64,000 bases of DNA, from contig CM057000.1 in NCBI GenBank assembly GCA_029891345.1, forward strand, positions 122,559,838 through 122,623,837. Reading direction: 5' to 3'. Source of the DNA: Dryococelus australis (lineage: Eukaryota > Arthropoda > Insecta > Phasmatodea > Phasmatidae). The notes under the pieces were generated by a model, which ran no database searches, was not told the DNA's origin, and saw nothing but the letters and a program-made list of their open reading frames with translations. The translations under genes and the position numbers were made by a program. Below, one piece after another: positions 1 through 64,000 of this stretch; position 1 is the first letter of the stretch, and every line of letters starts with the position of its first letter.

Positions 1-74
1 AGGTTTATTAAATTTACATAAACTTGTTATAGGTTTTCTGTATACTATGTTTATTTGTTTTATTATTTTCTGTT

Positions 75-1115
75 AACAAGATATATTGGTTTACTGGAGT
101 TCGGACTCTAGATAACCCGACATACAATTGGCTATGAGAAAAAACATCCCTTGCTCAAATGTAGTCCCACAAATTTGAAAGTTTGTCCCTGGGACTTGTT
201 TATTGTGAGAGCAAATGATACCTTCACTGGAAACTTGAAAGGAAGAGGCAGATCTGTTATGATCATAGGGATATGTAGAATATGCGGTAACTGTGCGGCA
301 GCAGGCCCAGTTAATATTATTGCTTCGATGATATTGTTCCACAAATCTTTTATCAATAGTCTTGTGCCATTACACATATTAGGTGGCTTTAGGTTGCGTA
401 GTAGTATTATTGGGATACCAATCTTTAATTTGACGTCGTGTGGTTTAATTTGAGGTCGTGTGGTAGCATGACAGAAGGATTTAATGAATTTAACAATTCT
501 TGAGGGTAGCACTCGCTGTCCTCAATGTCGGTGACAATATCAATGGATTTATAATGTTTAACTTAGCCAGGAGTTCTTGTAACATTATTGTATTTATTTC
601 ATTAACTGTATAATTTCTGGAAGCTACTATTGTCCTTGAACAGAGGCAATGATAGTCTCTTTGCAATAAATTTGCTAGATCGGTATATATTGCCTCTATA
701 ATATGTTCTAATTTATGGACTTTGCGACCCAATACAGCATCAAGTTTGGTTTCAGTGCTTAGACCATCTGCGCTTGGAAATGGGAATTTTCTTTCTCCAA
801 GTTTTAGCAATTGTTGTGGAAAACCGTTATAATTGTTTTCACCCCAAATGGGCTCTCATGTTAGTGCGCAAATCAAGTGTTTGAACTGATCCCCATAATG
901 GAGATGATTTTAGACATGCTTTTAGAATGTCTGCACATGTTCCTTTTGTTATGACGGGAAGTGTTTGGCGAAAACCACCAGCACAAATAAAAGTGACACC
1001 ACCCATGAGTATATTTGAGTTCCTGAGACCTTGGAGCGTCCAGTTTACTGCTTCAGCATGAGCTCTATGGCTCGTGGTACTTTCGTCCCACTTAATTAAT
1101 CATGCCTCTTGTAAC
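75..1115 (-). pseudogene. Helitron PIF1-like helicase, C-terminal part, decayed
   Basis: This is the C-terminal third of a PIF1/RecD-type DNA helicase of the kind carried by Helitron rolling-circle transposons, which would unwind DNA during transposition. Read from right to left, it shows WDE-containing Walker B-like sequence near 1100, then GDFRQTLPVI-like sequence (seen here as GGFRQTLPVI) near 960. Next come a segment ending in TVNEIN (490-810), LLRNL/CNGTRL and the TINKSQGQTF motif (132-512), and finally QLYVGLSRVRT near 85-125. The segments lie in different frames with stops between them, so at least three frameshifts are needed. No Rep/HUH endonuclease domain is visible. The family call is firm; the copy is dead. 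Confidence 0.9.
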
Positions 1116-1770
1116 AGTTTGCCAAGATGTCAATTTTTAGGTATTGGAACATATTGAATTTTGTTCCAAAGATACTGTTAGTGGTAACTATCATATTAAA
1201 ATGGCTATTTAACTAAACCAACATTGGTATTTTCTATGGCAAACAATCAAATAAATATTAAAATAATTCATTTGTATTCTAGATACAAATTTCAAAATTA
1301 TTTGTAAATTAAATTACATATATCAGTTAGCATTAAAAATATATATCCAATTATTATTTAGTATGTCTTGATAACACTTAATTGTTAAACTAATGCTCAA
1401 ACAAACAGCAGAAGTTCACTTGTTTACGAAATAAACTCTAAATAATCACAAAATCGTTACTGAAACCATTCACTGGGAATTCGTTTATTATTTTGAAAAC
1501 ATTTTTTTATTACGAACTTTCAAATTTACATCTAAAATTTAGTGTAAAAAACAACCATTCTTGCTAAACCAATACAGATATATAGAAAAAATATAATTTA
1601 GCAGCTAATTAAATTCTCTACAAAAATTTTAAAGTAAGAAAATTATTTTAAACATTATTTTTAATGCATTGATTTGAATTTTTCTTTCGTAAATCTACAA
1701 TTTCGAGTATGAATATACATACAAAAATAGTAATTTAATGGTTTTATGTTTATTTTAATTTTTTTTGTAT
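1116..1770. other. AT-rich stretch, no gene seen
   Basis: Very AT-rich sequence between the helicase remnant and a possible Helitron terminus. I see no open frame, TIR or conserved motif. It may be decayed Helitron interior. Confidence 0.5.
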
Positions 1771-1774
1771 TTAA

Positions 1775-1945
1775 AATTTTCCCTGGTGTCACAACATCAT
1801 GGTATATAGCCTATGTTCATCCAGAAGGCCCAGGCTAATTACCAGTGAAAGAATATTTTTAATTTGATAGGTAGTTCCAGAGATCACCTCTAACAAACTC
1901 ACAAACTTTGCCTCTTTATTATATTAGTGTATATTATATTTCATC
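1775..1945 (-). mobile_element. Possible Helitron 5' terminal segment
   Basis: The minus strand begins with sequence like tatactaatataataaag, followed by text about elements that 'should be' fused to a long-dispersed insect repeat: an aaagtttgtgagtttgtt run and tctctggaactac. I associate this layout with termini of dispersed Helitron-like repeats in insects, and its orientation agrees with the helicase remnant to its left. The link is from memory of the repeat style and not from a comparison, so it is tentative. A related-looking segment in the opposite direction is at 43664-43909. Confidence 0.4.
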
Positions 1946-2967
1946 TACACAAGCCGAGCAACCCTGAACACAGGGGTCTTTTAAAAGGGGTGATGCCATG
2001 CCTTTCCAATATCACTTAAGGAGCATGGCCTATAAAACCACTATGCATTGACAAAATTGATAACTTGGCAAATGGTTTTAAATAATATTTCACAAAATGC
2101 TCCACGCCATATAGACTTAATGTCCGAGCGTTTAAAAAATTACCTTTAAGTGAACACTAAATGTTGCAAGTACTCATCAATGAAAGTTCAGTTTGGTTAC
2201 ATTACTTTGATAGTAAATCTGCACACCTTGCCCCCAGATAGCACTGATAAAATGGGCAGCTTACAGACAACACTTTCTCTTAAAATCTTATATTGAGCAC
2301 CCACGATCTTACCATTTAACGGCTCGCTGACTAGATTGCTTTATTGATTTAAAAACATCACAGTTAAACATTTGCTTTATTTTGAGGAAAGGCGAAAGCT
2401 CAATAACGCCACGGGGAAGTGTGGCCAAGTGAGGCCCGTCGCAGTCTTCCTTGTTGATTTTAAAAACCTTAGATTTAAAAACATCAAAAATCATTCCAAT
2501 GGCAGACGATTCTTAAGGAACCCATCAAGGCTGCCAGCCTTAAAAACCTGGACGGTACCATTAAAAATATCTAACGCCCGTATCGAGGGCAGATAGAAAA
2601 CTACCAAAAAACTGGGCCGGCCAAATGGGACAGCAGACTGCAAGCATACACCGCAGAAAAAAACACAACAATTCGGTTAAGTTAATTCTAAACAGACAAT
2701 TTTTAACGTGCATCTATAATGAATTTAGAAAACCTCTACTGCTGCATATACGCTACACCTAGCATAAATACTGTTTACAACCCCAATAAAAAAAAAATTC
2801 AAGAAACTCTACAGCCCAAAACCTTTTTAAAACAGCCACCCACGACTCACCGTATTTTTGTTGCCATCTCAACCAGCAATTTAACTGGGTACGATAGCAG
2901 TCGACCTCATCGACAATTTCCATTGAGTGTGTTGTGCTCAAGTAAATCAATTAAGTTCTGCATTGCC
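1946..2967. other. No gene recognised
   Basis: Contains short open frames (2372-2596 plus, 2719-3039 plus) without recognisable domains. The phrase gatttaaaaacatca occurs twice, at about 2346 and 2472. I see no transposon ends here. Confidence 0.5.
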
Positions 2968-2975
2968 CATGACAA

Positions 2976-3997
2976 CAGTGGCGTAGCAAGGGTGTCAGCC
3001 GCCCGGGGCGGAAGAAAATTTTGCCGCCCTCTTATTTAGGTATTTCCATTTAAAAGACTATATTATACAGTAATTCTAAAGAACTTTTCGGCAAGAACAG
3101 TCATCATTATTGTGTATTGTACAGGTTACAAATAAAAAAGTCATATATATATGTATGTTTTACAATATAATAATCACATTTATTACAAAAATTCTTACAC
3201 GTATGCCACTTACATTGATATAACAGGTATAGAACACTTATGATTATACCTTGACGATCGGCAAGATTAAGTTATTAGCGAATTGAATATAAAACGCAAA
3301 TCGACTTCCAATGAGAACTAGAACGATACTGTTAATATTTATATTTTTATTGGAAAATAATATACTTGTTAGAATTAAAAACAAAACTTCTGTCTTTAAC
3401 TAAAACTTTATTCGTCTACTTTTTTTTTAAGAGCAAAGTCTTTTATTGCACTATCAATGTCTATAGCATCACACACCTCTTGCTCAATAAACAAGATAGC
3501 CAGATTGGTTAGCCTTAAAGTACTCATTGTTGATCTTAAATAATTTTTGATCAATTTCAATTTTGAAAAACTTCTCTCACAGCTGGCATTGCTTATGGCA
3601 ATTGTGAAGAATATTCGGAGCATTATCATAATATTGGGCAGGGTATCTTCCAGCTTGGATTTCACAATAAATTTTAATAATTCAAGTGAGTCCGCATTTA
3701 TTTATTTATTTTCGTTGCCTGTGGCAGCAATGAAAGTCCGCAGTCGAAGTCGTTCCAGCTTGAAGTCCTGTTCGTCAATTTCGGCAGATGCGTAGTCTAG
3801 ATTACATTTAGTGTCGTCCGAATCTAGTAATATAGATAAGCAAACTTATCCGCCAAATTCTGTAGCTGCTGAAAACGCTCACGAATTTCTACAATGAGTC
3901 TATCTAACAAAGAAAACAGCTTCCGTCTCAACTCATTTTCAAGATATTATTATTATTTATTGTGAAATTTTGCCGCCCCCACTACGCTACGCCACTG
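2976..3997 (-). mobile_element. hAT-family DNA transposon, internally deleted
   Basis: The element starts with cagtggcgtagc and ends with gctacgccactg, giving 12-bp TIRs. It is flanked by a perfect 8-bp target-site duplication, catgacaa, at 2968-2975 and 3998-4005. Eight-base duplications and CAG-starting TIRs are standard for hAT elements. At 1,022 bp it is too short to encode a full transposase and keeps only the C-terminal domain. The TIR-proximal sequence on both sides includes a gccgcc motif. The clean duplication shows a single insertion event. Confidence 0.95.
3408..3665 (-). pseudogene. hAT transposase C-terminal dimerisation domain
   Basis: An 85-residue frame holds the conserved hAT dimerisation block: NASCERSFSKLKLIKNYLRS followed by the short NLAILFIE helix. 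In intact transposases this domain ends a protein of 500-700 residues; the RNase H-like catalytic core is absent here. Upstream on the minus strand (3666-3960) a few related stretches persist with stops. It lies wholly inside the 2976-3997 element and reads from its right end towards its left end. Confidence 0.92.
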
Positions 3998-4005
3998 CAT
4001 GACAA

Positions 4006-4540
4006 GCAATAGGCAGCCTGCCAGACATTTTTGCTGCCGGGATAATAGAACAAGGAGTGGCCGTGCAGTGACTTATACAAACTTTATTACAATTTAAAAA
4101 AAGTGACGTATTAAAGAAGGGGAAAAGAGTAGGGAGATAGGAAGGAGAAAAAAGAGGGATGCTGGATTCCATAGAGGTCGGTGTAGAAGCGCAGCAGTCT
4201 GAGTGCCCATTATGTAAACTAATACGATGGTAGGGCGCCACCATCCCATCACAGGGATAAGGGAGATGAGAGTCTAGGATTTATGAAGTAGTCCTTAATT
4301 CGAGATTTGTCGAGGTTAATTATAATTTAATCGCATAACAAGTAATTGCATGTAATGAGTAATCGCATAATTAGTAATTGCATCATGAATGATTAAAGAG
4401 AGTAATTACACACACTAAGTACATCTACCAAAAGAAATGACATGTAATTACACAGGAAGTCCACATTCTACCCACAGCCACTGCTCACTTGCAACTGGGC
4501 TGTGATTTGCTAATATGTTTATGATATACGTTCACCATGT
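4006..4540. repeat. Unassigned sequence with short AGTAATTGCAT-type tandem repeats
   Basis: At about 4326-4385 the motif agtaattgcat / gtaatcgcat recurs four or five times with slight variation. No gene is seen in the rest of the interval. Confidence 0.5.
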
Positions 4541-4890
4541 TGTAATACCGAGTGCACTGCAGATCATGCGGGCAGACAACAGTCCTTCCCAACCCCTCTC
4601 GGTCTATCTTCAACTCTCTAAACATGATGATGGCTCCACGCACAGTCTTCTACGCACTTATCCGGTATTCGTGAGACCATGTTTGGCGGTGGTGCGTTCG
4701 CCGACAAAGAGGTAGATCTCTCCATCACACCTCCATTGTCAGTCTCTCTCCATCTTCCATACAGAGAACATTTCTCCACGCTCCCGATCTTGACAGGTGT
4801 TCGCGAGACTGGTTTGGCGAGGGGATCACACATCGACAGAGGCTACACCAACCTACAACACCTGTCTCCGCATATAGTTTCGTGAACATT
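4541..4890. other. GC-richer unassigned block with internal partial duplication
   Basis: Less AT-rich than its surroundings, with overlapping short open frames on both strands (4618-4833 minus, 4679-4885 plus). Two stretches resemble each other: a gtattcgtgagaccatgtttggcg-like stretch near 4664 and a gtgttcgcgagactggtttggcg-like stretch near 4796. I cannot assign a function. Confidence 0.4.
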
Positions 4891-5403
4891 ATCACAACTA
4901 ATATTCGTTACACAGATTTAATTGGAGTACATCAATATAAAAATATAAAAAATCCTTTTAAGAATTTTTTTTCTAAGTTGCTTCATTTTATCATTTAAAA
5001 TAAATTGAATTCCTTACTTAAAATGAACTATTCGCTTCACTAAACATGGTTTCCCGAAATGTTTAAGTTACGAAAACCAAATACCGATATTGTTCTATGT
5101 CAAAAGTAAATATTCTTTGTTGTCGTAATATTTCTCCTCCTTATAACAAACAGGAACTCATTTCCGAAAACAAAATTCCGTAACCAGAGAATTTTTTGTG
5201 GAGGGTCGCTCTTTTTAGGTGTATAACTATTTGCATTGTGACAATACAAATATTCCGCATATCATGTTCATATGCCGATACGTAAACTAATACATATTAA
5301 TCCATTATTGCTTAGTTTGCCTTCTATCCCCAAAATTCAGGATACAAACATCGAGTTTAAGAGATGTGATTTTTATTTAATATAATGTAAATAACAACTC
5401 AAC
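4891..5403. other. No gene seen
   Basis: AT-rich sequence without recognisable frames or repeats. Confidence 0.5.
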
Positions 5404-5700
5404 TCAGAACCACACCGAGGTTGTGATGGAATACTTTAACCAGAAGAACATGAGCTTATCTCTAGTGGAGCTTCCTTCTCGTAGAGCGAATGGGTTGGCA
5501 TTTCTCCTGCCATGGCCGCAGTGTAGAGAAAACTCTCCAGTCAACAGGGCGACGCGAGAGCGAGCAGGCTGCTCCACGAATAATTGGCGAAGGGTTTCGA
5601 GCGGACGAGAGTAGTTCCAGCGACCACCACCGGGGGGCGCGGAAAACGTACCGGCTCGAGGAACAAGAGGCATAAGACTTTGGCTTCATCTTCAACGAAA
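5404..5700. other. CpG-containing GC-rich block
   Basis: About 300 bases with many CpG dinucleotides in otherwise AT-rich DNA. Frames are open on both strands (89 residues on minus, 63 on plus), which is expected of GC-rich sequence by chance. A good start context, cggccATGG, lies on the minus strand near 5511-5516. It could be a promoter/first-exon region or an old GC-rich repeat. Confidence 0.35.
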
Positions 5701-5816
5701 CTGAAGACAGGCTGAAGACAGTACCCCGTCTTCAGCTGCCAAGGTCTTAAGATGATTTTTTTATTCGAAGTGGTAAAATAGCGATTGTCAGGTCAAGGAT
5801 AAGGTCTCATGATGGT

Positions 5817-5933
5817 GTCGATGTCCTCACATGTTCCATTGTTGCACAGCTCCTCCTCGCTCACTGGTAGTGGCAGCGGTGGCTGTTGTCGATGTCCTCA
5901 CATGTTCCATTGTTGAACAGCTCTCCCTCGCTC
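5817..5933 (-). pseudogene. Two tandem EGF-like motif fragments
   Basis: Two 46-base units, 5817-5862 and 5888-5933, are nearly identical and spaced 71 bases apart. Read on the minus strand, one encodes ELCNNGTCEDID and the other ELFNNGTCEDID. This is the middle of an EGF module (Cys-x-Asn-Gly-x-Cys), and one copy has lost a cysteine to Phe. They sit just downstream of the better EGF exon at 6067-6171 on the same strand. They look like decayed or duplicated exon pieces; no splice sites are convincing. Confidence 0.5.
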
Positions 5934-6066
5934 ATGCGAGGGGTAAATCACGTCGTCGGAAGGAGCATTCAGCAGATGAGAGGCGTGTCACAATGAACAG
6001 GTTGATTCATTATTTCATTCCCTTGGGAACTCAAGAAGGACAGAGACATTCGAGAGGGACGTGTAC

Positions 6067-6171
6067 CTGGGGACAAGAGCAGCTGGAGTTGTTGATGAGG
6101 TCGTGGCAGGTGCCGTCATTCTGACATGGGTTCGGCTGACAGTGATCAACATTGAGCTCGCAGTTCTGTCC
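6067..6171 (-). CDS. Putative exon encoding an EGF-like module
   Basis: The minus strand encodes 35 residues beginning GQNCELNVDHCQPNPCQNDG and continuing through GTCHDL to SCSCPQ. The spacing fits an EGF-like, possibly calcium-binding, module of the kind repeated in Notch, Crumbs and similar receptors. A donor-like CAG|gtacac follows the last codon and an acceptor-like cccag|GGA precedes the first, giving a phase-0 exon of exactly 105 bases. The final cysteine of the module would lie in the next exon. The polypyrimidine tract is weak. It could be a true exon of a large extracellular protein or a relic; I do not assign a gene. Confidence 0.6.
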
Positions 6172-6639
6172 CTGGGATCCCTTGGTGCAGTGGGTGATAG
6201 TGCTGGTTGGCAATTAATTGAATTCGTCTCGTAATGGAAAGTGCGCGACCTCGACTATCCTGGAGCCCTGACAAACACACACATATATATATATATGCTA
6301 GTGTTCTGTGCATTCCTTTCGACTTGCCTGCACTGCCAGTCGACCACCTGGGCTACCTTATGGATCATGCAACGACAGTCGGGTCGGTCGTTGCTAGTAT
6401 CACGAGTGATGGTTGAATGTGATGATGATTTTGGTTTGTAATGAGGTAATTCTATTGTGCTGATTTGATCTTGTCTAGCGCCGTTTAAAATACACAGCAC
6501 ACTGCACTTGTGCTGGTTGGTAAGTATGTATAACTATTTTCCTTCACATTGTGTTAGCAATGGTGTGTAGCAGTGTGGCCCATATAGTTCCCGGCCTGTC
6601 GACTGCATCTTCAGCTTAGGTGGTAGGAAATAACCTCGC

Positions 6640-7175
6640 TGCCTCGCAAAGTCTGGTGGGTGCGTAGGTCTGTGCGAGTAAGTATTCTCCAACATCGTTA
6701 GCATAGGCGAGTCTCGACGGAGATCACCTCGCGATGACAAGTCTCGTACGTGTGTAGGCCAATGCAGGTATTTACTTCCTGTAACCATGCCATGTATGTT
6801 GAGTGCGTATGCCGATACACATACGTACACTATTTCATCTTCTCCTCACACATCAAATGCAATGGTGGTTGTGTGGTCAATGCATCAGGCTGGTAACCCA
6901 AGGGAAGCCGGAACGATCCCCTACACTTCCTGCATTTTTTGGCGAGTGCGTAGGCCGATGCGAGTATTTATTCTTCTCCTGACATACAGTGTCTGTCGAG
7001 GATGCCATTGGCTTAGGTCGTCTCCTTTCGTTGTCTGAGATGATACCTACATTAAGAATCAGGTAATTGTATCTTAAACGATTTAAATCCTGGCAGGCAA
7101 CAACTGTCGAGGATATCATTGGGCTTAGGCGATGATATGTTTGGTGAGTATGTAGGGTCATGCTAGTATTTTGTC
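6640..7175. repeat. Degenerate dispersed-unit array (GTGCGTAGGCCGATGCGAG motif)
   Basis: A motif close to gtgcgtaggccgatgcgag followed by tatttattctt recurs about five times, near 6659, 6750, 6800, 6944 and 7146, at irregular spacing of 50-200 bases. Secondary shared phrases, such as gtcgaggat-catt-ggcttagg near 6995 and 7107, suggest an old tandem array of longer units. No coding role is apparent. Confidence 0.6.
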
Positions 7176-7854
7176 TTCTATGCCAGTTGTATTGGCAGAG
7201 CTATAATTCTTTTGGTTACTATTGATTTAATAAGTTCTTCATTATTTCCTTCTTCGCCAAAAATGATTGTTTTAGTTAAAACACGCTCCAGTTATACTTA
7301 TTTGATTAGTTTATTCTATTCAAAATGTAAAACATTGAGAATCTACTTAAATTATTTTTCTGTTCCCCTGGTCTTGTTAACTTGAAGAGGAAAATAATTT
7401 GATGGAAATTTAAATAATTTTACTATGTAATATATATGTATATATATTATTATATATAATTAAATTTTAATTAATAATTTAATGAGTATTTATTATTTGC
7501 AAGATTCAAATATAATATAAAGTAACCTAATGAAATAATTGTTAGTTATCTCTGTTTTATACATCTTTCTAAATATTTTATTACGTATCGATTAGTCACA
7601 CTAGCCTGGAGTTCTGAGGACGATCAATTTCATATTTATTCCTGCTCGCGAGGTTATTGCCTCCTTGTCGAACTAAACCATACAGCATGTAGTTCTACGA
7701 ATTTTTATCTACTTGTGATCTCTATTATTTCCATGTAATTGGTAATTTCACCCACCGATAAGGGTGAGTTGAACTGTTAGTGATTTTTTTGCCGTCTCGT
7801 GTTATTTTTATGTGTACTGAGCCACATTATTTTTCTCTTTGATATATCTTGTAG
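7176..7854. other. No gene seen
   Basis: AT-rich, including a palindromic tatatatgtatatatattattatatataa stretch near 7430-7460. Its right end provides the polypyrimidine tract for the possible exon that follows. Confidence 0.45.
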
Positions 7855-7990
7855 CGGTGCACGTGTTGGAGATTCGTTCTACGATGCAGTAGATCGTGGC
7901 CAACATCCCTCATGGGATGATTTCTTCTCAGACTTTGTTGGTTTCTTCGTGAGTGCTGCTTCTTTGCCTACGCAGCAGGCGAAATTTTGA
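7855..7990 (+). CDS. Possible terminal exon, unknown product
   Basis: A pyrimidine-rich tract, tttttctctttgatatatcttgtag, precedes a frame of about 45 codons. The frame runs through GARVGDSFYDAVDRG and WDDFFSDFVGFF to a TGA stop at 7988-7990. The next 100 bases include an AATAAA at about 8091. The layout resembles a last exon with 3' UTR. I recognise no domain, and an open frame this short can arise by chance, so confidence is low. Confidence 0.3.
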
Positions 7991-8754
7991 TTCTCTCCAG
8001 CACCAAGTAAAATCTAACAATTTTGTTCGCATGCCACGTGCTCCGAGCTTACAGCTCTCATTAACATGAACTGTTCATATACTGGTTGAAATAAACTTTT
8101 CTTAACATTGGCAATTAATTAACATGATTGTGTTTTTTTGGGACGATAAAACATGTAACCTACAAATTTAAGAAATGTTTATGTGCCCTTATGGCTTATA
8201 CTTGCAAATGGGCACCCGAAGGTGATTTCACAGGCTGCCTTGCTGAAAATAACATGTTTTGTTTTAAAGTAACTTAATTCGAAATGAGAAAACAACCAAC
8301 CGCTGTATTTTTTCATACTTTTGATTCAAAAAGTGTGAAGTAACCACGAATAGAATATACAACTAATATTTTAAAACATGCACTTATCATTAGGCGAAGC
8401 GACACGCTCTTTCGAGTAGTAGAGAGCATTCGCTATAAGAAATAGTTATGTTAAGAGTCATCTCATCTTCTACATGTCATTTCCTTTAAAAATTCACTTT
8501 AAAATCGCGGTATATTGTAATCGTTTGTTGCACTCATTTATTTTTCATAACTGTTATGAATGCAAGAAAATTTCCAATTCGATACAGGAAAGATGGCAAA
8601 TGCGCAGCTTGCATGCGCATTCTATCACATATTCGGACTATGTTCAATGAACTCCCGAGTGCCGTCTGTGGGCCATAGTGAATAGTGAAAGGTGTTATGG
8701 ACAAACAAGAATGTGTATCGTAAGCAGAGAGTAGAGAGTGCAGTAGGTACTCAC
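7991..8754. other. No gene; contains a repeat shared with 19.36-19.42 kb
   Basis: Around 8320-8356 the phrase aaaaagtgtgaagtaaccacgaata occurs; a close match is at 19374-19397. This marks a dispersed repeat. Nothing else is recognised. Confidence 0.4.
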
Positions 8755-8872
8755 GGAGAGACCCCTCACTGCTGGAGGCGTCGGCATGCTGTGCATCGTG
8801 GTACGATGACCCGAACAAGCTGTGCCAGCTGGCAGTAGGGGACGGTGGTGTGTTAGGCTCAACCAACACCGC
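8755..8872 (-). CDS. Putative internal exon, Ser-rich product
   Basis: On the minus strand a GC-rich 118-base segment is bracketed by a strong acceptor (gtgttgcag|GCGGTG) and a consensus donor (CTCC|gtgagtacc). The frame is open throughout and encodes AVLVEPNTPPSPTASWHSLF, then GSSYHDAQHADASSSEGSL, entering in phase 0 and leaving after one base of the next codon. Proline and serine enrichment suggests a disordered segment. I do not recognise the protein. It lies on the same strand as the EGF exon 2.6 kb downstream, so both could belong to one gene, but nothing here proves this. Confidence 0.55.
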
Positions 8873-8879
8873 CTGCAAC

Positions 8880-9655
8880 ACACCACATCTCGTAGTCTTC
8901 ATCTGCACTCACCTGAACATACATAACTCTGAATGCAGCCTTGTGCAAGGTGCAGTTTATATCTCTCTCAAAGTTTCCGTACTTTATGGTTAACAAAGCT
9001 GATCAATAATACATAACCAAATTTACTAAACAATAAATATAGTATCTTGGTATGTTTATTTGAGTTACGAGTTTCCTTTCTTTATTTTTAATTTCGTGGT
9101 ATGACTTGTGGAATTTTTAGAAATAACAGTTATATTGGATATACATTAAAAATATTAATCTTTTTGAGCTAGAAAATCAAATAATACTAAAATTAAAATA
9201 CGATTTATTACATTAATATAGAAATATTTTGGAAATGGGTTACACAAAATATATTGTTGCCCTTCATGTTTACAATATTAATGTCCAATCTGCTTAGTAA
9301 ATTTGTTCAACTCTCATCAATACAATATTAATTATATTCTTAAGATATAGATTGTAATAAAGACCCCTGCCCACCTTAAAACAATAGCTAACATCGGAGT
9401 GACTTACAATGGGCGATCTAGAGACTCACTACGGTAGGGACTACTTGCGGGTGGGACACTGTACTTAACGATCAAACCACGTGCTTACCAGTACGCACTA
9501 AGTTTTAACACTACGTATAAATTTCAATACCAAGTGGATAATACATGAAAATACATTTTAATTAATGTATTAATACTGCGCTATTAACACTGTAATTGTT
9601 TCAATTTATAATACTTTATCCAGTGTAAATTAAAATTACATAGGGGCTTAAGCCC
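8880..9655. other. No gene seen
   Basis: AT-rich intergenic or intronic sequence. No repeat ends recognised. Confidence 0.5.
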
Positions 9656-9674
9656 CTTTAGCCCCCCCCCCCCC
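9656..9674 (+). repeat. Poly-C tract at the end of an unassigned repeat
   Basis: Thirteen cytosines (9662-9674) follow ggcttaagcccctttag. This is one of about ten such G/C homopolymers in the window. Confidence 0.8.
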
Positions 9675-9759
9675 TTGGATCCGCCAGTAGTGGCTTACAC
9701 AGTAAACTTACAGAGTAAAATTCAAGAGAGAAAATAATGTTAGTGCAGCTTTAAGGGTG

Positions 9760-10160
9760 GGAACATAGGGGAGGCAGTGTAGAACACGGCTCCCCGAACG
9801 CTCGCTGCTGAAGGTACGGAAACCACGTTGACACTTCTGGCACCATACATACCACACTGACAACGTTGCTCTCTACTACCGCGCTGTTAAATATCGCGCT
9901 GTGTGACGTACGTATTTCCGACACGCGGCGAGGCTCTCGCGCAAACAGTCTCGGCCGCTGTCGCTACTCAGCAGAACAACCTCCACCCCTCTTCGAGCAG
10001 AGGCAATGGAGTCTCCCGACCCGCTGTGGCGTTTTGATCTTCTGCGCGCTATTTTCTCATTTGGGTTTTACGCTAGCAGTTTGTCTTGGAATAATGTCCT
10101 CATTCGTACCTTACACAACTACCGAGGAATGGATTTTAAAATCAATTTAGGGGTGTATTT
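9760..10160. other. CpG-containing block, no gene assigned
   Basis: Roughly 9780-10040 is GC-richer and CpG-bearing, with an open frame on plus (9866-10150) that has no recognisable domain. It may be a promoter-proximal region or an old repeat. Confidence 0.3.
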
Positions 10161-10204
10161 TAGTGACACTTCCATGGAGAACTGTAGTGTGATATGTGGC
10201 TATA

Positions 10205-10621
10205 GACTGTTAACGGTAAAATGAGAACATTAAAAAACCCTGCTTAAAATCTACTTGTACGCACGTTATGTATTCTTCCGAATTACGTAAAATTTACATT
10301 GCCATGAGCCTCGTCACTTTATTCATACGTCGGTCAAGTGAAACTGTTGAAATTATTTGAAAAGTAAATATTGTACAAATCTGCTCATTTTTACACTTCG
10401 ATGCAGTAAAAAAATACAGAGAGTGACAGAAATAATTTACCTTATAAAAAATGGTTACTTAACACTTCCGACGTTAATATATGGAACTACTTTCCCCTCC
10501 ATCGTTACCAACTTTACTGGACACATGTCACTCCTTGCGCCCGTTAAATATATATGAAGCTATGGGGCAGTGGATTTTTCTAAGGTTGATTTCAAAAGTA
10601 CTCACCTTATAGTGAACAGCC
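10205..10621 (+). mobile_element. MITE, family A (GGCTGTTCACGGTAAAGTGAG termini)
   Basis: The left end gactgttaacggtaaaatgag and the reverse complement of the right end, ggctgttcactataaggtgag, form imperfect TIRs. The left flank is TA and the right flank has decayed to TT, consistent with a TA target as used by Tc1/mariner-type elements. The interior (417 bp) is non-coding. Partial copies of the same interior are at 27287-27630 (opposite strand) and 42086-42340. Confidence 0.8.
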
Positions 10622-11150
10622 TTTAAGAACCAGAACGAGGTTTTGAAAAGCGTGTAGTTGAGGTCGGCGAAGTGGCACGCACGTGACTCACTTCATCGCA
10701 GGCGACAACGAAAATTTGACGAAAAATCAAAACAATTTCGAAAAAAATAAAAAAAGTAAAATATTAAAATTTGACATAATCGTACATTATAGTTAGACCG
10801 ATTAAGTTGCCGTCGCTAATTAGACTTCTTTCACCTAGGATCCACCAATTCATCTACGCAATATGGCATTGAGAATTGTAATTTAAAAGGAACAGAAGCG
10901 GGTTTAATAGTAGCTTGCTTTGGGTCCGCTCTGGATAACACGAAGTTCTCGAAGGTAGGCGAGTAGTTAAAAATGTTTCTTCAAGCTGGTGGCCATATTT
11001 GTTTTATGGCCGCGTAATATGCAAATAAAAAAAATTAAAATTTTCCTCCAATTTAAAAAGTATAATATTTGTTATTGAGAGGCGTAATTAAATGTAATGT
11101 TTTCCAATTTCAATCTTTATTTTTTATTGTTGCGTTGTAAAATTGTCTTC
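10622..11150. other. No gene seen
   Basis: AT-rich, unassigned. Confidence 0.5.
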
Positions 11151-11152
11151 AG

Positions 11153-11281
11153 AGTGAGTCGAGAGAATTGGGCGGAGATCCCCGAGAAAAACCGCCAACT
11201 AGCAGCATCTTCCGGCACGATTCCCACTTGCGAAAATCCGGGCTTGACCTGGCCGAGAATTGAACATAGTCCGCCTTGGTA
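11153..11281 (-). mobile_element. tRNA-derived SINE fragment
   Basis: The minus strand matches the body of the fuller SINE copies at 28289-28561 and 39277-39527: the caaggcgga...caattctcggccaggtc region and the ggttttctcggggatctc region. The tRNA-like 5' box A is missing. Confidence 0.75.
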
Positions 11282-11505
11282 AATATACGTGGATTTTTTT
11301 TTTTTTTTTTTTTAACTTTTTACGTACATAAAAAATAAAAAGCTTGTTGATTTTGCTGAGTACGGCCATTCTATATTTGTATTTGGATTTAATATAATTA
11401 ATTATTTACAGACTATTTGGGAGTTTTAAGATGCATGTACTTATTAAAAACAATTACGTTATTAATTTAATTTTTAATTGGATGAATTTGAAAAACTAAA
11501 TAAAG
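11282..11505. other. Poly-T tract and AT-rich sequence
   Basis: A run of about 19 T at 11295-11313 may be the remnant of a retroposon tail. No gene seen. Confidence 0.4.
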
Positions 11506-11508
11506 TTT

Positions 11509-11810
11509 GTCCTATGACAACATATAAACATAGGTGGCTTGGTATAATTTTCGAACCATCCGAGTTATAGTTGCCAAATTCATAAAATAGACAACAATGA
11601 GAGGAGTAGCATCTTGGAGTTAAGTAAGCCCTATGTCAACATATAAGGATTGTTGACTCTAATTACCGAACCGTTTAAGTTATAGTTGCCAAATTTATAA
11701 CATAGACATTAACCACGACTATTAGAAGTGGTGCAAAGTCAAGTATGCACTATGTCAACTTAAAAGCATAGGTGGCTGTAATTTCCGAACCGTATAATAA
11801 AGGTATCAAT
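11509..11810. repeat. Tandem repeat, about 118-bp unit, ~2.5 copies
   Basis: The unit begins with ctatgtcaacatataa and carries ccgaaccgtttaagttatag and ttgccaaatt. Copies begin near 11512, 11630 and 11750 with moderate divergence. This looks like a short satellite array. Confidence 0.75.
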
Positions 11811-12180
11811 TGTAGGTGTGTTGGGGGTCACTCCGGCAGCGCTTCCTACTCGTCGGCCTACTGACCGCCATCATGGGCGCCGACCACCAGCAGGCGTCAT
11901 TGCACAAATGGCTTACGTCGGCGCACTGCCCGCCCCACCACCAGCCCCACAATTTGTTACTCAGTGCGTCTTCCAATATTCGGTATTCAGATGTCATCCA
12001 TACAAAAAATGACAGACGTCATCGGCGTAGCGCCCGTTGTCACAGCCCTCCCCCCCCCCCCCCCAGGAGTCGTGAGTTCAAATGGACATCATCGGGGCAC
12101 TTTCCATTTTGCTAGACAGAGTATCTCCCAAGATGATGGACCTAATTGACAAAGCAGGAAGGTCTGGTCATCCGAACCAT
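11811..12180. other. Unassigned block with overlapping short open frames
   Basis: The plus-strand frame at 11816-12115 opens with a hydrophobic FLLVGLLTAIMG segment that resembles a signal peptide, but the frame runs through a 15-C homopolymer (12050-12064) and has no other gene features. Probably chance. Confidence 0.25.
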
Positions 12181-12900
12181 TTAGTTGTCAAGCTTCCGAT
12201 TATGAAACTAATTATCCTCTATCTTAACTAGTGTAGCAGTGAATACTCGTAGGCCACGAAATCGTACGTAATTCCAGACAGTCCCCCTCCTCCCCCGAAC
12301 TAACAATGTGCTTACGTATTTCCAGACAGATGGTCAGTACCACCCTACTAGGGAGAAACGATCTTCCACTTGTGAGTCGTGTACCAAGACTTCGTCATAT
12401 GTAATGCGATGTCACTTACAATTAGTACACAGTCATCGCTAGACAGCAGAGACCCCACATATACAACAACACATACTAGAATAAGCTTACTATTATGAAA
12501 CGAATTATCCCCTATCTTACCTGCGGTAGCAATGAATACTTGTAGGCCGCGAGCAAATCCCGTAATCAATGTGACCTCGCTGGAAACGGAAACCGCGATG
12601 ACAGGCCCCACCCTTCCGTGCACGATAGATACCGACCAAGCACTGCATCTCCACCACCACCTCCCCTTGTCAAAATGCGTATTGGTATACTATTAAAAGG
12701 AAACAATGCATGTTCTCTGAACCATACTCGAGGCACGATTCCTGTAGAGTGGTAATACAAGACGTCATAAAAGCTACCATTGGATGTATGTTCATCGAAG
12801 GTGGGAGCAAGGGCCCCACTGCTAAAATGTCAACACGAAGAGAGTAACCGCCATTGTCTACAGCAGTGGCCATAAATACAAACAGTCCCCGACCCGCACT
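12181..12900 (-). repeat. Degenerate ~300-bp repeat, three copies
   Basis: Segments near 12186-12290, 12481-12600 and 12835-12895 share phrases on plus such as attatgaaac-aattatc and gtagcaatgaatact-gtaggcc. On the minus strand all three keep a frame of the form RGL-x-VF-x-ATA (RGLRVFTATL, RGLQVFIATA, RGLFVFMATA). The middle copy ends in a donor-like accgcag|gtaaga. This may be an old repeated exon or only a decayed repeat. Confidence 0.45.
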
Positions 12901-13244
12901 CGTGTACCAAGCTCATCAGACACAATTAGAGATAGTTATATGCATTGCTCCGTATCTGTTCTCCACTAGCTCGCTAGAGTGCACGAAAGGAAAAGTGCCT
13001 ACCAACCCGCAAGCTCATATTGTACAAGTGGTGGCTAAACAAGACCATACAACGTATGTCATTCGACAAAAGCTATGTAAATCCATCACCAATACAAATT
13101 GTCGGGTTGGCCGACCGGCCTAAGGTGCCTGAGGTAAGCACTGGTTCCATTAAAAGAGAGCGCTGGTTCAAATACCTGCACCTTACCCTTTTTTTTCTGT
13201 GCTCTACTTGAATAAATAAGGTATCGAAGGTTAGATTCCTATTG

Positions 13245-13400
13245 AGCGTGCATGCTGACGCACCTGCAGACAATCGTTCATCATCAGTCCCACTGACCAT
13301 GTAGCATCCATAACAGACGTGCCCTAGAGTTACAGACAGCCATACTCTGACGGCTCTGCACGAACCATCAATGCATGTAATTTTAGGGTTGGAGAGGGGA
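13245..13400 (-). CDS. Weak exon candidate, unknown product
   Basis: Inside a 138-residue minus-strand frame (13073-13489), the segment RAVRVWLSVTLG to DDERLSA ends at a good donor (ctgcag|gtgcgt, near 13265) and follows an acceptor-like ttcgtgcag. No domain is recognised. Its ending resembles those of the repeated segments at 12.2-12.9 kb. Confidence 0.25.
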
Positions 13401-13404
13401 GGGG

Positions 13405-13975
13405 TGCAGGCAGGAGCATCGTGGCCACTTTTCTTTGGCTGGCGCCATTTTAGTTCGTCATAAACCTTCGTTCTGGATAAAAGCACCACTGCTCAATGCT
13501 ATTTCCCACTTCACCGGACAGCTGCAGGCCTCCTGTGGCATGACTGGGTGCTTGAGCTCTGCGAAGCCAGGGTTTAAATCCAGCATACAGATGAGTTCAA
13601 CCCTTGTTAAGCAATATTAAATAGGCGTATTAGTTTAATAATAATTTATCAGGAAAATTTATTCGTCTGTTAAGCCGATATAGTGCGTCCATTATTTTAT
13701 AAACATTTAACATCTTATGTACGAGATTCCCTGAACTTTTGTTGTGATAGTTTATAGTGTACACATTGTTTCCATCATTGTGATGTTTGCAATCATCTAT
13801 TATTTTTTTAATAATCCGTGCATTATTCGGTTAGGATTTTTCAAATGTAAATTACCGAAATGTGTGTTAAATAATTGTTCGGACCGATGTAGTGCATCCG
13901 TTAGTTAAAATAATTTTTCTTCGAGGAAGTTTGTGGATTTTTAAAAGTATACTGCATTTCTATGAAGTCTTGCAG
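13405..13975. other. No gene; possible decayed Polinton interior
   Basis: AT-rich. The phrases ccgatatagtgcgtcc (13676) and ccgatgtagtgcatcc (13883) form a pair of related short segments. It directly precedes the orphan Polinton terminus. Confidence 0.35.
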
Positions 13976-13979
13976 TATT

Positions 13980-15552
13980 AAGCCCTTGTTCATGCCATCC
14001 GAGTCTCCTTACACTTCGATGGAAATTGTGTTAAAAGTGAATTATTTTTACAATAGCGAAATTTAATCTTCCCAGGGAAGTGAAAGTAGTGTTAAAAATT
14101 TGGGTAAGTTTTTCTCAGTACTAGTATGTCCATGATATCGTTACGTATTGTAAAAAGTTGTCTGTGCAATTCGCTGCTTAATTTGCAGATCATTAATAGT
14201 AGCTTGCTATGAATCCTTTTTTTTATAGATATAATTCAGGATGTGTATGAGTAGTGTGTAAATCGTTTTGTTGTCTGTTGTAGGACCTAATGTATTCAAG
14301 TCGTTTGCTTCCATCTTTAAGTTATCAGAATGTATGGTAAACCAGTTTTCTAAGGAAGTATTAATTAAGTTGAAAATTCAAGTACGTGAGTCCTGCTCAA
14401 CTCTCTTTCCTGTAATTTCAACTCGGCCACAAGCTCCACTTCTATATGTCATTCCTTGACTGTCCTCACAGCCTCACAGACGTGTTTTGGGAGAGGTGCT
14501 TGTGCGATTTCATTAATTAGTTTTTTTTAATTCAAGGATTGTAATTGATATATTAGTAAGTGCATTATAAACATAATTTATATCCATTTATCATGTAGTT
14601 GTCTAGTCACATCTCTTTCCGACTAGCTACAGCCTCAATCGCCTGCCAGATGCTGGCCACGCTTATTGCCTCTGGCGCAACATGCAAAGTCTCTAATCGT
14701 GCTTAGAAGTCTTCGCAAATCCGATAGGTACTAACGTCATTCCTTCAGCAACCTCGCAGCCGGACAGAAGTGTTTCTCCTTCATGTATAGTTTCATTAAT
14801 TTAAAAAACAGGATAGCTAGATTCCGTAATTCGTTTAGTGATAGTCACGTACTTGTGTTCGGTAGACATTTAATTAATTCATTTTGAAACGCATATCTAA
14901 TCAGATGGGGTAGATTTCATTTCCCAGAAATACGGGCTATAAGTCATTCATTCTGTGATCTCCTGAACCCAATGAACGTATATTAAAATAATTTTATTTC
15001 TTTCCATAGCTAGGGTACATTATAGTTTAAACACTCCTACATTTCTCTCATGTGTTAACTGTATGTTGTTTTCTCTTTCTGTTTAGTTACTATAACCAAA
15101 AAATCGTCTATCTCCCACCAATGTCTACATGCAATATCACTCCCAACCCCCCAAAAAAAAACATTTATGCCACTCTTACATCAAACTCAACTCATATATT
15201 CCCTAGACAATATAAGATTCCCTCACTCCAGTGTCAGCCATCGTCCTGACAACGTTACTCCTCTATATACACCCCTTCCCCAACACACGAACACCTCAGT
15301 ACAGCAACAGAGCTCCGAGGGTGAGAACCTGCCAGAGCTGCTTCCCACCAAAAAAAAAAAGAAAAAGAAAATAAAGTATACCCAACTATACACAAACAAA
15401 CAAAATCCATCAAAGAAATTTGATCAAACATTTTCATCAAAGAAATTTGACCAAATTTCTTTGATAGCATTTCATCGGATTAAGATCGGATTAAGGATTA
15501 ATCCAGTTAATTTTATATCAAAGGGTTAATCCGATTAATCAAAGGTGACATC
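13980..15552 (+). mobile_element. Orphan Polinton terminal repeat
   Basis: This 1.57-kb stretch matches the right TIR of the Polinton at 43920-61859 over much of its length. Shared pieces include catccgagtctcc and gtgttaaaagtgaattatt (13997-14055), cgttttgttgtctgttgtagga (14263-14284), ctctcatgtgttaactgta (15046-15064), the ccagagctgcttccca segment (15331) and the subterminal atcaaagaaatttgatc palindromes (15411-15466). The outermost bases with the ggggcgtgcc end are lost, and no partner TIR with opposite orientation is present in the window. It is therefore a truncated second copy or a solo TIR. It shares an internal duplication with the left TIR that the right TIR lacks. Confidence 0.85.
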
Positions 15553-15730
15553 CCTTTGTATCTAGAAAGCCCATGCATCTACTACATACAAAAATAATGT
15601 AATTTTGGTCAATCCATCATATAAATATATCACTCAAGTCAACACCCAACTAAAAAAAAACCGAGGTTAGATAGTGAAAGAGAATACTCCCTCCTATACC
15701 ACACGAAATAAGTGGCTGTGTCAGGATACA
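15553..15730. other. Spacer between Polinton end and Gypsy element
   Basis: AT-rich, no features recognised. Confidence 0.4.
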
Positions 15731-15824
15731 ACTGTTACATATCTCGCATATTAACCCATCAGTAGTTATTGCCGCTATGGAATACACTGTATTTACTGTC
15801 CATGCTCGATACACTGGAGTTACA

Positions 15825-16420
15825 TATGGTGGCCAGAGATGGACCCTGACATTGAAGGGATGGTCAGCACTGCCACACATGTCAGCAACAACGCACATAT
15901 CCCGCTACAGTGCAGGAAGTATATTGGTGCCCAGAAGTAAAACCTTGGTCCCGATTGCATATAGATTTTTTTGGGCCTTTTCAAGGGAAGACCTTTTTGA
16001 TAATGGTAGATTCGTACTCTAAATGGTTGAAGTCAAAAAGGTATCATCGGTGTCTTCGGTGGCTGTGATCCAAGAGCTACGGAAATATTCAGCTACCATG
16101 GCATTCCAGAGTGTGAGGTCTCCGACAACGGCACAGCCTTTGTGTCACAAGACATGAAGTCTTTCGCAAATTAAAATGGAATCTGTCCTGTGCAAGCAAC
16201 GCCGTTCCACCCTTCAAGCAATGGCCAGGCTAAGAGAATGGGTCAAATGGTAAAGGGGAAGTTGAGGAAACTCGGGGCAGGAGACTGGAAGATGAGACTG
16301 GCTCGGATACTCTTTGCATTGCTTTCAACACCATGTGTAGGAACGCTTCAGATTAGCTGCCTGAAATGCTGCATCGTGCACTTCCAACCATTCCCATTCT
16401 TTCCCGTGATCCAGTAACTG
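15825..16420 (+). pseudogene. Ty3/Gypsy integrase, inverted relative to the rest
   Basis: The plus strand reads, with frameshifts, from a WWPEMDPDI region (zinc-binding N-terminus) through DFFGPFQGKTF near 15970 and VDSYSKWLEVKKVSS near 16010-16045. The catalytic SDNGTAFVS motif lies near 16117-16150, followed by TPFHPSSNGQAKRM (16199-16240). These are the DDE integrase core motifs of Gypsy elements. It would insert the cDNA copy into the genome. Several stops and frameshifts make it non-functional. Its strand is opposite to gag and RT. Confidence 0.88.
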
Positions 16421-16439
16421 ATGCAACGGTTGCCTTGTT

Positions 16440-17177
16440 GCGAAGAAACCTTTCATAGAAATTCAGGAGCCATAAGAATGACTGCAGTTCTTGTTGGTCG
16501 GTGCTGGGCTTCGTGGATGGCTTTTAATTTTTTCTGCTGTCGGATGTATCCCCGAGCTATCCAACCGTATCCCAGAAACTTCACCAATGCAGCTGCAAAC
16601 ACACACTTGTCTATTTCCAGCTGTAACCCTACACCATCAATTCTTCCCAGCACCTGGTGTACCCGCCACCAATGCTAATCGTCATTCACTTCGGTGATCA
16701 AAATATCGTCCAACAGTACCACCACCCCAGGTATCCCAGCCAACAAGGTCACCATAATACAGCTGGAGCATTATTAATGTCAAAGGGCAGTCGTTTCACC
16801 CGAAATAATCCACTGTTAAGATCCCCGGTGTCACCTCATCCACCGCCACTTGTAGGTACGCTTCTTCCAAGTTCCACAGGTTCATAAACCCCTCGCTCCA
16901 TCAACCTATCAATTTCCTCACTCACTCTCTCTGCCAATGCAAATACTACCCTCCAGTTCTTCCAAAATTCTGGCTTGGCATCCGGTTGGAGCTCGGTGGT
17001 CACCAATGGTCCCTTGTATTGTCCTAGCTCTGCATTTGCAAAGACCAGTGGATATTGGTTTACCAGTTCTGTAGCCTTGCCCTGTTGTAACAAGTGGGTC
17101 CCTTCCACTATAATGTCCAAGGGCTTCAACCAGCAACGTCCTAACAGGCTTGAACCAATCGCCTCTGCCACCATCAA
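16440..17177 (-). pseudogene. Ty3/Gypsy reverse transcriptase fragments
   Basis: Read right to left: VNQYPLVFANAELGQYKGP and RLMERGVYEPV (16836-17177), then GLFRVKRLPFDINNAPA near 16760-16815, then the active-site block LLDDILIT near 16700-16716 (the usual aromatic residue before LDD is Leu here). The last segment is RRIDGVGLQLEIDKC-type sequence with VKFLGYG (16453-16653). The order matches the palm and thumb of a Gypsy RT. Several frameshifts separate the pieces. RNase H is not seen; sequence breaks off where the inverted integrase begins. Confidence 0.88.
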
Positions 17178-17179
17178 GG

Positions 17180-17387
17180 ACTAAGCTGCAGCAGTTTTGG
17201 TGCGAACTTGCACCGTTAATGACCAAGCACGCTTTGTTGTTCTTGAGACCATGGTATGCAACACCAACCTTACTCCCTGTAGTGCTGGTTGGCCTGGCCA
17301 TAGTCGTCTATAGGTCTCGTTACTATTAATTGTATGGTCTTCCACTGTATCTACTATCCAGCTGCCATCTAACCACACTTTCACCAA
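17180..17387 (-). pseudogene. Ty3/Gypsy protease/linker region
   Basis: A 68-residue frame between gag and RT. Position in the element suggests the protease-to-RT linker. I cannot see an unambiguous DTG/DSG catalytic triplet, so this is assigned by location only. Nearby on the minus strand a CLVINGASS-type stretch may be the mutated protease active-site neighbourhood. Confidence 0.45.
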
Positions 17388-17579
17388 GATTGGTTATTGG
17401 CCTCTAAGTGGTCCTACATGCATACCATATAAACTCTACATTGCAGAGTCTTCATCGGAAGAGTACAGTTTTTCCTGAATGCTGTAATTTGCAGTTCTTT
17501 TGTTATCAGTGGGGTTCTTGGGGGACCTTTGCTTTTCTAGTTTCTTTTTTTAAATACATGCTCGTTCCAGATGGCCAAA

Positions 17580-17783
17580 CTATGAACATAAATTACATGT
17601 GGTACCTTCATGTCGACAATTTTGGGGACTATGCAATCCATTGCATCGCCAGCATGCTTGTCGTCCCCTTCTCCTTTGATCATCATATGTCCCCTTGCTA
17701 GGTCTGTCTCCTGACGCACGCTTCTGCACTGTCATATCTGCAACCGCTGCGACCACATCACTCACTGTTACAGCTCCCACCAA
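17580..17783 (-). pseudogene. Gag nucleocapsid zinc knuckle region
   Basis: The frame contains CWRCNGLHSPQNCRHEGTTC, in which CxxC-x3-H-x4-C is the retroviral-type zinc knuckle. It is followed by a second Cys pair, and basic residues precede it. It would bind genomic RNA in the particle. It follows the capsid frame on the minus strand. Confidence 0.8.
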
Positions 17784-18284
17784 GTCACATTACGGCTTGC
17801 TGTTTCCGCTGCTGTGGCCACATCCACGGCCTTCTTAAAGCTCAATTTGCCCTTAGACAGCATGGTATGTAGTACTGCCTTATCGCTTACTCCACAAACT
17901 AAACGATCCCGCAACATGCGCTCCAGATCTGCAAATTTACAGTGTGTGGATAGCTGTTGTAGTTCTGCCGCATATGTGGAAATAGTTTCCCCCTCTTGCT
18001 GGTCACGCTTGTGAAACTTGAATGTCTCCACAATCTCACTTGGAATAGGCTCAAAATGCATCGATAGCAACCTTAAAATAACATCACATTACCCTTTACT
18101 TTAGGCGCTACTAACGATGCAACCAAACTATAAGGTTGGTGCCACACACTGTAAAGAATATTGCTTTCTTCTCTTCCGCATTCTGTATCTTGTTGGCCAC
18201 AAAGTAGTAATGTAGTCGTTCAGCGTAGGTTTTCCACGAATCTCTCCCCGGAAGGAACTCACCAAACAAACTAAACAACGCCAT
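17768..18284 (-). pseudogene. Ty3/Gypsy Gag capsid
   Basis: The frame starts at ATG 18284-18282 with MALFSLFGEFLPG and WKTYAERLHYYFVANKI, which is the usual opening of insect Gypsy Gag. After a disruption near 18075-18110 it continues with FKFHKRDQQEGETISTYAAE and DRLVCGVSDKAVLHTML, the conserved helical capsid region. Gag forms the virus-like particle. At least one frameshift separates the halves. Confidence 0.85.
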
Positions 18285-18480
18285 CCCGCATACGAGTACC
18301 GGCCATTGATGTTATGAACTTTAATTCGTGCTCATCGTGACTCCGAACCGACGTCCATCGAATACCGTGAATTTGCATCCGCTCGTCGCCAATCTTTCAT
18401 ATCTCGCACATTAACCCGTCTTCGGTTATTGCCGCTATGGACTACACTATATTTACTGTCCATACTTGACACACTGGCCT

Positions 18481-19955
18481 GCGCTGAGTGACAATGCGCA
18501 CATGCTTGAATGGTGTAACAGTATATGCTTTCAGAGAGGCATAATTAAAATGTATTTAAAATAAGTGAACACCAGTTTATAAATGCTAAAACACTCTCAG
18601 ATTGTTTAAGTTGGTTGAATTCAGTGTGACATACATGAGAATTGAGGAATAAGGAATAAGGCATAAGGTTTAATTTTTAGAGTGCTAGTCATATGTGCTT
18701 GTGCTGAACAAAGTGCTGTGCCTATGTGAGTTACATTTAAAACACGCATAGCGAACGTGTGTTCGCTGTTGCAAAGAAAGATCTTCTAAGTGTCTCACTG
18801 ACGTACCAAACAAAATGTCGGTAGACAAATTCCAACTGTGCAAGTAGAACACTAGGTGCCGTCGGCAGTTTAGCTTTCATGTCGTCAACGTGTAAACAAC
18901 GAGCGCGTGCACACTTGCACAGATAGTGAGAGTTGTCCCCCAACTTGCGTTGTGATTGACTCCTTGTGCAAGAATACAGAACTAATATTGAGAAAATGGC
19001 TCTTGAGAGCCGAAGGGGTTATAATGGAGCACCGCCAGAATGCAAGGACGGAGAGAATGACAGATCCCGAGAAAACACAGATACCAAATGGACACTACCA
19101 TTACAAATTACACATAGTGCTCACATGGTATTTTGCATGAGAACTATTTCCTAATAGGCAGTACCAACACAAATGATTTCTCGCTGATTTTATTCACATT
19201 TATTATAAATGAACTATTATAACTAAGAAATTAAAAATAGGCAAGACTTCAATTCAACAAAATAGAAGGTACTTCTATGTTAACACAGGTATAGAACAAC
19301 TGTTGCACATGACATACATATAGGAAAAAACTAAACTTTTTATACATAGGGTGATTTCTCAAAAGTTTGATTTAAAAAGTGTGAAGAAACCGCGAATATA
19401 CTATAGTTGGTTGGAAGGGAAGGTCCTCGCAGAAGTTCTTGCACCTGGCCTCGCTTTCGCTAGAGACGGCGCAGCTTACACACACAGTAGTCTACCTCCA
19501 GACATTACGGACACAATGCATTACTAGATCAATAACTTATTGGACACGCTGGCACGTTTCCAAGCACGCGCCACGCCACCTACATCACTTCACTTCAAGG
19601 GGCCGGCATTAATTTGACAAAACATTGTATTAACAGCCGGACTTCACAGGTATACGCTGTGGCACTCAAAGTATCGGAATTTTTTTTCAAATACGCTGTT
19701 ATAATTTCAAAACAAAATTAATTGAAAAAAAAATTGCGTCAGCTGTAGAACAGAAGAACCGTGGCGTTCACAACTAGCAAAAAGGGGAAGAAGGTAGGTT
19801 ATAAACTGCGCCTCCTTAAATAATTTAGTAAATGGTATAAGTGGAGAAAAAAAAACTTTAAGAGGGTGCCTAAGAGCCTCGTAAAGTTAACCCCAACCCC
19901 TTCCACACGACTGGGCAACTAAAGGCGTGCCCCAGACGTTTTTTCCACTGAAGGC
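18481..19955. other. No gene seen
   Basis: Unassigned. A phrase at 19374-19397 repeats one at 8320-8356. 19410-19620 is moderately GC-rich with CpG but has no recognisable frame. Confidence 0.4.
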
Positions 19956-19957
19956 TG

Positions 19958-20460
19958 GCCTACAATTGATTTAGCACACGCACAGCCCGTGCGATAGCAC
20001 ATAACATACGCACAGCTCGAATCTGAAAGCCTACAATCAAAATAGCGCACGCACAGAAACGACGGATGTTAAAACAAAACCGACGTGGAAATGAAAGTAA
20101 ATGATGCTCGGTAAGTTGCGCGTGCGTGTGTTGGTCACATTGGAAAATTTTGTCGACAACTGTTTACTTTGCTGCTCGTGACTTAATTTGTAGAAATATA
20201 ATACGCTATACCGTTCATCTTAACATACATCGCTTGTACAATAGCATTTTCAATCAAAACAAACCACTGTTTATATGGCACCAAACTTCCCAAGTACTAG
20301 TCAGATTCAATACTTTTGATTCTCACATGAACTCGGTGGTATCGAGGTTCTGATTGGTCACGCACAGCGCACACGAATAGGAACTATAGTATATTGGTCA
20401 ACCTTCTGTGAGTGGATTGTGTGCTAAATTTATGTACGTGTGCTATGCGTGATTGTAGGC
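19958..20460. mobile_element. MITE with GCCTACAAT termini
   Basis: The left end gcctacaattgatttagcacacg and the right end, reverse complemented (gcctacaatcacgcatagcacacg), form imperfect TIRs about 25-40 bases long. A further gcctacaatcaaaatagcgcacgcacag copy lies inside at 20031. No matching duplication of flanks is visible, so family assignment is open. The interior is non-coding. Confidence 0.6.
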
Positions 20461-20787
20461 AGCGTCATTCCAGTACTTGCGTTCTACTTTCTGTGTTTGT
20501 GCTATATTCTGTGCTAAATAAAATGTAGGTCGGCATTGACAGAGGTAGACGGGCATCGCTCATGAGTTAGGGAGGATAAAGTGCGAGTGTGCATGCAATC
20601 TGCACAGTGATCATCTCTATGTGCCAACATCTAACTGCTTTTACTCCTACACAACTGTTCGACCAACGTTGGTGGGACTGATTACCAAAAAGCCCTATAA
20701 CTGAATAGGAATTTTGCTATACTGAAATACCTTAAAATGAGAAGTTAGTATAATTGCTTAGATATGCCATTGCACGTCTCACTCTTA

Positions 20788-20807
20788 GGCTGTTTCTGAA
20801 TTCTCAA
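20788..20807 (+). repeat. Left member of a 20-base inverted repeat pair
   Basis: aggctgtttctgaattctca here is the exact inverse of 27191-27210. See the finding on this pair. Confidence 0.8.
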
Positions 20808-21060
20808 AAATTGCATAATTGTGCGTATTTGTCGCCGGAATCATGTGTATACTAGCATTGTTCAAATTCCCACCATAGTACACACAGTAAGTATTCTTGG
20901 TAAGTATTTGAAATTGTATACATGTGGGGCATACTACGTACTTACGACAGTCGCCATATTGTATTTCAGGTGTGAAAAATAACGTGTACTTTTGTGGAAA
21001 TAAAGCTCGCAAGATTTAAAAGTTAATAAGTAGTATTTACAAAATGTCGTTCTATTGTAT

Positions 21061-21455
21061 GTGTAAATAATTGTCAGCTTAATAAATGTGCTTTCAACTA
21101 TGAATAAAATTCTGAGTGTTGTTTAGACGTCTGCAGCATATTTCCCAGGTGTCTAGTTATACAAACAATATTACAATTTCAATCCGCATTTCCAAAATAT
21201 TACAAACCCCACGGAGTTGTATTTATCTTTCTTTTTTTATCAATGTGTATATTGCCGTGAATGGGCTGTGTAAATAATTGTCAGGTTAATAAATGTGCAT
21301 AGAAATATGGATAACATTATGAGCGTTTTATAGATTTCTGCAGCATATTTCCGACGTGTTTGCATACAAATAATATTAAAATTGCATTCTGCATTTCCAA
21401 TTTAGCAGGTACTAACCTCATTGAATTGTATTTATCTTTCTTTTGGTATCAAACA
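21061..21455 (+). repeat. Tandem duplication, ~207-bp unit, two copies
   Basis: Both copies start gtgtaaataattgtcag (21061, 21268) and end ttgtatttatctttctttt. Shared inner phrases include ctgcagcatatttcc and gcatttccaa. Divergence is roughly 20%. No coding content. Confidence 0.85.
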
Positions 21456-22220
21456 TATGATAGGTTAGGTATCGGGGGAAGAGGAAAGGATGCCAGTGTC
21501 TGTGTAATGTCTCTTTACATACGATAAATAAATGCAAAAGATCCTATAACAACTGCTATAATTTTTTTACAATCTTCTAATGACGTAAAAAAGTAATATA
21601 GCAAGGCTATTGGTGTGGTATGAATATTTGAGAAATCAACAGAAGCTGAACAGATAAACGTAACCTCAGGATACCGAGGTGCAAGAATTTTTATATTCCT
21701 GCTATGGTGTAAATTTATAATAAATAGCATCTGTAACGTGTGTGACTAACATAAGCCTGATGCTGCCAGGTTATTGTTTATTTTCATTCTTAGGTGATCC
21801 CTTGCAGTCTCTCTTGGCCCTATGTGGTTGCATATTTCATACAACAGATGGTGAATTTGCCCTAAAAGTTAGAATGAAATAATACAACAGATGGGACATT
21901 TGCCTTAAAAGTTAGAATAAAATAGTGGTAACCGTATGTAGAGTAAAAACAAAGTAATTCGTAATTACCAGCATTCGTGAGTGCAGTGTTCAAATAAAGT
22001 GCGTATGTTGTGAAAAAATAATGGTTGGCAGGGGTGTAGTGTTCCGAGCGGCTGCAACCACTTGATACGTTGCACGGGATTCGTTATGGCAATTAAGTGC
22101 AATAACACAATGCGAGCGAGAATATATAGTTGACATCAAATTTATTGATAGCTGTAGATGGTGCACTATTATAATGATACGCAACTTCATTCGCTGTAAC
22201 AATGACATACACTTGTACAC
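21456..22220. other. No gene seen
   Basis: AT-rich. A short direct repeat, acagatgg...ttgcc-taaaagttagaat-aaat, occurs at about 21843 and 21888. Confidence 0.4.
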
Positions 22221-22224
22221 TTTA

Positions 22225-22340
22225 CTAGTCTTGGGATACTTTATGGCGATTCCCCGATAGACTAATTAGCCATGGGATGCATTACAGCGATTCCTCTGAG
22301 GCTACGAGCCATGGGATGCATTACAGCGATTCCCCTAGGG
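22225..22340 (+). repeat. Short tandem repeat, ~38-bp unit, three copies
   Basis: gccatgggatgcattacagcgattcc occurs at 22270 and 22308, with a more diverged copy (ggatactttatggcgattcc) at 22234. Confidence 0.8.
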
Positions 22341-22700
22341 CTCTACAGGCTTCCGTACTAGCCATGAAGTCTTCTGACCATACTTACGGAGATGTATTTA
22401 TACTGCTCCCCAGTACGCACTCTCCAGTTGGGGCCGTGTGCACTATCGTAGTGCCGGGTGCAACTATGCCCCCTTGTGCCCTCTCTCTCTAGGGACTCTT
22501 ACATTTATCCCTGTCTTACAATCCTCTCATGCATAATGCTTAGTTACAATCTTGTCTTTTAACATTAATCATAATAAAATAGTACTTCTACAATTACACT
22601 ACAGGGGGAGGAGGGTTAAGACATTGTAGAGAAAAATCATTTCGTGTTAAATTGAGTTCAATAGAGCATTGATATACGTTATGATTGTAATGTAACAATA

Positions 22701-23639
22701 CAGGATGTTCACCCTCACAGAAAATGGGTAAAAGTCAGGGAATTACATGTGACGGGGAAAAGTCAGGGATATATGGGAGAATTGTCACTTGGGTCAGGGA
22801 AAATGTAAATAGTTGCTACTCTGCAAAATGTGTTAGTTTTCTGAACACACGATAGTGTAATTATGAGCATACACATTGTAAGATTACAATTTTCCAGCGT
22901 ATGATCAGTCAGTAATGCATATACCCTATTTGCTATGTGTTTTCCCTTCGCCAAACCGTTGTACACATCAGGGAATGGAACTATCCAAAGCCCACCGAAA
23001 CCACCTTACCTTTGAACAGTGTCTTATGAGTGTAATATTTCAATCATGCAATAAGTCAGCAATGCAGTATCAGGTGTGTGGGTCAGCCTTTAATAGACCC
23101 ACCGTTTAGTAAACACTGCAGATAATAAATGTGAGGGGTGATCGGCCGGCTGTTCCTTAGAACGTCAAGAGTCTCCAGCTCTCGAACAACCTTGACACTG
23201 CCACATGTGGTGCCAGGCGCTTAGTCGGGAAACAAATACCTCTACAATACTTCCCAACCTTAACCTCACCGCCCCTCAAAACATCTTGCACCCCCAACCG
23301 AGCCATCACACGGCATCAGCCTATATATATATATATATGTACACACACACAAAGCAATGTATTGGTGTATTGTAATGGGCACTCATGTGCAGTCAGTAGC
23401 GTGTATCACAAGAAATATTGATGGGCTGAATCAAATGTCAGTCCTGCTTGCTTGGTCTGTTGCAGTATAATTTAATGCAACTTCACTGATGGCATTTTGT
23501 TCTGTCAACGATGACAAAATAAAGTACATATCGCGTTTCAGTATCCCAGAAAATATATTTCAGGGAAAATAGTATGATACTGCCTGGTAAACAAGGGAAA
23601 GTAAGGGAATTCCAAAATATAAATGGAGTGGACACCCTG
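22701..23639. mobile_element. Putative hAT-like MITE (CAGG-TGT-CAC termini)
   Basis: The left end is caggatgttcacc and the right end, reverse complemented, is cagggtgtccact: 10 of 13 match. Both sides carry gtcaggga / agggaatt sub-terminal motifs (22735-22790, 23575-23615). The 939-bp interior has no transposase. The flanking 8-mers do not match, so the duplication is lost or the ends are slightly off. Confidence 0.6.
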
Positions 23640-24329
23640 AAATACTTTCACGTACATACAAATGCGCAGTGAAGTAGGTAACTCTTTGCTTCATATTCTT
23701 TCATTATGCTAATCCACAAAACATATGGCAATGCTGTTGGTGGGTTTTCGCAGGGTGCTCCCATTGTCTTTGCCCTTCCATCATAGTTCCAGGTCTCTCT
23801 CATCTCAACACACTAATCCTTAAGGCTGGCTGACAATGACAAGTTTGGCCCTCCTGTAGGGCAGTGTGCTCCACTTGGCACTATACCCCTCCCCTCATCA
23901 AATCCATTGACCTTGCCTAAGGTAGGAACAAAATTGGATCATTATTATTGTAATCCAAATTACATTTTGTCACAGATTAGCTATATTACGTTAAGTGATC
24001 TACCATTTTGTATGTGAACTGTGGAACATTGTTAAAGTAGAGAAATGTTACGTGTACAGTAACACATGCATAGTTTTCAAACCATTATACAGCATGGCAT
24101 CGTGATGACAAGTTGTAGTAAAATGCTTGAGACGTGGCATTGTAGGTCAAAGCAAAAGTCTGAAAAATATGTGTTTACATTCTCTCTTTTCTCATTGTAG
24201 CAGTAAACATTCTGAATATGAACAATTATTAGAGAGTTTGGTGCACATGCAATAATACCCAGGATTTTATTACACATTAACCTAAAACAAGCACTGTTAA
24301 ATATATGTATATATATACATTGTTATATT
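23640..24329. other. No gene seen
   Basis: Unassigned AT-rich sequence leading into the palindrome at 24330. Confidence 0.45.
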
Positions 24330-24340
24330 GACGCCCATTG

Positions 24341-24416
<76 letters not shown>

Positions 24417-24427
24417 CAATGGGCGTC
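24330..24427. repeat. 98-bp perfect palindrome around (AT)34
   Basis: gacgcccattgttat at 24330-24344 is exactly inverted as ataacaatgggcgtc at 24413-24427, and the 68 bases between them are alternating A and T. The whole unit can fold into a single hairpin or cruciform. It is probably a TIR pair whose spacer has become a microsatellite. Confidence 0.95.
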
Positions 24428-24599
24428 CAGATAACCGCCGATTGAGGGTTAAAGTATTAGTTCCTGAAGGACGAGATCCTGACTAGTGTCCCTTTGACAA
24501 CTCAACTCAGCAACACACTTTCATTAGGGCTGATTTGTGTGATACCAAACTGGCAACTTGACAGTCTTATAAGTAATGCAGTCATACTAAAAGAATAAT

Positions 24600-25725
24600 A
24601 TAATTATAATAAATCGTCTTTATTTGGCGCAGTTAAGGCATATCTACCTTCTCTTATACTGAACCATTTTTACAATTTACACTTGCTTATTACAGTTTAG
24701 AAGAAAAAAAATAGTGCTTACAAATGAACAAATACTGCAGAAAATCAAAAGTCGTTACTAGACATTAAAGGAACAGGTAATTAATACTAAATAGAGACAT
24801 GCATATTTAAGTGCTGAAAAATGTATAAATTTAAGTGGTGATTATTAAGTTTAAACTAGTCCATAAAACACTTAGGATGAACTGGCAGGTATTAGGCCAA
24901 ATTATGCCCCGTATACACGCAAGAATATAATTCATTTGCACAAACGCATAAATGCACAACAGGCCCACAGACATACACACGTAACAATAGCTCCCTGCAA
25001 ATAAAATTATAAAAAAAGAACACTAGTTCGTTACAACAACAAAATTGCGGGAACATAGGTCTTTATATTTCAAATACCTATGAAAAAACTCTGACAGTAA
25101 TAATAATCACAACACATGCACGCTAAGCTGGAAAAGCGTTTAGACTTCTACATACATAACGAGTGTCAAACAAAATCAATGATGGTAAAAATGAAAGAGT
25201 TAGAAGTTTAAACTAAAATAAGTCACACGGCCATTCACTCGACCATACATTCAAAATGCTCCACTTTGCGGGCCACGGCGGCGTGGCAGCAAGCGCTGCA
25301 CCAACTTCTTTTTGAACAATTGGTAAGAGACCTCATCGCGTATGTTCTGGCTCAGGCCATTCCAATTCCGAGCTGCTGAAACGCTAAAAGAATTTGAAAT
25401 ATAATTAGTTCGGTGAAAAGGGATTAGAAGTTTACTGTCGGATTTTGAGCGAGTGGTAAAGTCATGAGCGCAGGAGAGGTAGTTAAAACTATTTCGTAGA
25501 GTATACAGGAGTATCAGCACGCAGGATTTCATTTATTAGCAGTAAAGAGTGCTGTTTCCTTCCGTCATGCAATTTCAACCAGTGCAGTTTGTCATGCCAC
25601 ACACTGAGATGGTCTCTGGATTTAAGATTAAATACAAAACGTACACGCGTGTTCTGTAACCTCTGCGAACGCTTATTGAGGTGATCTGCAAGGTCATTCA
25701 GTTAATTTTTATTATGCCCCGTTTA
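24600..25725 (-). mobile_element. Non-LTR retrotransposon, 5'-truncated
   Basis: The minus strand reads from the end of a reverse transcriptase (from about 25725) through a 3' UTR to a tail at about 24600. The last part (gagaaggtagatatgcc...aataaagacgattt) matches the 3' ends at 25990-26262 (plus) and 27770-27945 (minus), so three copies of one family are present. 5' truncation is typical of LINE insertions. Confidence 0.85.
25251..25720 (-). pseudogene. LINE reverse transcriptase C-terminal region
   Basis: The minus strand encodes RSQRLQNTRVRFVFNLKS (near 25650), then, past a stop at about 25535, the 93-residue frame with HDFTTRSKSDSKLLIPFHRT, SNSFSVSAARNWNGLSQNIR and FKKKLVQRLL. This is the conserved C-terminal end of LINE (Jockey/CR1-group-like) reverse transcriptases, downstream of the catalytic palm. 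The catalytic domain itself is not present. Confidence 0.85.
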
Positions 25726-25989
25726 CATGTAAGAGAATTGTAAACAAGTTATCCTGTCAAATTGTATGACAGAATCAAGGGTTTACCATCGCCCTATATG
25801 TAAATGTCTTGCCATTCGTAATCAAAAATTCAAATTACGCGCCGAAAATGGACCATATAAGTTGTTCCGATCCCCAGCCCAGCATTAAATGCATGAAGGA
25901 ACAGAACAACCACTGGCGGCTATGCAGCTGGTCGTATCAGTGCAGGGAACGGAACACGGGCCAAATTTTGTTATTGTAGATCAGTATTA

Positions 25990-26262
25990 CTGTGCTATTT
26001 TAATTTTAGTTTCTTTAAACATTGCCTTGTCTCTAGTCCTGCTGAAAATATGTACATAATATGAAACCACTGATCTTTTTCACATTTACTACTTCTTGAG
26101 CTATCATATTTCTGTTTCGCCTCTTGTTAATATAAGTATTTTTCTTGTTCTTTATGTTTACGTATATGTACACTAAATTATACCTGGTTAAGTGTAAGAG
26201 AAGGCATTGAAGCCTTAACTTCGCCAATATAAATAAAGTCGAAATAAATAAATAAATAAATT
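25990..26262 (+). mobile_element. LINE 3' end with (AAAT)n tail
   Basis: Contains tggttaagtgtaagagaaggc, gccttaacttcgcc and aataaagtcg followed by an (aaat)n tail at 26240-26262. It matches the 3' ends at 24.6 kb and 27.8 kb. Only the 3' UTR is retained. Confidence 0.75.
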
Positions 26263-27190
26263 GTACACTACAATAGCAGTACAATATAATTATATTTCTT
26301 GGATGAAATGTTAGAATACAAACAAGCCATTACAAAACATTCCACTAGTGCGTATATTTAATTGTGGTATTCTTAATTGGAACCTAAAAGTATGTTTTTG
26401 CAGAATAGAAACATTATTATGGAGGAATAAAACAATATAATAAACCCAATGCCTGTAGCAGTATGCTGGTGAAGTAATAGCATTCAAGTTTTAGGTACAG
26501 TATGAATATTAATGTGGGACTATTGCCTTTTCCTTTGTTGTGTACATGAAACATTAATAAATTAATTTCTAGTAACCCATAATTGAAATGTTTAACACTT
26601 AACAGTGTTACTGCCAAGGTGTTCATTTCATTAGGAACAGACTGCTTATATGAGAGATATACTAGCTACAGGATTTGTTCTGTAGCATGAGAGCAAAGCA
26701 TAAATATGTTCCTTGAATGGAGAAAATGTTTGAATGTAAGTAATAATGTGTGTGTCAATAACACATCTGCAGTAGAAACATGACAAATGTTCCATAATCC
26801 AGCCTCGCATGCATGCCAGTGTGTGGCTGGAGTGATTATGTGACACACAGTTACAAACAAACAAATGGAAAATAACTTTATCATTAGTGACATGTAAATG
26901 ATACACGCCCAATATTGCTCCTATTATTAGTTTATTTAAAGCCATGTTTCCGCGCTGGCCCTCGTGGTTATTTGTTTACTTTATCAAAAACCGTAGAAGA
27001 TGTCGCTGTGTATTCATAACACCATGCATCAAATTTTCTGTTGTCGCATAGTGTCTGATATTTCCGCCAGCATGCGCGACCAGTCTAACATGACGAGGTG
27101 ATTAATTGTCCGAATAGTTTCAACACGTACACGACTAGTACACGTCACTCACTGTTAGTACGTAAATGTATATACTTGACAAGTATACAC
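26263..27190. other. No gene seen
   Basis: Unassigned AT-rich sequence; minus-strand frames at 26646-26945 have no recognisable content. Confidence 0.4.
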
Positions 27191-27210
27191 TGAGAATTCA
27201 GAAACAGCCT
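27191..27210 (-). repeat. Right member of a 20-base inverted repeat pair
   Basis: tgagaattcagaaacagcct, the exact inverse of 20788-20807. Confidence 0.8.
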
Positions 27211-27286
27211 TAGATTGCCTTCTGTTACGTGACGCGCTGAGTTGCCAAACCACTGCCAATAAAGTTATGAACAGCCAAGTGGTTAA

Positions 27287-27630
27287 AGGTTGTCCACGAT
27301 AAAGTGAGCACTTTTGAAATAAACCTTAGAAAAAAAGTCACTGCCCCTGCCTGCATATACTTTAAACAGGCACACTGAGTGGCATGCCTCCAGTAAAGTT
27401 GGTGACGATAGAGGGGAAGTAGTTCCTTATGTTAACGTCGAATAAAAAAAGTGTCAGGTGACCATTCATTTATAACTTAAATTGTTTCTTTCGCTTTCAG
27501 TTTTTTTAATGCATCGAAGTGTAGAAAAAAAAAGTAGTTTTGTAAAATATTTACCTAATAATTTCACAGTTTAACTTGAACGAAGCATGAATAGTCATAA
27601 GGCCGATGGCAATGTTAATGTTATATAATG
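27287..27630 (-). mobile_element. MITE family A, partial copy
   Basis: Starts with taaaggttgtccacgataaagtgagc and carries, inverted, the interior of the 10205-10621 copy (ttagaaaaa-gtcactgcccc, the gcatcgaagtgtagaaa block and gatggcaatgt). The far TIR is not recognisable. Confidence 0.8.
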
Positions 27631-27769
27631 CGGTAACGTAAATTGTCATATTGTGTAGTAGTGTAAGTATAAACTTATTTGATTAGTAACGCGGTGGAAT
27701 CTAAGAGTGAGACGTGCTATAGTACATATTTTCTGAAGAATGTGTCGTGCAAATACGATATAATAAAAT

Positions 27770-27945
27770 TACAAAAAAAAAAATGCTTTTTTTTTTTTTA
27801 ATTTTGACTTTATTTGCAATGCCTTCTCTTACACTTAACCAGGTATAACTCAGTGCACACATACGTAAATATAAATAATAAGAAAAATACTTACACTAAC
27901 CAGAGCGCGAAACAGAAATATGAGAGCTCAAAGAAGTAGAATTTT
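27770..27945 (-). mobile_element. LINE 3' end, inverted copy
   Basis: ttattttgactttatttgcaatgccttctcttacacttaaccagg is, on the minus strand, the same 3' UTR as at 26190-26240, continuing with gcgaaacagaaatatgag. The A-rich tail appears as the poly-T at 27788-27800. Confidence 0.75.
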
Positions 27946-28132
27946 TTTGGTCGCGTATTAAAAAACGAAAAGTAAACAAAAACAACTTACCCGCCACGTG
28001 CACGAGTCATCGCCGCCGTCGCCACGCATGTCCGACGCCTGGCCGAGCGACACTGTGGATGCTAGGGGATGTTGAGTCGTCTTCGACGACAGCACTGCGC
28101 CGGCGCGGCTACCTCATTGGTGACTCTTGCAA

Positions 28133-28147
28133 CCCCCCCCCCCCCCC
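28133..28147 (+). repeat. Poly-C tract, 15 bases
   Basis: Homopolymer within a CpG-bearing block at 27990-28280 that has open frames on plus but no recognisable product. Confidence 0.85.
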
Positions 28148-28288
28148 TTCCCATTTCCTCATCCACGTCATCCACAGGCGCAAAGAAACACCCTCTTCTG
28201 ACACGGGTCCGTCTTCTCGTCAGCCTTGCGACCTCACACCTCTGTACAGGCCATTCGCGGTCACTGCTGCCGCAATTACCTAAAACCC

Positions 28289-28561
28289 TGGGGCCACGGT
28301 GGCTGAGCGGTTAGCCTCGCTCTCCTCCCACCGAAGGCGATCTGTGTTCAATCTCCGGGCGGTCAACTCCGGATTTTCGCGTGTGGGGATCGTGCCGGGC
28401 GATGCCGTTGGTCGGCGGGTTCTCTCGGGTATCTCCCGTTTTTTCCCTCCGCCCTTTCATTCCGACGCTGCTCCATACTCATCTAAATCACTCCCCCCCC
28501 CCCCCCCCCACCCCAAGACCTCGATGTTAAGAGCCGTCCAAGTCTCTCTTCGCTCACTCTA
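28289..28561 (+). mobile_element. tRNA-derived SINE
   Basis: Starts ggggccacggtggctgagcgg, with a pol III box A (tggctgagcggttag) and a box B-like ttcaatctccgg. It is followed by the family body (gatcgtgccgggcgatgcc, ggtcggcgggttctctcgg) and a tail with ctcttcgctcactct. A 17-C homopolymer (28493-28509) has expanded inside it. Other copies: 39277-39527 (plus), 33372-33585 (minus), 11153-11281 (minus). Confidence 0.88.
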
Positions 28562-29221
28562 AAACTCTGCTAAAATTCTTCTTCCAGGGCATTCCTCCAT
28601 CTCATGCAAACAAAGCTCAACCAGTTAAGCTGGATTCGCAATAGCCCGACGAACACGATACGATACACCGACACGACATCAGAGCTCGACGGAATTTCAC
28701 ATCATATTTTATTCAGTGTTCACAATACCACGACGAAATCTGCCCTCCAAGTGTGTTAGTTGGCTGTTGGAAAATCCTAAAACGCCTAGTTATCCTATTA
28801 ATATCCAATGTTTACTTTCTAAAACTCACGATGAAGCGAATAATTATTTTACTTTTGACAGACTTAAAAATGTACAAGAGGAAAAAATGTATTTAAAAAA
28901 CAAACCGGTACGTTATTTTGGTGGCAAGTTAATTTACTATTTACAACAGTAGGGAAATATGCACGAAATTTTGTTTTATAATGTTGTATTTATAATTTTT
29001 TTGCGCGCTCTGACGAGCCGGACATAACGGGAAGTAGAAATAGAACCTACTATTTTCGGTCTGTCGGGGCCGCAATTTTGTCGGGCTGACATCGCAGTGA
29101 CTTTTCTTTTAATTGGCTGCTACTCAAATTTCGTCGCTTCTGGGATGTCGTGTCAGATTCGTCGGGGTAATGTGACTCCAGGTTTACGGTATTATTCTAC
29201 TCAGAATAGGAACAAACGTGA
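28562..29221. other. No gene seen
   Basis: Two partly inverted phrases, acgacatcagagctcgacgg near 28672-28690 and gctgctactcaaatt...tcgtgtcagattcgtcgggg near 29118-29165, hint at another decayed inverted-repeat element. Confidence 0.3.
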
Positions 29222-30251
29222 AGCTGGGCTCACAACTATCCGTCGCACCCGTCAGTCATCCGTCGGTTGAAAGCGGACTCAACAACAATCCGTCGTCCGT
29301 CAATCCTTCTGTACGGCCGAATCTCAGTCTGACAACATAACATCGTCATCTTTCTTTAGTTGGAGGAATATTTTTGCTTGGAAATACATTTTCAAGAGAG
29401 AAATATTTTGGGGAAATAATGTCCTTGCGTGATAAAAATTTATACTGAATTATTGTTTACGTTTTAAATTCCTGAATTTACCACCAAGATAAATAAACAC
29501 GTATCCGCCGCCTTGGATTTTATTGCAAAGTGCGCATTCGCGTCTACGGAATGTCGTCAGAAGGCGGTGGCCTATCCGTAGGTACGTCGAATGTTAAAGT
29601 TTGAGATATATATTTGACAAATTGACGGATAGAAAAAAAATAAGTTGCCCTGCGATTCGTCGAAGATCACGTGTCCGCCTGACGGACGGGCGAGTGACTG
29701 ATGCGACGGATTTAAGTTTTCAGGAAATCCACTGGTGATTCGGGAGGGGGGATTTGCACCTCCCCCCCCCCCCACCAAATCGAAAAGTGCACCCCCTTCA
29801 CTCTGGTTAGTCGAGCGCCAGACAAGTCCAAGGAAAATAAGATCCCGCTCCTCTCTCCTCTAAAATTTCTGTTTCTACTAATTAAGAACATACCCATATG
29901 TTCCCTGTAGCATTTTATAATAATGCATTTAACAATTTCGAATTCTTTTCTGTCGATTGGGATTTCCCAGTGCCTATACCAGTTTTTCCCAGCCTCTACT
30001 TAGTTATAGTTTTAGCTATAGGTACACTAAGGGAAGTGGCCATGGCCCAAAACCTTGGCCATGGCTGCTCCATCCCTCTCTGCCGCGATGCATGCATCCT
30101 TGCAAGGATTCCCTCTCCTGTAGGCAGGCGTAAGGGGCGCAGCCCTGGGACGCAATAGTTCCCGTCCCTACCTCGGACGTACACCTAACACTTAGCATTA
30201 GGAGGTTGGAAAAAAAAAACGGATGCGACGGATGGTTGTGAGTTCACCTCT
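29222..30251. mobile_element. Putative MITE with ATCCGTCGCA termini, interrupted
   Basis: Left end ctgggctcacaactatccgtcgca and right end, reverse complemented, aggtgaactcacaaccatccgtcgca form TIRs of about 25 bases. An internal inverted ggcgagtgactgatgcgacgga (29688) looks like a further TIR, so 29222-29710 may be one copy with other material (29715-30210) inserted or fused. The interior carries a 12-C tract (29762-29773). Confidence 0.6.
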
Positions 30252-31328
30252 ATGGGAGAGTTTGGCATAGATAAAATTTCACCCGCTAGATGCGCTGTTC
30301 CGAAAGGTAACATTTAATTAGAATCTTAACCCTTTCAGACCTACTTTAATTTACGGTTTCAGGTGTTCCAAACTAACAATTTGATGATGAGTGCTGTATT
30401 GAAGTCGACACAATACATGTTTCGTTGTCACAGCCAATTAGTTGAAGGCTATATTTTCGGCTACAGTTAGTTATATGAACCAATTATGACCCTAGAACCG
30501 TAAGAGGGTTTGTGAATCATTTACCCACATATACGATCATTGGCCATTGATCTTCGCAGTGTCCAGCACATACCAAAAATTACCTACATCTGCATGATGT
30601 ATACAATTGTGTACACTGGGTCTGAATGAGTTAAGTTACGTAAATAATATAACAGAAAGATTTTACGAAATTATTTTATGTTTGATATATGTCTATTAAA
30701 ATTATCTTTTTTTTTTTTTTTACGTAGAAATTAGAGGAAATCTGGTACACACGTGGCACTTGTGCTTACCTAGTGGCGAAAATTTTTGGTTGCCAAACTT
30801 TTAACATTGATCTTCCGAACCTGAGCAGCAGTAACCTTAAGCGGTTTCCTACCCGCTATCTTGGCTTTATCGATTTTTCGCCAAACCTTCTATTACAGAA
30901 TTCCCCGTACGACATATCCTAAATAACAGCTTCCCAGACTTTATCGAACTGCCGCAGCTTCGCTACATTGATTAATTTCAGCCGCTAACTGTCGAGGCGA
31001 AACGCGAGGTTATTTCTTGCGAACGATTACAAAAGTGACAATATCAACAGTTATCAAGAAATACTGACTTCAGACAATGCACTAGGCGATGCTCTGTGCT
31101 TTGTCGTTCGAAATAACATGATACAAAGCTGTATCTCCAGAGTATGGCAAAAATTCCATAAATCCTAGATGGCGGGTGGAAATCTGTCTTAACCGAGTCT
31201 AGAAATTTACACCAAAAAGGACAACACACTGAATGAAAGGGCAACGCACTGCATTCGTGCGTAGCCAGTATTTTTTTTACTTTAATAATTATTGCTTATA
31301 TATATATATATACACACACACATTCATA
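30252..31328. other. No gene seen
   Basis: Unassigned; a T13 tract at 30708-30721 and a TA/CA microsatellite at 31298-31322. Confidence 0.45.
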
Positions 31329-31724
31329 CACAGGGTGTAAACGACAAGTGTTTACAACTGTACACAGCAGTGTACACTTCGGTTTATGACACAGGTGTTT
31401 CATTTGCAATTTCATACTTTCTTTCCTGATTTCCGTAACTTGTCTGTAGTATTGTGACAATGCAACATGTGTATCAAACAAAAGCAATTACTAAACGTTT
31501 CCTGCCCGATTTGACCTCTGTACAAGCTAGCTTCAGCTGACCAGCAGGTAGATTAAGGCCGGGCCCACAGCGGCGCGTTGCACGAATCTTAGTACACATT
31601 TGTCAAGCGCTTTTACGGTAATTTCTCGACCCTATGGACCACAAGTGTCCTACATCAAATTGCTCATCTCGGAGCCCTGTACACTGTTGTGTACAGTTGT
31701 AAACACTTATCGTTTATATTCTGT
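31329..31724. mobile_element. MITE with ~45-bp TIRs
   Basis: cacagggtgtaaacgacaag, continuing tgtttacaactgtacacagc, at 31329-31374 is mirrored at 31678-31724 with few mismatches. The flanking TA dinucleotides fit a Tc1/mariner-type target. Non-coding, about 396 bp. Confidence 0.75.
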
Positions 31725-32590
31725 ATAGGATGGGTGTATATTTACAATGGGTTCAGTGGTAGAGAAGGCAAATTATCACTTAACTGCGCCCCACAGAAAA
31801 ATAAGGCAAAATAAATAGGTTAAAGCCCGTAAAATATATTTTTATTTAACATGACATACTTTTGTAAATAATTCTTACTTCAAATTTTCAATTAAGAGCT
31901 GTTGTAGGTAAGTGAGCAAAGAACTATAAAAGGAATCATTGTTTTTTTAATTCCAGGATTAACTTAAGTATTTTAAAATGAAAATAATATCTAAGTAACA
32001 CAGTAATATAAGTTCGGTCAGTAGGAACAAAATTATTATCATGTCAAGTAAATTTATAGATGATGTGTTAACAGACAGCTCTTGTGGTAGAATGTGGTAC
32101 AGAACCTTGTACGTTATTGTCTAGGGTAAGGGTGCGTTTACAATCGAAAAATTATGCTTTAAATTAATAATTATGACGCGTAAATAAGAACCTAAAATGT
32201 GTTGCTCTATATGCTGTTTCACATCATAGTAGGTCGTTTGTTTTTCTCAAAGGTTTAGATGAGGAGGGGGGGGGGGAACAGGGTGGCTGGATTGGCAAAT
32301 ATCCAGGAGCCCACAACATTTTTCCTTCAAGAAAACTGAAACCTTAACATTACAGATATTAAACATGTGTGTATTTACTTCTGTGGTACTGTTAAATGTT
32401 TAATAAATTTATCTGATCGTTTACATTAATAATAAAATAAAATACGTACGATAATCATATTAGCGGCACGGTAACTGGTAAAAGAATGTTAAATTATCGT
32501 GATCCTACTGCGCGACGCCTTTGCTTGTGCATTCTGATGCGACTGTGGTCAATACCAGCGAGCAGCATGATGAAGAATATCAACGTTCTG
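31725..32590. other. No gene seen
   Basis: Unassigned; an 11-G tract at 32266-32276. Confidence 0.45.
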
Positions 32591-32594
32591 TATA

Positions 32595-32684
32595 GTGTAT
32601 TCACGGTAAATTGAGCACTTTTGAAAGCCCTCTCATTTGGGATGATAGTCAATAAATATATTTTATTTTAGCCATATACATTAA

Positions 32685-32760
<76 letters not shown>

Positions 32761-32885
32761 TACACACTGTGTTTATTACTTACATGGTAATATTTATTTC
32801 AAAAAATGTAGTTAAATGATACAAAGTGCTGAAAGGAAAGAGTAACTATAGGGCCTCAAAAATGCTCACTTTACCGTGAACAGCC
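32595..32885. mobile_element. MITE family B copy containing an (AT)n tract
   Basis: Left end gtgtattcacggtaaattgagcac; right end gtgctcac-like tgctcactttaccgtgaacagcc. The interior matches the 38794-39034 copy (ccctc-cat...cactgtgtttatta) but has been expanded by a ~60-base (AT)n at 32688-32748. TA flanks. Shares its TIR with family A. Confidence 0.8.
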
Positions 32886-33371
32886 TATATCCAGTTTCAC
32901 TCTACGTTTATAGCTCTATTGACTCCGGCTGTCCACCTGCATATTAATTAATGCTGGCACCTTGAAAATATAATACCAAATACCGTTCGTCAAAAAATAT
33001 TCGGTATTACTGGAATTCTCGTTTCCTCGCGAAAGAAGGTATTCCATATCACTTTTAAGTGTTCGTTTGACGTGACTGTTCGATATCAAATTAAAACGTT
33101 AACGAAGCCCTTCGGAATTTCGTTACGGTTATATATCAACAAAATAATACTACCGAAGAAATTTCAATATATAATTTTTACCACATACAGCTGTGTTTAG
33201 TTATAACCTATTATTCTTCAGATTACCCACCTGAATTAATTATAAAATAATAAATTTTGCGAGAATCTGCCAAAACTAATTTTTTTTTTTTTAAACAGGC
33301 CATATGTTGAACTACAACCATGGGATGTGTGTGTTATAGAGAATGAAGAGATTTTTTTTGGGGGGGGGGGG
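32886..33371. other. No gene seen
   Basis: Unassigned AT-rich sequence ending in T8-G12 (33352-33371). Confidence 0.45.
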
Positions 33372-33585
33372 CCTCTTAACCGCGAAGTCTTAGGAGCCGG
33401 TGAGGGTGATTGAGGTGAGTAAAGAGAGGCGTCGGAATGAGGGGGCGGGGGAAACGGGAGATCTCAGAAGAAACCCGCCGACCAACAGCATCGTCCGGAG
33501 AAAATCCAGTGACCCGGCCGGTGATTGAACCCGCTTCGCCTTGGTGGGAGGCAAGCGGGCTGACCGCTGGGCCACCGCGGCCCGG
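33372..33585 (-). mobile_element. tRNA-derived SINE
   Basis: On minus: ggccgcggtggcccagcggtcagcc (box A), gggttcaatcaccgg (box B-like), then ccggacgatgctgttggtcgg and the family body ending ctcctaagacttcgcgg. The adjoining G12 (33360-33371) marks its 3' side. Confidence 0.88.
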
Positions 33586-34727
33586 CTGTACGTGGTATTT
33601 TACGTATCTTTATTCTTAACTGTTCAAGATAATGTGACAAGTTAATTCAAGGGGCATAAGGCAGAAATATCTCTTGGATAGGCCTGCCTCATTCACGTTT
33701 CGCTGCTGACGTCTTCTCAGGTTGTTAGCTGCGAATGCATGGAAGACGCGATCGTAACACAGGATGCGCACTACGATACTTTTTCCCGCCCTCAAGTTGT
33801 GTTACGCTGACTGGAAGGAAATTCCGCACGAGTGCCTGTCCAAATAACGACCCGACCCCTCCCTCAGGGGCGGCACAAAGAACAACAGTAGACCAGGCCG
33901 CCCCCCCCCCCCCAACAAACCCTTGAATTGCCAATGGGCGCTTGTCTCCAGAATGGCTCTACATGATAAGTGAAGTCAAGAGTCAATCAAACCTGCAGTT
34001 TATTTGTACCGACACGTCTTTGAAATACGAAATGGCATTTGTAAAACGCACGAGTTGAGGAGGATTGCGTTTGTCAACTCACCTGCTCCCCCCTCCCCCC
34101 CCCGAACTGTCACCAATGCCATGCACAATGGAGAAGGTACACAGCAGGAAACAGGACCCCCTCAAATGGCCAGCATTATGTACTCCACTCGCATTATCAA
34201 CTCCCCTCGTTTCGTGCTGAAGGGATAGGATAAAAGTGTCCTATCTCCAAGCAGTGAGGTGAGTTATTTTCGGTTCAAACATGATGTTGCAGTGCATTAC
34301 ACTTATGCATATAGATCGCCTTTGTGTAAAAATAATTATTTCTATAAACCATATACTATGAACGAAGGTGACACATAACTGTTTTAGTTTTTACTTTTTC
34401 GATATTCCGATTACTTTATTTTCTGCAAGTTGTGAAATTTGCTCTAATATAGCCCTTTTTATCATTTAAAATTGTACATTAATAAGAATTACAACGCAAA
34501 TTTTAAAACAGACATTCCTAATTTTAGCTTTCCTTAATGGAATGTAAAAATCTCATTCTTCTTCATAAAGTTGTTTGACCTCTATTTGCTGTCACAGTGG
34601 CCTCTAAAACAGCTCAAAATGATGGCCTTTGTCACCCTCTTAAGCATTTCCTGAGGCAAATTGGCCTATTCTTCAATTGCGGCTGTTTTTTAGGCTTGTG
34701 ATTGAACCTACTGTGTTTGTGTACATG
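33586..34727. other. No gene assigned
   Basis: 33725-34150 is GC-richer with a 13-C tract (33901-33913) and short frames on both strands, none recognisable. Confidence 0.35.
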
Positions 34728-35560
34728 CAGGGCCGGATTTCCTTTGTAGCTGCCTGTAGGCCCATAAAAATGTGCCGCCCCTCCAGTAAAACTGTTTTAT
34801 TTTTTCTACCTCATATTTATTTGTTATTTTAAGACCCACGCAGAGCATACGGGGTGCGACATTTTAATTTGAACCAACGTGTAAATATATTGTCAATAAA
34901 CCACAACATTAAAAAAAATAATTACAACCAGAACTGCAAATATTATGAAAATGATTGCAATGAAAACACTGACATGGTATCATTAAATAGTAAGGACAGA
35001 ATTTAGAAATTTAATTTGCTTTCCACGAAAGAAAAAAAACGTTAACTTAAGCCTAGTAAGATAACTCATGTCTTATCCGAAGCTCTTCTTTCTAGTCTTC
35101 CTTTGGGAAAAGGAATTTATAATATCCTCGAAGTCCAGATCCCGCAGCATCTGTCACTCGATATTCAGCAATGCCACGGCCGATAACCTGTCTTCTCCCA
35201 TGGTCGACCTCAGGTAGTTTTTCACACGTCGTAGAGTAGAGAAAGAAAGTTCGCCTGAACAGTTTGTTACTGGAGCACTGAGAATCATTCTGAGTGCTCT
35301 GTTTAAATTGAGATAGACTTCAACAAACCCTTCTTGGTTTGAAAATTTACTTAATTTTGTTAGGTTGACATTTCCCTCGTCGTCAGGAGTTTGTGGCTTC
35401 ACATGCACTCTAAGGTGCAATGACTCTTCTACAATGGAGTTCTTCAAGATCCCTATTGTAGTAAGAGGTCAATTTACGTGCAGCAGAAGAAATCTGTGCT
35501 GGTTCATACACGCGGATGCACACCTACCTATTTTACACTTATATGCTCGGACATGTTCAT
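34728..35560 (-). mobile_element. hAT transposon, one end missing
   Basis: Starts with cagggccggattt, a typical hAT TIR, followed by the sub-terminal gtgccgcccctcc. The transposase C-terminus (35060-35447) points towards this end, as in complete hAT elements. No inverse caatccggccctg end is found to the right, so the element is truncated near 35.5 kb. Confidence 0.78.
35060..35447 (-). pseudogene. hAT transposase C-terminal dimerisation domain
   Basis: The frame contains NLNRALRMILSAPVTNCSGE, LSFSTLRRVKNYLRSTMGED and RLSAVALLNIE, the conserved hAT dimerisation region, then a stop at 35157. Past that stop the same frame continues with MLRDLDFEDIINSF, so a premature stop has cut the original tail. 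It is a different subfamily from the 2976-3997 copy. Confidence 0.9.
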
Positions 35561-36648
35561 AGTTTGACCGAACATAAACAAACAACATTAGTACGAAACG
35601 CGAGTATGATGTGGCATGATGTGGCCCTCGCCGCGCTGTGCCGCCCGCATCACATAAGCTCAACTAGTGCCAACTGGCAGCTATACCATTTCAAAAACAG
35701 AGAACAATGGTATTGAATCATAGAATCATACTGCCCTTATCGTCGTGGTCAATCCTCTCACCGCGAGGGCGGTGAAGTTTCAAATTCCCTGCCCCCCCCC
35801 CCCCTTCTTCTCAGGGAACAATCTATGTGATAAAATTTCCCCAGAAACGGGCGGAACGGGAGTTTTGTGAGATTAAATACAAAGTATACTTTATTAAGCG
35901 AATTCCCGTATGAACATAAAGGTAGAAAATGGAAACAAAGTGATCAAATATGCTCTGTGTGCAGCTTATTATCTAGAGAGTATCTTGTAAACGAAGATTA
36001 TCAACACAGGTGCAATTACTTATTACGTACTGAAGTAATGAGCAACTGCTATCAACCCAGGGGGGGGGGAGACGCTCCTGTTGGTTGAAAAGTGGAGGGG
36101 CGACCGACCTCTATGCCAATCCTTACTCGACGCCTATGCGATGAGGTACAAATTTTTAAGAAAACACGATTTTTCAATTTCCTTTGCAAATGCAATTTGG
36201 TTCATATAAGTGTTTTTTGAAAACTGAACATTCTAAATTATATATCATAAATTCTGCAAAACGAATTGAAATAAACTACACTACACAGTGTCATCCTTTC
36301 AAGAAAATTTATTCTTGAGTAACAAGTGACAAATTTCAAGTGTCCCACGGAAATTGTATTGTACGTTAAAAATTCTTCTAAAATAAAAATTTATCCTGAA
36401 ATATTGCTTTATTGGATATGTAAGTACCTATAAATTAAATAATGTATATTTTAAAATGAATGAATTAAAAAGTTTACCATAATCTATAGAAATCAACAGA
36501 ATTAGTGACCGACCAATGTCTGCTAACCCAGGGGGGAAGGAGTAACAGCGCTCCTGCAAGCTAAAAATTAGAGGTGGTGGACGCCCCCTCCTAATACTTG
36601 GCGTCTATTTCCGCAATCTTTCCTACCCTTTTTCGAAACTTTAAGAAA

Positions 36649-36685
<37 letters not shown>

Positions 36686-37634
36686 CGCGAACACCAGGTA
36701 GACGTTATTTTGCAACATGTCTGGTGGTGGCCGGCCTGCTTGCCTTCTTCCGTTGCCTTTCTCCCGCTGCCTGTTGTTTTCTTTCGTTGCCTGCGAACGG
36801 GAAAGATTTTCGCCACTAGGTAAACGCTAGTGTGCGTCGAAATACCAGATTACCTATGTTTTCCGCGTTAAAATAACAGCATATTTGCAATAATCGTAAA
36901 TCAAATATAAAATACTTTCGTAATTAAGTAAAATTTTTCTCTTTTTTTATAATTTGCATAGCTCAAAATTTAAGTTAAAAGTTACCTTTTGGAACACTGA
37001 GCACCTAGCTGCGCAAATTTTCCCCGAACTTAACTCTCCCATTAGCAATCTCGTTTTATTTCGTAAATAACCTTAGTCTGGCGACGAATGTACTATCTGC
37101 ATGGACTAAGGATGAGGTTGATCTATTATTCGTCTTCTGCGCATATACACAACATTAACCTACCCCAAAAGAACACAAGTGTCAAACTGAGATGGTGATG
37201 AACGTGTTTGTTTATATCTTAATTTTTAAATGACAGCAATTTTGTAGGAATAAAGTGCTTTAACCAATTTAATTTAATTCAAACTGCATTACAAATTGAT
37301 TAGAGGAATTGTACATGCATCTGAAAGCACTCGTTTACCAAGCAGTGTTCTAAACTCAAATTCAATCGACGCCATTTTTGCACGTCGTTTCGGCAGAAAA
37401 GCAGTTCTATGTCGGGACACTGAGACTGGTTGTGCGCAGCCAACGAGATCGCTCTACCTCATCTTTGGTCTACGACTCTATGTTCTGCTGTGTTTTAGCC
37501 GTGAAAAAAAAAAAAAAACAACTCACCTTGTCCATCGGGGCGATGACCTGTCGTGATACAGTTCCTTCACGCCACCGCTATGGCGACGAGCACCATTTCG
37601 CAGAGGGCGCTGGTCACCAATAACTTCATTACTA
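35561..37634. other. No gene assigned; partial repeat pair and homopolymers
   Basis: aacccagggggg...gctcctg with following gaggtggtggacgcccc-like text occurs at about 36055-36110 and 36525-36590, pointing to a small repeated segment. C13 at 35792-35804, T28 near 36653-36681, A15 near 37505. No coding content recognised. Confidence 0.35.
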
Positions 37635-38204
37635 TACAGAGAATGTTCCGAAAATAAACGCACCAACTACGGGAGGTGATTCCTTATGAAAAATATATAC
37701 GAAAACATACAGAACACCATATACCCAAACAGAATATTAAAGGAGATATGAGCCCATGGAAATTGGGCTTTGTATTTTCACCGTAAGCCCTGCACTTCCC
37801 GCCAGTGGTAGGGATGGCGACGATGTACCCACAGTCTGTCCCACACGGTTGAATGGGACACGCCCATTTGACAAGCCCATGTGGAGCGTGAACTAGCAGA
37901 GGGAATTTCGTTGATGTGCTGACGTATCACTTACTCAAGCCTAACAGTGCGCACAGACCGAGGACGGCCAGCATTACGCGCATGTCTCTGCATCACGGGA
38001 AGCATAAGTCACCTTTCTGCTACGGACTTTGTAAGCGTTGTGCAAGGCATTCGGCAAAAATTAGTTTTCAAAATCCAATTTTCATAGGCTCATATCTCCT
38101 TTAATATTCCGTTTAGGTATATGGTATCCTATATATTGTCGACTTTATTTTTTATAAGGAATCTCCTCCCGCAGTTTGGGCGTTTAATTTCCAAACAACC
38201 TGTA
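37635..38204 (-). mobile_element. Mariner-like element with ~115-bp TIRs
   Basis: Flanked by TA on both sides. Left and right ends, about 115 bases each, match in inverse orientation (aaataaacgc, gcgggagg-gattcctta, catatac-c-aac-gaatatt, aaggagatatgagcc). At 570 bp it is an internally deleted Tc1/mariner-superfamily copy that retains part of the transposase helix-turn-helix. Confidence 0.85.
37750..38030 (-). pseudogene. Mariner-superfamily transposase N-terminal remnant
   Basis: On the minus strand the fragments NAGRPRSVRT, IRQHINEIPSASSRS, MGVSHSTVWDRLW and HPYHWREVQGL appear in nearly one frame. These are the helix-turn-helix and linker of a Tc1/mariner-group transposase. The DDE catalytic domain is missing. 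Confidence 0.78.
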
Positions 38205-38539
38205 TAGCTGAAATGGGAACAACCAAATAATTATTCAACAGAAAAAAAAATATCTTTAAATAATTTAAGTGTTTCAAAGGATCTAATGGAGGCGTTCGAA
38301 AAAAAAAAAACACAGTGCGTTAGTCGAGTCAACAAAGTATTATTCATTGTAAACCACTACTTCCAAGCAAATGTATTTGGTATCTGAAACTAAAGGGTTT
38401 CTTCGGTGTGGTTACGTTGTCTCTAAACATGTTCCGATCAAAACTGATTAGTGAAAATAATAGGGTTTTCGGCATTCACTGTACTACATAAAATAACCGT
38501 CAGATAGCGGTACATACTTTGTAAATTCAAGTCAAAATT
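38205..38539. other. No gene seen
   Basis: Unassigned AT-rich sequence. Confidence 0.45.
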
Positions 38540-38706
38540 TGAATTGAAAAGGGCTTATTAACGTCCCCCGGTATTACGCCTGAAGTCTAATAAGGGGATG
38601 ACTTAAAAAGTAACTTATGACCTAACTTAAACTTAACATCCATGCCTTATCTAGGATTCGAACCCGGAACCTCTCGCGCCAGACAAAGGCGACGTACCAA
38701 GGTCTG
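38540..38706 (-). mobile_element. Second type of tRNA-derived SINE
   Basis: On minus: cttggtacgtcgcctttgtc, then a canonical pol III box B ggttcgaatcc at 38653-38663 within gttccgggttcgaatcctag. A 3' body follows with ttaagtcatccccttattag and taccgggggacgtt. It differs from the other SINE family. Confidence 0.7.
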
Positions 38707-38793
38707 TTTAAAGTCAAATGTAACGTTCAAATACGACTCATGTAACATGTTCAGATTAACCAGTTTTGCCTTTATTCTAACCGCGCCTGTATA

Positions 38794-39034
38794 GGCTTTT
38801 AACGGTAAAGTGAGCACTTTTTAAGGCCCTCCCAACAGGCATTAATCACTAATAAATGTATTGTATTGTAACCTCAGACGTTAACTTTTGAGAGTGGTGA
38901 AATGTACACACCGTGTTTATTAGTCATTAGTCACACAATGTTTACATTAAAAAAAGGGGGCAGGATGATAGAAATCGGCTGAAAGTAAAAGTATGGCAAG
39001 GCCTTAAAAAGTGCTCACTTTACTGTGAATAGCC
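38794..39034. mobile_element. MITE family B, complete
   Basis: ggcttttaacggtaaagtgagcac at the left and gtgctcactttactgtgaatagcc at the right, flanked by TA on both sides; 241 bp. Homologous to 32595-32885. Confidence 0.85.
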
Positions 39035-39276
39035 TATAGTTAAAATATAAATAGCTACGATCAGCGATAAAAAAAAAAAAAAAAAAAAAGTTTCCAATTG
39101 AATTCAATTAACCTCAAAACTGTTATGTTAATATTTTCCATGCGCATCAAAGGGTATATAGTTTAGAGTCGTTAATTATTAAAGAAATGCAATCTCTGGC
39201 CAAACCAATATTAGAGATTTTTGTGGGGTATAAGCAGCTATGCGCAACAGCCAGTTTCCGAGACCCACAATGACCT

Positions 39277-39527
39277 GGGGCTGCAGTGGCTGAACGGTTA
39301 GCCTACTCGCCTCTCACCAAGGCGAACCGGGTTCAATCCCCGGCCGGGTCACTTCCGGGAAATCGTGCCGGACGATGCCGCTGGTCGGCGGGTTTTCTCG
39401 GGGATCTCGCGTTACTCCCGCCCCTTCATTCCGGCGCTGCTCCACACTCGCCTCAATCACCCTCATCGGCTCTCAAGACCTCGCTGTTAAGAGTCGCCCA
39501 AATCTCCTCACTCACTCACTCACCCAG
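39277..39527 (+). mobile_element. tRNA-derived SINE, best copy
   Basis: ggctgcagtggctgaacggtt (box A), gggttcaatccccggcc (box B-like), atcgtgccggacgatgccgc, ggtcggcgggttttctcgg, gctctcaagacctcgctgt and a (ctcactca)n-like tail. Four copies in this window define the family. RNA polymerase III promoter features are inferred from the boxes. Confidence 0.9.
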
Positions 39528-40179
39528 CATTGACCTGCTTTTTGCCAATATCGCTGTTAAAACAATGAGGATTGGATTCGAGGTTTGAACAATGTAGATG
39601 TAGGCACGTGTTTGGTATGTTAGCACAATTCCCCTGCCCAGGTTTGAATGGAACTGGGATTCATTCAAGTTTCCGTTAGTTCGTTTTTATAGTGAATATG
39701 TCTTTAAAATGAGATCGACACCTTGGATACTAGCATGAAAACTGTGATGCAATTTTGCAGTGGGCTCTACAAAATGTCAGGTAATTCCCTGATACGGACT
39801 ACGCCACACGAATCTGTGGCCAAAATTAAGTAGAAAATATCCTTTAGTTAACGATAAAAAAGAAGTTAAAGTAAATAAAATGACATTTATTTCACGTGAA
39901 GCACAGCATGCGGCATTAGCAAACAAGACGTTGAAACGTCATGATAGGTGCTCAAATTTTGCTCTGCCCATAGCAATGCACTATCCGCAAGTTGGTAGAC
40001 TGCAGCATGCATGGAGCTTGGCCGCCGGATGCACCCATGGCCATTGCCATGTCCCACTACTCACTGCATCCTTAACTCCATTGCCTCTTCGGCACCTTTC
40101 CGTATGGGAATACTGCATGTTTGCTACAATGATTTCTGGATCTTTCATGTCGCTTTTCTCGTAAACGAAGGGTCTTAAG
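39528..40179. other. No gene seen
   Basis: Unassigned; a plus-strand frame at 39880-40164 has no recognisable content. Confidence 0.45.
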
Positions 40180-40872
40180 CCCCTGTCACACTGTCAAGTT
40201 TTTCCATCAAACTGCTTCCAATAAGTTTGGTCAAATAAAGTTGGACTGTTATGATGTCATGGAAACGTCATAAATGCTGCCATATTTGTCTGGGAAAGTT
40301 GGATGGCTTTAGTTTCCATCAAACATTTGAAGATTGGGCCGGTTTTGAATTTGTTTTAATGTTTGACGGTCTCAGCCAATCAGAATCGTGCACGACCAAA
40401 ATGGACTTCAAGAAACTTTAAAACAACGAACAACTGCTGGAAACGAAGTTAGTTATCAAGATAATTAATTTATGTAGAAGCTGTCTGGGCATGACTGCTA
40501 TTTTAAGTGATTATTGCAAATAATATCACGAACTCGGAGGCATTCAATTTCATTGTGCCGGAAAAATCTCTTATAAATAAAATTTTAATTTAGTTAAGAC
40601 GTGGAAATAAATTCATAACATTCCTTACATTTCTTCTTTTAATGGACCACATGAAGAAACAAAAAGCAATATCTCGCTAGGAAAATAATTTTTAAATAAT
40701 AATTCGAATTATTTTCTCCGAGTAAAAAATTTGGCATTGTGACACATTGTTAAACACATTCAAGATTATTTTGATAAAATTTGTTGGAAGGAAAAATTTG
40801 ATAGCTTTATTTTGTCTTCAAATTGTATTGTCAATTAAAGTTAAAGGCGAAAATTTGACAGTGTGATAGGGA
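40180..40872. mobile_element. MITE with CACACTGTCAA termini
   Basis: Left end ccctgtcacactgtcaagttt and right end, reverse complemented, ccctatcacactgtcaaattt. The interior repeats short ttggatgg / ttccatcaaac and taaattttg-tggaa motifs. 693 bp, non-coding. The flanks give no clear duplication. Confidence 0.7.
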
Positions 40873-40984
40873 CTTCATGCATTTTTGCCAAATACGTATA
40901 CGCGAATTACATGACATTCAGTATTTCGACACTATAACTTCATGATAAATGAAACGACTGAAGTAAACATGCTCTCGTTCGACA

Positions 40985-41335
40985 AATACGACGCGAGCAC
41001 CTCTTTAAGTTGGCACCACTGATGCCCGGGTTAAGGGAGGGGGCCCGCGGCAACTAGCGGCCATTTCGAGCGTCGGCGAAATTTCTCGGGCAGTTTATCT
41101 CTCGACTAAGATGTGATAGCGCGCTGATACGGGTGGCAAATTAAAGATCGCGTCTATATCTGTTGGTTTAAGGTGAGCGCCTGGTTGAAGGAATTTTGCA
41201 CGTCTGGGGCCTAAAAGCGTGGGAGCGCTAGGGGCGACCGAGAAATGCGCGCCGACCCTCTCCTCGCCACTACGCGCAAAGCACTGAACTGGCGCGCAGC
41301 CTTGCCGTCGATAGCACGCCTCTACGAGACTTTCA
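40985..41335. other. CpG-rich block
   Basis: About 350 bases with high GC and dense CpG (gcgcgccgaccctctcctcg, actggcgcgcagcc). No open frame of note. A CpG-island-like promoter, or a GC-rich repeat recently inserted and not yet CpG-depleted, would both fit. Confidence 0.4.
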
Positions 41336-41797
41336 ACGAGGAACCTGCTATTTTATGACATAATAATAAAAATGTAGGCTTGATGCATATCCCCATTCCT
41401 TTTTAAATGTTCTGTACCGGAATGTTCATACATAAAAAATGACCGTCAAAACACCCGTTTGAGCCATTTTCACCACCACAAAAAACATGCTTTGGAGTGA
41501 AATGGAGGAACTGAAAAACGTATAGAGACGCGTAACGTTTCTTAAACGCCATTCGTAGGCAGACCTCACATAGACACGTTGGATTTTTTTTTTTCTTTTT
41601 TTTTTTCTGCTGGAGTACTACACGCCGTTCAGCGGCCTACCCAGGCGGCCACCTTCAGCCATAAAGGACAAGTATCAATTTCATTACTTTCATTTTATTC
41701 CTATATATCCCAGAGAAGAAAGTATTGCCTGCTGACGCAGATGTAGGCTATTGACGTAAAAACCCTGTGTCCCGTCCTTGATACAGCCACACACAGG

Positions 41798-41866
<69 letters not shown>

Positions 41867-42085
41867 TATACACACATATATAAAATGACGAGTCGGTAAA
41901 CAAACGCCCAAGTCAAAGTTTGAAGCCGTTACTTTGACAGTTCTACTGGCGATGAATAAGTAAACCTCGCGGACACACGCAGACGATGAACATCGGTGTG
42001 CCACATCCGCAGTCTACAAAACCCACCGACGTTATGTTGTACCAGAATACCTGACGATACGGAAGCGAATTTGCAGCTTGCTATA
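41336..42085. repeat. Unassigned sequence with (AT)n(CA)n microsatellite
   Basis: An (AT)n at 41799-41850 is followed by (CA)n at 41850-41866. No gene seen. Confidence 0.6.
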
Positions 42086-42340
42086 GGGGCTGTTCACCGT
42101 CAAATGAGCACTTTTGAAAGCCCTGCTTAAAATCTACTTGTATACATGTGTGTTCTTCGGTCTTATGGAAAATTAACATTGCCATGGGCCTCATCACGTA
42201 ATTCATGCGTCGGGCGATTGAAACTGCGAAATTATTAGAAGAGTAAATATTGTACAAATCTGCTAATTTTTACACTTCGATGCATTAAAAAATACACAAA
42301 GTGAGATAAATAATTTAAGTTATCACAAATGGTTACCTAA
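42086..42340 (+). mobile_element. MITE family A, left half
   Basis: ggggctgttcaccgtcaaatgagcac followed by about 240 bases matching 10225-10455 (ccctgcttaaaatctacttgta, acattgccatg, cttcgatgca). The right half is replaced at 42340 by a minisatellite. Confidence 0.85.
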
Positions 42341-42910
42341 CAATTAGGGTAAACGAAGTTAGGCTATTCGTAATTAGGCCAAACGATGTTTGGATAAATG
42401 TAATTAAGAAAAAAGCAAATTTCAGATTTTAGGATGAACACAGACTAATCGAAGTTAACGAAAGAAATTAAGCCACACGCCGTCAGTACAAACATAGTTT
42501 CTGTCAAGAACATTTGAAATTTGACATTTTTGTTTAAACTAAGGTAGGGTAAACGCTGTTAGTACAAACGCAGTTAGGACAAACCCATTAGGCTAAACGC
42601 AACTAAGGTAAACGAAGTTATGCCATACGAAATTAGGGCAAATGAAGTTAGGCTAAATGCATTTAAGATAAACGCCTTTGGGATATTCGCATTTAGGCGA
42701 AACACAGTTAGGCAAAACGAAGTTAGGGGAATTGAAGTTAGGCTAACTGCAGTTAGGCTAAACGAAATTAGGGTAAATTAATTTAGGCCAAACGAAATTA
42801 GGATAAATGAAGTTAGGCTAAACGCATATAGGATAAATGCCTTTGGGATATTCGCAGTTAGGCGAAACACAGTTAAGCAAAACGAAGTTAGGCGAAACGA
42901 AGTTTGCAAC
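42341..42910 (+). repeat. Minisatellite, ~15-bp GTTAGGCTAAACGAA unit
   Basis: Dozens of degenerate copies of gttaggctaaacgaa with variants in the last bases (aaacgca, aattgaa, aaatgca). Two longer sub-blocks (about 42652-42720 and 42810-42890, sharing cctttgggatattcgc) show higher-order repetition of roughly 170 bases. It starts exactly where MITE family A homology stops. Confidence 0.9.
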
Positions 42911-43663
42911 GATGCTGTCTTAACCGCAGTCTAGTAAGCTGTTAATTAAAATGACTTAAATATTACGTTTTAATAGACTGTGTTTGATAACTTTTCTAGT
43001 AAATACAATTTGTGTACAAAAATGATATTTTGGATCACGACACGATATGTAAGGGTAGAGTGACGAATACTGCTCAGTAGATGGCAAAGCATTCTATTAT
43101 GTAACGTTTAGTTTTCGGAGGAGACGTTTGGAGTCGTCTATGTAGTATCAGTAGCTCAGCAAAGGAACTTTACTTTTCAAATACCAACCAACAGAGTTCG
43201 CAAGACACTGACTGTTTAGTTGGGCTCGCCACTAAACAATTTATGCTACACATTACAGAAATATGGAGTTAATTAAAAAAAAAAAAAACAATATTGGGAG
43301 CAGTAACGTTAAAATGACGCCGAAGTTATATCCAAATTTTAAATTATTGTTTCTAGAAGTCAAATTTATAGTTGTGTTCTATAAGGAAAACATACGTATA
43401 GCGCCAAGTGAAAATAACATGAAATGTGTTCAGGCATAAGCAGTGCTAAAGTAACAAATGACCAAAATCACATCAACAATACGAGAAGAATATTTTGTCA
43501 AATACAATTTCCGTTTATTTTCCAGTTCAGATTATGGACTCCCGCATGTATGTACAGTATCCTAAAAGCACCATCAATGTTTCTAAAAGATATCAAATTT
43601 CCCGTTTGCCATACCTTTACTAGCAATGGTATAAAAATTCTCTTAATAATATAATACTATAAA
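42911..43663. other. No gene seen
   Basis: Unassigned. The plus-strand frame at 43424-43654 has no recognisable domain. Confidence 0.45.
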
Positions 43664-43909
43664 TGCGAAAGTTTGTATGTTCGTTTGTTACTCAATCACG
43701 TCATAACAGCTCGACGGATTTGGATGAAATCTGGTAGAGGGGTAGATTATATGTTGTAGTAGCACATAGGGTACTTTCCACCCCAGAAAAACGAACAGTT
43801 TCTTAAGGAATATATAAAATATGCCACCAACCATTTGAGTAGGCGCTGGTTGATGGTATGTTTTTTATATTTTGCACGCGGGTGGAGCCGTGGGCAACAG
43901 CCAATATAG
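43664..43909 (+). mobile_element. Dispersed Helitron-like terminal repeat
   Basis: Runs from ataatactataaatgcgaaag to gtggagccgtgggcaacagc, with gacggatttggatgaaat in the middle. This layout is familiar from non-autonomous dispersed repeats in insects. The Polinton target site lies just after it. Family assignment is tentative. Confidence 0.45.
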
Positions 43910-43913
43910 TAAG

Positions 43914-43919
43914 GAATAC
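43914..43919 (+). other. Polinton target-site duplication, left
   Basis: GAATAC, identical to 61860-61865. Confidence 0.95.
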
Positions 43920-44396
43920 AGTAGTAGCAGGGGCGTGCCGATTCTACTTCACTTTTGATTAATCGGATTAACCCTTTGATATCAAATTGATTGAAAGGAT
44001 TGATCCTTAGTCCGATTTTAATCTGATCATTTTTTTAAATCCAATTTTAATCCTATGGGATTAATTTTTAATCCGATAAAATGTGATCAAAGAAATTTGA
44101 TGAAATAAGTTCGATGAAAAAGTTCGATCAAATTTCTTTGATGGATGTGTGTGTGTGTGTGTGTAGTTCTTCAATTTCATTCTTTATTTTTTTGGGGCGA
44201 GGAGCAGCTCTGGTAGATGTTCACCCTCTGAGCTCTGGCACTCGGATGAGGTGTGGTGTGTTGGGAACAGGGTATATATGTGGTGAGTTTTGTGCAAGAG
44301 TGTCATGAGTGTTAATTTTTTTGGGTCGGTTGTGATATTGCTCATAGACGGTGGTGAGAGATAGGCGAGTTTTTGGTAACAGTAAATAATCAGAAA

Positions 44397-45958
44397 TAGT
44401 GGCTGCTGACGACTTTAGAAACTGGGAGGGCTGTAGTGATCTCTTAACTTAGATCATTACAATTTTACGTACAACAGTGTAGTTTGTGCAGCTAAATATA
44501 AAAATTAATTGTGGTTGTTTGAAGAAAAATGTATCATCACACGATTTGTGGCCTCAACACACTGTGGCCACTGGTTCAAATCTAATCACTAGCACAGGTA
44601 TTTGTTTGTTTAATGTTTGTGTAGGTTATATACCTTCCAACCAGTACCCATGTGGTGTGGTACATTACACAAGACAATGAGAAATTAGACAATAATACTA
44701 ATTCTAATATACTAATGAAGACGATAACTTAAATATACTAAAACAAATATTTTTAAACCCAATACTAATTTACATACAGTACATACAAAATGCATGTCAA
44801 GTTTAGATTAGAAGCTGAAAGTGGCAAATCTTAATTAAAGGATTTGTAAACAAAATCCATTCGTCAACCTGTACACACTATCTAACTGGCAATTAATATT
44901 CACATTACCACACTGAAAATTTTATGGCATTATTTAAATGCCGTGAACATGATGTATGTCTTTTTGTCTCCCAAATGTTTCAAATCTTTTACCCAATTGA
45001 CAGTCCATGCAGTATCATTAGGTTTCACTAGAAAAAAAATTAAACAAAACAACACATATCTAACTTCACATCCTCATAGCCAGTCCATGAAATTATATGA
45101 AATTAACGTTGAATTTTCGCATATATGAACCACTGTGTTTACCATCGTGGCTTTGTTGTTTTGTTATATATACCTGTGGCCTTTCTGGTCCAAAATTTAT
45201 AAGCTCTAGTCTATTCCCGTAATTCAAAATCTTTGTTGTAGTAAGGTTTTAAATGATACTCACTGAATTATCCATTATTCACAAGTTTACATAGCACGAC
45301 AAGAACAACTATTCAACCCTGCTTCTGACCAATGCTCATGGCTCATCATTAACAAATAACTTGTTAAGAATATTACACACTATGTTTGAAGCTCACGTGA
45401 CTTTTAACTATATCTATAATTAAAAACTATTTGAAATAAATACAAGCATTGTTTAGAAATGTGTTTAAAAACTGCAAAAGAGAGGAGAGTGAAAGTGCAC
45501 CTACAAAACATGTACTATATAACTCTAGAACACGTTCTGTTTACAGTGGAAATCGAAGTTCCAGTTTTGATAGCCCTGTCAAGTTCCAGGAAACAGTTTT
45601 TGTGTGAGTGCAGGGCGCGCCCATCTCTCTCTGATTTACAGCATGTGATTGGCTGAAAAGTGGCGAGCCCTGAAGTCTCTCCTCCCTCCCGTAGCTCCAC
45701 TATACCTCTGTTATGGCCGTCTCTCTCTACTCGCTCCACCCACTTCGGGGCGAATAATCTGAAGCCCCGCCACTCGACATTTCCAAAAACGTTTCCCTCG
45801 TGACAAAAGACTCGTCCTTCTCAAAAAAATTGGCTGCGAAATAACATCCATATTCGTACACAGTATTATTTGCTGAGTAGCAGATAAGTAGAGGTCTGCA
45901 TTCTGAAATGTTATTAGGACGGGTGCGCCCCAGAGCCCTTCCTCAGCAGCCGCTACTG
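44397..45958. mobile_element. Nested hAT-like element inside the left TIR
   Basis: tagtggctgctgac at the left and cagcagccgctactg at the right are inverse. The 8-bp duplication atcagaaa is perfect (44389-44396 and 45959-45966), and the TIR homology with the right Polinton end resumes exactly across it. The 1,562-bp interior has no transposase and includes a GC-richer right third (45595-45790). Confidence 0.88.
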
Positions 45959-46139
45959 ATCAGAAAGAGAAAATGATGTATAGTTAACACACGAGAGAAA
46001 TTAATGGAAATAAAAATTTCAAACGAACACAACTGTGTGAATAACCTGGTGTCGAGAAGTGCTAACTCACTAAACGATCACAATTACGTGAGTCTCCAAC
46101 ATGAAATTAATTAACGAAGCAAAAATGTCCCTATAAATA

Positions 46140-46690
46140 TATAAATTAAACAGCTAACGAACATAAGTACATTACTATCACTAAACGAATTACAGAACCC
46201 AGCTATCCTGTTTTTTTAAATAAATGAAATCGCACAAGCAACTTGCAGACTCCTATAAGCTGTTTCGAGTACCGCTTGGCAGGCGACTGGTGAGGAACTT
46301 TTGAAACGGAATCCATATGTTAAACGACGATTATTAAAAAAGTAATGAATTTATTAACACGTGTAAAAAAGAAAATATTTAACAGTCAGTGATTTTAATA
46401 AACATCCATTTTCTCTCGAAGTTCGCTGCAGCACTGACTTGAATATACCACTTACCTTTACTTATAAGCTGAACGAGGTGTTGAGAGAGAACAGAACCTG
46501 CATGTGCATCGGCGTTTGTTTGTTTATAAGCTGAGCTGAAAAACTGGGAAATGAATGAAAATACAAAACGAATAATTCCAAATAAATTAAACGGCTAACG
46601 AATACAAGTACATGACAATTACTAAATGCATTGCGGAACCCAGCTATCCTGTTTTTTAAATAAAAGGAAATCGCTCAAGGAGTTCTCCCA
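46140..46690 (+). repeat. Internal duplication in the left TIR
   Basis: Two copies of about 100 bases offset by 448. The orphan TIR at 14.5-14.9 kb has the same two-copy arrangement, but the right TIR of this element has one copy only. Confidence 0.75.
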
Positions 46691-47467
46691 AAACACATCC
46701 GTTCGATGTGTAGTCTGATGTATGAATGAGTTGAGCTTATGTCGAGAGCCGGACTATATATGTGGAGCACGGCCGATAGGCAACTGAGTTGAAATTTATG
46801 ACAAAAACTCTAAATACACTATGTCCTACAACAGACACGAAACGATAATTTAAAAAAAACTTACCCAGATTTTTAACGCGAGTGTCACTTCCTCGGGAAA
46901 ATTAAATTTCTCTACTTTCAAAATTATTCACTTTTAACACAAATTTCTGTCGAATCTTAGGGCGATTCGGATGACTTAATCCAGGAAAGCGCAATCATGC
47001 AACACTTTATAGAAATGTACTATATATTATTTTTAATGCACAAATTTGGTTGAAGAAAAATTATTTTAAATAAGGGGAATACTACAAATTTCTGTTAAGT
47101 CTGTGAAATTCACCACACTAGTTACCAAAACGATAGTTGAAATTGCTATGAAGTTTCATTGACGGAGATCAGAAATGGAGTTTACATGATAAACACACTA
47201 TAAGGGGTTTAAACACACAAAAAATATTTTTTCCTGATAAATTAAAACTTATAAATATTTTTATATTAAAACACATATATAATATCGCTTAACAAGAGGT
47301 GAAGCCGACTGGCTGCTACGTTCGGTGAATAGATGCTTCAGAGCAGTGCTCAGTAGCGCATCTATCCAGGGTGAGTGTTGCCATCACACTAAGATGGCGC
47401 TGGACAGCTAGAACTATGCACATGGGTCCTGCCTGCAACTGCCCTTCCCCCACCCCTTGTCCAGAAG

Positions 47468-48093
47468 ATGACTTTGTGTGAAAAGAGAGTTTCTATACAA
47501 GGCCACGCACCCCTCCAGCCCAGAGTGTGTGTTCGTCCGAAACGAGAATTCTTCTACAAGGCTGCGCACCCCTGCTATCGATCCAACACTACAAAAACCT
47601 GTTTAGCACCATGTACCCCCTCCCCCTACACCATCCCAGAGTACATTTTCTGCTGGCTGGAGGACTGCCCTGTCCAAGGTCAAGCATCCCTACTATCGAT
47701 CCAACAACGCACTTCGCAAAACCTGTTCATGGATGTGCACCCCCAACCCAGACACCCTACACCAGCCCAGAGTGCTTTTTCTACTGGCTGGAGGACTGCC
47801 CTTTCCAAGGCCATGAACCCCTGCCCTCCTCCCTTCACCACAGCCCAGAGCGCATGTTTTCAGAGATGATAGCTGCCTCGGACAGGAACAGAGGCTTCCC
47901 TCAAGGCCAAAGCGAGTCTTCTATGCATCACATTGGGAAGGCTTCATCACTTGAGCCAGCGGATTTTGAACTGACCTTGGCTATCTCCCCTCTGCCCACT
48001 ATCCTACAAACTGCTACTTTCGCTCGAACACTGAACCAACGAGAAAAACTGTTTCTCCCAAAGCCAGAGCCTGGTGTATTCCCAGCGAAATGA
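47468..48093 (+). pseudogene. Pro/Cys-rich TIR-encoded frames with ~118-bp internal repeats
   Basis: Two overlapping frames (47468-47869, 47527-48093) cover a GC-rich segment whose DNA repeats about every 118 bases (ctatcgatccaaca at 47576 and 47694; gctggctggaggactgccct at 47650 and 47789). The inverse counterpart is in the right TIR (59845-60426). The length of open frame may reflect base composition and repetition and not selection. No domain recognised. Confidence 0.4.
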
Positions 48094-48099
48094 AATTTC

Positions 48100-49700
48100 A
48101 CAACTCCTGCCAATGAAATTTATATCCCTGAAGCTAAATATTACCTGATATTGTAATTCCCACAAGATATTCCCCAGATTTAACATTCCAACAAAAACAT
48201 TATATTTTAATCCTGTAAACTTTATCCCATTTCCCAGCAAACTTTATACAGTTTTCCAGCAAACTATATAATTTAAAAGTGATTCATAATTAATTTCATA
48301 CCAACACAAACACAAGAGATATTCTCACTCTCTATTTTTTTTTAAGTAATGAAAAATCTTTCGATTTAAGGAATATACAAGTTAAACTTAGAACGCTGAT
48401 CTTTTTCAAACATGCATCGTTCTATTTAAGCAATACACAAGTAAATGTTTTTACTTTCAATCTGTTTTTAAATATTTATTCATATAGCAGAGAAAACATA
48501 CATATTCCATCTGTTTTTAAATATTTGTGCATATTTAACATGTATTTTTATCCGTAAGTTTTCCTAGCCCATAATTTCTACTAAAAAATGTGTATATTTG
48601 AACTTATTTTATTAAAAGAATACACAATTTCGATGTGATATTAATGAAATTGCACGTATCCTACCTGAAATGACTGCTTTCTAAGCTGAAATCTGTTAAA
48701 TATCACGATATTTCAACTGATTTTCCTAAAATCCAAATTTAAGCAAATTTAAAGGAAAATGGTAGCCATTTTTTACATAAGTTGAATTTTATTTAAAAAA
48801 ACATTCGATTCTGGTTTTTTTTTGTAAAGTATGATTATGTTTTACCACCAGACAACTTCGTGTTGAATCATCATCAGCAGTAGTAGTAGTAGTAATCTGC
48901 TTGCTGTGAGAAAATGTTTTTTATTTCAATGTTCACTGGACTCTGCCACTGCTTACTTTAGAGTTGAAGGGCAGTGGGAAAACATTCTTGGAGTGGTGGT
49001 GTGTTGCTCAGAGGAGTTTTTACCTGCCTCTGAAAAAGGTATTTGTGTCACTTGACTCTCTGTTTCATTATGTCCCCAGGGTTCTTCGACTTGACCCTCA
49101 GGCCGGCAAGGTTTTCTCGAGATACTAGTCTGTTCCTTTCGTTGCAAATTTCATTCATTCAAACATATTCAATTCTCTCCAACATTTTTGTAATTTCCCC
49201 TGAGCCCTTCAAAGTTTGTTTTTATTAAATTTCTTTAATGGAAATTTAAATGATAATTTTGAATGTACATTATTTTTCTCTCTCACTAAGAAGCAACAAT
49301 CTGGAATTTTTTTCCCTGAAAGTGAGCAAACAGGTATCCTGCTACCTGATTTTAAAATCTTTTGATGCTCCAGATCTCAAATTCTTACCATCATCTACTT
49401 GTTTCATGTTTACCAACATTTTTCATTTAAACATTTCAGATATTAATATCCAGTCATAAACAAGTTCTTTGTCTTCAGACACATCCCATCTCCAATCATT
49501 CACATAACAAGATATTAAAAAATTAGTGACATTAGGAATTAACTAATAAATAGCAAGTCACAGTATACCATTTTAACATAGAAAATACATTTATTTTAAA
49601 AAAATTCATAAAACACACCTTAGTTAACATTCGTAAGACAAAGTCCCTACATATTCGCATCAACATGCTATGATCGGAAAACTTTAAACATGTTACTACA
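48100..49700. other. Polinton interior, no gene recognised
   Basis: AT-rich. Short frames (48953-49147 minus, 49043-49228 plus, 49250-49459 plus) show no Polinton motifs. A DNA polymerase B gene might be expected in this arm, but I see none of its motifs. Confidence 0.5.
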
Positions 49701-49779
49701 AAAACTTTACAAACTTAAAAAAATTAATTGGTAACACATGCTACATTACAAATAATCCAATTCATTACAAACATTTCTT

Positions 49780-50470
49780 AACATTAATGTGTGAAAGCCA
49801 TACATGCTTATTAACCAAAACACCACCTTAGGTCTTAAAACTGTAAAATAATCACAACAAAGTATGTTATGACTGAAAATAATTAAACATTTTTAACATT
49901 TACATGTGAAAGCAATACAAGTTTATTAACCAAAACTCCATCTTACGTCATAAAACTGAAAAAAAATCACGAAGTATGCTATGACTGAAAATCATTAAAC
50001 ATTTTTAACATTCATGTGTGAAAGCCATACAAGTTTATTAACCAAAACTCTAGCTTATAACATAAAACCTATAAATAATCACAAAGAGTATGTTAGCAGA
50101 GAAATTTTTTTTACAATTTTTATGATTGAAATCATAAAGTTTATTAAATCTTTCCATCAGTTTAGGTCATAAATAATTAAAATCATTAACACTTTTAACA
50201 AACTAAATGAAATTTTCTTAAAATTGTTAGAACTTTCAACAAAGTGAATTAAATTTTCTTAAAATTGTTACAACTTTTAACAAACTAAATGAAATTTTCT
50301 TAAAATTGTTAAATCTTCTAACAAACTGAATGAAATTAACTTAAAATCATTAACTTTCTTAGCAAATTGATAAAACTTTATAATTTCAATCATTAAAGTG
50401 TAAAACTTTTAATCATGTCACGTTAAAAACTTTTAAAATATGAGACAACCTTATCATTTCAATCATTAAA
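49780..50470. repeat. AT-rich tandem repeats inside the Polinton
   Basis: First a ~115-bp unit (gtgtgaaagccatacaagtttattaaccaaaac, near 49790, 49905, 50018), then a ~58-bp unit (aaattttcttaaaattgtta...tttaacaaactaaatga) repeated about four times at 50195-50350. No coding content. Confidence 0.85.
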
Positions 50471-51229
50471 ACTGTTTACAATTTCTCACCCTATTAAAAG
50501 TGAAAATCATGATATTTATAAAAAAATCATCACAACATGTTATGCCTGAAAATCTTATCACATCACATCTGAAGAACATTACAATTTTAAAACAGAAAAA
50601 GTATCAAATTATGATGCATCAGAAAGCATTAAAAGCATCACTTCATGTTACGTTTTAAAATCATTCATCACTGCAAGTTTGAATTTTCATAAAAATTTAC
50701 ATTTAGAGTTAAGAAATAAGCTGAATTTGCATTTTATTACAGGAACAACAGATGGTGGTGGTGAAGCAGGAGAAGGAGGTGATGATATTGGACTACAGTC
50801 CATTCATGCTTTCTTCAGCCTTTTGAAATCGAACCTTTGAAAAATCATCCTATACATATTATGTCAACCTGTTTTTCAAATAACTTGTATTCCACAAATA
50901 TTTAACACTGTGATTAACTTTAGAGTACTGAATTATTACATAAATGAAACTTTAACCTGTATTCGTATTAAATACGAATTAGGAACAGCGATAGCAGCGA
51001 CGTGTTGGCAATGGCAGGTAAGAAATAGTTCACAGTTACAATATTTTTTAACCTCGTTTTATGTATACTATTTGTAAGTTAAACATTGCCAATTGATATA
51101 TTCGTATTGTTAGGTAGCACTGTCGGAAAAACATTTCATTGCTGCTGTTAAAAATATCCATGCAAATTCCTGTGTATAGGCTGGTGTTTTTTCCATCTGG
51201 AATAAAGGTTCAATAAGCGAAGCAGAGCG

Positions 51230-51275
51230 TGTCTCTCTCGTTCTCTCTTCTCTCTCTCTGTCTCTCTCTCTCGGG
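51230..51275 (+). repeat. (TC)n-rich tract
   Basis: ctctctcgttctctcttctctctctctg-like pyrimidine tract on plus. Confidence 0.85.
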
Positions 51276-51427
51276 GAGATCGTATAACCTGTGTAGGAAA
51301 GGTATACATTTTGTTATTTCTAATTTCAGCACATCTCATATTAATTACAGTAACAATAATTATGTCTGAGGTAATTTACAACTGAAACAAGATTTTGTTG
51401 TTTAAATACATATTATATGTTATTTAG

Positions 51428-51787
51428 ATGCAACAATATATTTTAGATGTGATGGCGCGACACAACTTGATGTGCGACGACACTTACAAATCCAGAAAGT
51501 TGGCAGACGTGGTGTGGAATGCATTCCCAATATGGCGGCGGCAGGCGACATACAATTACATGGCATGTTTCTCAATGAAGCGTGAAGTTTGTACTCGTGT
51601 TTTTGAAACATCCTACAGAAGTTACAATGTTGTGATAAAAATGTGTTTCCATGGCAGAGTGAAATATGTTGTGATCATTGCTTATGAAAGGGCGTGGTGG
51701 TTGTATTGTAATCAGTACACAGGCCAGGTGTGTGTGTGTGTTGATTTCAAATATGTGCAAAATTTATACGTTTTAATCATGAACTGA
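51428..51787 (+). CDS. Unassigned 119-residue open frame inside the Polinton
   Basis: The longest uninterrupted plus-strand frame of this arm starts MQQYILDVMARHNLMCDDTY and includes SRKLADVVWNAFPIWRRQ. It is mixed in composition, not low-complexity, with several Cys and aromatic residues. I recognise no family. The preceding bases (tatgttatttag|atg) could be a splice acceptor. It may be a captured host exon, an unannotated Polinton accessory gene, or chance. Confidence 0.3.
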   Translation: MQQYILDVMARHNLMCDDTYKSRKLADVVWNAFPIWRRQATYNYMACFSMKREVCTRVFETSYRSYNVVIKMCFHGRVKYVVIIAYERAWWLYCNQYTGQVCVCVDFKYVQNLYVLIMN

Positions 51788-52518
51788 TGTTATGACGAAA
51801 TAAATCATTTACCTTCACGTCTCTTTATCACTATGTTGTATATTTATGGTAGGTGTTTGGAAAACTGTTGTGTAAAGAGGTTACATTTCTGTGATTTGAA
51901 TGTCTGCAACAATCCCAACGAAATACTAAACCTGCCCAGATAAAATTAAATAAATAATAAAATAAACCTACAAACCAGTAAGTACCAATGCATGTAAATA
52001 TTAGCAGAATAAATGGCATGCTATGCTTATGTGTTTCCGTGTTCACCACTATCTTTTCCATTTATCGATGTGCAATAAATAAGTGACACAAGTTGCGTGC
52101 TTGAATTTACTGCGTCGTTTCGTTGGATTGGTTGTCCCTTCATTTTCATTTTTATTTCGAACACATTAATAAAACAGGTTAAATACTAATGTTGTTTACG
52201 CCACAGTTGTAACAAACACTGTTGTGGCAAATATTAATGTGTATTATGTGTAACGTGCTATATCGTGTGTAACAAATAGTTATAAAGCTGACCTAAAAAT
52301 TGTTATAGGCCTACATTGTGAACATTCGTAGGCAATGGTTTCTGCAATATGAGATAATTCTTTGAACAGCTGTAAACAGCAACCAACGCATTTGACAGTT
52401 ATAAAAGTATAAGTCACATGGCAGTGTTTATGTTTACATGTAGTGGAAGGATATGTAATCAGTAACCAAAAGTAGAAATTTGGCAGGGCTTCAGAAAAGG
52501 CCGAAGTTGTCGTGAATC

Positions 52519-52521
<3 letters not shown>

Positions 52522-52579
<58 letters not shown>
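52522..52579. repeat. (AT)n microsatellite
   Basis: About 58 bases of alternating TA. Confidence 0.95.
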
Positions 52580-52580
<1 letters not shown>

Positions 52581-52622
52581 TGTGAATAAGGTATGAACAA
52601 AGGAGGATGTGGGGAAATGAAT

Positions 52623-52853
52623 TTAATGTTGCAGTGATTCAGGTGATGATAATTCAGGGGAAGGTAGTCTTGTAACAGATGAAGACACAAAATTAAACTG
52701 TATAAACTCTGCCAACTCTTGGAATAAGAAGTTATTAGACATATCTTCCAGCATATTATTTGAGGTTTTAAGCATTAGATCTAGTGGATTGCAACACAAA
52801 CACATTGCTCGTTTTTGTACACGTCTCTCACCTGATTTGATGTCTGTTGTCAA
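52623..52853 (-). CDS. Unassigned short frame downstream of the capsid gene
   Basis: A 76-residue minus-strand frame including KRAMCLCCNPLDLMLK and ELAEFIQFNF. No recognisable family; may be a small downstream gene or a decayed segment. Confidence 0.2.
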   Translation of the reverse strand: MTTDIKSGERRVQKRAMCLCCNPLDLMLKTSNNMLEDMSNNFLFQELAEFIQFNFVSSSVTRLPSPELSSPESLQH

Positions 52854-52876
52854 ATCTAGAGCTTCCTAGCTCAATG

Positions 52877-53095
52877 CCCGAGGCATCGCTGTAGAACCTC
52901 GATGCTGGAGTCATCGCTGTAGCTCTGGATGACAGAGGCATTGCTGTAGCTCTGGACGTCGAAGGCATTGCTGTAACTCTGGGCGCTGAGGCGTCGCTGT
53001 AGGTCTCACTACCGCAGACATCAATATACTTGCTCTCAATTTTGTAGGTCTTGTTAGCACAGACATCAATATACTTGCTCTCGACATTGTAGGTG
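52877..53095 (-). repeat. Minisatellites at the 3' end of the capsid gene
   Basis: Five copies of a ~30-base unit (gctgtagctctggatg-gaggcatt on plus; 52881-53008) and two of a 44-base unit (gacatcaatatacttgctctc; 53015, 53059). The 30-base unit is divisible by three and reads in frame on the minus strand as SRATAMP-type repeats, continuous with the capsid C-terminal fragment. Confidence 0.85.
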
Positions 53096-54040
53096 ATGGT
53101 GTATTTAATCCTAATGTTCAAATTTAAATTCATATAGGGGTAAGCTTGACTGTTTAGATACCATTTAATATTTTACATATCAAAACTATCGAATTCTGAT
53201 ATATAAGATTTAAGATTGTTTTATTGGTTTGTTTGAAAACAAATAATGACAAGTCATGGTTTCTCAGATGAAAAACTTGATTTCAGATTCCAAATTACTT
53301 TTTGTGATGTTGGTAGCATTGGAAATCTCTCCAAAGCCCACTATCTGAATGCAATTAATAGATTCTTCCATTATTCGATATATTTTAAAAACTTTACATG
53401 TTCATGAGTCTTAATTTCAATATGTGACATTAGCCATTCAACAGTGTGTAATTAAAATGTTACACCTTCTTCATTATTAGCTGTATCATACATGGCGTTC
53501 AAATGTGTATTACCGAATGAAATAACTAATTCTTGTTTAGTATTTAATATTACATGTTTATAGTCCTTGGTGAAGCCAAGTACCATACTTAATGGTATAA
53601 CAACTTCATATTTTCCACCTGGGTATATTTTTAGTGTAAAATTATTAACTTTCCTCCACCCAGCCATAATACCTGTATAAATATCGATTACAGTTCCTGA
53701 TATATAGTTCTTATCATGGAGGTAATTCCAACATCTTGTGTTTGGTTAATTTCAACACCAATGAGCAGATATCCAATTCTATAAATTAAATGAAGTATTC
53801 TATTTCTCACTATTCCTGTAGTTACAGGATTAATTGCATTGGCTGTCTTTTAGTTGTACCTCTTAACCTTAAACTTGATTTCGACGGTAATGTGTACATA
53901 TCGTGATTTTGTATAGCAATCCTTATTTCCGATGGAAATGTATACGAACCTGCTCGGAATGGTTCATACACATGTATTTCCGTATTGATGATTGCATCTT
54001 CATAACTTATTGGTTCTTCAACATTAAGTACATCTTCCAT
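53090..54040 (-). pseudogene. Polinton major capsid protein (double jelly-roll), broken
   Basis: From the start ATG at 54040 the frame has EDAIINTEIHVYEPFRAGSY and SEIRIAIQNHDMYTLPS (53822-54040). It then continues after a break with KIYPGGKYEVVIPLSMVLGF and KQELVISFGN (53452-53667), FPMLPTSQKVIWN near 53300, and NSQAYPYMNLNLN near 53120-53145. These are signature segments of the Polinton hexon-like capsid. The capsid would build an icosahedral shell with the penton. Stops and frameshifts lie between segments, and the retained part (about 315 codons) is shorter than typical capsids. The C-terminus runs into a minisatellite. Identification is strong; function is lost. Confidence 0.92.
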
Positions 54041-54059
54041 TTTGATTAACCATATATCC

Positions 54060-54200
54060 TAATTCTTTAAAAAAAACAATTTGTTGCCTTGTGCTAACTT
54101 CACAGGTAACTTATTTGAAGTGAACGTTTTATGCTTGTGTTTACCACCATTTATACTTCCTTTTTTTAAATGTTCCTTAGTGACATACTTCTTAAAAGAA
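54060..54200 (-). pseudogene. Small basic segment between capsid genes
   Basis: Minus strand reads KKGSINGGKHKHKTFTSNKL, Lys-rich, between penton and major capsid. It could be the remnant of a small capsid-associated protein. No assignment. Confidence 0.3.
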
Positions 54201-54252
54201 CCACTTACTTCATGTATGTATTAGGTGTTATACACAATACCCATTTTTATTG

Positions 54253-54923
54253 TTATACACATGGAATGCAACTGTTTATATAGCTTTTTATAAAATGTAA
54301 ATGGAAGGTAATTTCTTCCTTTCTAAAATGAGTAAGTTTACAGTCTTGATTGAGAATAATAACAACAATTTCATCAACACGATTAACTATTAATAGAAAA
54401 TATATCAATGTATTTGGTTTTTCAACTCTTTTATATCCTGGTTCCACCACACACATGAATTCATGTAGTGTATTTGTTGGTTTCCCATTCAAATATGAAC
54501 TGCCTACAATATTAACATTTATACAACATATATAACCAACAATATATGAACCTATTATGACAATTTGTGCAATTGATTAGCCTCATATACTCTCCTTTCA
54601 TAACCCAGCATATTTGCAATTGAATTGTCTTCCAAGAAATCAATATCGACATTACTATACATTGCACTAGTAAATGTATTTGAATTTCCATGTAATTGGA
54701 AATGTAAATTTTCAGGTAATTCCACTTTAATGATAGTTTTTTAATCATCCAACTCATAAGATCCAACCAGTATCACAATCTTGTGGGTTTGTTTGCCAGT
54801 GTTGGCCATAAATGATTGGTTATGCATATCAATGTTTAGTATGCTGTTGTAGGTTATGAATTCGATGAGACTTATTTGCCACTCCCCATCTAACTCCAAC
54901 ACAGGGAAAAATATCGCATGCAA
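54253..54923 (-). pseudogene. Polinton minor capsid protein (penton), broken
   Basis: Segments in order: the 54741-54923 frame (DGEWQISLIEFITYNSI, KIVILVGSYELDD), then ENSIANMLGYERRVYEANQL-type sequence (54585-54650, seen as DNSIANMLGYERRVYEANQL), then the 54253-54492 frame (GKPTNTLHEFMCVVEPGYKR and LTHFRKEEITFHLH). This order and the closing motif match the single jelly-roll minor capsid protein of Polintons, which would occupy the five-fold vertices. At least two frameshifts/stops. It lies just upstream of the major capsid gene, as usual. Confidence 0.9.
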
Positions 54924-54959
54924 GTGCGACTAATTTCCAATTAATATCATTATAATTGA

Positions 54960-55420
54960 CACATTACAATTTTTTTTCAAATACACATGCTTATATTTCC
55001 TATTTATATTCAAAAAACACAAACATAAATTACTACAATTAATTGTCTTTGGTAATTGTTCCATTTGATAATTGTACCTTTGCTGCATGTTTTCAAGTAA
55101 TTAAATATTTCAATTGGAGGACATAAATCATCAAAACTGTTGTAATAGAATGATTGATTTGCATTTTTTATTAATGCAACTCAATGTGTTCCTTAATTTT
55201 GTTTCGAATCTAAATTAACAATCATACATTCATGAAGATTTGGTTTCTTTGGTAAATCATCTCTCATATACACACCTTGGAAATAGGAAATAGCCCAGTC
55301 TCATTACAAATATATTAATATCTGTGTTTGTTAATGCATGTTTTGGAAGATTATTTAGGACTTTCTGCATTTTTTTACACACTTCGAGTTTTTTCATGCT
55401 TGTCCTACTTTATACGGTTT
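54960..55420 (-). pseudogene. Polinton adenovirus-type cysteine protease, broken
   Basis: Read from 55400: NNLPKHALTNTDINIF, then a frameshift, GVYMRDDLPKKPNLHECMIV near 55217-55276. Then GTH*VALIKN with a stop where Trp is expected (tca at 55181-55183), then YNSFDDLCPP and finally INCSNLCLCFL near 55030-55060. This is the adenain-like fold order with the active-site His in GTH and the Cys block at the end. The usual residues just before the final Cys block are changed (SN). It would mature the capsid; the copy is inactive. Confidence 0.85.
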
Positions 55421-55429
55421 CAAATACAT

Positions 55430-55923
55430 TCCTTTACCATTTTATTTAACTACTCTACTAATTGCCAAAACTCCTCTGAGGGTTGCCCCAAGTGATGTTA
55501 ATGCTGGAAATAGGAACATAATGATTCCTCCTTTCTTTTTTTTTCATTTACTTTTACATTTTAAGCCCATGCCTTTTTTAACATTTGTGCGCATGACTTT
55601 GCCAACAATCTAGGCGTCTAGCTTCTCACCTGTCGATGTAGACGGATTATTCCTTATATTTGCTGCTTTATCTGCTGGAATTGTATCCGCTATATTTCTT
55701 TCTTTCAAATAGTTTGTTGATCATAAACTATAACATGTTCTTTACATGCATTATCCAGAGTGTTTATTCCTTGATCGTTCCACGCCAGACGTTTGGCAAG
55801 TTTAGTGCCTGGTCCACAATAATAATACTTTGTTAAATGCAATTCAAATGGTAATTTATTAATCAATGTATTCAATACATAGCTTCCCCTTTTGATATAT
55901 TTAGTACGAGTCATTATTGTCAA
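55430..55923 (-). pseudogene. Polinton phospholipase A2-like / small capsid protein
   Basis: The frame 55705-55923 carries LPFELHLTKYYYCGPGTKLA and INTLDNACKEHVIVYDQ. The CGPG calcium-loop-like motif and the H-x-x-x-Y block correspond to the phospholipase A2-like domain shared with parvovirus capsid proteins. The residue after the active-site His is Val here, where Asp is expected. Beyond a stop the minus strand still shows ATLRGVLAISRVV and GKGMYLKP near 55425-55490, typical of the tail of this protein. Expected role: membrane breach during entry. Inactive. Confidence 0.85.
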
Positions 55924-56094
55924 CTGAATGCGAACCTACATATAGACTTGCATTTATAGTTTTTCCATTTGTTTGTTACGCAATACTGTCTAATTGCGTA
56001 GAAATAATGCTTATAAAACAAAATGTACATTTGCTGGTAATTGTAAATATAAAAGAAAACATAATTGAACAGAAACGTGGCATACTTTAACCAT

Positions 56095-56680
56095 GTATAA
56101 TAAACGGTCCTTCTTCATGTGGAAAAACTTTTGATATTATGTTGCTGTTGTAACATCCAAATGGACTTAAATTTGAAAACGTATATATGTGTTTTCTAAA
56201 ACAATACAACTAGAGAAATATCAACGGTTAGCAACCATTTTGTCGTTTATTGATGGATTACAATATTTTCCATTTACAAATAAAGAAGGTATAGTGCCAC
56301 CAAATTAAGCATTACCTAATTCTGTATTTATTTTTGACGATGTTTGGTGTAAACCACAGGATGAAAAAAAAAATGCAATATTTTAATTTTTGTTGGCATT
56401 AAAACGTTTATTGTTTTTATCTATCACAAAGCTATGAACATATACCAAAACATAATTTGAACGATAATGCAAATATGGCAATTGTGTTACAAATGGATAA
56501 TATGAATCAGCAACATATTTACAATTATCATATTTTAGGCGATATGACCTTTACTAAGTTTAATGATATGTGTCTTTACTGTTGGAAAGACAACTACAGT
56601 TTGTTTAGTGATTATACCAACACTTCCCCTGTATAAAGGCATATATAGGCCTGGTTTCGACAGTTTTTTTTATTTACAGG
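56095..56680 (+). pseudogene. Polinton packaging ATPase (FtsK/HerA type), broken
   Basis: Walker A is NGPSSCGKTF at 56103-56132. Walker B is NSVFIFDDVWC near 56324-56352. Between them: KYQRLATILSFIDGLQ and PFTNKEGIVPPN. Afterwards: FTKFNDMCLYCWKDNYSF-like sequence near 56560-56610 (with frame changes). The order is that of the genome-packaging ATPase of Polintons. Several stops interrupt it. It is the first gene on the plus strand and diverges from the PLA2-like gene. Confidence 0.88.
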
Positions 56681-56689
56681 CCAAGAACT

Positions 56690-57392
56690 ATGAGTATTTC
56701 AAAGTTTGGGCATAGTGGTATAAAACATAGTCATTACAATAGCTGTTTAACCAAACATCGCGATGATGATTATGATTTGAACAGACATTTATAATATAAT
56801 ATGGCTGTGAAAGATACTGATGTGGCATATACTGATGTGGAATATTTAAACACCAATACGCTAAACATATTTAAATCACAAGCAAACAATATTCAAGAGA
56901 AATTAATATAATCAGTTGATTTGAACGATAATGTTTTTAAAACCACAAGTGTAATTGCAAACATTAGAACCAATATTCAGAATTATTTGCAGACTAATGA
57001 ATTTAGAATAGAAGAATGTTTAAATGGTTTTAGTAAGGACTTCAATGATATGACATACATAATTTTTGCAACAAAACTTGCAGAAATGCAATATAATTTA
57101 AAATATGTATTTAATGAATTGGTAAGCACTTCAATTACAAAACAACTTGAAACATGAATGGAAGAAATAATGCAATATATATGTGATGAATTTATTAATA
57201 GAAATACAAATCAGTTACACAAACAGATCTCAGAAAACAAAATAAAGATTTGGAAACACAAATAGATTATTTTATTTATGATTTGAGAGCTAAGACTATA
57301 GCTAAATTATATTTTGTTTTAAGTAAAGTAGATAAGATTGAAAAAGCCCAAATTATTCGACTTATTGTTAAAGTTAAAAAACCAACAAATTA
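56690..57392 (+). pseudogene. Polinton protein of unknown function
   Basis: From MSISKFGHSGIKHSHYNSC at 56691 through SQANNIQEKLI and the 56921-57157 frame (NVFKTTSVIANIRTNIQNYL, AEMQYNLKYVFNEL). Stops interrupt it. The middle part is helical in character (Asn/Gln/Lys-rich, heptad-like). It sits between ATPase and integrase, where Polintons often carry an uncharacterised, possibly coiled-coil protein. Function not known. Confidence 0.55.
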
Positions 57393-57479
57393 ATTCATAT
57401 ATAAATAGCTGAAATTTAATGTAATATAATCAAACATGTTCGCCTCTGTTTCATAATTACATAACATTATATCTGCTGT

Positions 57480-58140
57480 GAAGGTGAAATATTTAAAAAC
57501 TAGGCAAGCCCGAATGAACAGGATGTTTTAAACGAATAAATATTTAAGAATGTTACGAGTAGAATGGATACATTGCATTCTGTGTTGAATAAACCTAAAG
57601 AAACAGCTTTAGAAATTAAATCGGAAGAAGAACCTTTAACAAAGAAAAAGCAAACTATTTTCTCATTTAACACATTGTTATTTACCTTCACAACATTCTT
57701 CTCATCTGCGCGATACGACATTTAGTATTTATCGACATGAAAACATCTGGTTCCTTGGAGATTCAGTAATAATGTATTTGCCTGATAATAAAATTTAAAT
57801 AGGTGATTACATAACTGATTTGAGTCAAGGATTGTTTGAATTATTGTTTTAAAATTTTCCAAATAGATATTCCGACACCAATTTGCAAAAATTTAAAGAA
57901 CTTGTTCATTGTACGAATGTGAATATCTTTTTAGGAAATGAAAACCACCCAAAACTTCATTTAATAGTCGGAAGTGGAGTATATAAAGTTGAAATTGACA
58001 ACCAGTTTTCACCTTACATTGGAACAATCCTAATGAATTGGTTGATAGATTAAAATTTCTCATAGCATACAGAGAATCTGGTAATAATTCACGTACATAC
58101 AAAATTGTTTCTATTATTAAAGAGCTGAATGAAGACTGTT
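57480..58140 (+). pseudogene. Upstream domain preceding the Polinton integrase
   Basis: In broken frames: NRMDTLHSVLNKPKETALEI (57561-), then TFSIYRHENIWFLGDSVIMY near 57720-57775, YSDTNLQKFKELVHC near 57870-57910, and LHLIVGSGVYKVEI near 57955-57995. The order resembles the conserved uncharacterised domain that many Polinton-related proteins carry next to the integrase. It may be a separate gene or the integrase N-terminus. Confidence 0.6.
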
Positions 58141-58149
58141 ATATCACCA

Positions 58150-59060
58150 ATGAAGTTTAGTAATATTTCTGAAGAGCTTCACACCCCTGCAAGGATAAGA
58201 TATCCCAGAAGAAGAGTTATTACTAAAGGGTTAAATGATTTTTTTTCAAACCGATATGTGTGAAATGACATTGCTTTCCAAATACAATAAATGATACAGG
58301 TATATTTTAACAGTAATAGATGTTTATTCGAAATAGGGTTGGAGTATACCTTTGAAAAACGAAACTTGGAAACATGTTAGCATAGCAATGAAGATCGATT
58401 TGCAAGAGAGAAAGCCATATTCGCTCCAAACCAACAGAGGATCCGAATTTTCTTCTGTGCCATTCCGGAAATTAACGACATATTATGGAATTAATCACTA
58501 CACAACATATTTGGAAAAGCCACTGTTGTGGAACAATACAACAAATCGATTAAGCAGTTAATATATAAACATTTCACATCGAAAGGGACTTACAAATGGG
58601 TAGATGTTTTGCCTAAAATAGTTAAATTTCATCATTCCACATGTCATAGAACTATCAAGATTGCATCCAAAGAATTGACCGATAATAGTTTAATGAAAAC
58701 CATTTATAATAATGTTAAAGTCATCGATGAGAGAAAACAAAAGTTCAAAGTTGGCCAATATATATGTATATCGAAGGAGAGAGGAATCTTTGAAAAAAAT
58801 TATGGTTAATTGGTCTTACCAAATGTTAAAAATTATTTCAATTTAGACAAACACATCCCAGAGTGTACTACCTACAAACCTATGATGGACATCCCATAAA
58901 AGGTGGTTTTTAGGAACATGAACTGAAAAAAGTTAGCTCTCCAAATGAATATTTGATTGATAAAATCATTAAAGGGAAAAAGATATGTCCTTGGTTTGAT
59001 GGAGGGGTTTCTCAAAAGCACACAACTCGTGGGTTAAGAATAAAGATATTATAAGATTGC
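58150..59060 (+). pseudogene. Polinton integrase with chromodomain-like tail, broken
   Basis: ELHTPARIRYPRRRVITKG near 58170-58230 is followed by QTDMCEMTLL (first catalytic Asp), YILTVIDVYSK near 58300, QTNRGSEF (58427-58450) and, after a frameshift, VEQYNKSIKQL (catalytic Glu, near 58523-58560). FKVGQYICISKERGIFEKNY comes next, and WRGFSKAHNSWV at 59000-59035. This is the retroviral-like DDE core plus a chromodomain-type reader. The second acidic residue is Asn (58433-58435), and stops occur. It would insert the element and make the 6-bp duplication. Confidence 0.92.
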
Positions 59061-59844
59061 AATTAAATTTCTGTAAAAATTTTGATAGTAAAATAATATT
59101 TTAAATCATATTTGATATGTAATTTTATTCAACAAACCTCTGGATGGGGTATGGATGTGTAATCAATACACTTGTTGATTGGATGATCGTTTCATTGGAT
59201 TAACATTTGAGCAATAATCCAATGTGCTTAAAACATTATAATTATTAATTTATTTTGAAAAAATGTACAATATTCCCAAATTATTTCTTAACTTGGTTTT
59301 TTCTCTTAAAAAAAAATAATTCCTTGTAGGTAGAGTGTAATGTTTTCCATAACCGATGTCTATTACAAAGGAAAGGGAATAGTGATCCTGCGTTAACGTT
59401 TGGATACAATGGTGTAGAGAAAGGATAGAAGAAAGAGTGAGATAGGAGAAAACCTAAGTCGGTGTTCATTGAGCGTTCCTAGCAAGACTTTCATTTAGTT
59501 TCCCTTAAACAATCGGATTGGGTTTAGTCAACCATGCACACAAGCTTGGGTTCCGGCGTTAGAAAAAAATGTTATAATTTAATTTCCTTTGTAGCATTAA
59601 ATTCGGTAAAAATAACAATGAATGAAATTAAATTACTTATCGGTAAATTTCATCAAAGATTTATGAAAGTTTTCACTTTACTATGCGCAATTTGGTGGAA
59701 GAGGTGTAAAAAAATAATTTATCGTGATAGCGAAAGTTATTCAGAAACAATAAATTGTATTTCCATTAGTACAGTTACATATCAACTGCTATTATTTCCA
59801 ATCTAGTTGTTAATGTTAAGGGAATCATTTCTCAGCAAAATTTC
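59061..59844. other. Polinton interior, no gene recognised
   Basis: AT-rich region between integrase and right TIR; a plus-strand frame at 59534-59806 (starting MHTSLGSGVRKKCYN) has no recognised domain. Confidence 0.45.
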
Positions 59845-60426
59845 TTAAATATTTATTCGAACGGAAATAAAACGTTCATACACTTGAGACTCGAAATGCC
59901 AGAATTCTTCAAACATCCCTGATATAAAGGTTTGAAGGCTGCTGACCATCTCCGGGTATGGCGAGTCAGGGGAAGGGGGCGGACAGGGGGAGGGGGAATA
60001 AGTACTCCTCTCACAGAACCGGACAGGGTAGATTTTCGGGAGAGTCCACAATTCATGGGTATACCATAGTTTTGCATTCAAATAAAAGGTTTGTATGAGT
60101 TCAAATAGGTGTCTTGAGCGGTGTCTAGAAGGTAGAGAGTCCCCGAAGTTGTTGGACAAAAGACGCGATCTCGGCTGGTGGTGAAGGGAGGAGGGTGGGG
60201 GTTCGTGGCCTTGGATCGATAGCGGGGGTTGTGTAGCTCCCTCCGTGGACAGGGCAGAGGTTCTTCTAGCCGAAATGCACTCTGTGATGGGGGGTTGGGG
60301 TGTGTAGCCGTGGATAGGTTTTGCAGGTTGTGGTTTTGGACCGATAGCAGGTGTGTGTACTTGGACATGGCAGTCCACCAAAAATGCAGTCTGGTGTAGG
60401 GGTGGAGGTCTGAAGCATCTATTCAC
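59845..60426 (-). pseudogene. Pro-rich frame in the right TIR
   Basis: A 193-residue minus-strand frame starting MNRCFRPPPLHQTAFLVDCH. Its first two thirds are the inverse counterpart of the 47468-48093 frames, with the same ~118-bp DNA repeats (gctatcggtccaaa, gctatcgatccaag). The last third (from YERFISV backwards to 60100) lies inside the TIR boundary and is unique. No domain recognised. Confidence 0.4.
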
Positions 60427-60537
60427 CGGACATGGTGGCCAGCAGGCTTTGCCTCTCGTTAAGCTTTATTATATACGTGTTTAATATAAAAAAAATTTAA
60501 TTTTAATTTATTGGGAAATAATAATCTTAGTGTGTTA

Positions 60538-60604
<67 letters not shown>

Positions 60605-61859
60605 TGTTTATTTTGTAAAGACTGTTTCTGAGCTCGGTCGAAGAAACTTCATTGCATTTTCAACTATTGTTTTGGTAACTAGAACAGTGAATTTCAAACT
60701 TGGAAATTTTTAATACGTCCGTTATTTAAAAAAAAAATTCTTTAGCCAAGTTTGTGCACTAAAAATAATATATAGTATGTTTCTATAAAGAGTTGCAGAA
60801 TTATGCTTTCTGGGAATAAGTCATCCGAATCTCCCTACAATTCGACAGAAATTTGTGTTAAAAGTGAATTATTCTTAAAATAGAGAAATTTAATTTTCCC
60901 AGGGAAGTGACACATGTGTTAAAAATCTGGGAAAGTATTTTTTTTAAATATCGTTTTGTTGTCTGTTGTAGGACGTAGTGTATTCAGAGCTTTTGTCGTA
61001 AATTTTAACTCAGTTGCCTATCGGCTGCGCTCCACATATATAGTCAGGCTCTCGACGTAAGCTCAACTCATTCATACATCAAAATCCACATCGAACGGAT
61101 GTGTTTTGGGAGAGCTCCTAAAGCGATTTAATTTATTTAAAAGAACAGTATAGCTGGGTTCCATAATTCGTTTAATGATAGTCATGTACTTGTGTTCGTT
61201 AGCCATTTAATTTATATATTGACAGGGATGGTTTTGATTCGTTAATTAATTTCATACTGGAGACTCACATAATTGTGACAGTTTAGTGAGTTAGCACTTG
61301 TCGACAGCAGGTTATTCACGTAGTTGTGTTCGTTTGGAATTTGTGTTTCCATTCATTTCTCTCATGTGTTAACTATATGTCATTTTCTCTTTCTGTTTAA
61401 TTACAATTACCAAGAAATCGCCCATTTCCCACCACTGTCTACGAGCAATATCACTACAACCCAAAAAATAACAATTATGACACTTTTGCACTAAACTCAC
61501 CCCATATATACCCTGTCCTCAACATGCCACACCTCAGTCGAGTGCCACAGCTCAGATGGTGAACATCTACCAGAGCTGCTCCCAACCCCGAAAAAGAAAG
61601 AAAGAAAATAAAGAACTCCACGCACATACAAAAGAAAATTAAATCAAAGAAATTTGATCAAACTTTTCCATCGAACTTATTTGATCAAATTTATTTGATC
61701 ACATTTTATCGGATTAAGAATTAATCAAATCGGATTAAAACCAGACAATGTTTCGTTCGGATTAGATTGGATTAAGGATTAGCCATTCCAATCAATATGA
61801 TATCAAAGGGTTATGCCCATTAATCAAAAGTGAAGTAGAATGGGCACGCCCCTACTACT
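60157..61859 (-). repeat. Polinton right terminal inverted repeat
   Basis: Inverse of 43920-47860 minus the nested element and duplication. Contains ggtttgcc-like ttcaccggacatggtggccagcagg (60420), a (AT)n (60541-60602), gagctcaactcattcatacatc (61059), ctcatgtgttaactatatg (61362) and subterminal atcaaagaaatttgatc (61643) and ggattaa repeats up to the end. Confidence 0.93.
60541..60602. repeat. (AT)n microsatellite
   Basis: 62 bases of alternating AT within the right Polinton TIR. Confidence 0.95.
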
Positions 61860-61865
61860 GAATAC
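61860..61865 (+). other. Polinton target-site duplication, right
   Basis: GAATAC, identical to 43914-43919. Confidence 0.95.
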
Positions 61866-62400
61866 AACTTTCTTTTTCAAAAATGCGGATTTTTATTTGC
61901 GTATTTTTATAGAGAAAACACTTTGTAAATTTTTCTCAAGTGATATGGCTGCCAGCATAGCATACAATATAGTGATCATGTATACGTGAAATAAAAACTT
62001 TTTTCGAGCAAATTTTAGCATTAAAACTTCACCATAGCTGGAAAGGTTCATTGGGGAAACTATTGATGCCATAATTACAGCTCGTCTGTACAGGGTCTAA
62101 TAGCAGGTGACGTCGAAAACTTTACAATAACTTAATGTGTAGTTGGCAGCAATAAATAAATTAAGCGTCGTATCTGTTGCTGGATATGCTAATACGGCGT
62201 CAGCGTCTTGACGACTTGTAGCATTTATAGAAGAATAGATGAAGATAATTTTGGATGAGGGGAAGTTTTTTACGATAGTAATCCCTTACGTTGTAGCTGT
62301 AATGAATCAGTCTGGCTGCTGCAAATGTGAGAACAACTAAACCCTAGTTGTCAGGAGGGCTTGCCGAATTTCTCCACACAAAGTCCAGAGATCTACCATC
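61866..62400. other. No gene seen
   Basis: Unassigned flank of the Polinton. Confidence 0.45.
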
Positions 62401-62401
62401 A

Positions 62402-62404
<3 letters not shown>

Positions 62405-62482
<78 letters not shown>
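62405..62482. repeat. (AT)n(AC)n compound microsatellite
   Basis: About 57 bases of AT followed by about 20 of AC. Confidence 0.95.
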
Positions 62483-62483
<1 letters not shown>

Positions 62484-64000
62484 TCAAAGTATTTTCATCT
62501 GAATACGTCCAAAACATTTGAATGTTTACTATCTGCAAATACTTTATAATATAACAGTTTGAATAATTTGGTCGTATCAATTTATTTTTGGTGATACGAT
62601 TTCACGATAAAATTATATGTTTTTTAGAGTCTTCAAATTGAGTAGGGAACACCATTAAAATTTGCATGTGTTGAGGCTCTCAAGCCTAAATTCTAATTCG
62701 ATATTTTGAACTAAAAGCAATAAATTAGTTGCGTCATGGGAGGAGAGAAGAGGAAAACGGGAATGCATGGCTTAGGCTGCCCCGAAAAAGTAAATCATGA
62801 GAGATACGTGTTTCATTCTGTTTAACCATGTGACCGGGAAATAAGGACGTGTTGGGGCAGAGCTGACCTGGGCTTCCCTAAAATGAGATATTTAATACTG
62901 ATAGTAATTAAATTAAAAAAAAAACCTTAAACATATACGCGTGACCATAGTTGTATTTTAATAAAATGTGTGTTGAGGAATAATTAGGATTATTTGCAGT
63001 TGCCTGCACAAGAAGTGGCGGTTGGCTAGCCTGCAACGCGTTGGGATGGTTTTGAGTTTATTGAAAGTTAAGGCTATATTTTCCTTCTTGTTGCCTGACC
63101 ATGGAGGGGTGTCGATGTAGCTCGTCGCCGAAGGCGCGCAAAGACTGGGATGACTATTAGAACCAGTCTACAACACCGCGACTACTGTCGTGTAATCAAT
63201 CAAGATTTTGTGGCCCACGAATAATTAATTATCCGCCACATATGTGCGTACGTGCGTGCGCGTGCGTTGGTGTGTGTGAGTGCGCGCGCGAAGTCGGTAG
63301 CTACAAGAAAGTGCCTAATCACGACTGAAATCTTGAGGTACGGATATACATGTTAAGAACAAACAAACGCGGTCTTTGATACTCAAGATACTAGAAGCTG
63401 CAATTTTACCTGTCATTCATTAAGACTTTGGTGAATGCCATTTTGGTATTAACACAGCTTATAGAGTTTGACAATAACTCAAAAATTTGGCAAACTTAAA
63501 ACTACGTATGCTGACCGGGGGGGGGGATTTACAGATACAGATCAAGTAGATATAAAAAGTTCCTTCGGGCGCAGGTATCACAGCATCGGATTGTCCAATT
63601 ACTCGCTTGTGATGACGTCACAGGTGGAGGTCGTGGTGGCTTGGGACGGCCATGTTATAGACTAAATGGCCCGTTTACCCCAAAAATTGCTTCCGAAATT
63701 AATTGTTTAAACCAAAAAAATCACTTTTTTTTCTCAATAAAATCAAAATAAACGGAAAAATGAGAAAAACGGATTCGAAGCTCCTCGAAGCACGAGCCGA
63801 AAAGTCCTCAGAAGAGCAAGAGGATAAGAGGCTCTTAGCGGAATGGGTCACTTAATCCTCAAAGCAGTAGAGGAGGATTTGAGATTCCGAGCCAGGCCAG
63901 CAGACCGGGGAGAATCAGCGGACATGGCCCCCTCCCCCGACCGACCACCATGCACCTACCAGATCCACACCCCTCTTCTCCATCACTTAAACCCCAATCG
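62483..64000. other. No gene assigned
   Basis: 63240-63290 is an alternating purine-pyrimidine stretch (gtgcgtacgtgcgtgcgcgtgcg). A 10-G tract is at 63517-63526. 63780-63870 has repeated gaggat-type words. No coding content recognised. Confidence 0.4.

What the first reader, a model, noticed from the sequence alone, without database searches (positions are those of the whole stretch)
43914..61865. Complete-ended Polinton with a full virus-like morphogenetic set
Perfect 6-bp duplication, kilobase TIRs and recognisable integrase, packaging ATPase, protease, PLA2-like, penton and major capsid genes lie in one 17.9-kb unit. The gene content defines a polintovirus-type element. In this copy all genes are broken, so it is a fossil, but its complete boundaries make it a good reference for reconstructing the family's history in this genome.
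Basis: partly seen in the sequence, partly recalled or inferred. Interest (0 to 1): 0.9.

Follow-up and report, generated by a model that had tools for sequence, protein, structure and literature searches.

The report
Decayed Polinton fossil missing its polymerase
This is the worn-out remains of a Polinton (Maverick), a large virus-like jumping DNA, still bracketed by the marks of its insertion into what is probably a stick-insect genome; it is a typical fossil of a known kind, and no polymerase gene can be recognised in it.

Summary
A 17,940-bp unit (43920-61859) is flanked by a perfect 6-bp duplication (GAATAC), ends in AGTAGT...ACTACT, and carries long diverged terminal inverted repeats (right arm about 1.7 kb; left arm about 3.9 kb because of extra sequence). 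Pfam finds a double-jelly-roll capsid (8.6e-37), a parvovirus-type PLA2 (5e-8) and a retroviral-type integrase core (9.2e-7, just under its curated cut-off). It is a Polinton/Maverick.

"Full morphogenetic set" is too strong. The ATPase rests on one P-loop; protease and penton have no profile support. No protein-primed DNA polymerase is detectable in 47.4-59.7 kb. The capsid match stops at profile position 247 of 316, near a 27-bp tandem array, with about 5 kb lacking recognisable genes beyond. The only capsid homologue found, a protein of the stick insect Dryococelus australis, runs into a somewhat similar array, so this layout may predate the insertion.

Arms differ by K80 0.164; the left arm holds a hAT-like insertion. 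A second, more diverged TIR fragment lies at 13.4-15.6 kb. Mavericks are already reported as abundant in stick insects. An ordinary fossil; interest low.

The parts
43914..43919 (.). left copy of 6-bp target-site duplication GAATAC
61860..61865 (.). right copy of 6-bp target-site duplication GAATAC
43920..47860 (+). left terminal inverted repeat, interrupted by extra sequence; last firm block 47209-47342, then short weak blocks to 47860
   Evidence: blastn HSPs
60158..61859 (-). right terminal inverted repeat, about 1.7 kb
   Evidence: blastn HSPs
44397..45958 (.). secondary insertion in the left arm (1,562 bp), hAT-like: 8-bp duplication ATCAGAAA at 44389-44396 and 45959-45966; inverted ends TAGTGGCTGCTGA / CAGTAGCGGCTGCTGA that are offset by 3 bases; absent from the right arm, whose matching 8 bases differ at one place
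   Evidence: the hAT class is inferred from duplication length and ends (recalled)
46141..46679 (.). direct repeat of 98 bp (46141-46238, 46582-46679, 85% identical) around a 343-bp spacer in the left arm; the right arm has one copy
48090..53050 (.). stretch of about 5 kb without a recognisable gene, with tandem arrays such as 49769-50436 and 52908-53006
52908..53006 (.). 27-bp tandem array about 60 bp beyond the end of the capsid match
53068..53712 (-). major capsid gene remnant, double jelly-roll PF21738, profile 37-247 of 316, 6 in-frame stops
54256..54576 (-). piece that may be the minor capsid (penton) protein: resemblance recalled, no profile or database support
   Evidence: seen; no match
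54933..55180 (-). pieces that may be the cysteine protease: resemblance recalled, no support
   Evidence: seen; no relevant match
55708..55935 (-). PLA2-like domain PF08398
   Evidence: 5e-8; 1.1e-6
56091..56633 (+). possible packaging ATPase: P-loop GPSSCGKT at 56106-56129 and a following piece at 56403-56633; no profile match
   Evidence: no match
58247..59059 (+). integrase remnant: rve core 58247-58507 (PF00665, 29.5 bits, cut-off 32.6) and a weak chromodomain match 58991-59059 (E 0.17)
13386..15585 (+). second, more diverged copy of the right-end TIR, outside the element (outer end placed by eye)

Best explanation
A Polinton/Maverick inserted here by its retroviral-type integrase, which joined both AGTAGT ends to target DNA with a 6-bp stagger (shown: ends, duplication and integrase remnant; inferred: the act). 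It has since decayed by substitutions, stops, frameshifts and a hAT-like insertion in one arm. None of its recognised genes is intact. The pPolB region and the capsid 3' part are gone or unrecognisable; whether this happened before or after insertion is open. When complete, such elements are thought to replicate by protein-primed synthesis and possibly to form virions (literature, not tested here).
For: Perfect TSD and (AGT)2//(ACT)2 ends, the most common end motif of intact vertebrate Mavericks in PMC8097293 (section 7); TIRs (control); capsid 8.6e-37; PLA2 5e-8, a domain that some Polintons carry (PMC4642659, passage); integrase 9.2e-7. The only homologue above threshold among 208 candidates is a D. 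australis protein that itself matches PF21738 at 1.7e-5, 24.7 bits, under the cut-off of 27.
Against: No pPolB, part of the conserved Polinton set; the stretches taken for ATPase and protease have no Pfam match even at E 10; the integrase is below the Pfam cut-off. No relative was found in viral contigs (6 scans).
Confidence: 0.93

Rival explanations
1. The element inserted already lacking pPolB and the capsid 3' end: a non-autonomous Polinton lineage replicated in trans by complete relatives.
For: No pPolB match in six frames of 47.4-59.7 kb although the capsid of the same age scores 127.5 bits. The D. australis protein P0002 has the same order, capsid stub then a 9-residue array: in one of three frames the window's array scores 58 against it, reached by 0 of 500 shuffles (maximum 53); and of 2556 frame readings of 211-bp stretches across the window the two best, 53 and 49, are at the array. 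PMC6327564 states that non-autonomous Mavericks exist (passage).
Against: Two loci only. The segment of P0002 and the stretch were chosen after seeing both; in the other two frames 8 and 18 of 500 shuffles reach the observed score; unrelated stretches score 47 (1651) and 45 (21901); only about two repeat units really align. P0002's own capsid match is partial. The array could be a native part of the element. Other copies could not be read: the genome search did not complete.
Confidence: 0.2
2. pPolB was present at insertion and was removed by a later local deletion and replacement.
For: The gene-free stretch (48.1-53.05 kb) is where pPolB would be expected if, as recalled, it lies at the end opposite the integrase; tandem arrays there suggest rearrangement.
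Against: The possibly shared capsid-array junction in P0002.
Confidence: 0.5
3. A polinton-like virus or Tlr-type element with another replication gene.
For: Tlr elements have integrase and ATPase without pPolB (PMC4028283, passage).
Against: No helicase or other polymerase profile matched at E 0.5 or better; the 6-bp duplication, AGT ends and animal host fit Maverick.
Confidence: 0.04
4. Chance mosaic of repeats and unrelated fragments.
For: The window is rich in repeats, and 26 of 100 control pairs had some inverted match.
Against: TSD, end motif, TIR sum of 1654 columns against at most 429 in 100 controls, and three matching gene profiles between the arms.
Confidence: 0.01

Closest known systems
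Mavericks of vertebrates (PMC8097293)
   Same: 6-bp duplication, (AGT)2//(ACT)2 ends, TIRs, size within their 12.7-24.6 kb range, capsid and integrase on two strands; 96% of the loci there are degraded too (sections 6 and 7)
   Different: No pPolB detectable; different arrangement of the recognised genes (capsid and PLA2 on -, P-loop and integrase on +); right TIR about 1.7 kb against at most 1,447 bp in their intact elements
Mavericks of stick insects (PMC5691397: most abundant repeat type in Timema cristinae, 3.13% of its genome; third in Clitarchus hookeri; passage)
   Same: Probable same host order; same superfamily
   Different: That passage gives abundance only; no copy from it was compared here
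Capsid-like protein PR048_004875 of Dryococelus australis (P0002)
   Same: DJR capsid stub followed by a 9-residue array; 63% identity in the alignment with the unbroken 97-residue piece
   Different: 34-35% over the longer match; its neighbouring DNA could not be read

Membership tests
Polinton/Maverick | 6-bp target-site duplication | tested here: met
   GAATAC both sides
Polinton/Maverick | terminal inverted repeats with AGT/ACT ends | tested here: met
   motif from PMC8097293
Polinton/Maverick | double-jelly-roll major capsid gene | tested here: met
   PF21738 8.6e-37; truncated, with stops
Polinton/Maverick | RVE-family integrase | tested here: met
   PF00665 9.2e-7, 29.5 bits, under the curated cut-off of 32.6; chromodomain match weak (0.17)
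Polinton/Maverick | protein-primed DNA polymerase B | tested here: not met
   no match in 6 of 6 frames of 47.4-59.7 kb. So it is not an intact, autonomous Polinton; it is called only a degraded remnant of one, since gene loss is expected in fossils
Polinton/Maverick | FtsK-like packaging ATPase | tested here: inconclusive
   one P-loop, 0.45 expected by chance; no profile match
Polinton/Maverick | cysteine protease | tested here: inconclusive
   no relevant profile match
Polinton/Maverick | minor capsid (penton) protein | tested here: inconclusive
   no match; whether Pfam holds a model of it was not checked
Tlr / polinton-like virus | helicase in place of pPolB | tested here: not met
   no helicase match

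The most novel reading that the evidence does not exclude
The element belongs to a stick-insect Polinton lineage that lost pPolB and the capsid 3' end before spreading and moved on borrowed proteins, i.e. a large non-autonomous, virus-like satellite of complete Polintons.
Probability: 0.18. Interest if true: 0.4.

Novelty: new member of a known kind. Interest (0 to 1): 0.18.

Why it matters
It adds a copy with both ends, and a second TIR fragment 28 kb away, to the record of Mavericks in a host group where they are known to be common. If the polymerase-free layout proves to be shared by many copies, it would show satellite-like spread of Polintons in an animal.

Tried and rejected
The viral-contig hit L001 was dropped: judged by eye from its list of reading frames (no profile run) it is a phage-like contig with a ribonucleotide-reductase-like frame on the opposite strand of the match. 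Five further viral-contig scans, with the ATPase piece, PLA2 piece, integrase piece, P0002 and alignment A1, gave no relative. Protein searches with the capsid piece and the ATPase piece found nothing. PHROGs and NCBIfam, 9 pieces each, gave only weak matches (best E 0.021 and 0.085). Six searches of solved structures with six pieces gave nothing below E 0.27; one integrase piece touched a retroviral-type integrase chain at E 0.89. The AlphaFold model of the capsid piece has mean pLDDT 43 and was not searched.

A second complete Polinton ending at 15.6 kb was considered: no protein or translated match at 1e-3 between the element interior and the left flank (278 pieces; tblastx), so only a TIR fragment is claimed. 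A nested transposon filling 48-53 kb was looked for through inverted repeats; none convincing among the 25 of 54 pairs shown.

Dating: if the arms were identical at insertion, K80 0.164 would mean tens of millions of years at a recalled insect rate near 3e-9 per site and year; gene conversion and the true rate are unknown, so no age is claimed. An earlier count gave the hAT-like insert's right border one base off; 45958 is right.

Full report
Check of the observation. The duplicated GAATAC at 43914-43919 and 61860-61865 is perfect, and the enclosed 17,940 bp begin AGTAGTAG and end CTACTACT. The ends are inversely homologous: 43923-44399 with 61387-61859 (82%), 45961-46233 with 61123-61395 (88%), 46582-47195 with 60605-61215 (85%), 47209-47342 with 60409-60539 (81%), and two short blocks further in. 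The six blocks sum to 1654 alignment columns. In a control with the same settings on 100 pairs of stretches from 16.5-43.9 kb, 26 pairs had some inverted match, at most 429 columns. K80 pooled over the four blocks with 120 or more compared sites is 0.164 (1482 sites); the two shorter blocks (0.135 and 0.306) were left out of the pool.

Genes. The capsid is the firmest: PF21738 at 5.7e-9 for one unbroken piece, 8.6e-37 for the single frame with X at stops, continuing in the same frame to profile position 247 of 316, with 6 stops in 215 codons. PLA2 PF08398 reaches 5e-8; PMC4642659 notes PLA2-like lipases in some Polintons (passage). The integrase core PF00665 reaches 9.2e-7, 29.5 bits, under its cut-off of 32.6, with a chromodomain match at 0.17 downstream in the same frame. 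A P-loop at 56106-56129 is the only one in six frames of the element; 0.45 are expected by chance, so it is weak alone. The stretches that I took, from recall, for protease and ATPase gave no Pfam match at E up to 10 in three frames of their strand, nor did the stretch taken for penton in one frame or in six frames at E up to 0.5. No polymerase or helicase matched in six frames of 47.4-59.7 kb at E up to 0.5; the arms themselves (43.9-47.4 and 59.7-61.9 kb) were not profile-scanned in six frames. Since the capsid, of the same age, is easily recognised, a pPolB of similar decay should be too; this is an argument, not a measured control.

Where the polymerase might have been. Between the left arm and the capsid match lie about 5 kb without a recognisable gene, with tandem arrays. 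The capsid match ends about 60 bp from a 27-bp array at 52908-53006. The only homologue above threshold among 208 candidates, P0002 of the stick insect Dryococelus australis, also passes from a capsid stub into a 9-residue array that resembles the window's: in one of three frames the score is 58 and 0 of 500 shuffles reach it (maximum 53), while in the other two frames 8 and 18 of 500 do; the two best of 2556 frame readings across the window lie at the array (53, 49), but unrelated stretches reach 47 and 45. The stretches were chosen after seeing both. This hints that the layout predates this insertion, or that the array is a native part of the element. Two loci cannot decide.

Later events. 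The left arm carries a 1,562-bp insertion (44397-45958) with an 8-bp duplication ATCAGAAA and short inverted ends, offset by 3 bases, and is absent from the right arm: hAT-like by those features, which is recalled knowledge. A 98-bp direct repeat around a 343-bp spacer occurs in the left arm where the right arm has one copy. Outside the element, 13.4-15.6 kb is a second copy of the right-end TIR, 64-95% identical in pieces, without a detectable Polinton interior beside it.

What is known. The conserved Polinton set includes pPolB, RVE integrase, FtsK-like ATPase and cysteine protease (PMC4028283, passages). The 6-bp duplication and the (AGT)2//(ACT)2 ends are those of vertebrate Mavericks, 96% of whose loci are degraded (PMC8097293, passages and sections 6 and 7). 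Mavericks were found in all species of an arthropod survey, which also says that non-autonomous forms occur (PMC6327564, passages), and are diverse in wasps (PMC6035795, passages). In stick insects they are abundant (PMC5691397, passage); the D. australis genome paper names neither Polinton nor Maverick in its main text (PMC10268593, passages). PMC11071308 was seen in passages. The host as a stick insect is an inference from P0002 alone, plus recalled resemblance of other repeats. Searches for Polinton with stick insect and for Maverick with Phasmatodea and transposable elements listed 1 and 4 papers; of these I saw a passage of PMC5691397 and judged the others by their listing.

Verdict. A true, complete-ended but gene-poor Polinton fossil.

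Noticed in passing
13386-15585: Second, more diverged Polinton right-end TIR with an end near CTACTAC, without recognisable interior
   Followed up: partly
44397-45958: hAT-like insertion with 8-bp duplication inside the left TIR
   Followed up: partly
51428-51784: Unbroken 119-residue reading frame within the gene-free stretch; no match in Pfam or NCBIfam and one weak PHROGs match at E 0.03
   Followed up: partly
42535-42904: Tandem array with nested periods of 15, 30, 45, 90 and 165 bp about 1 kb left of the element
   Followed up: no
135-1099: Minus-strand frames that look like pieces of a Helitron/PIF1-type helicase (recalled, not profile-tested)
   Followed up: no
28284-28559, 33367-33583, 39274-39585: Repeat family shared by these places whose translation resembles one recalled from stick-insect gene models
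   Followed up: no
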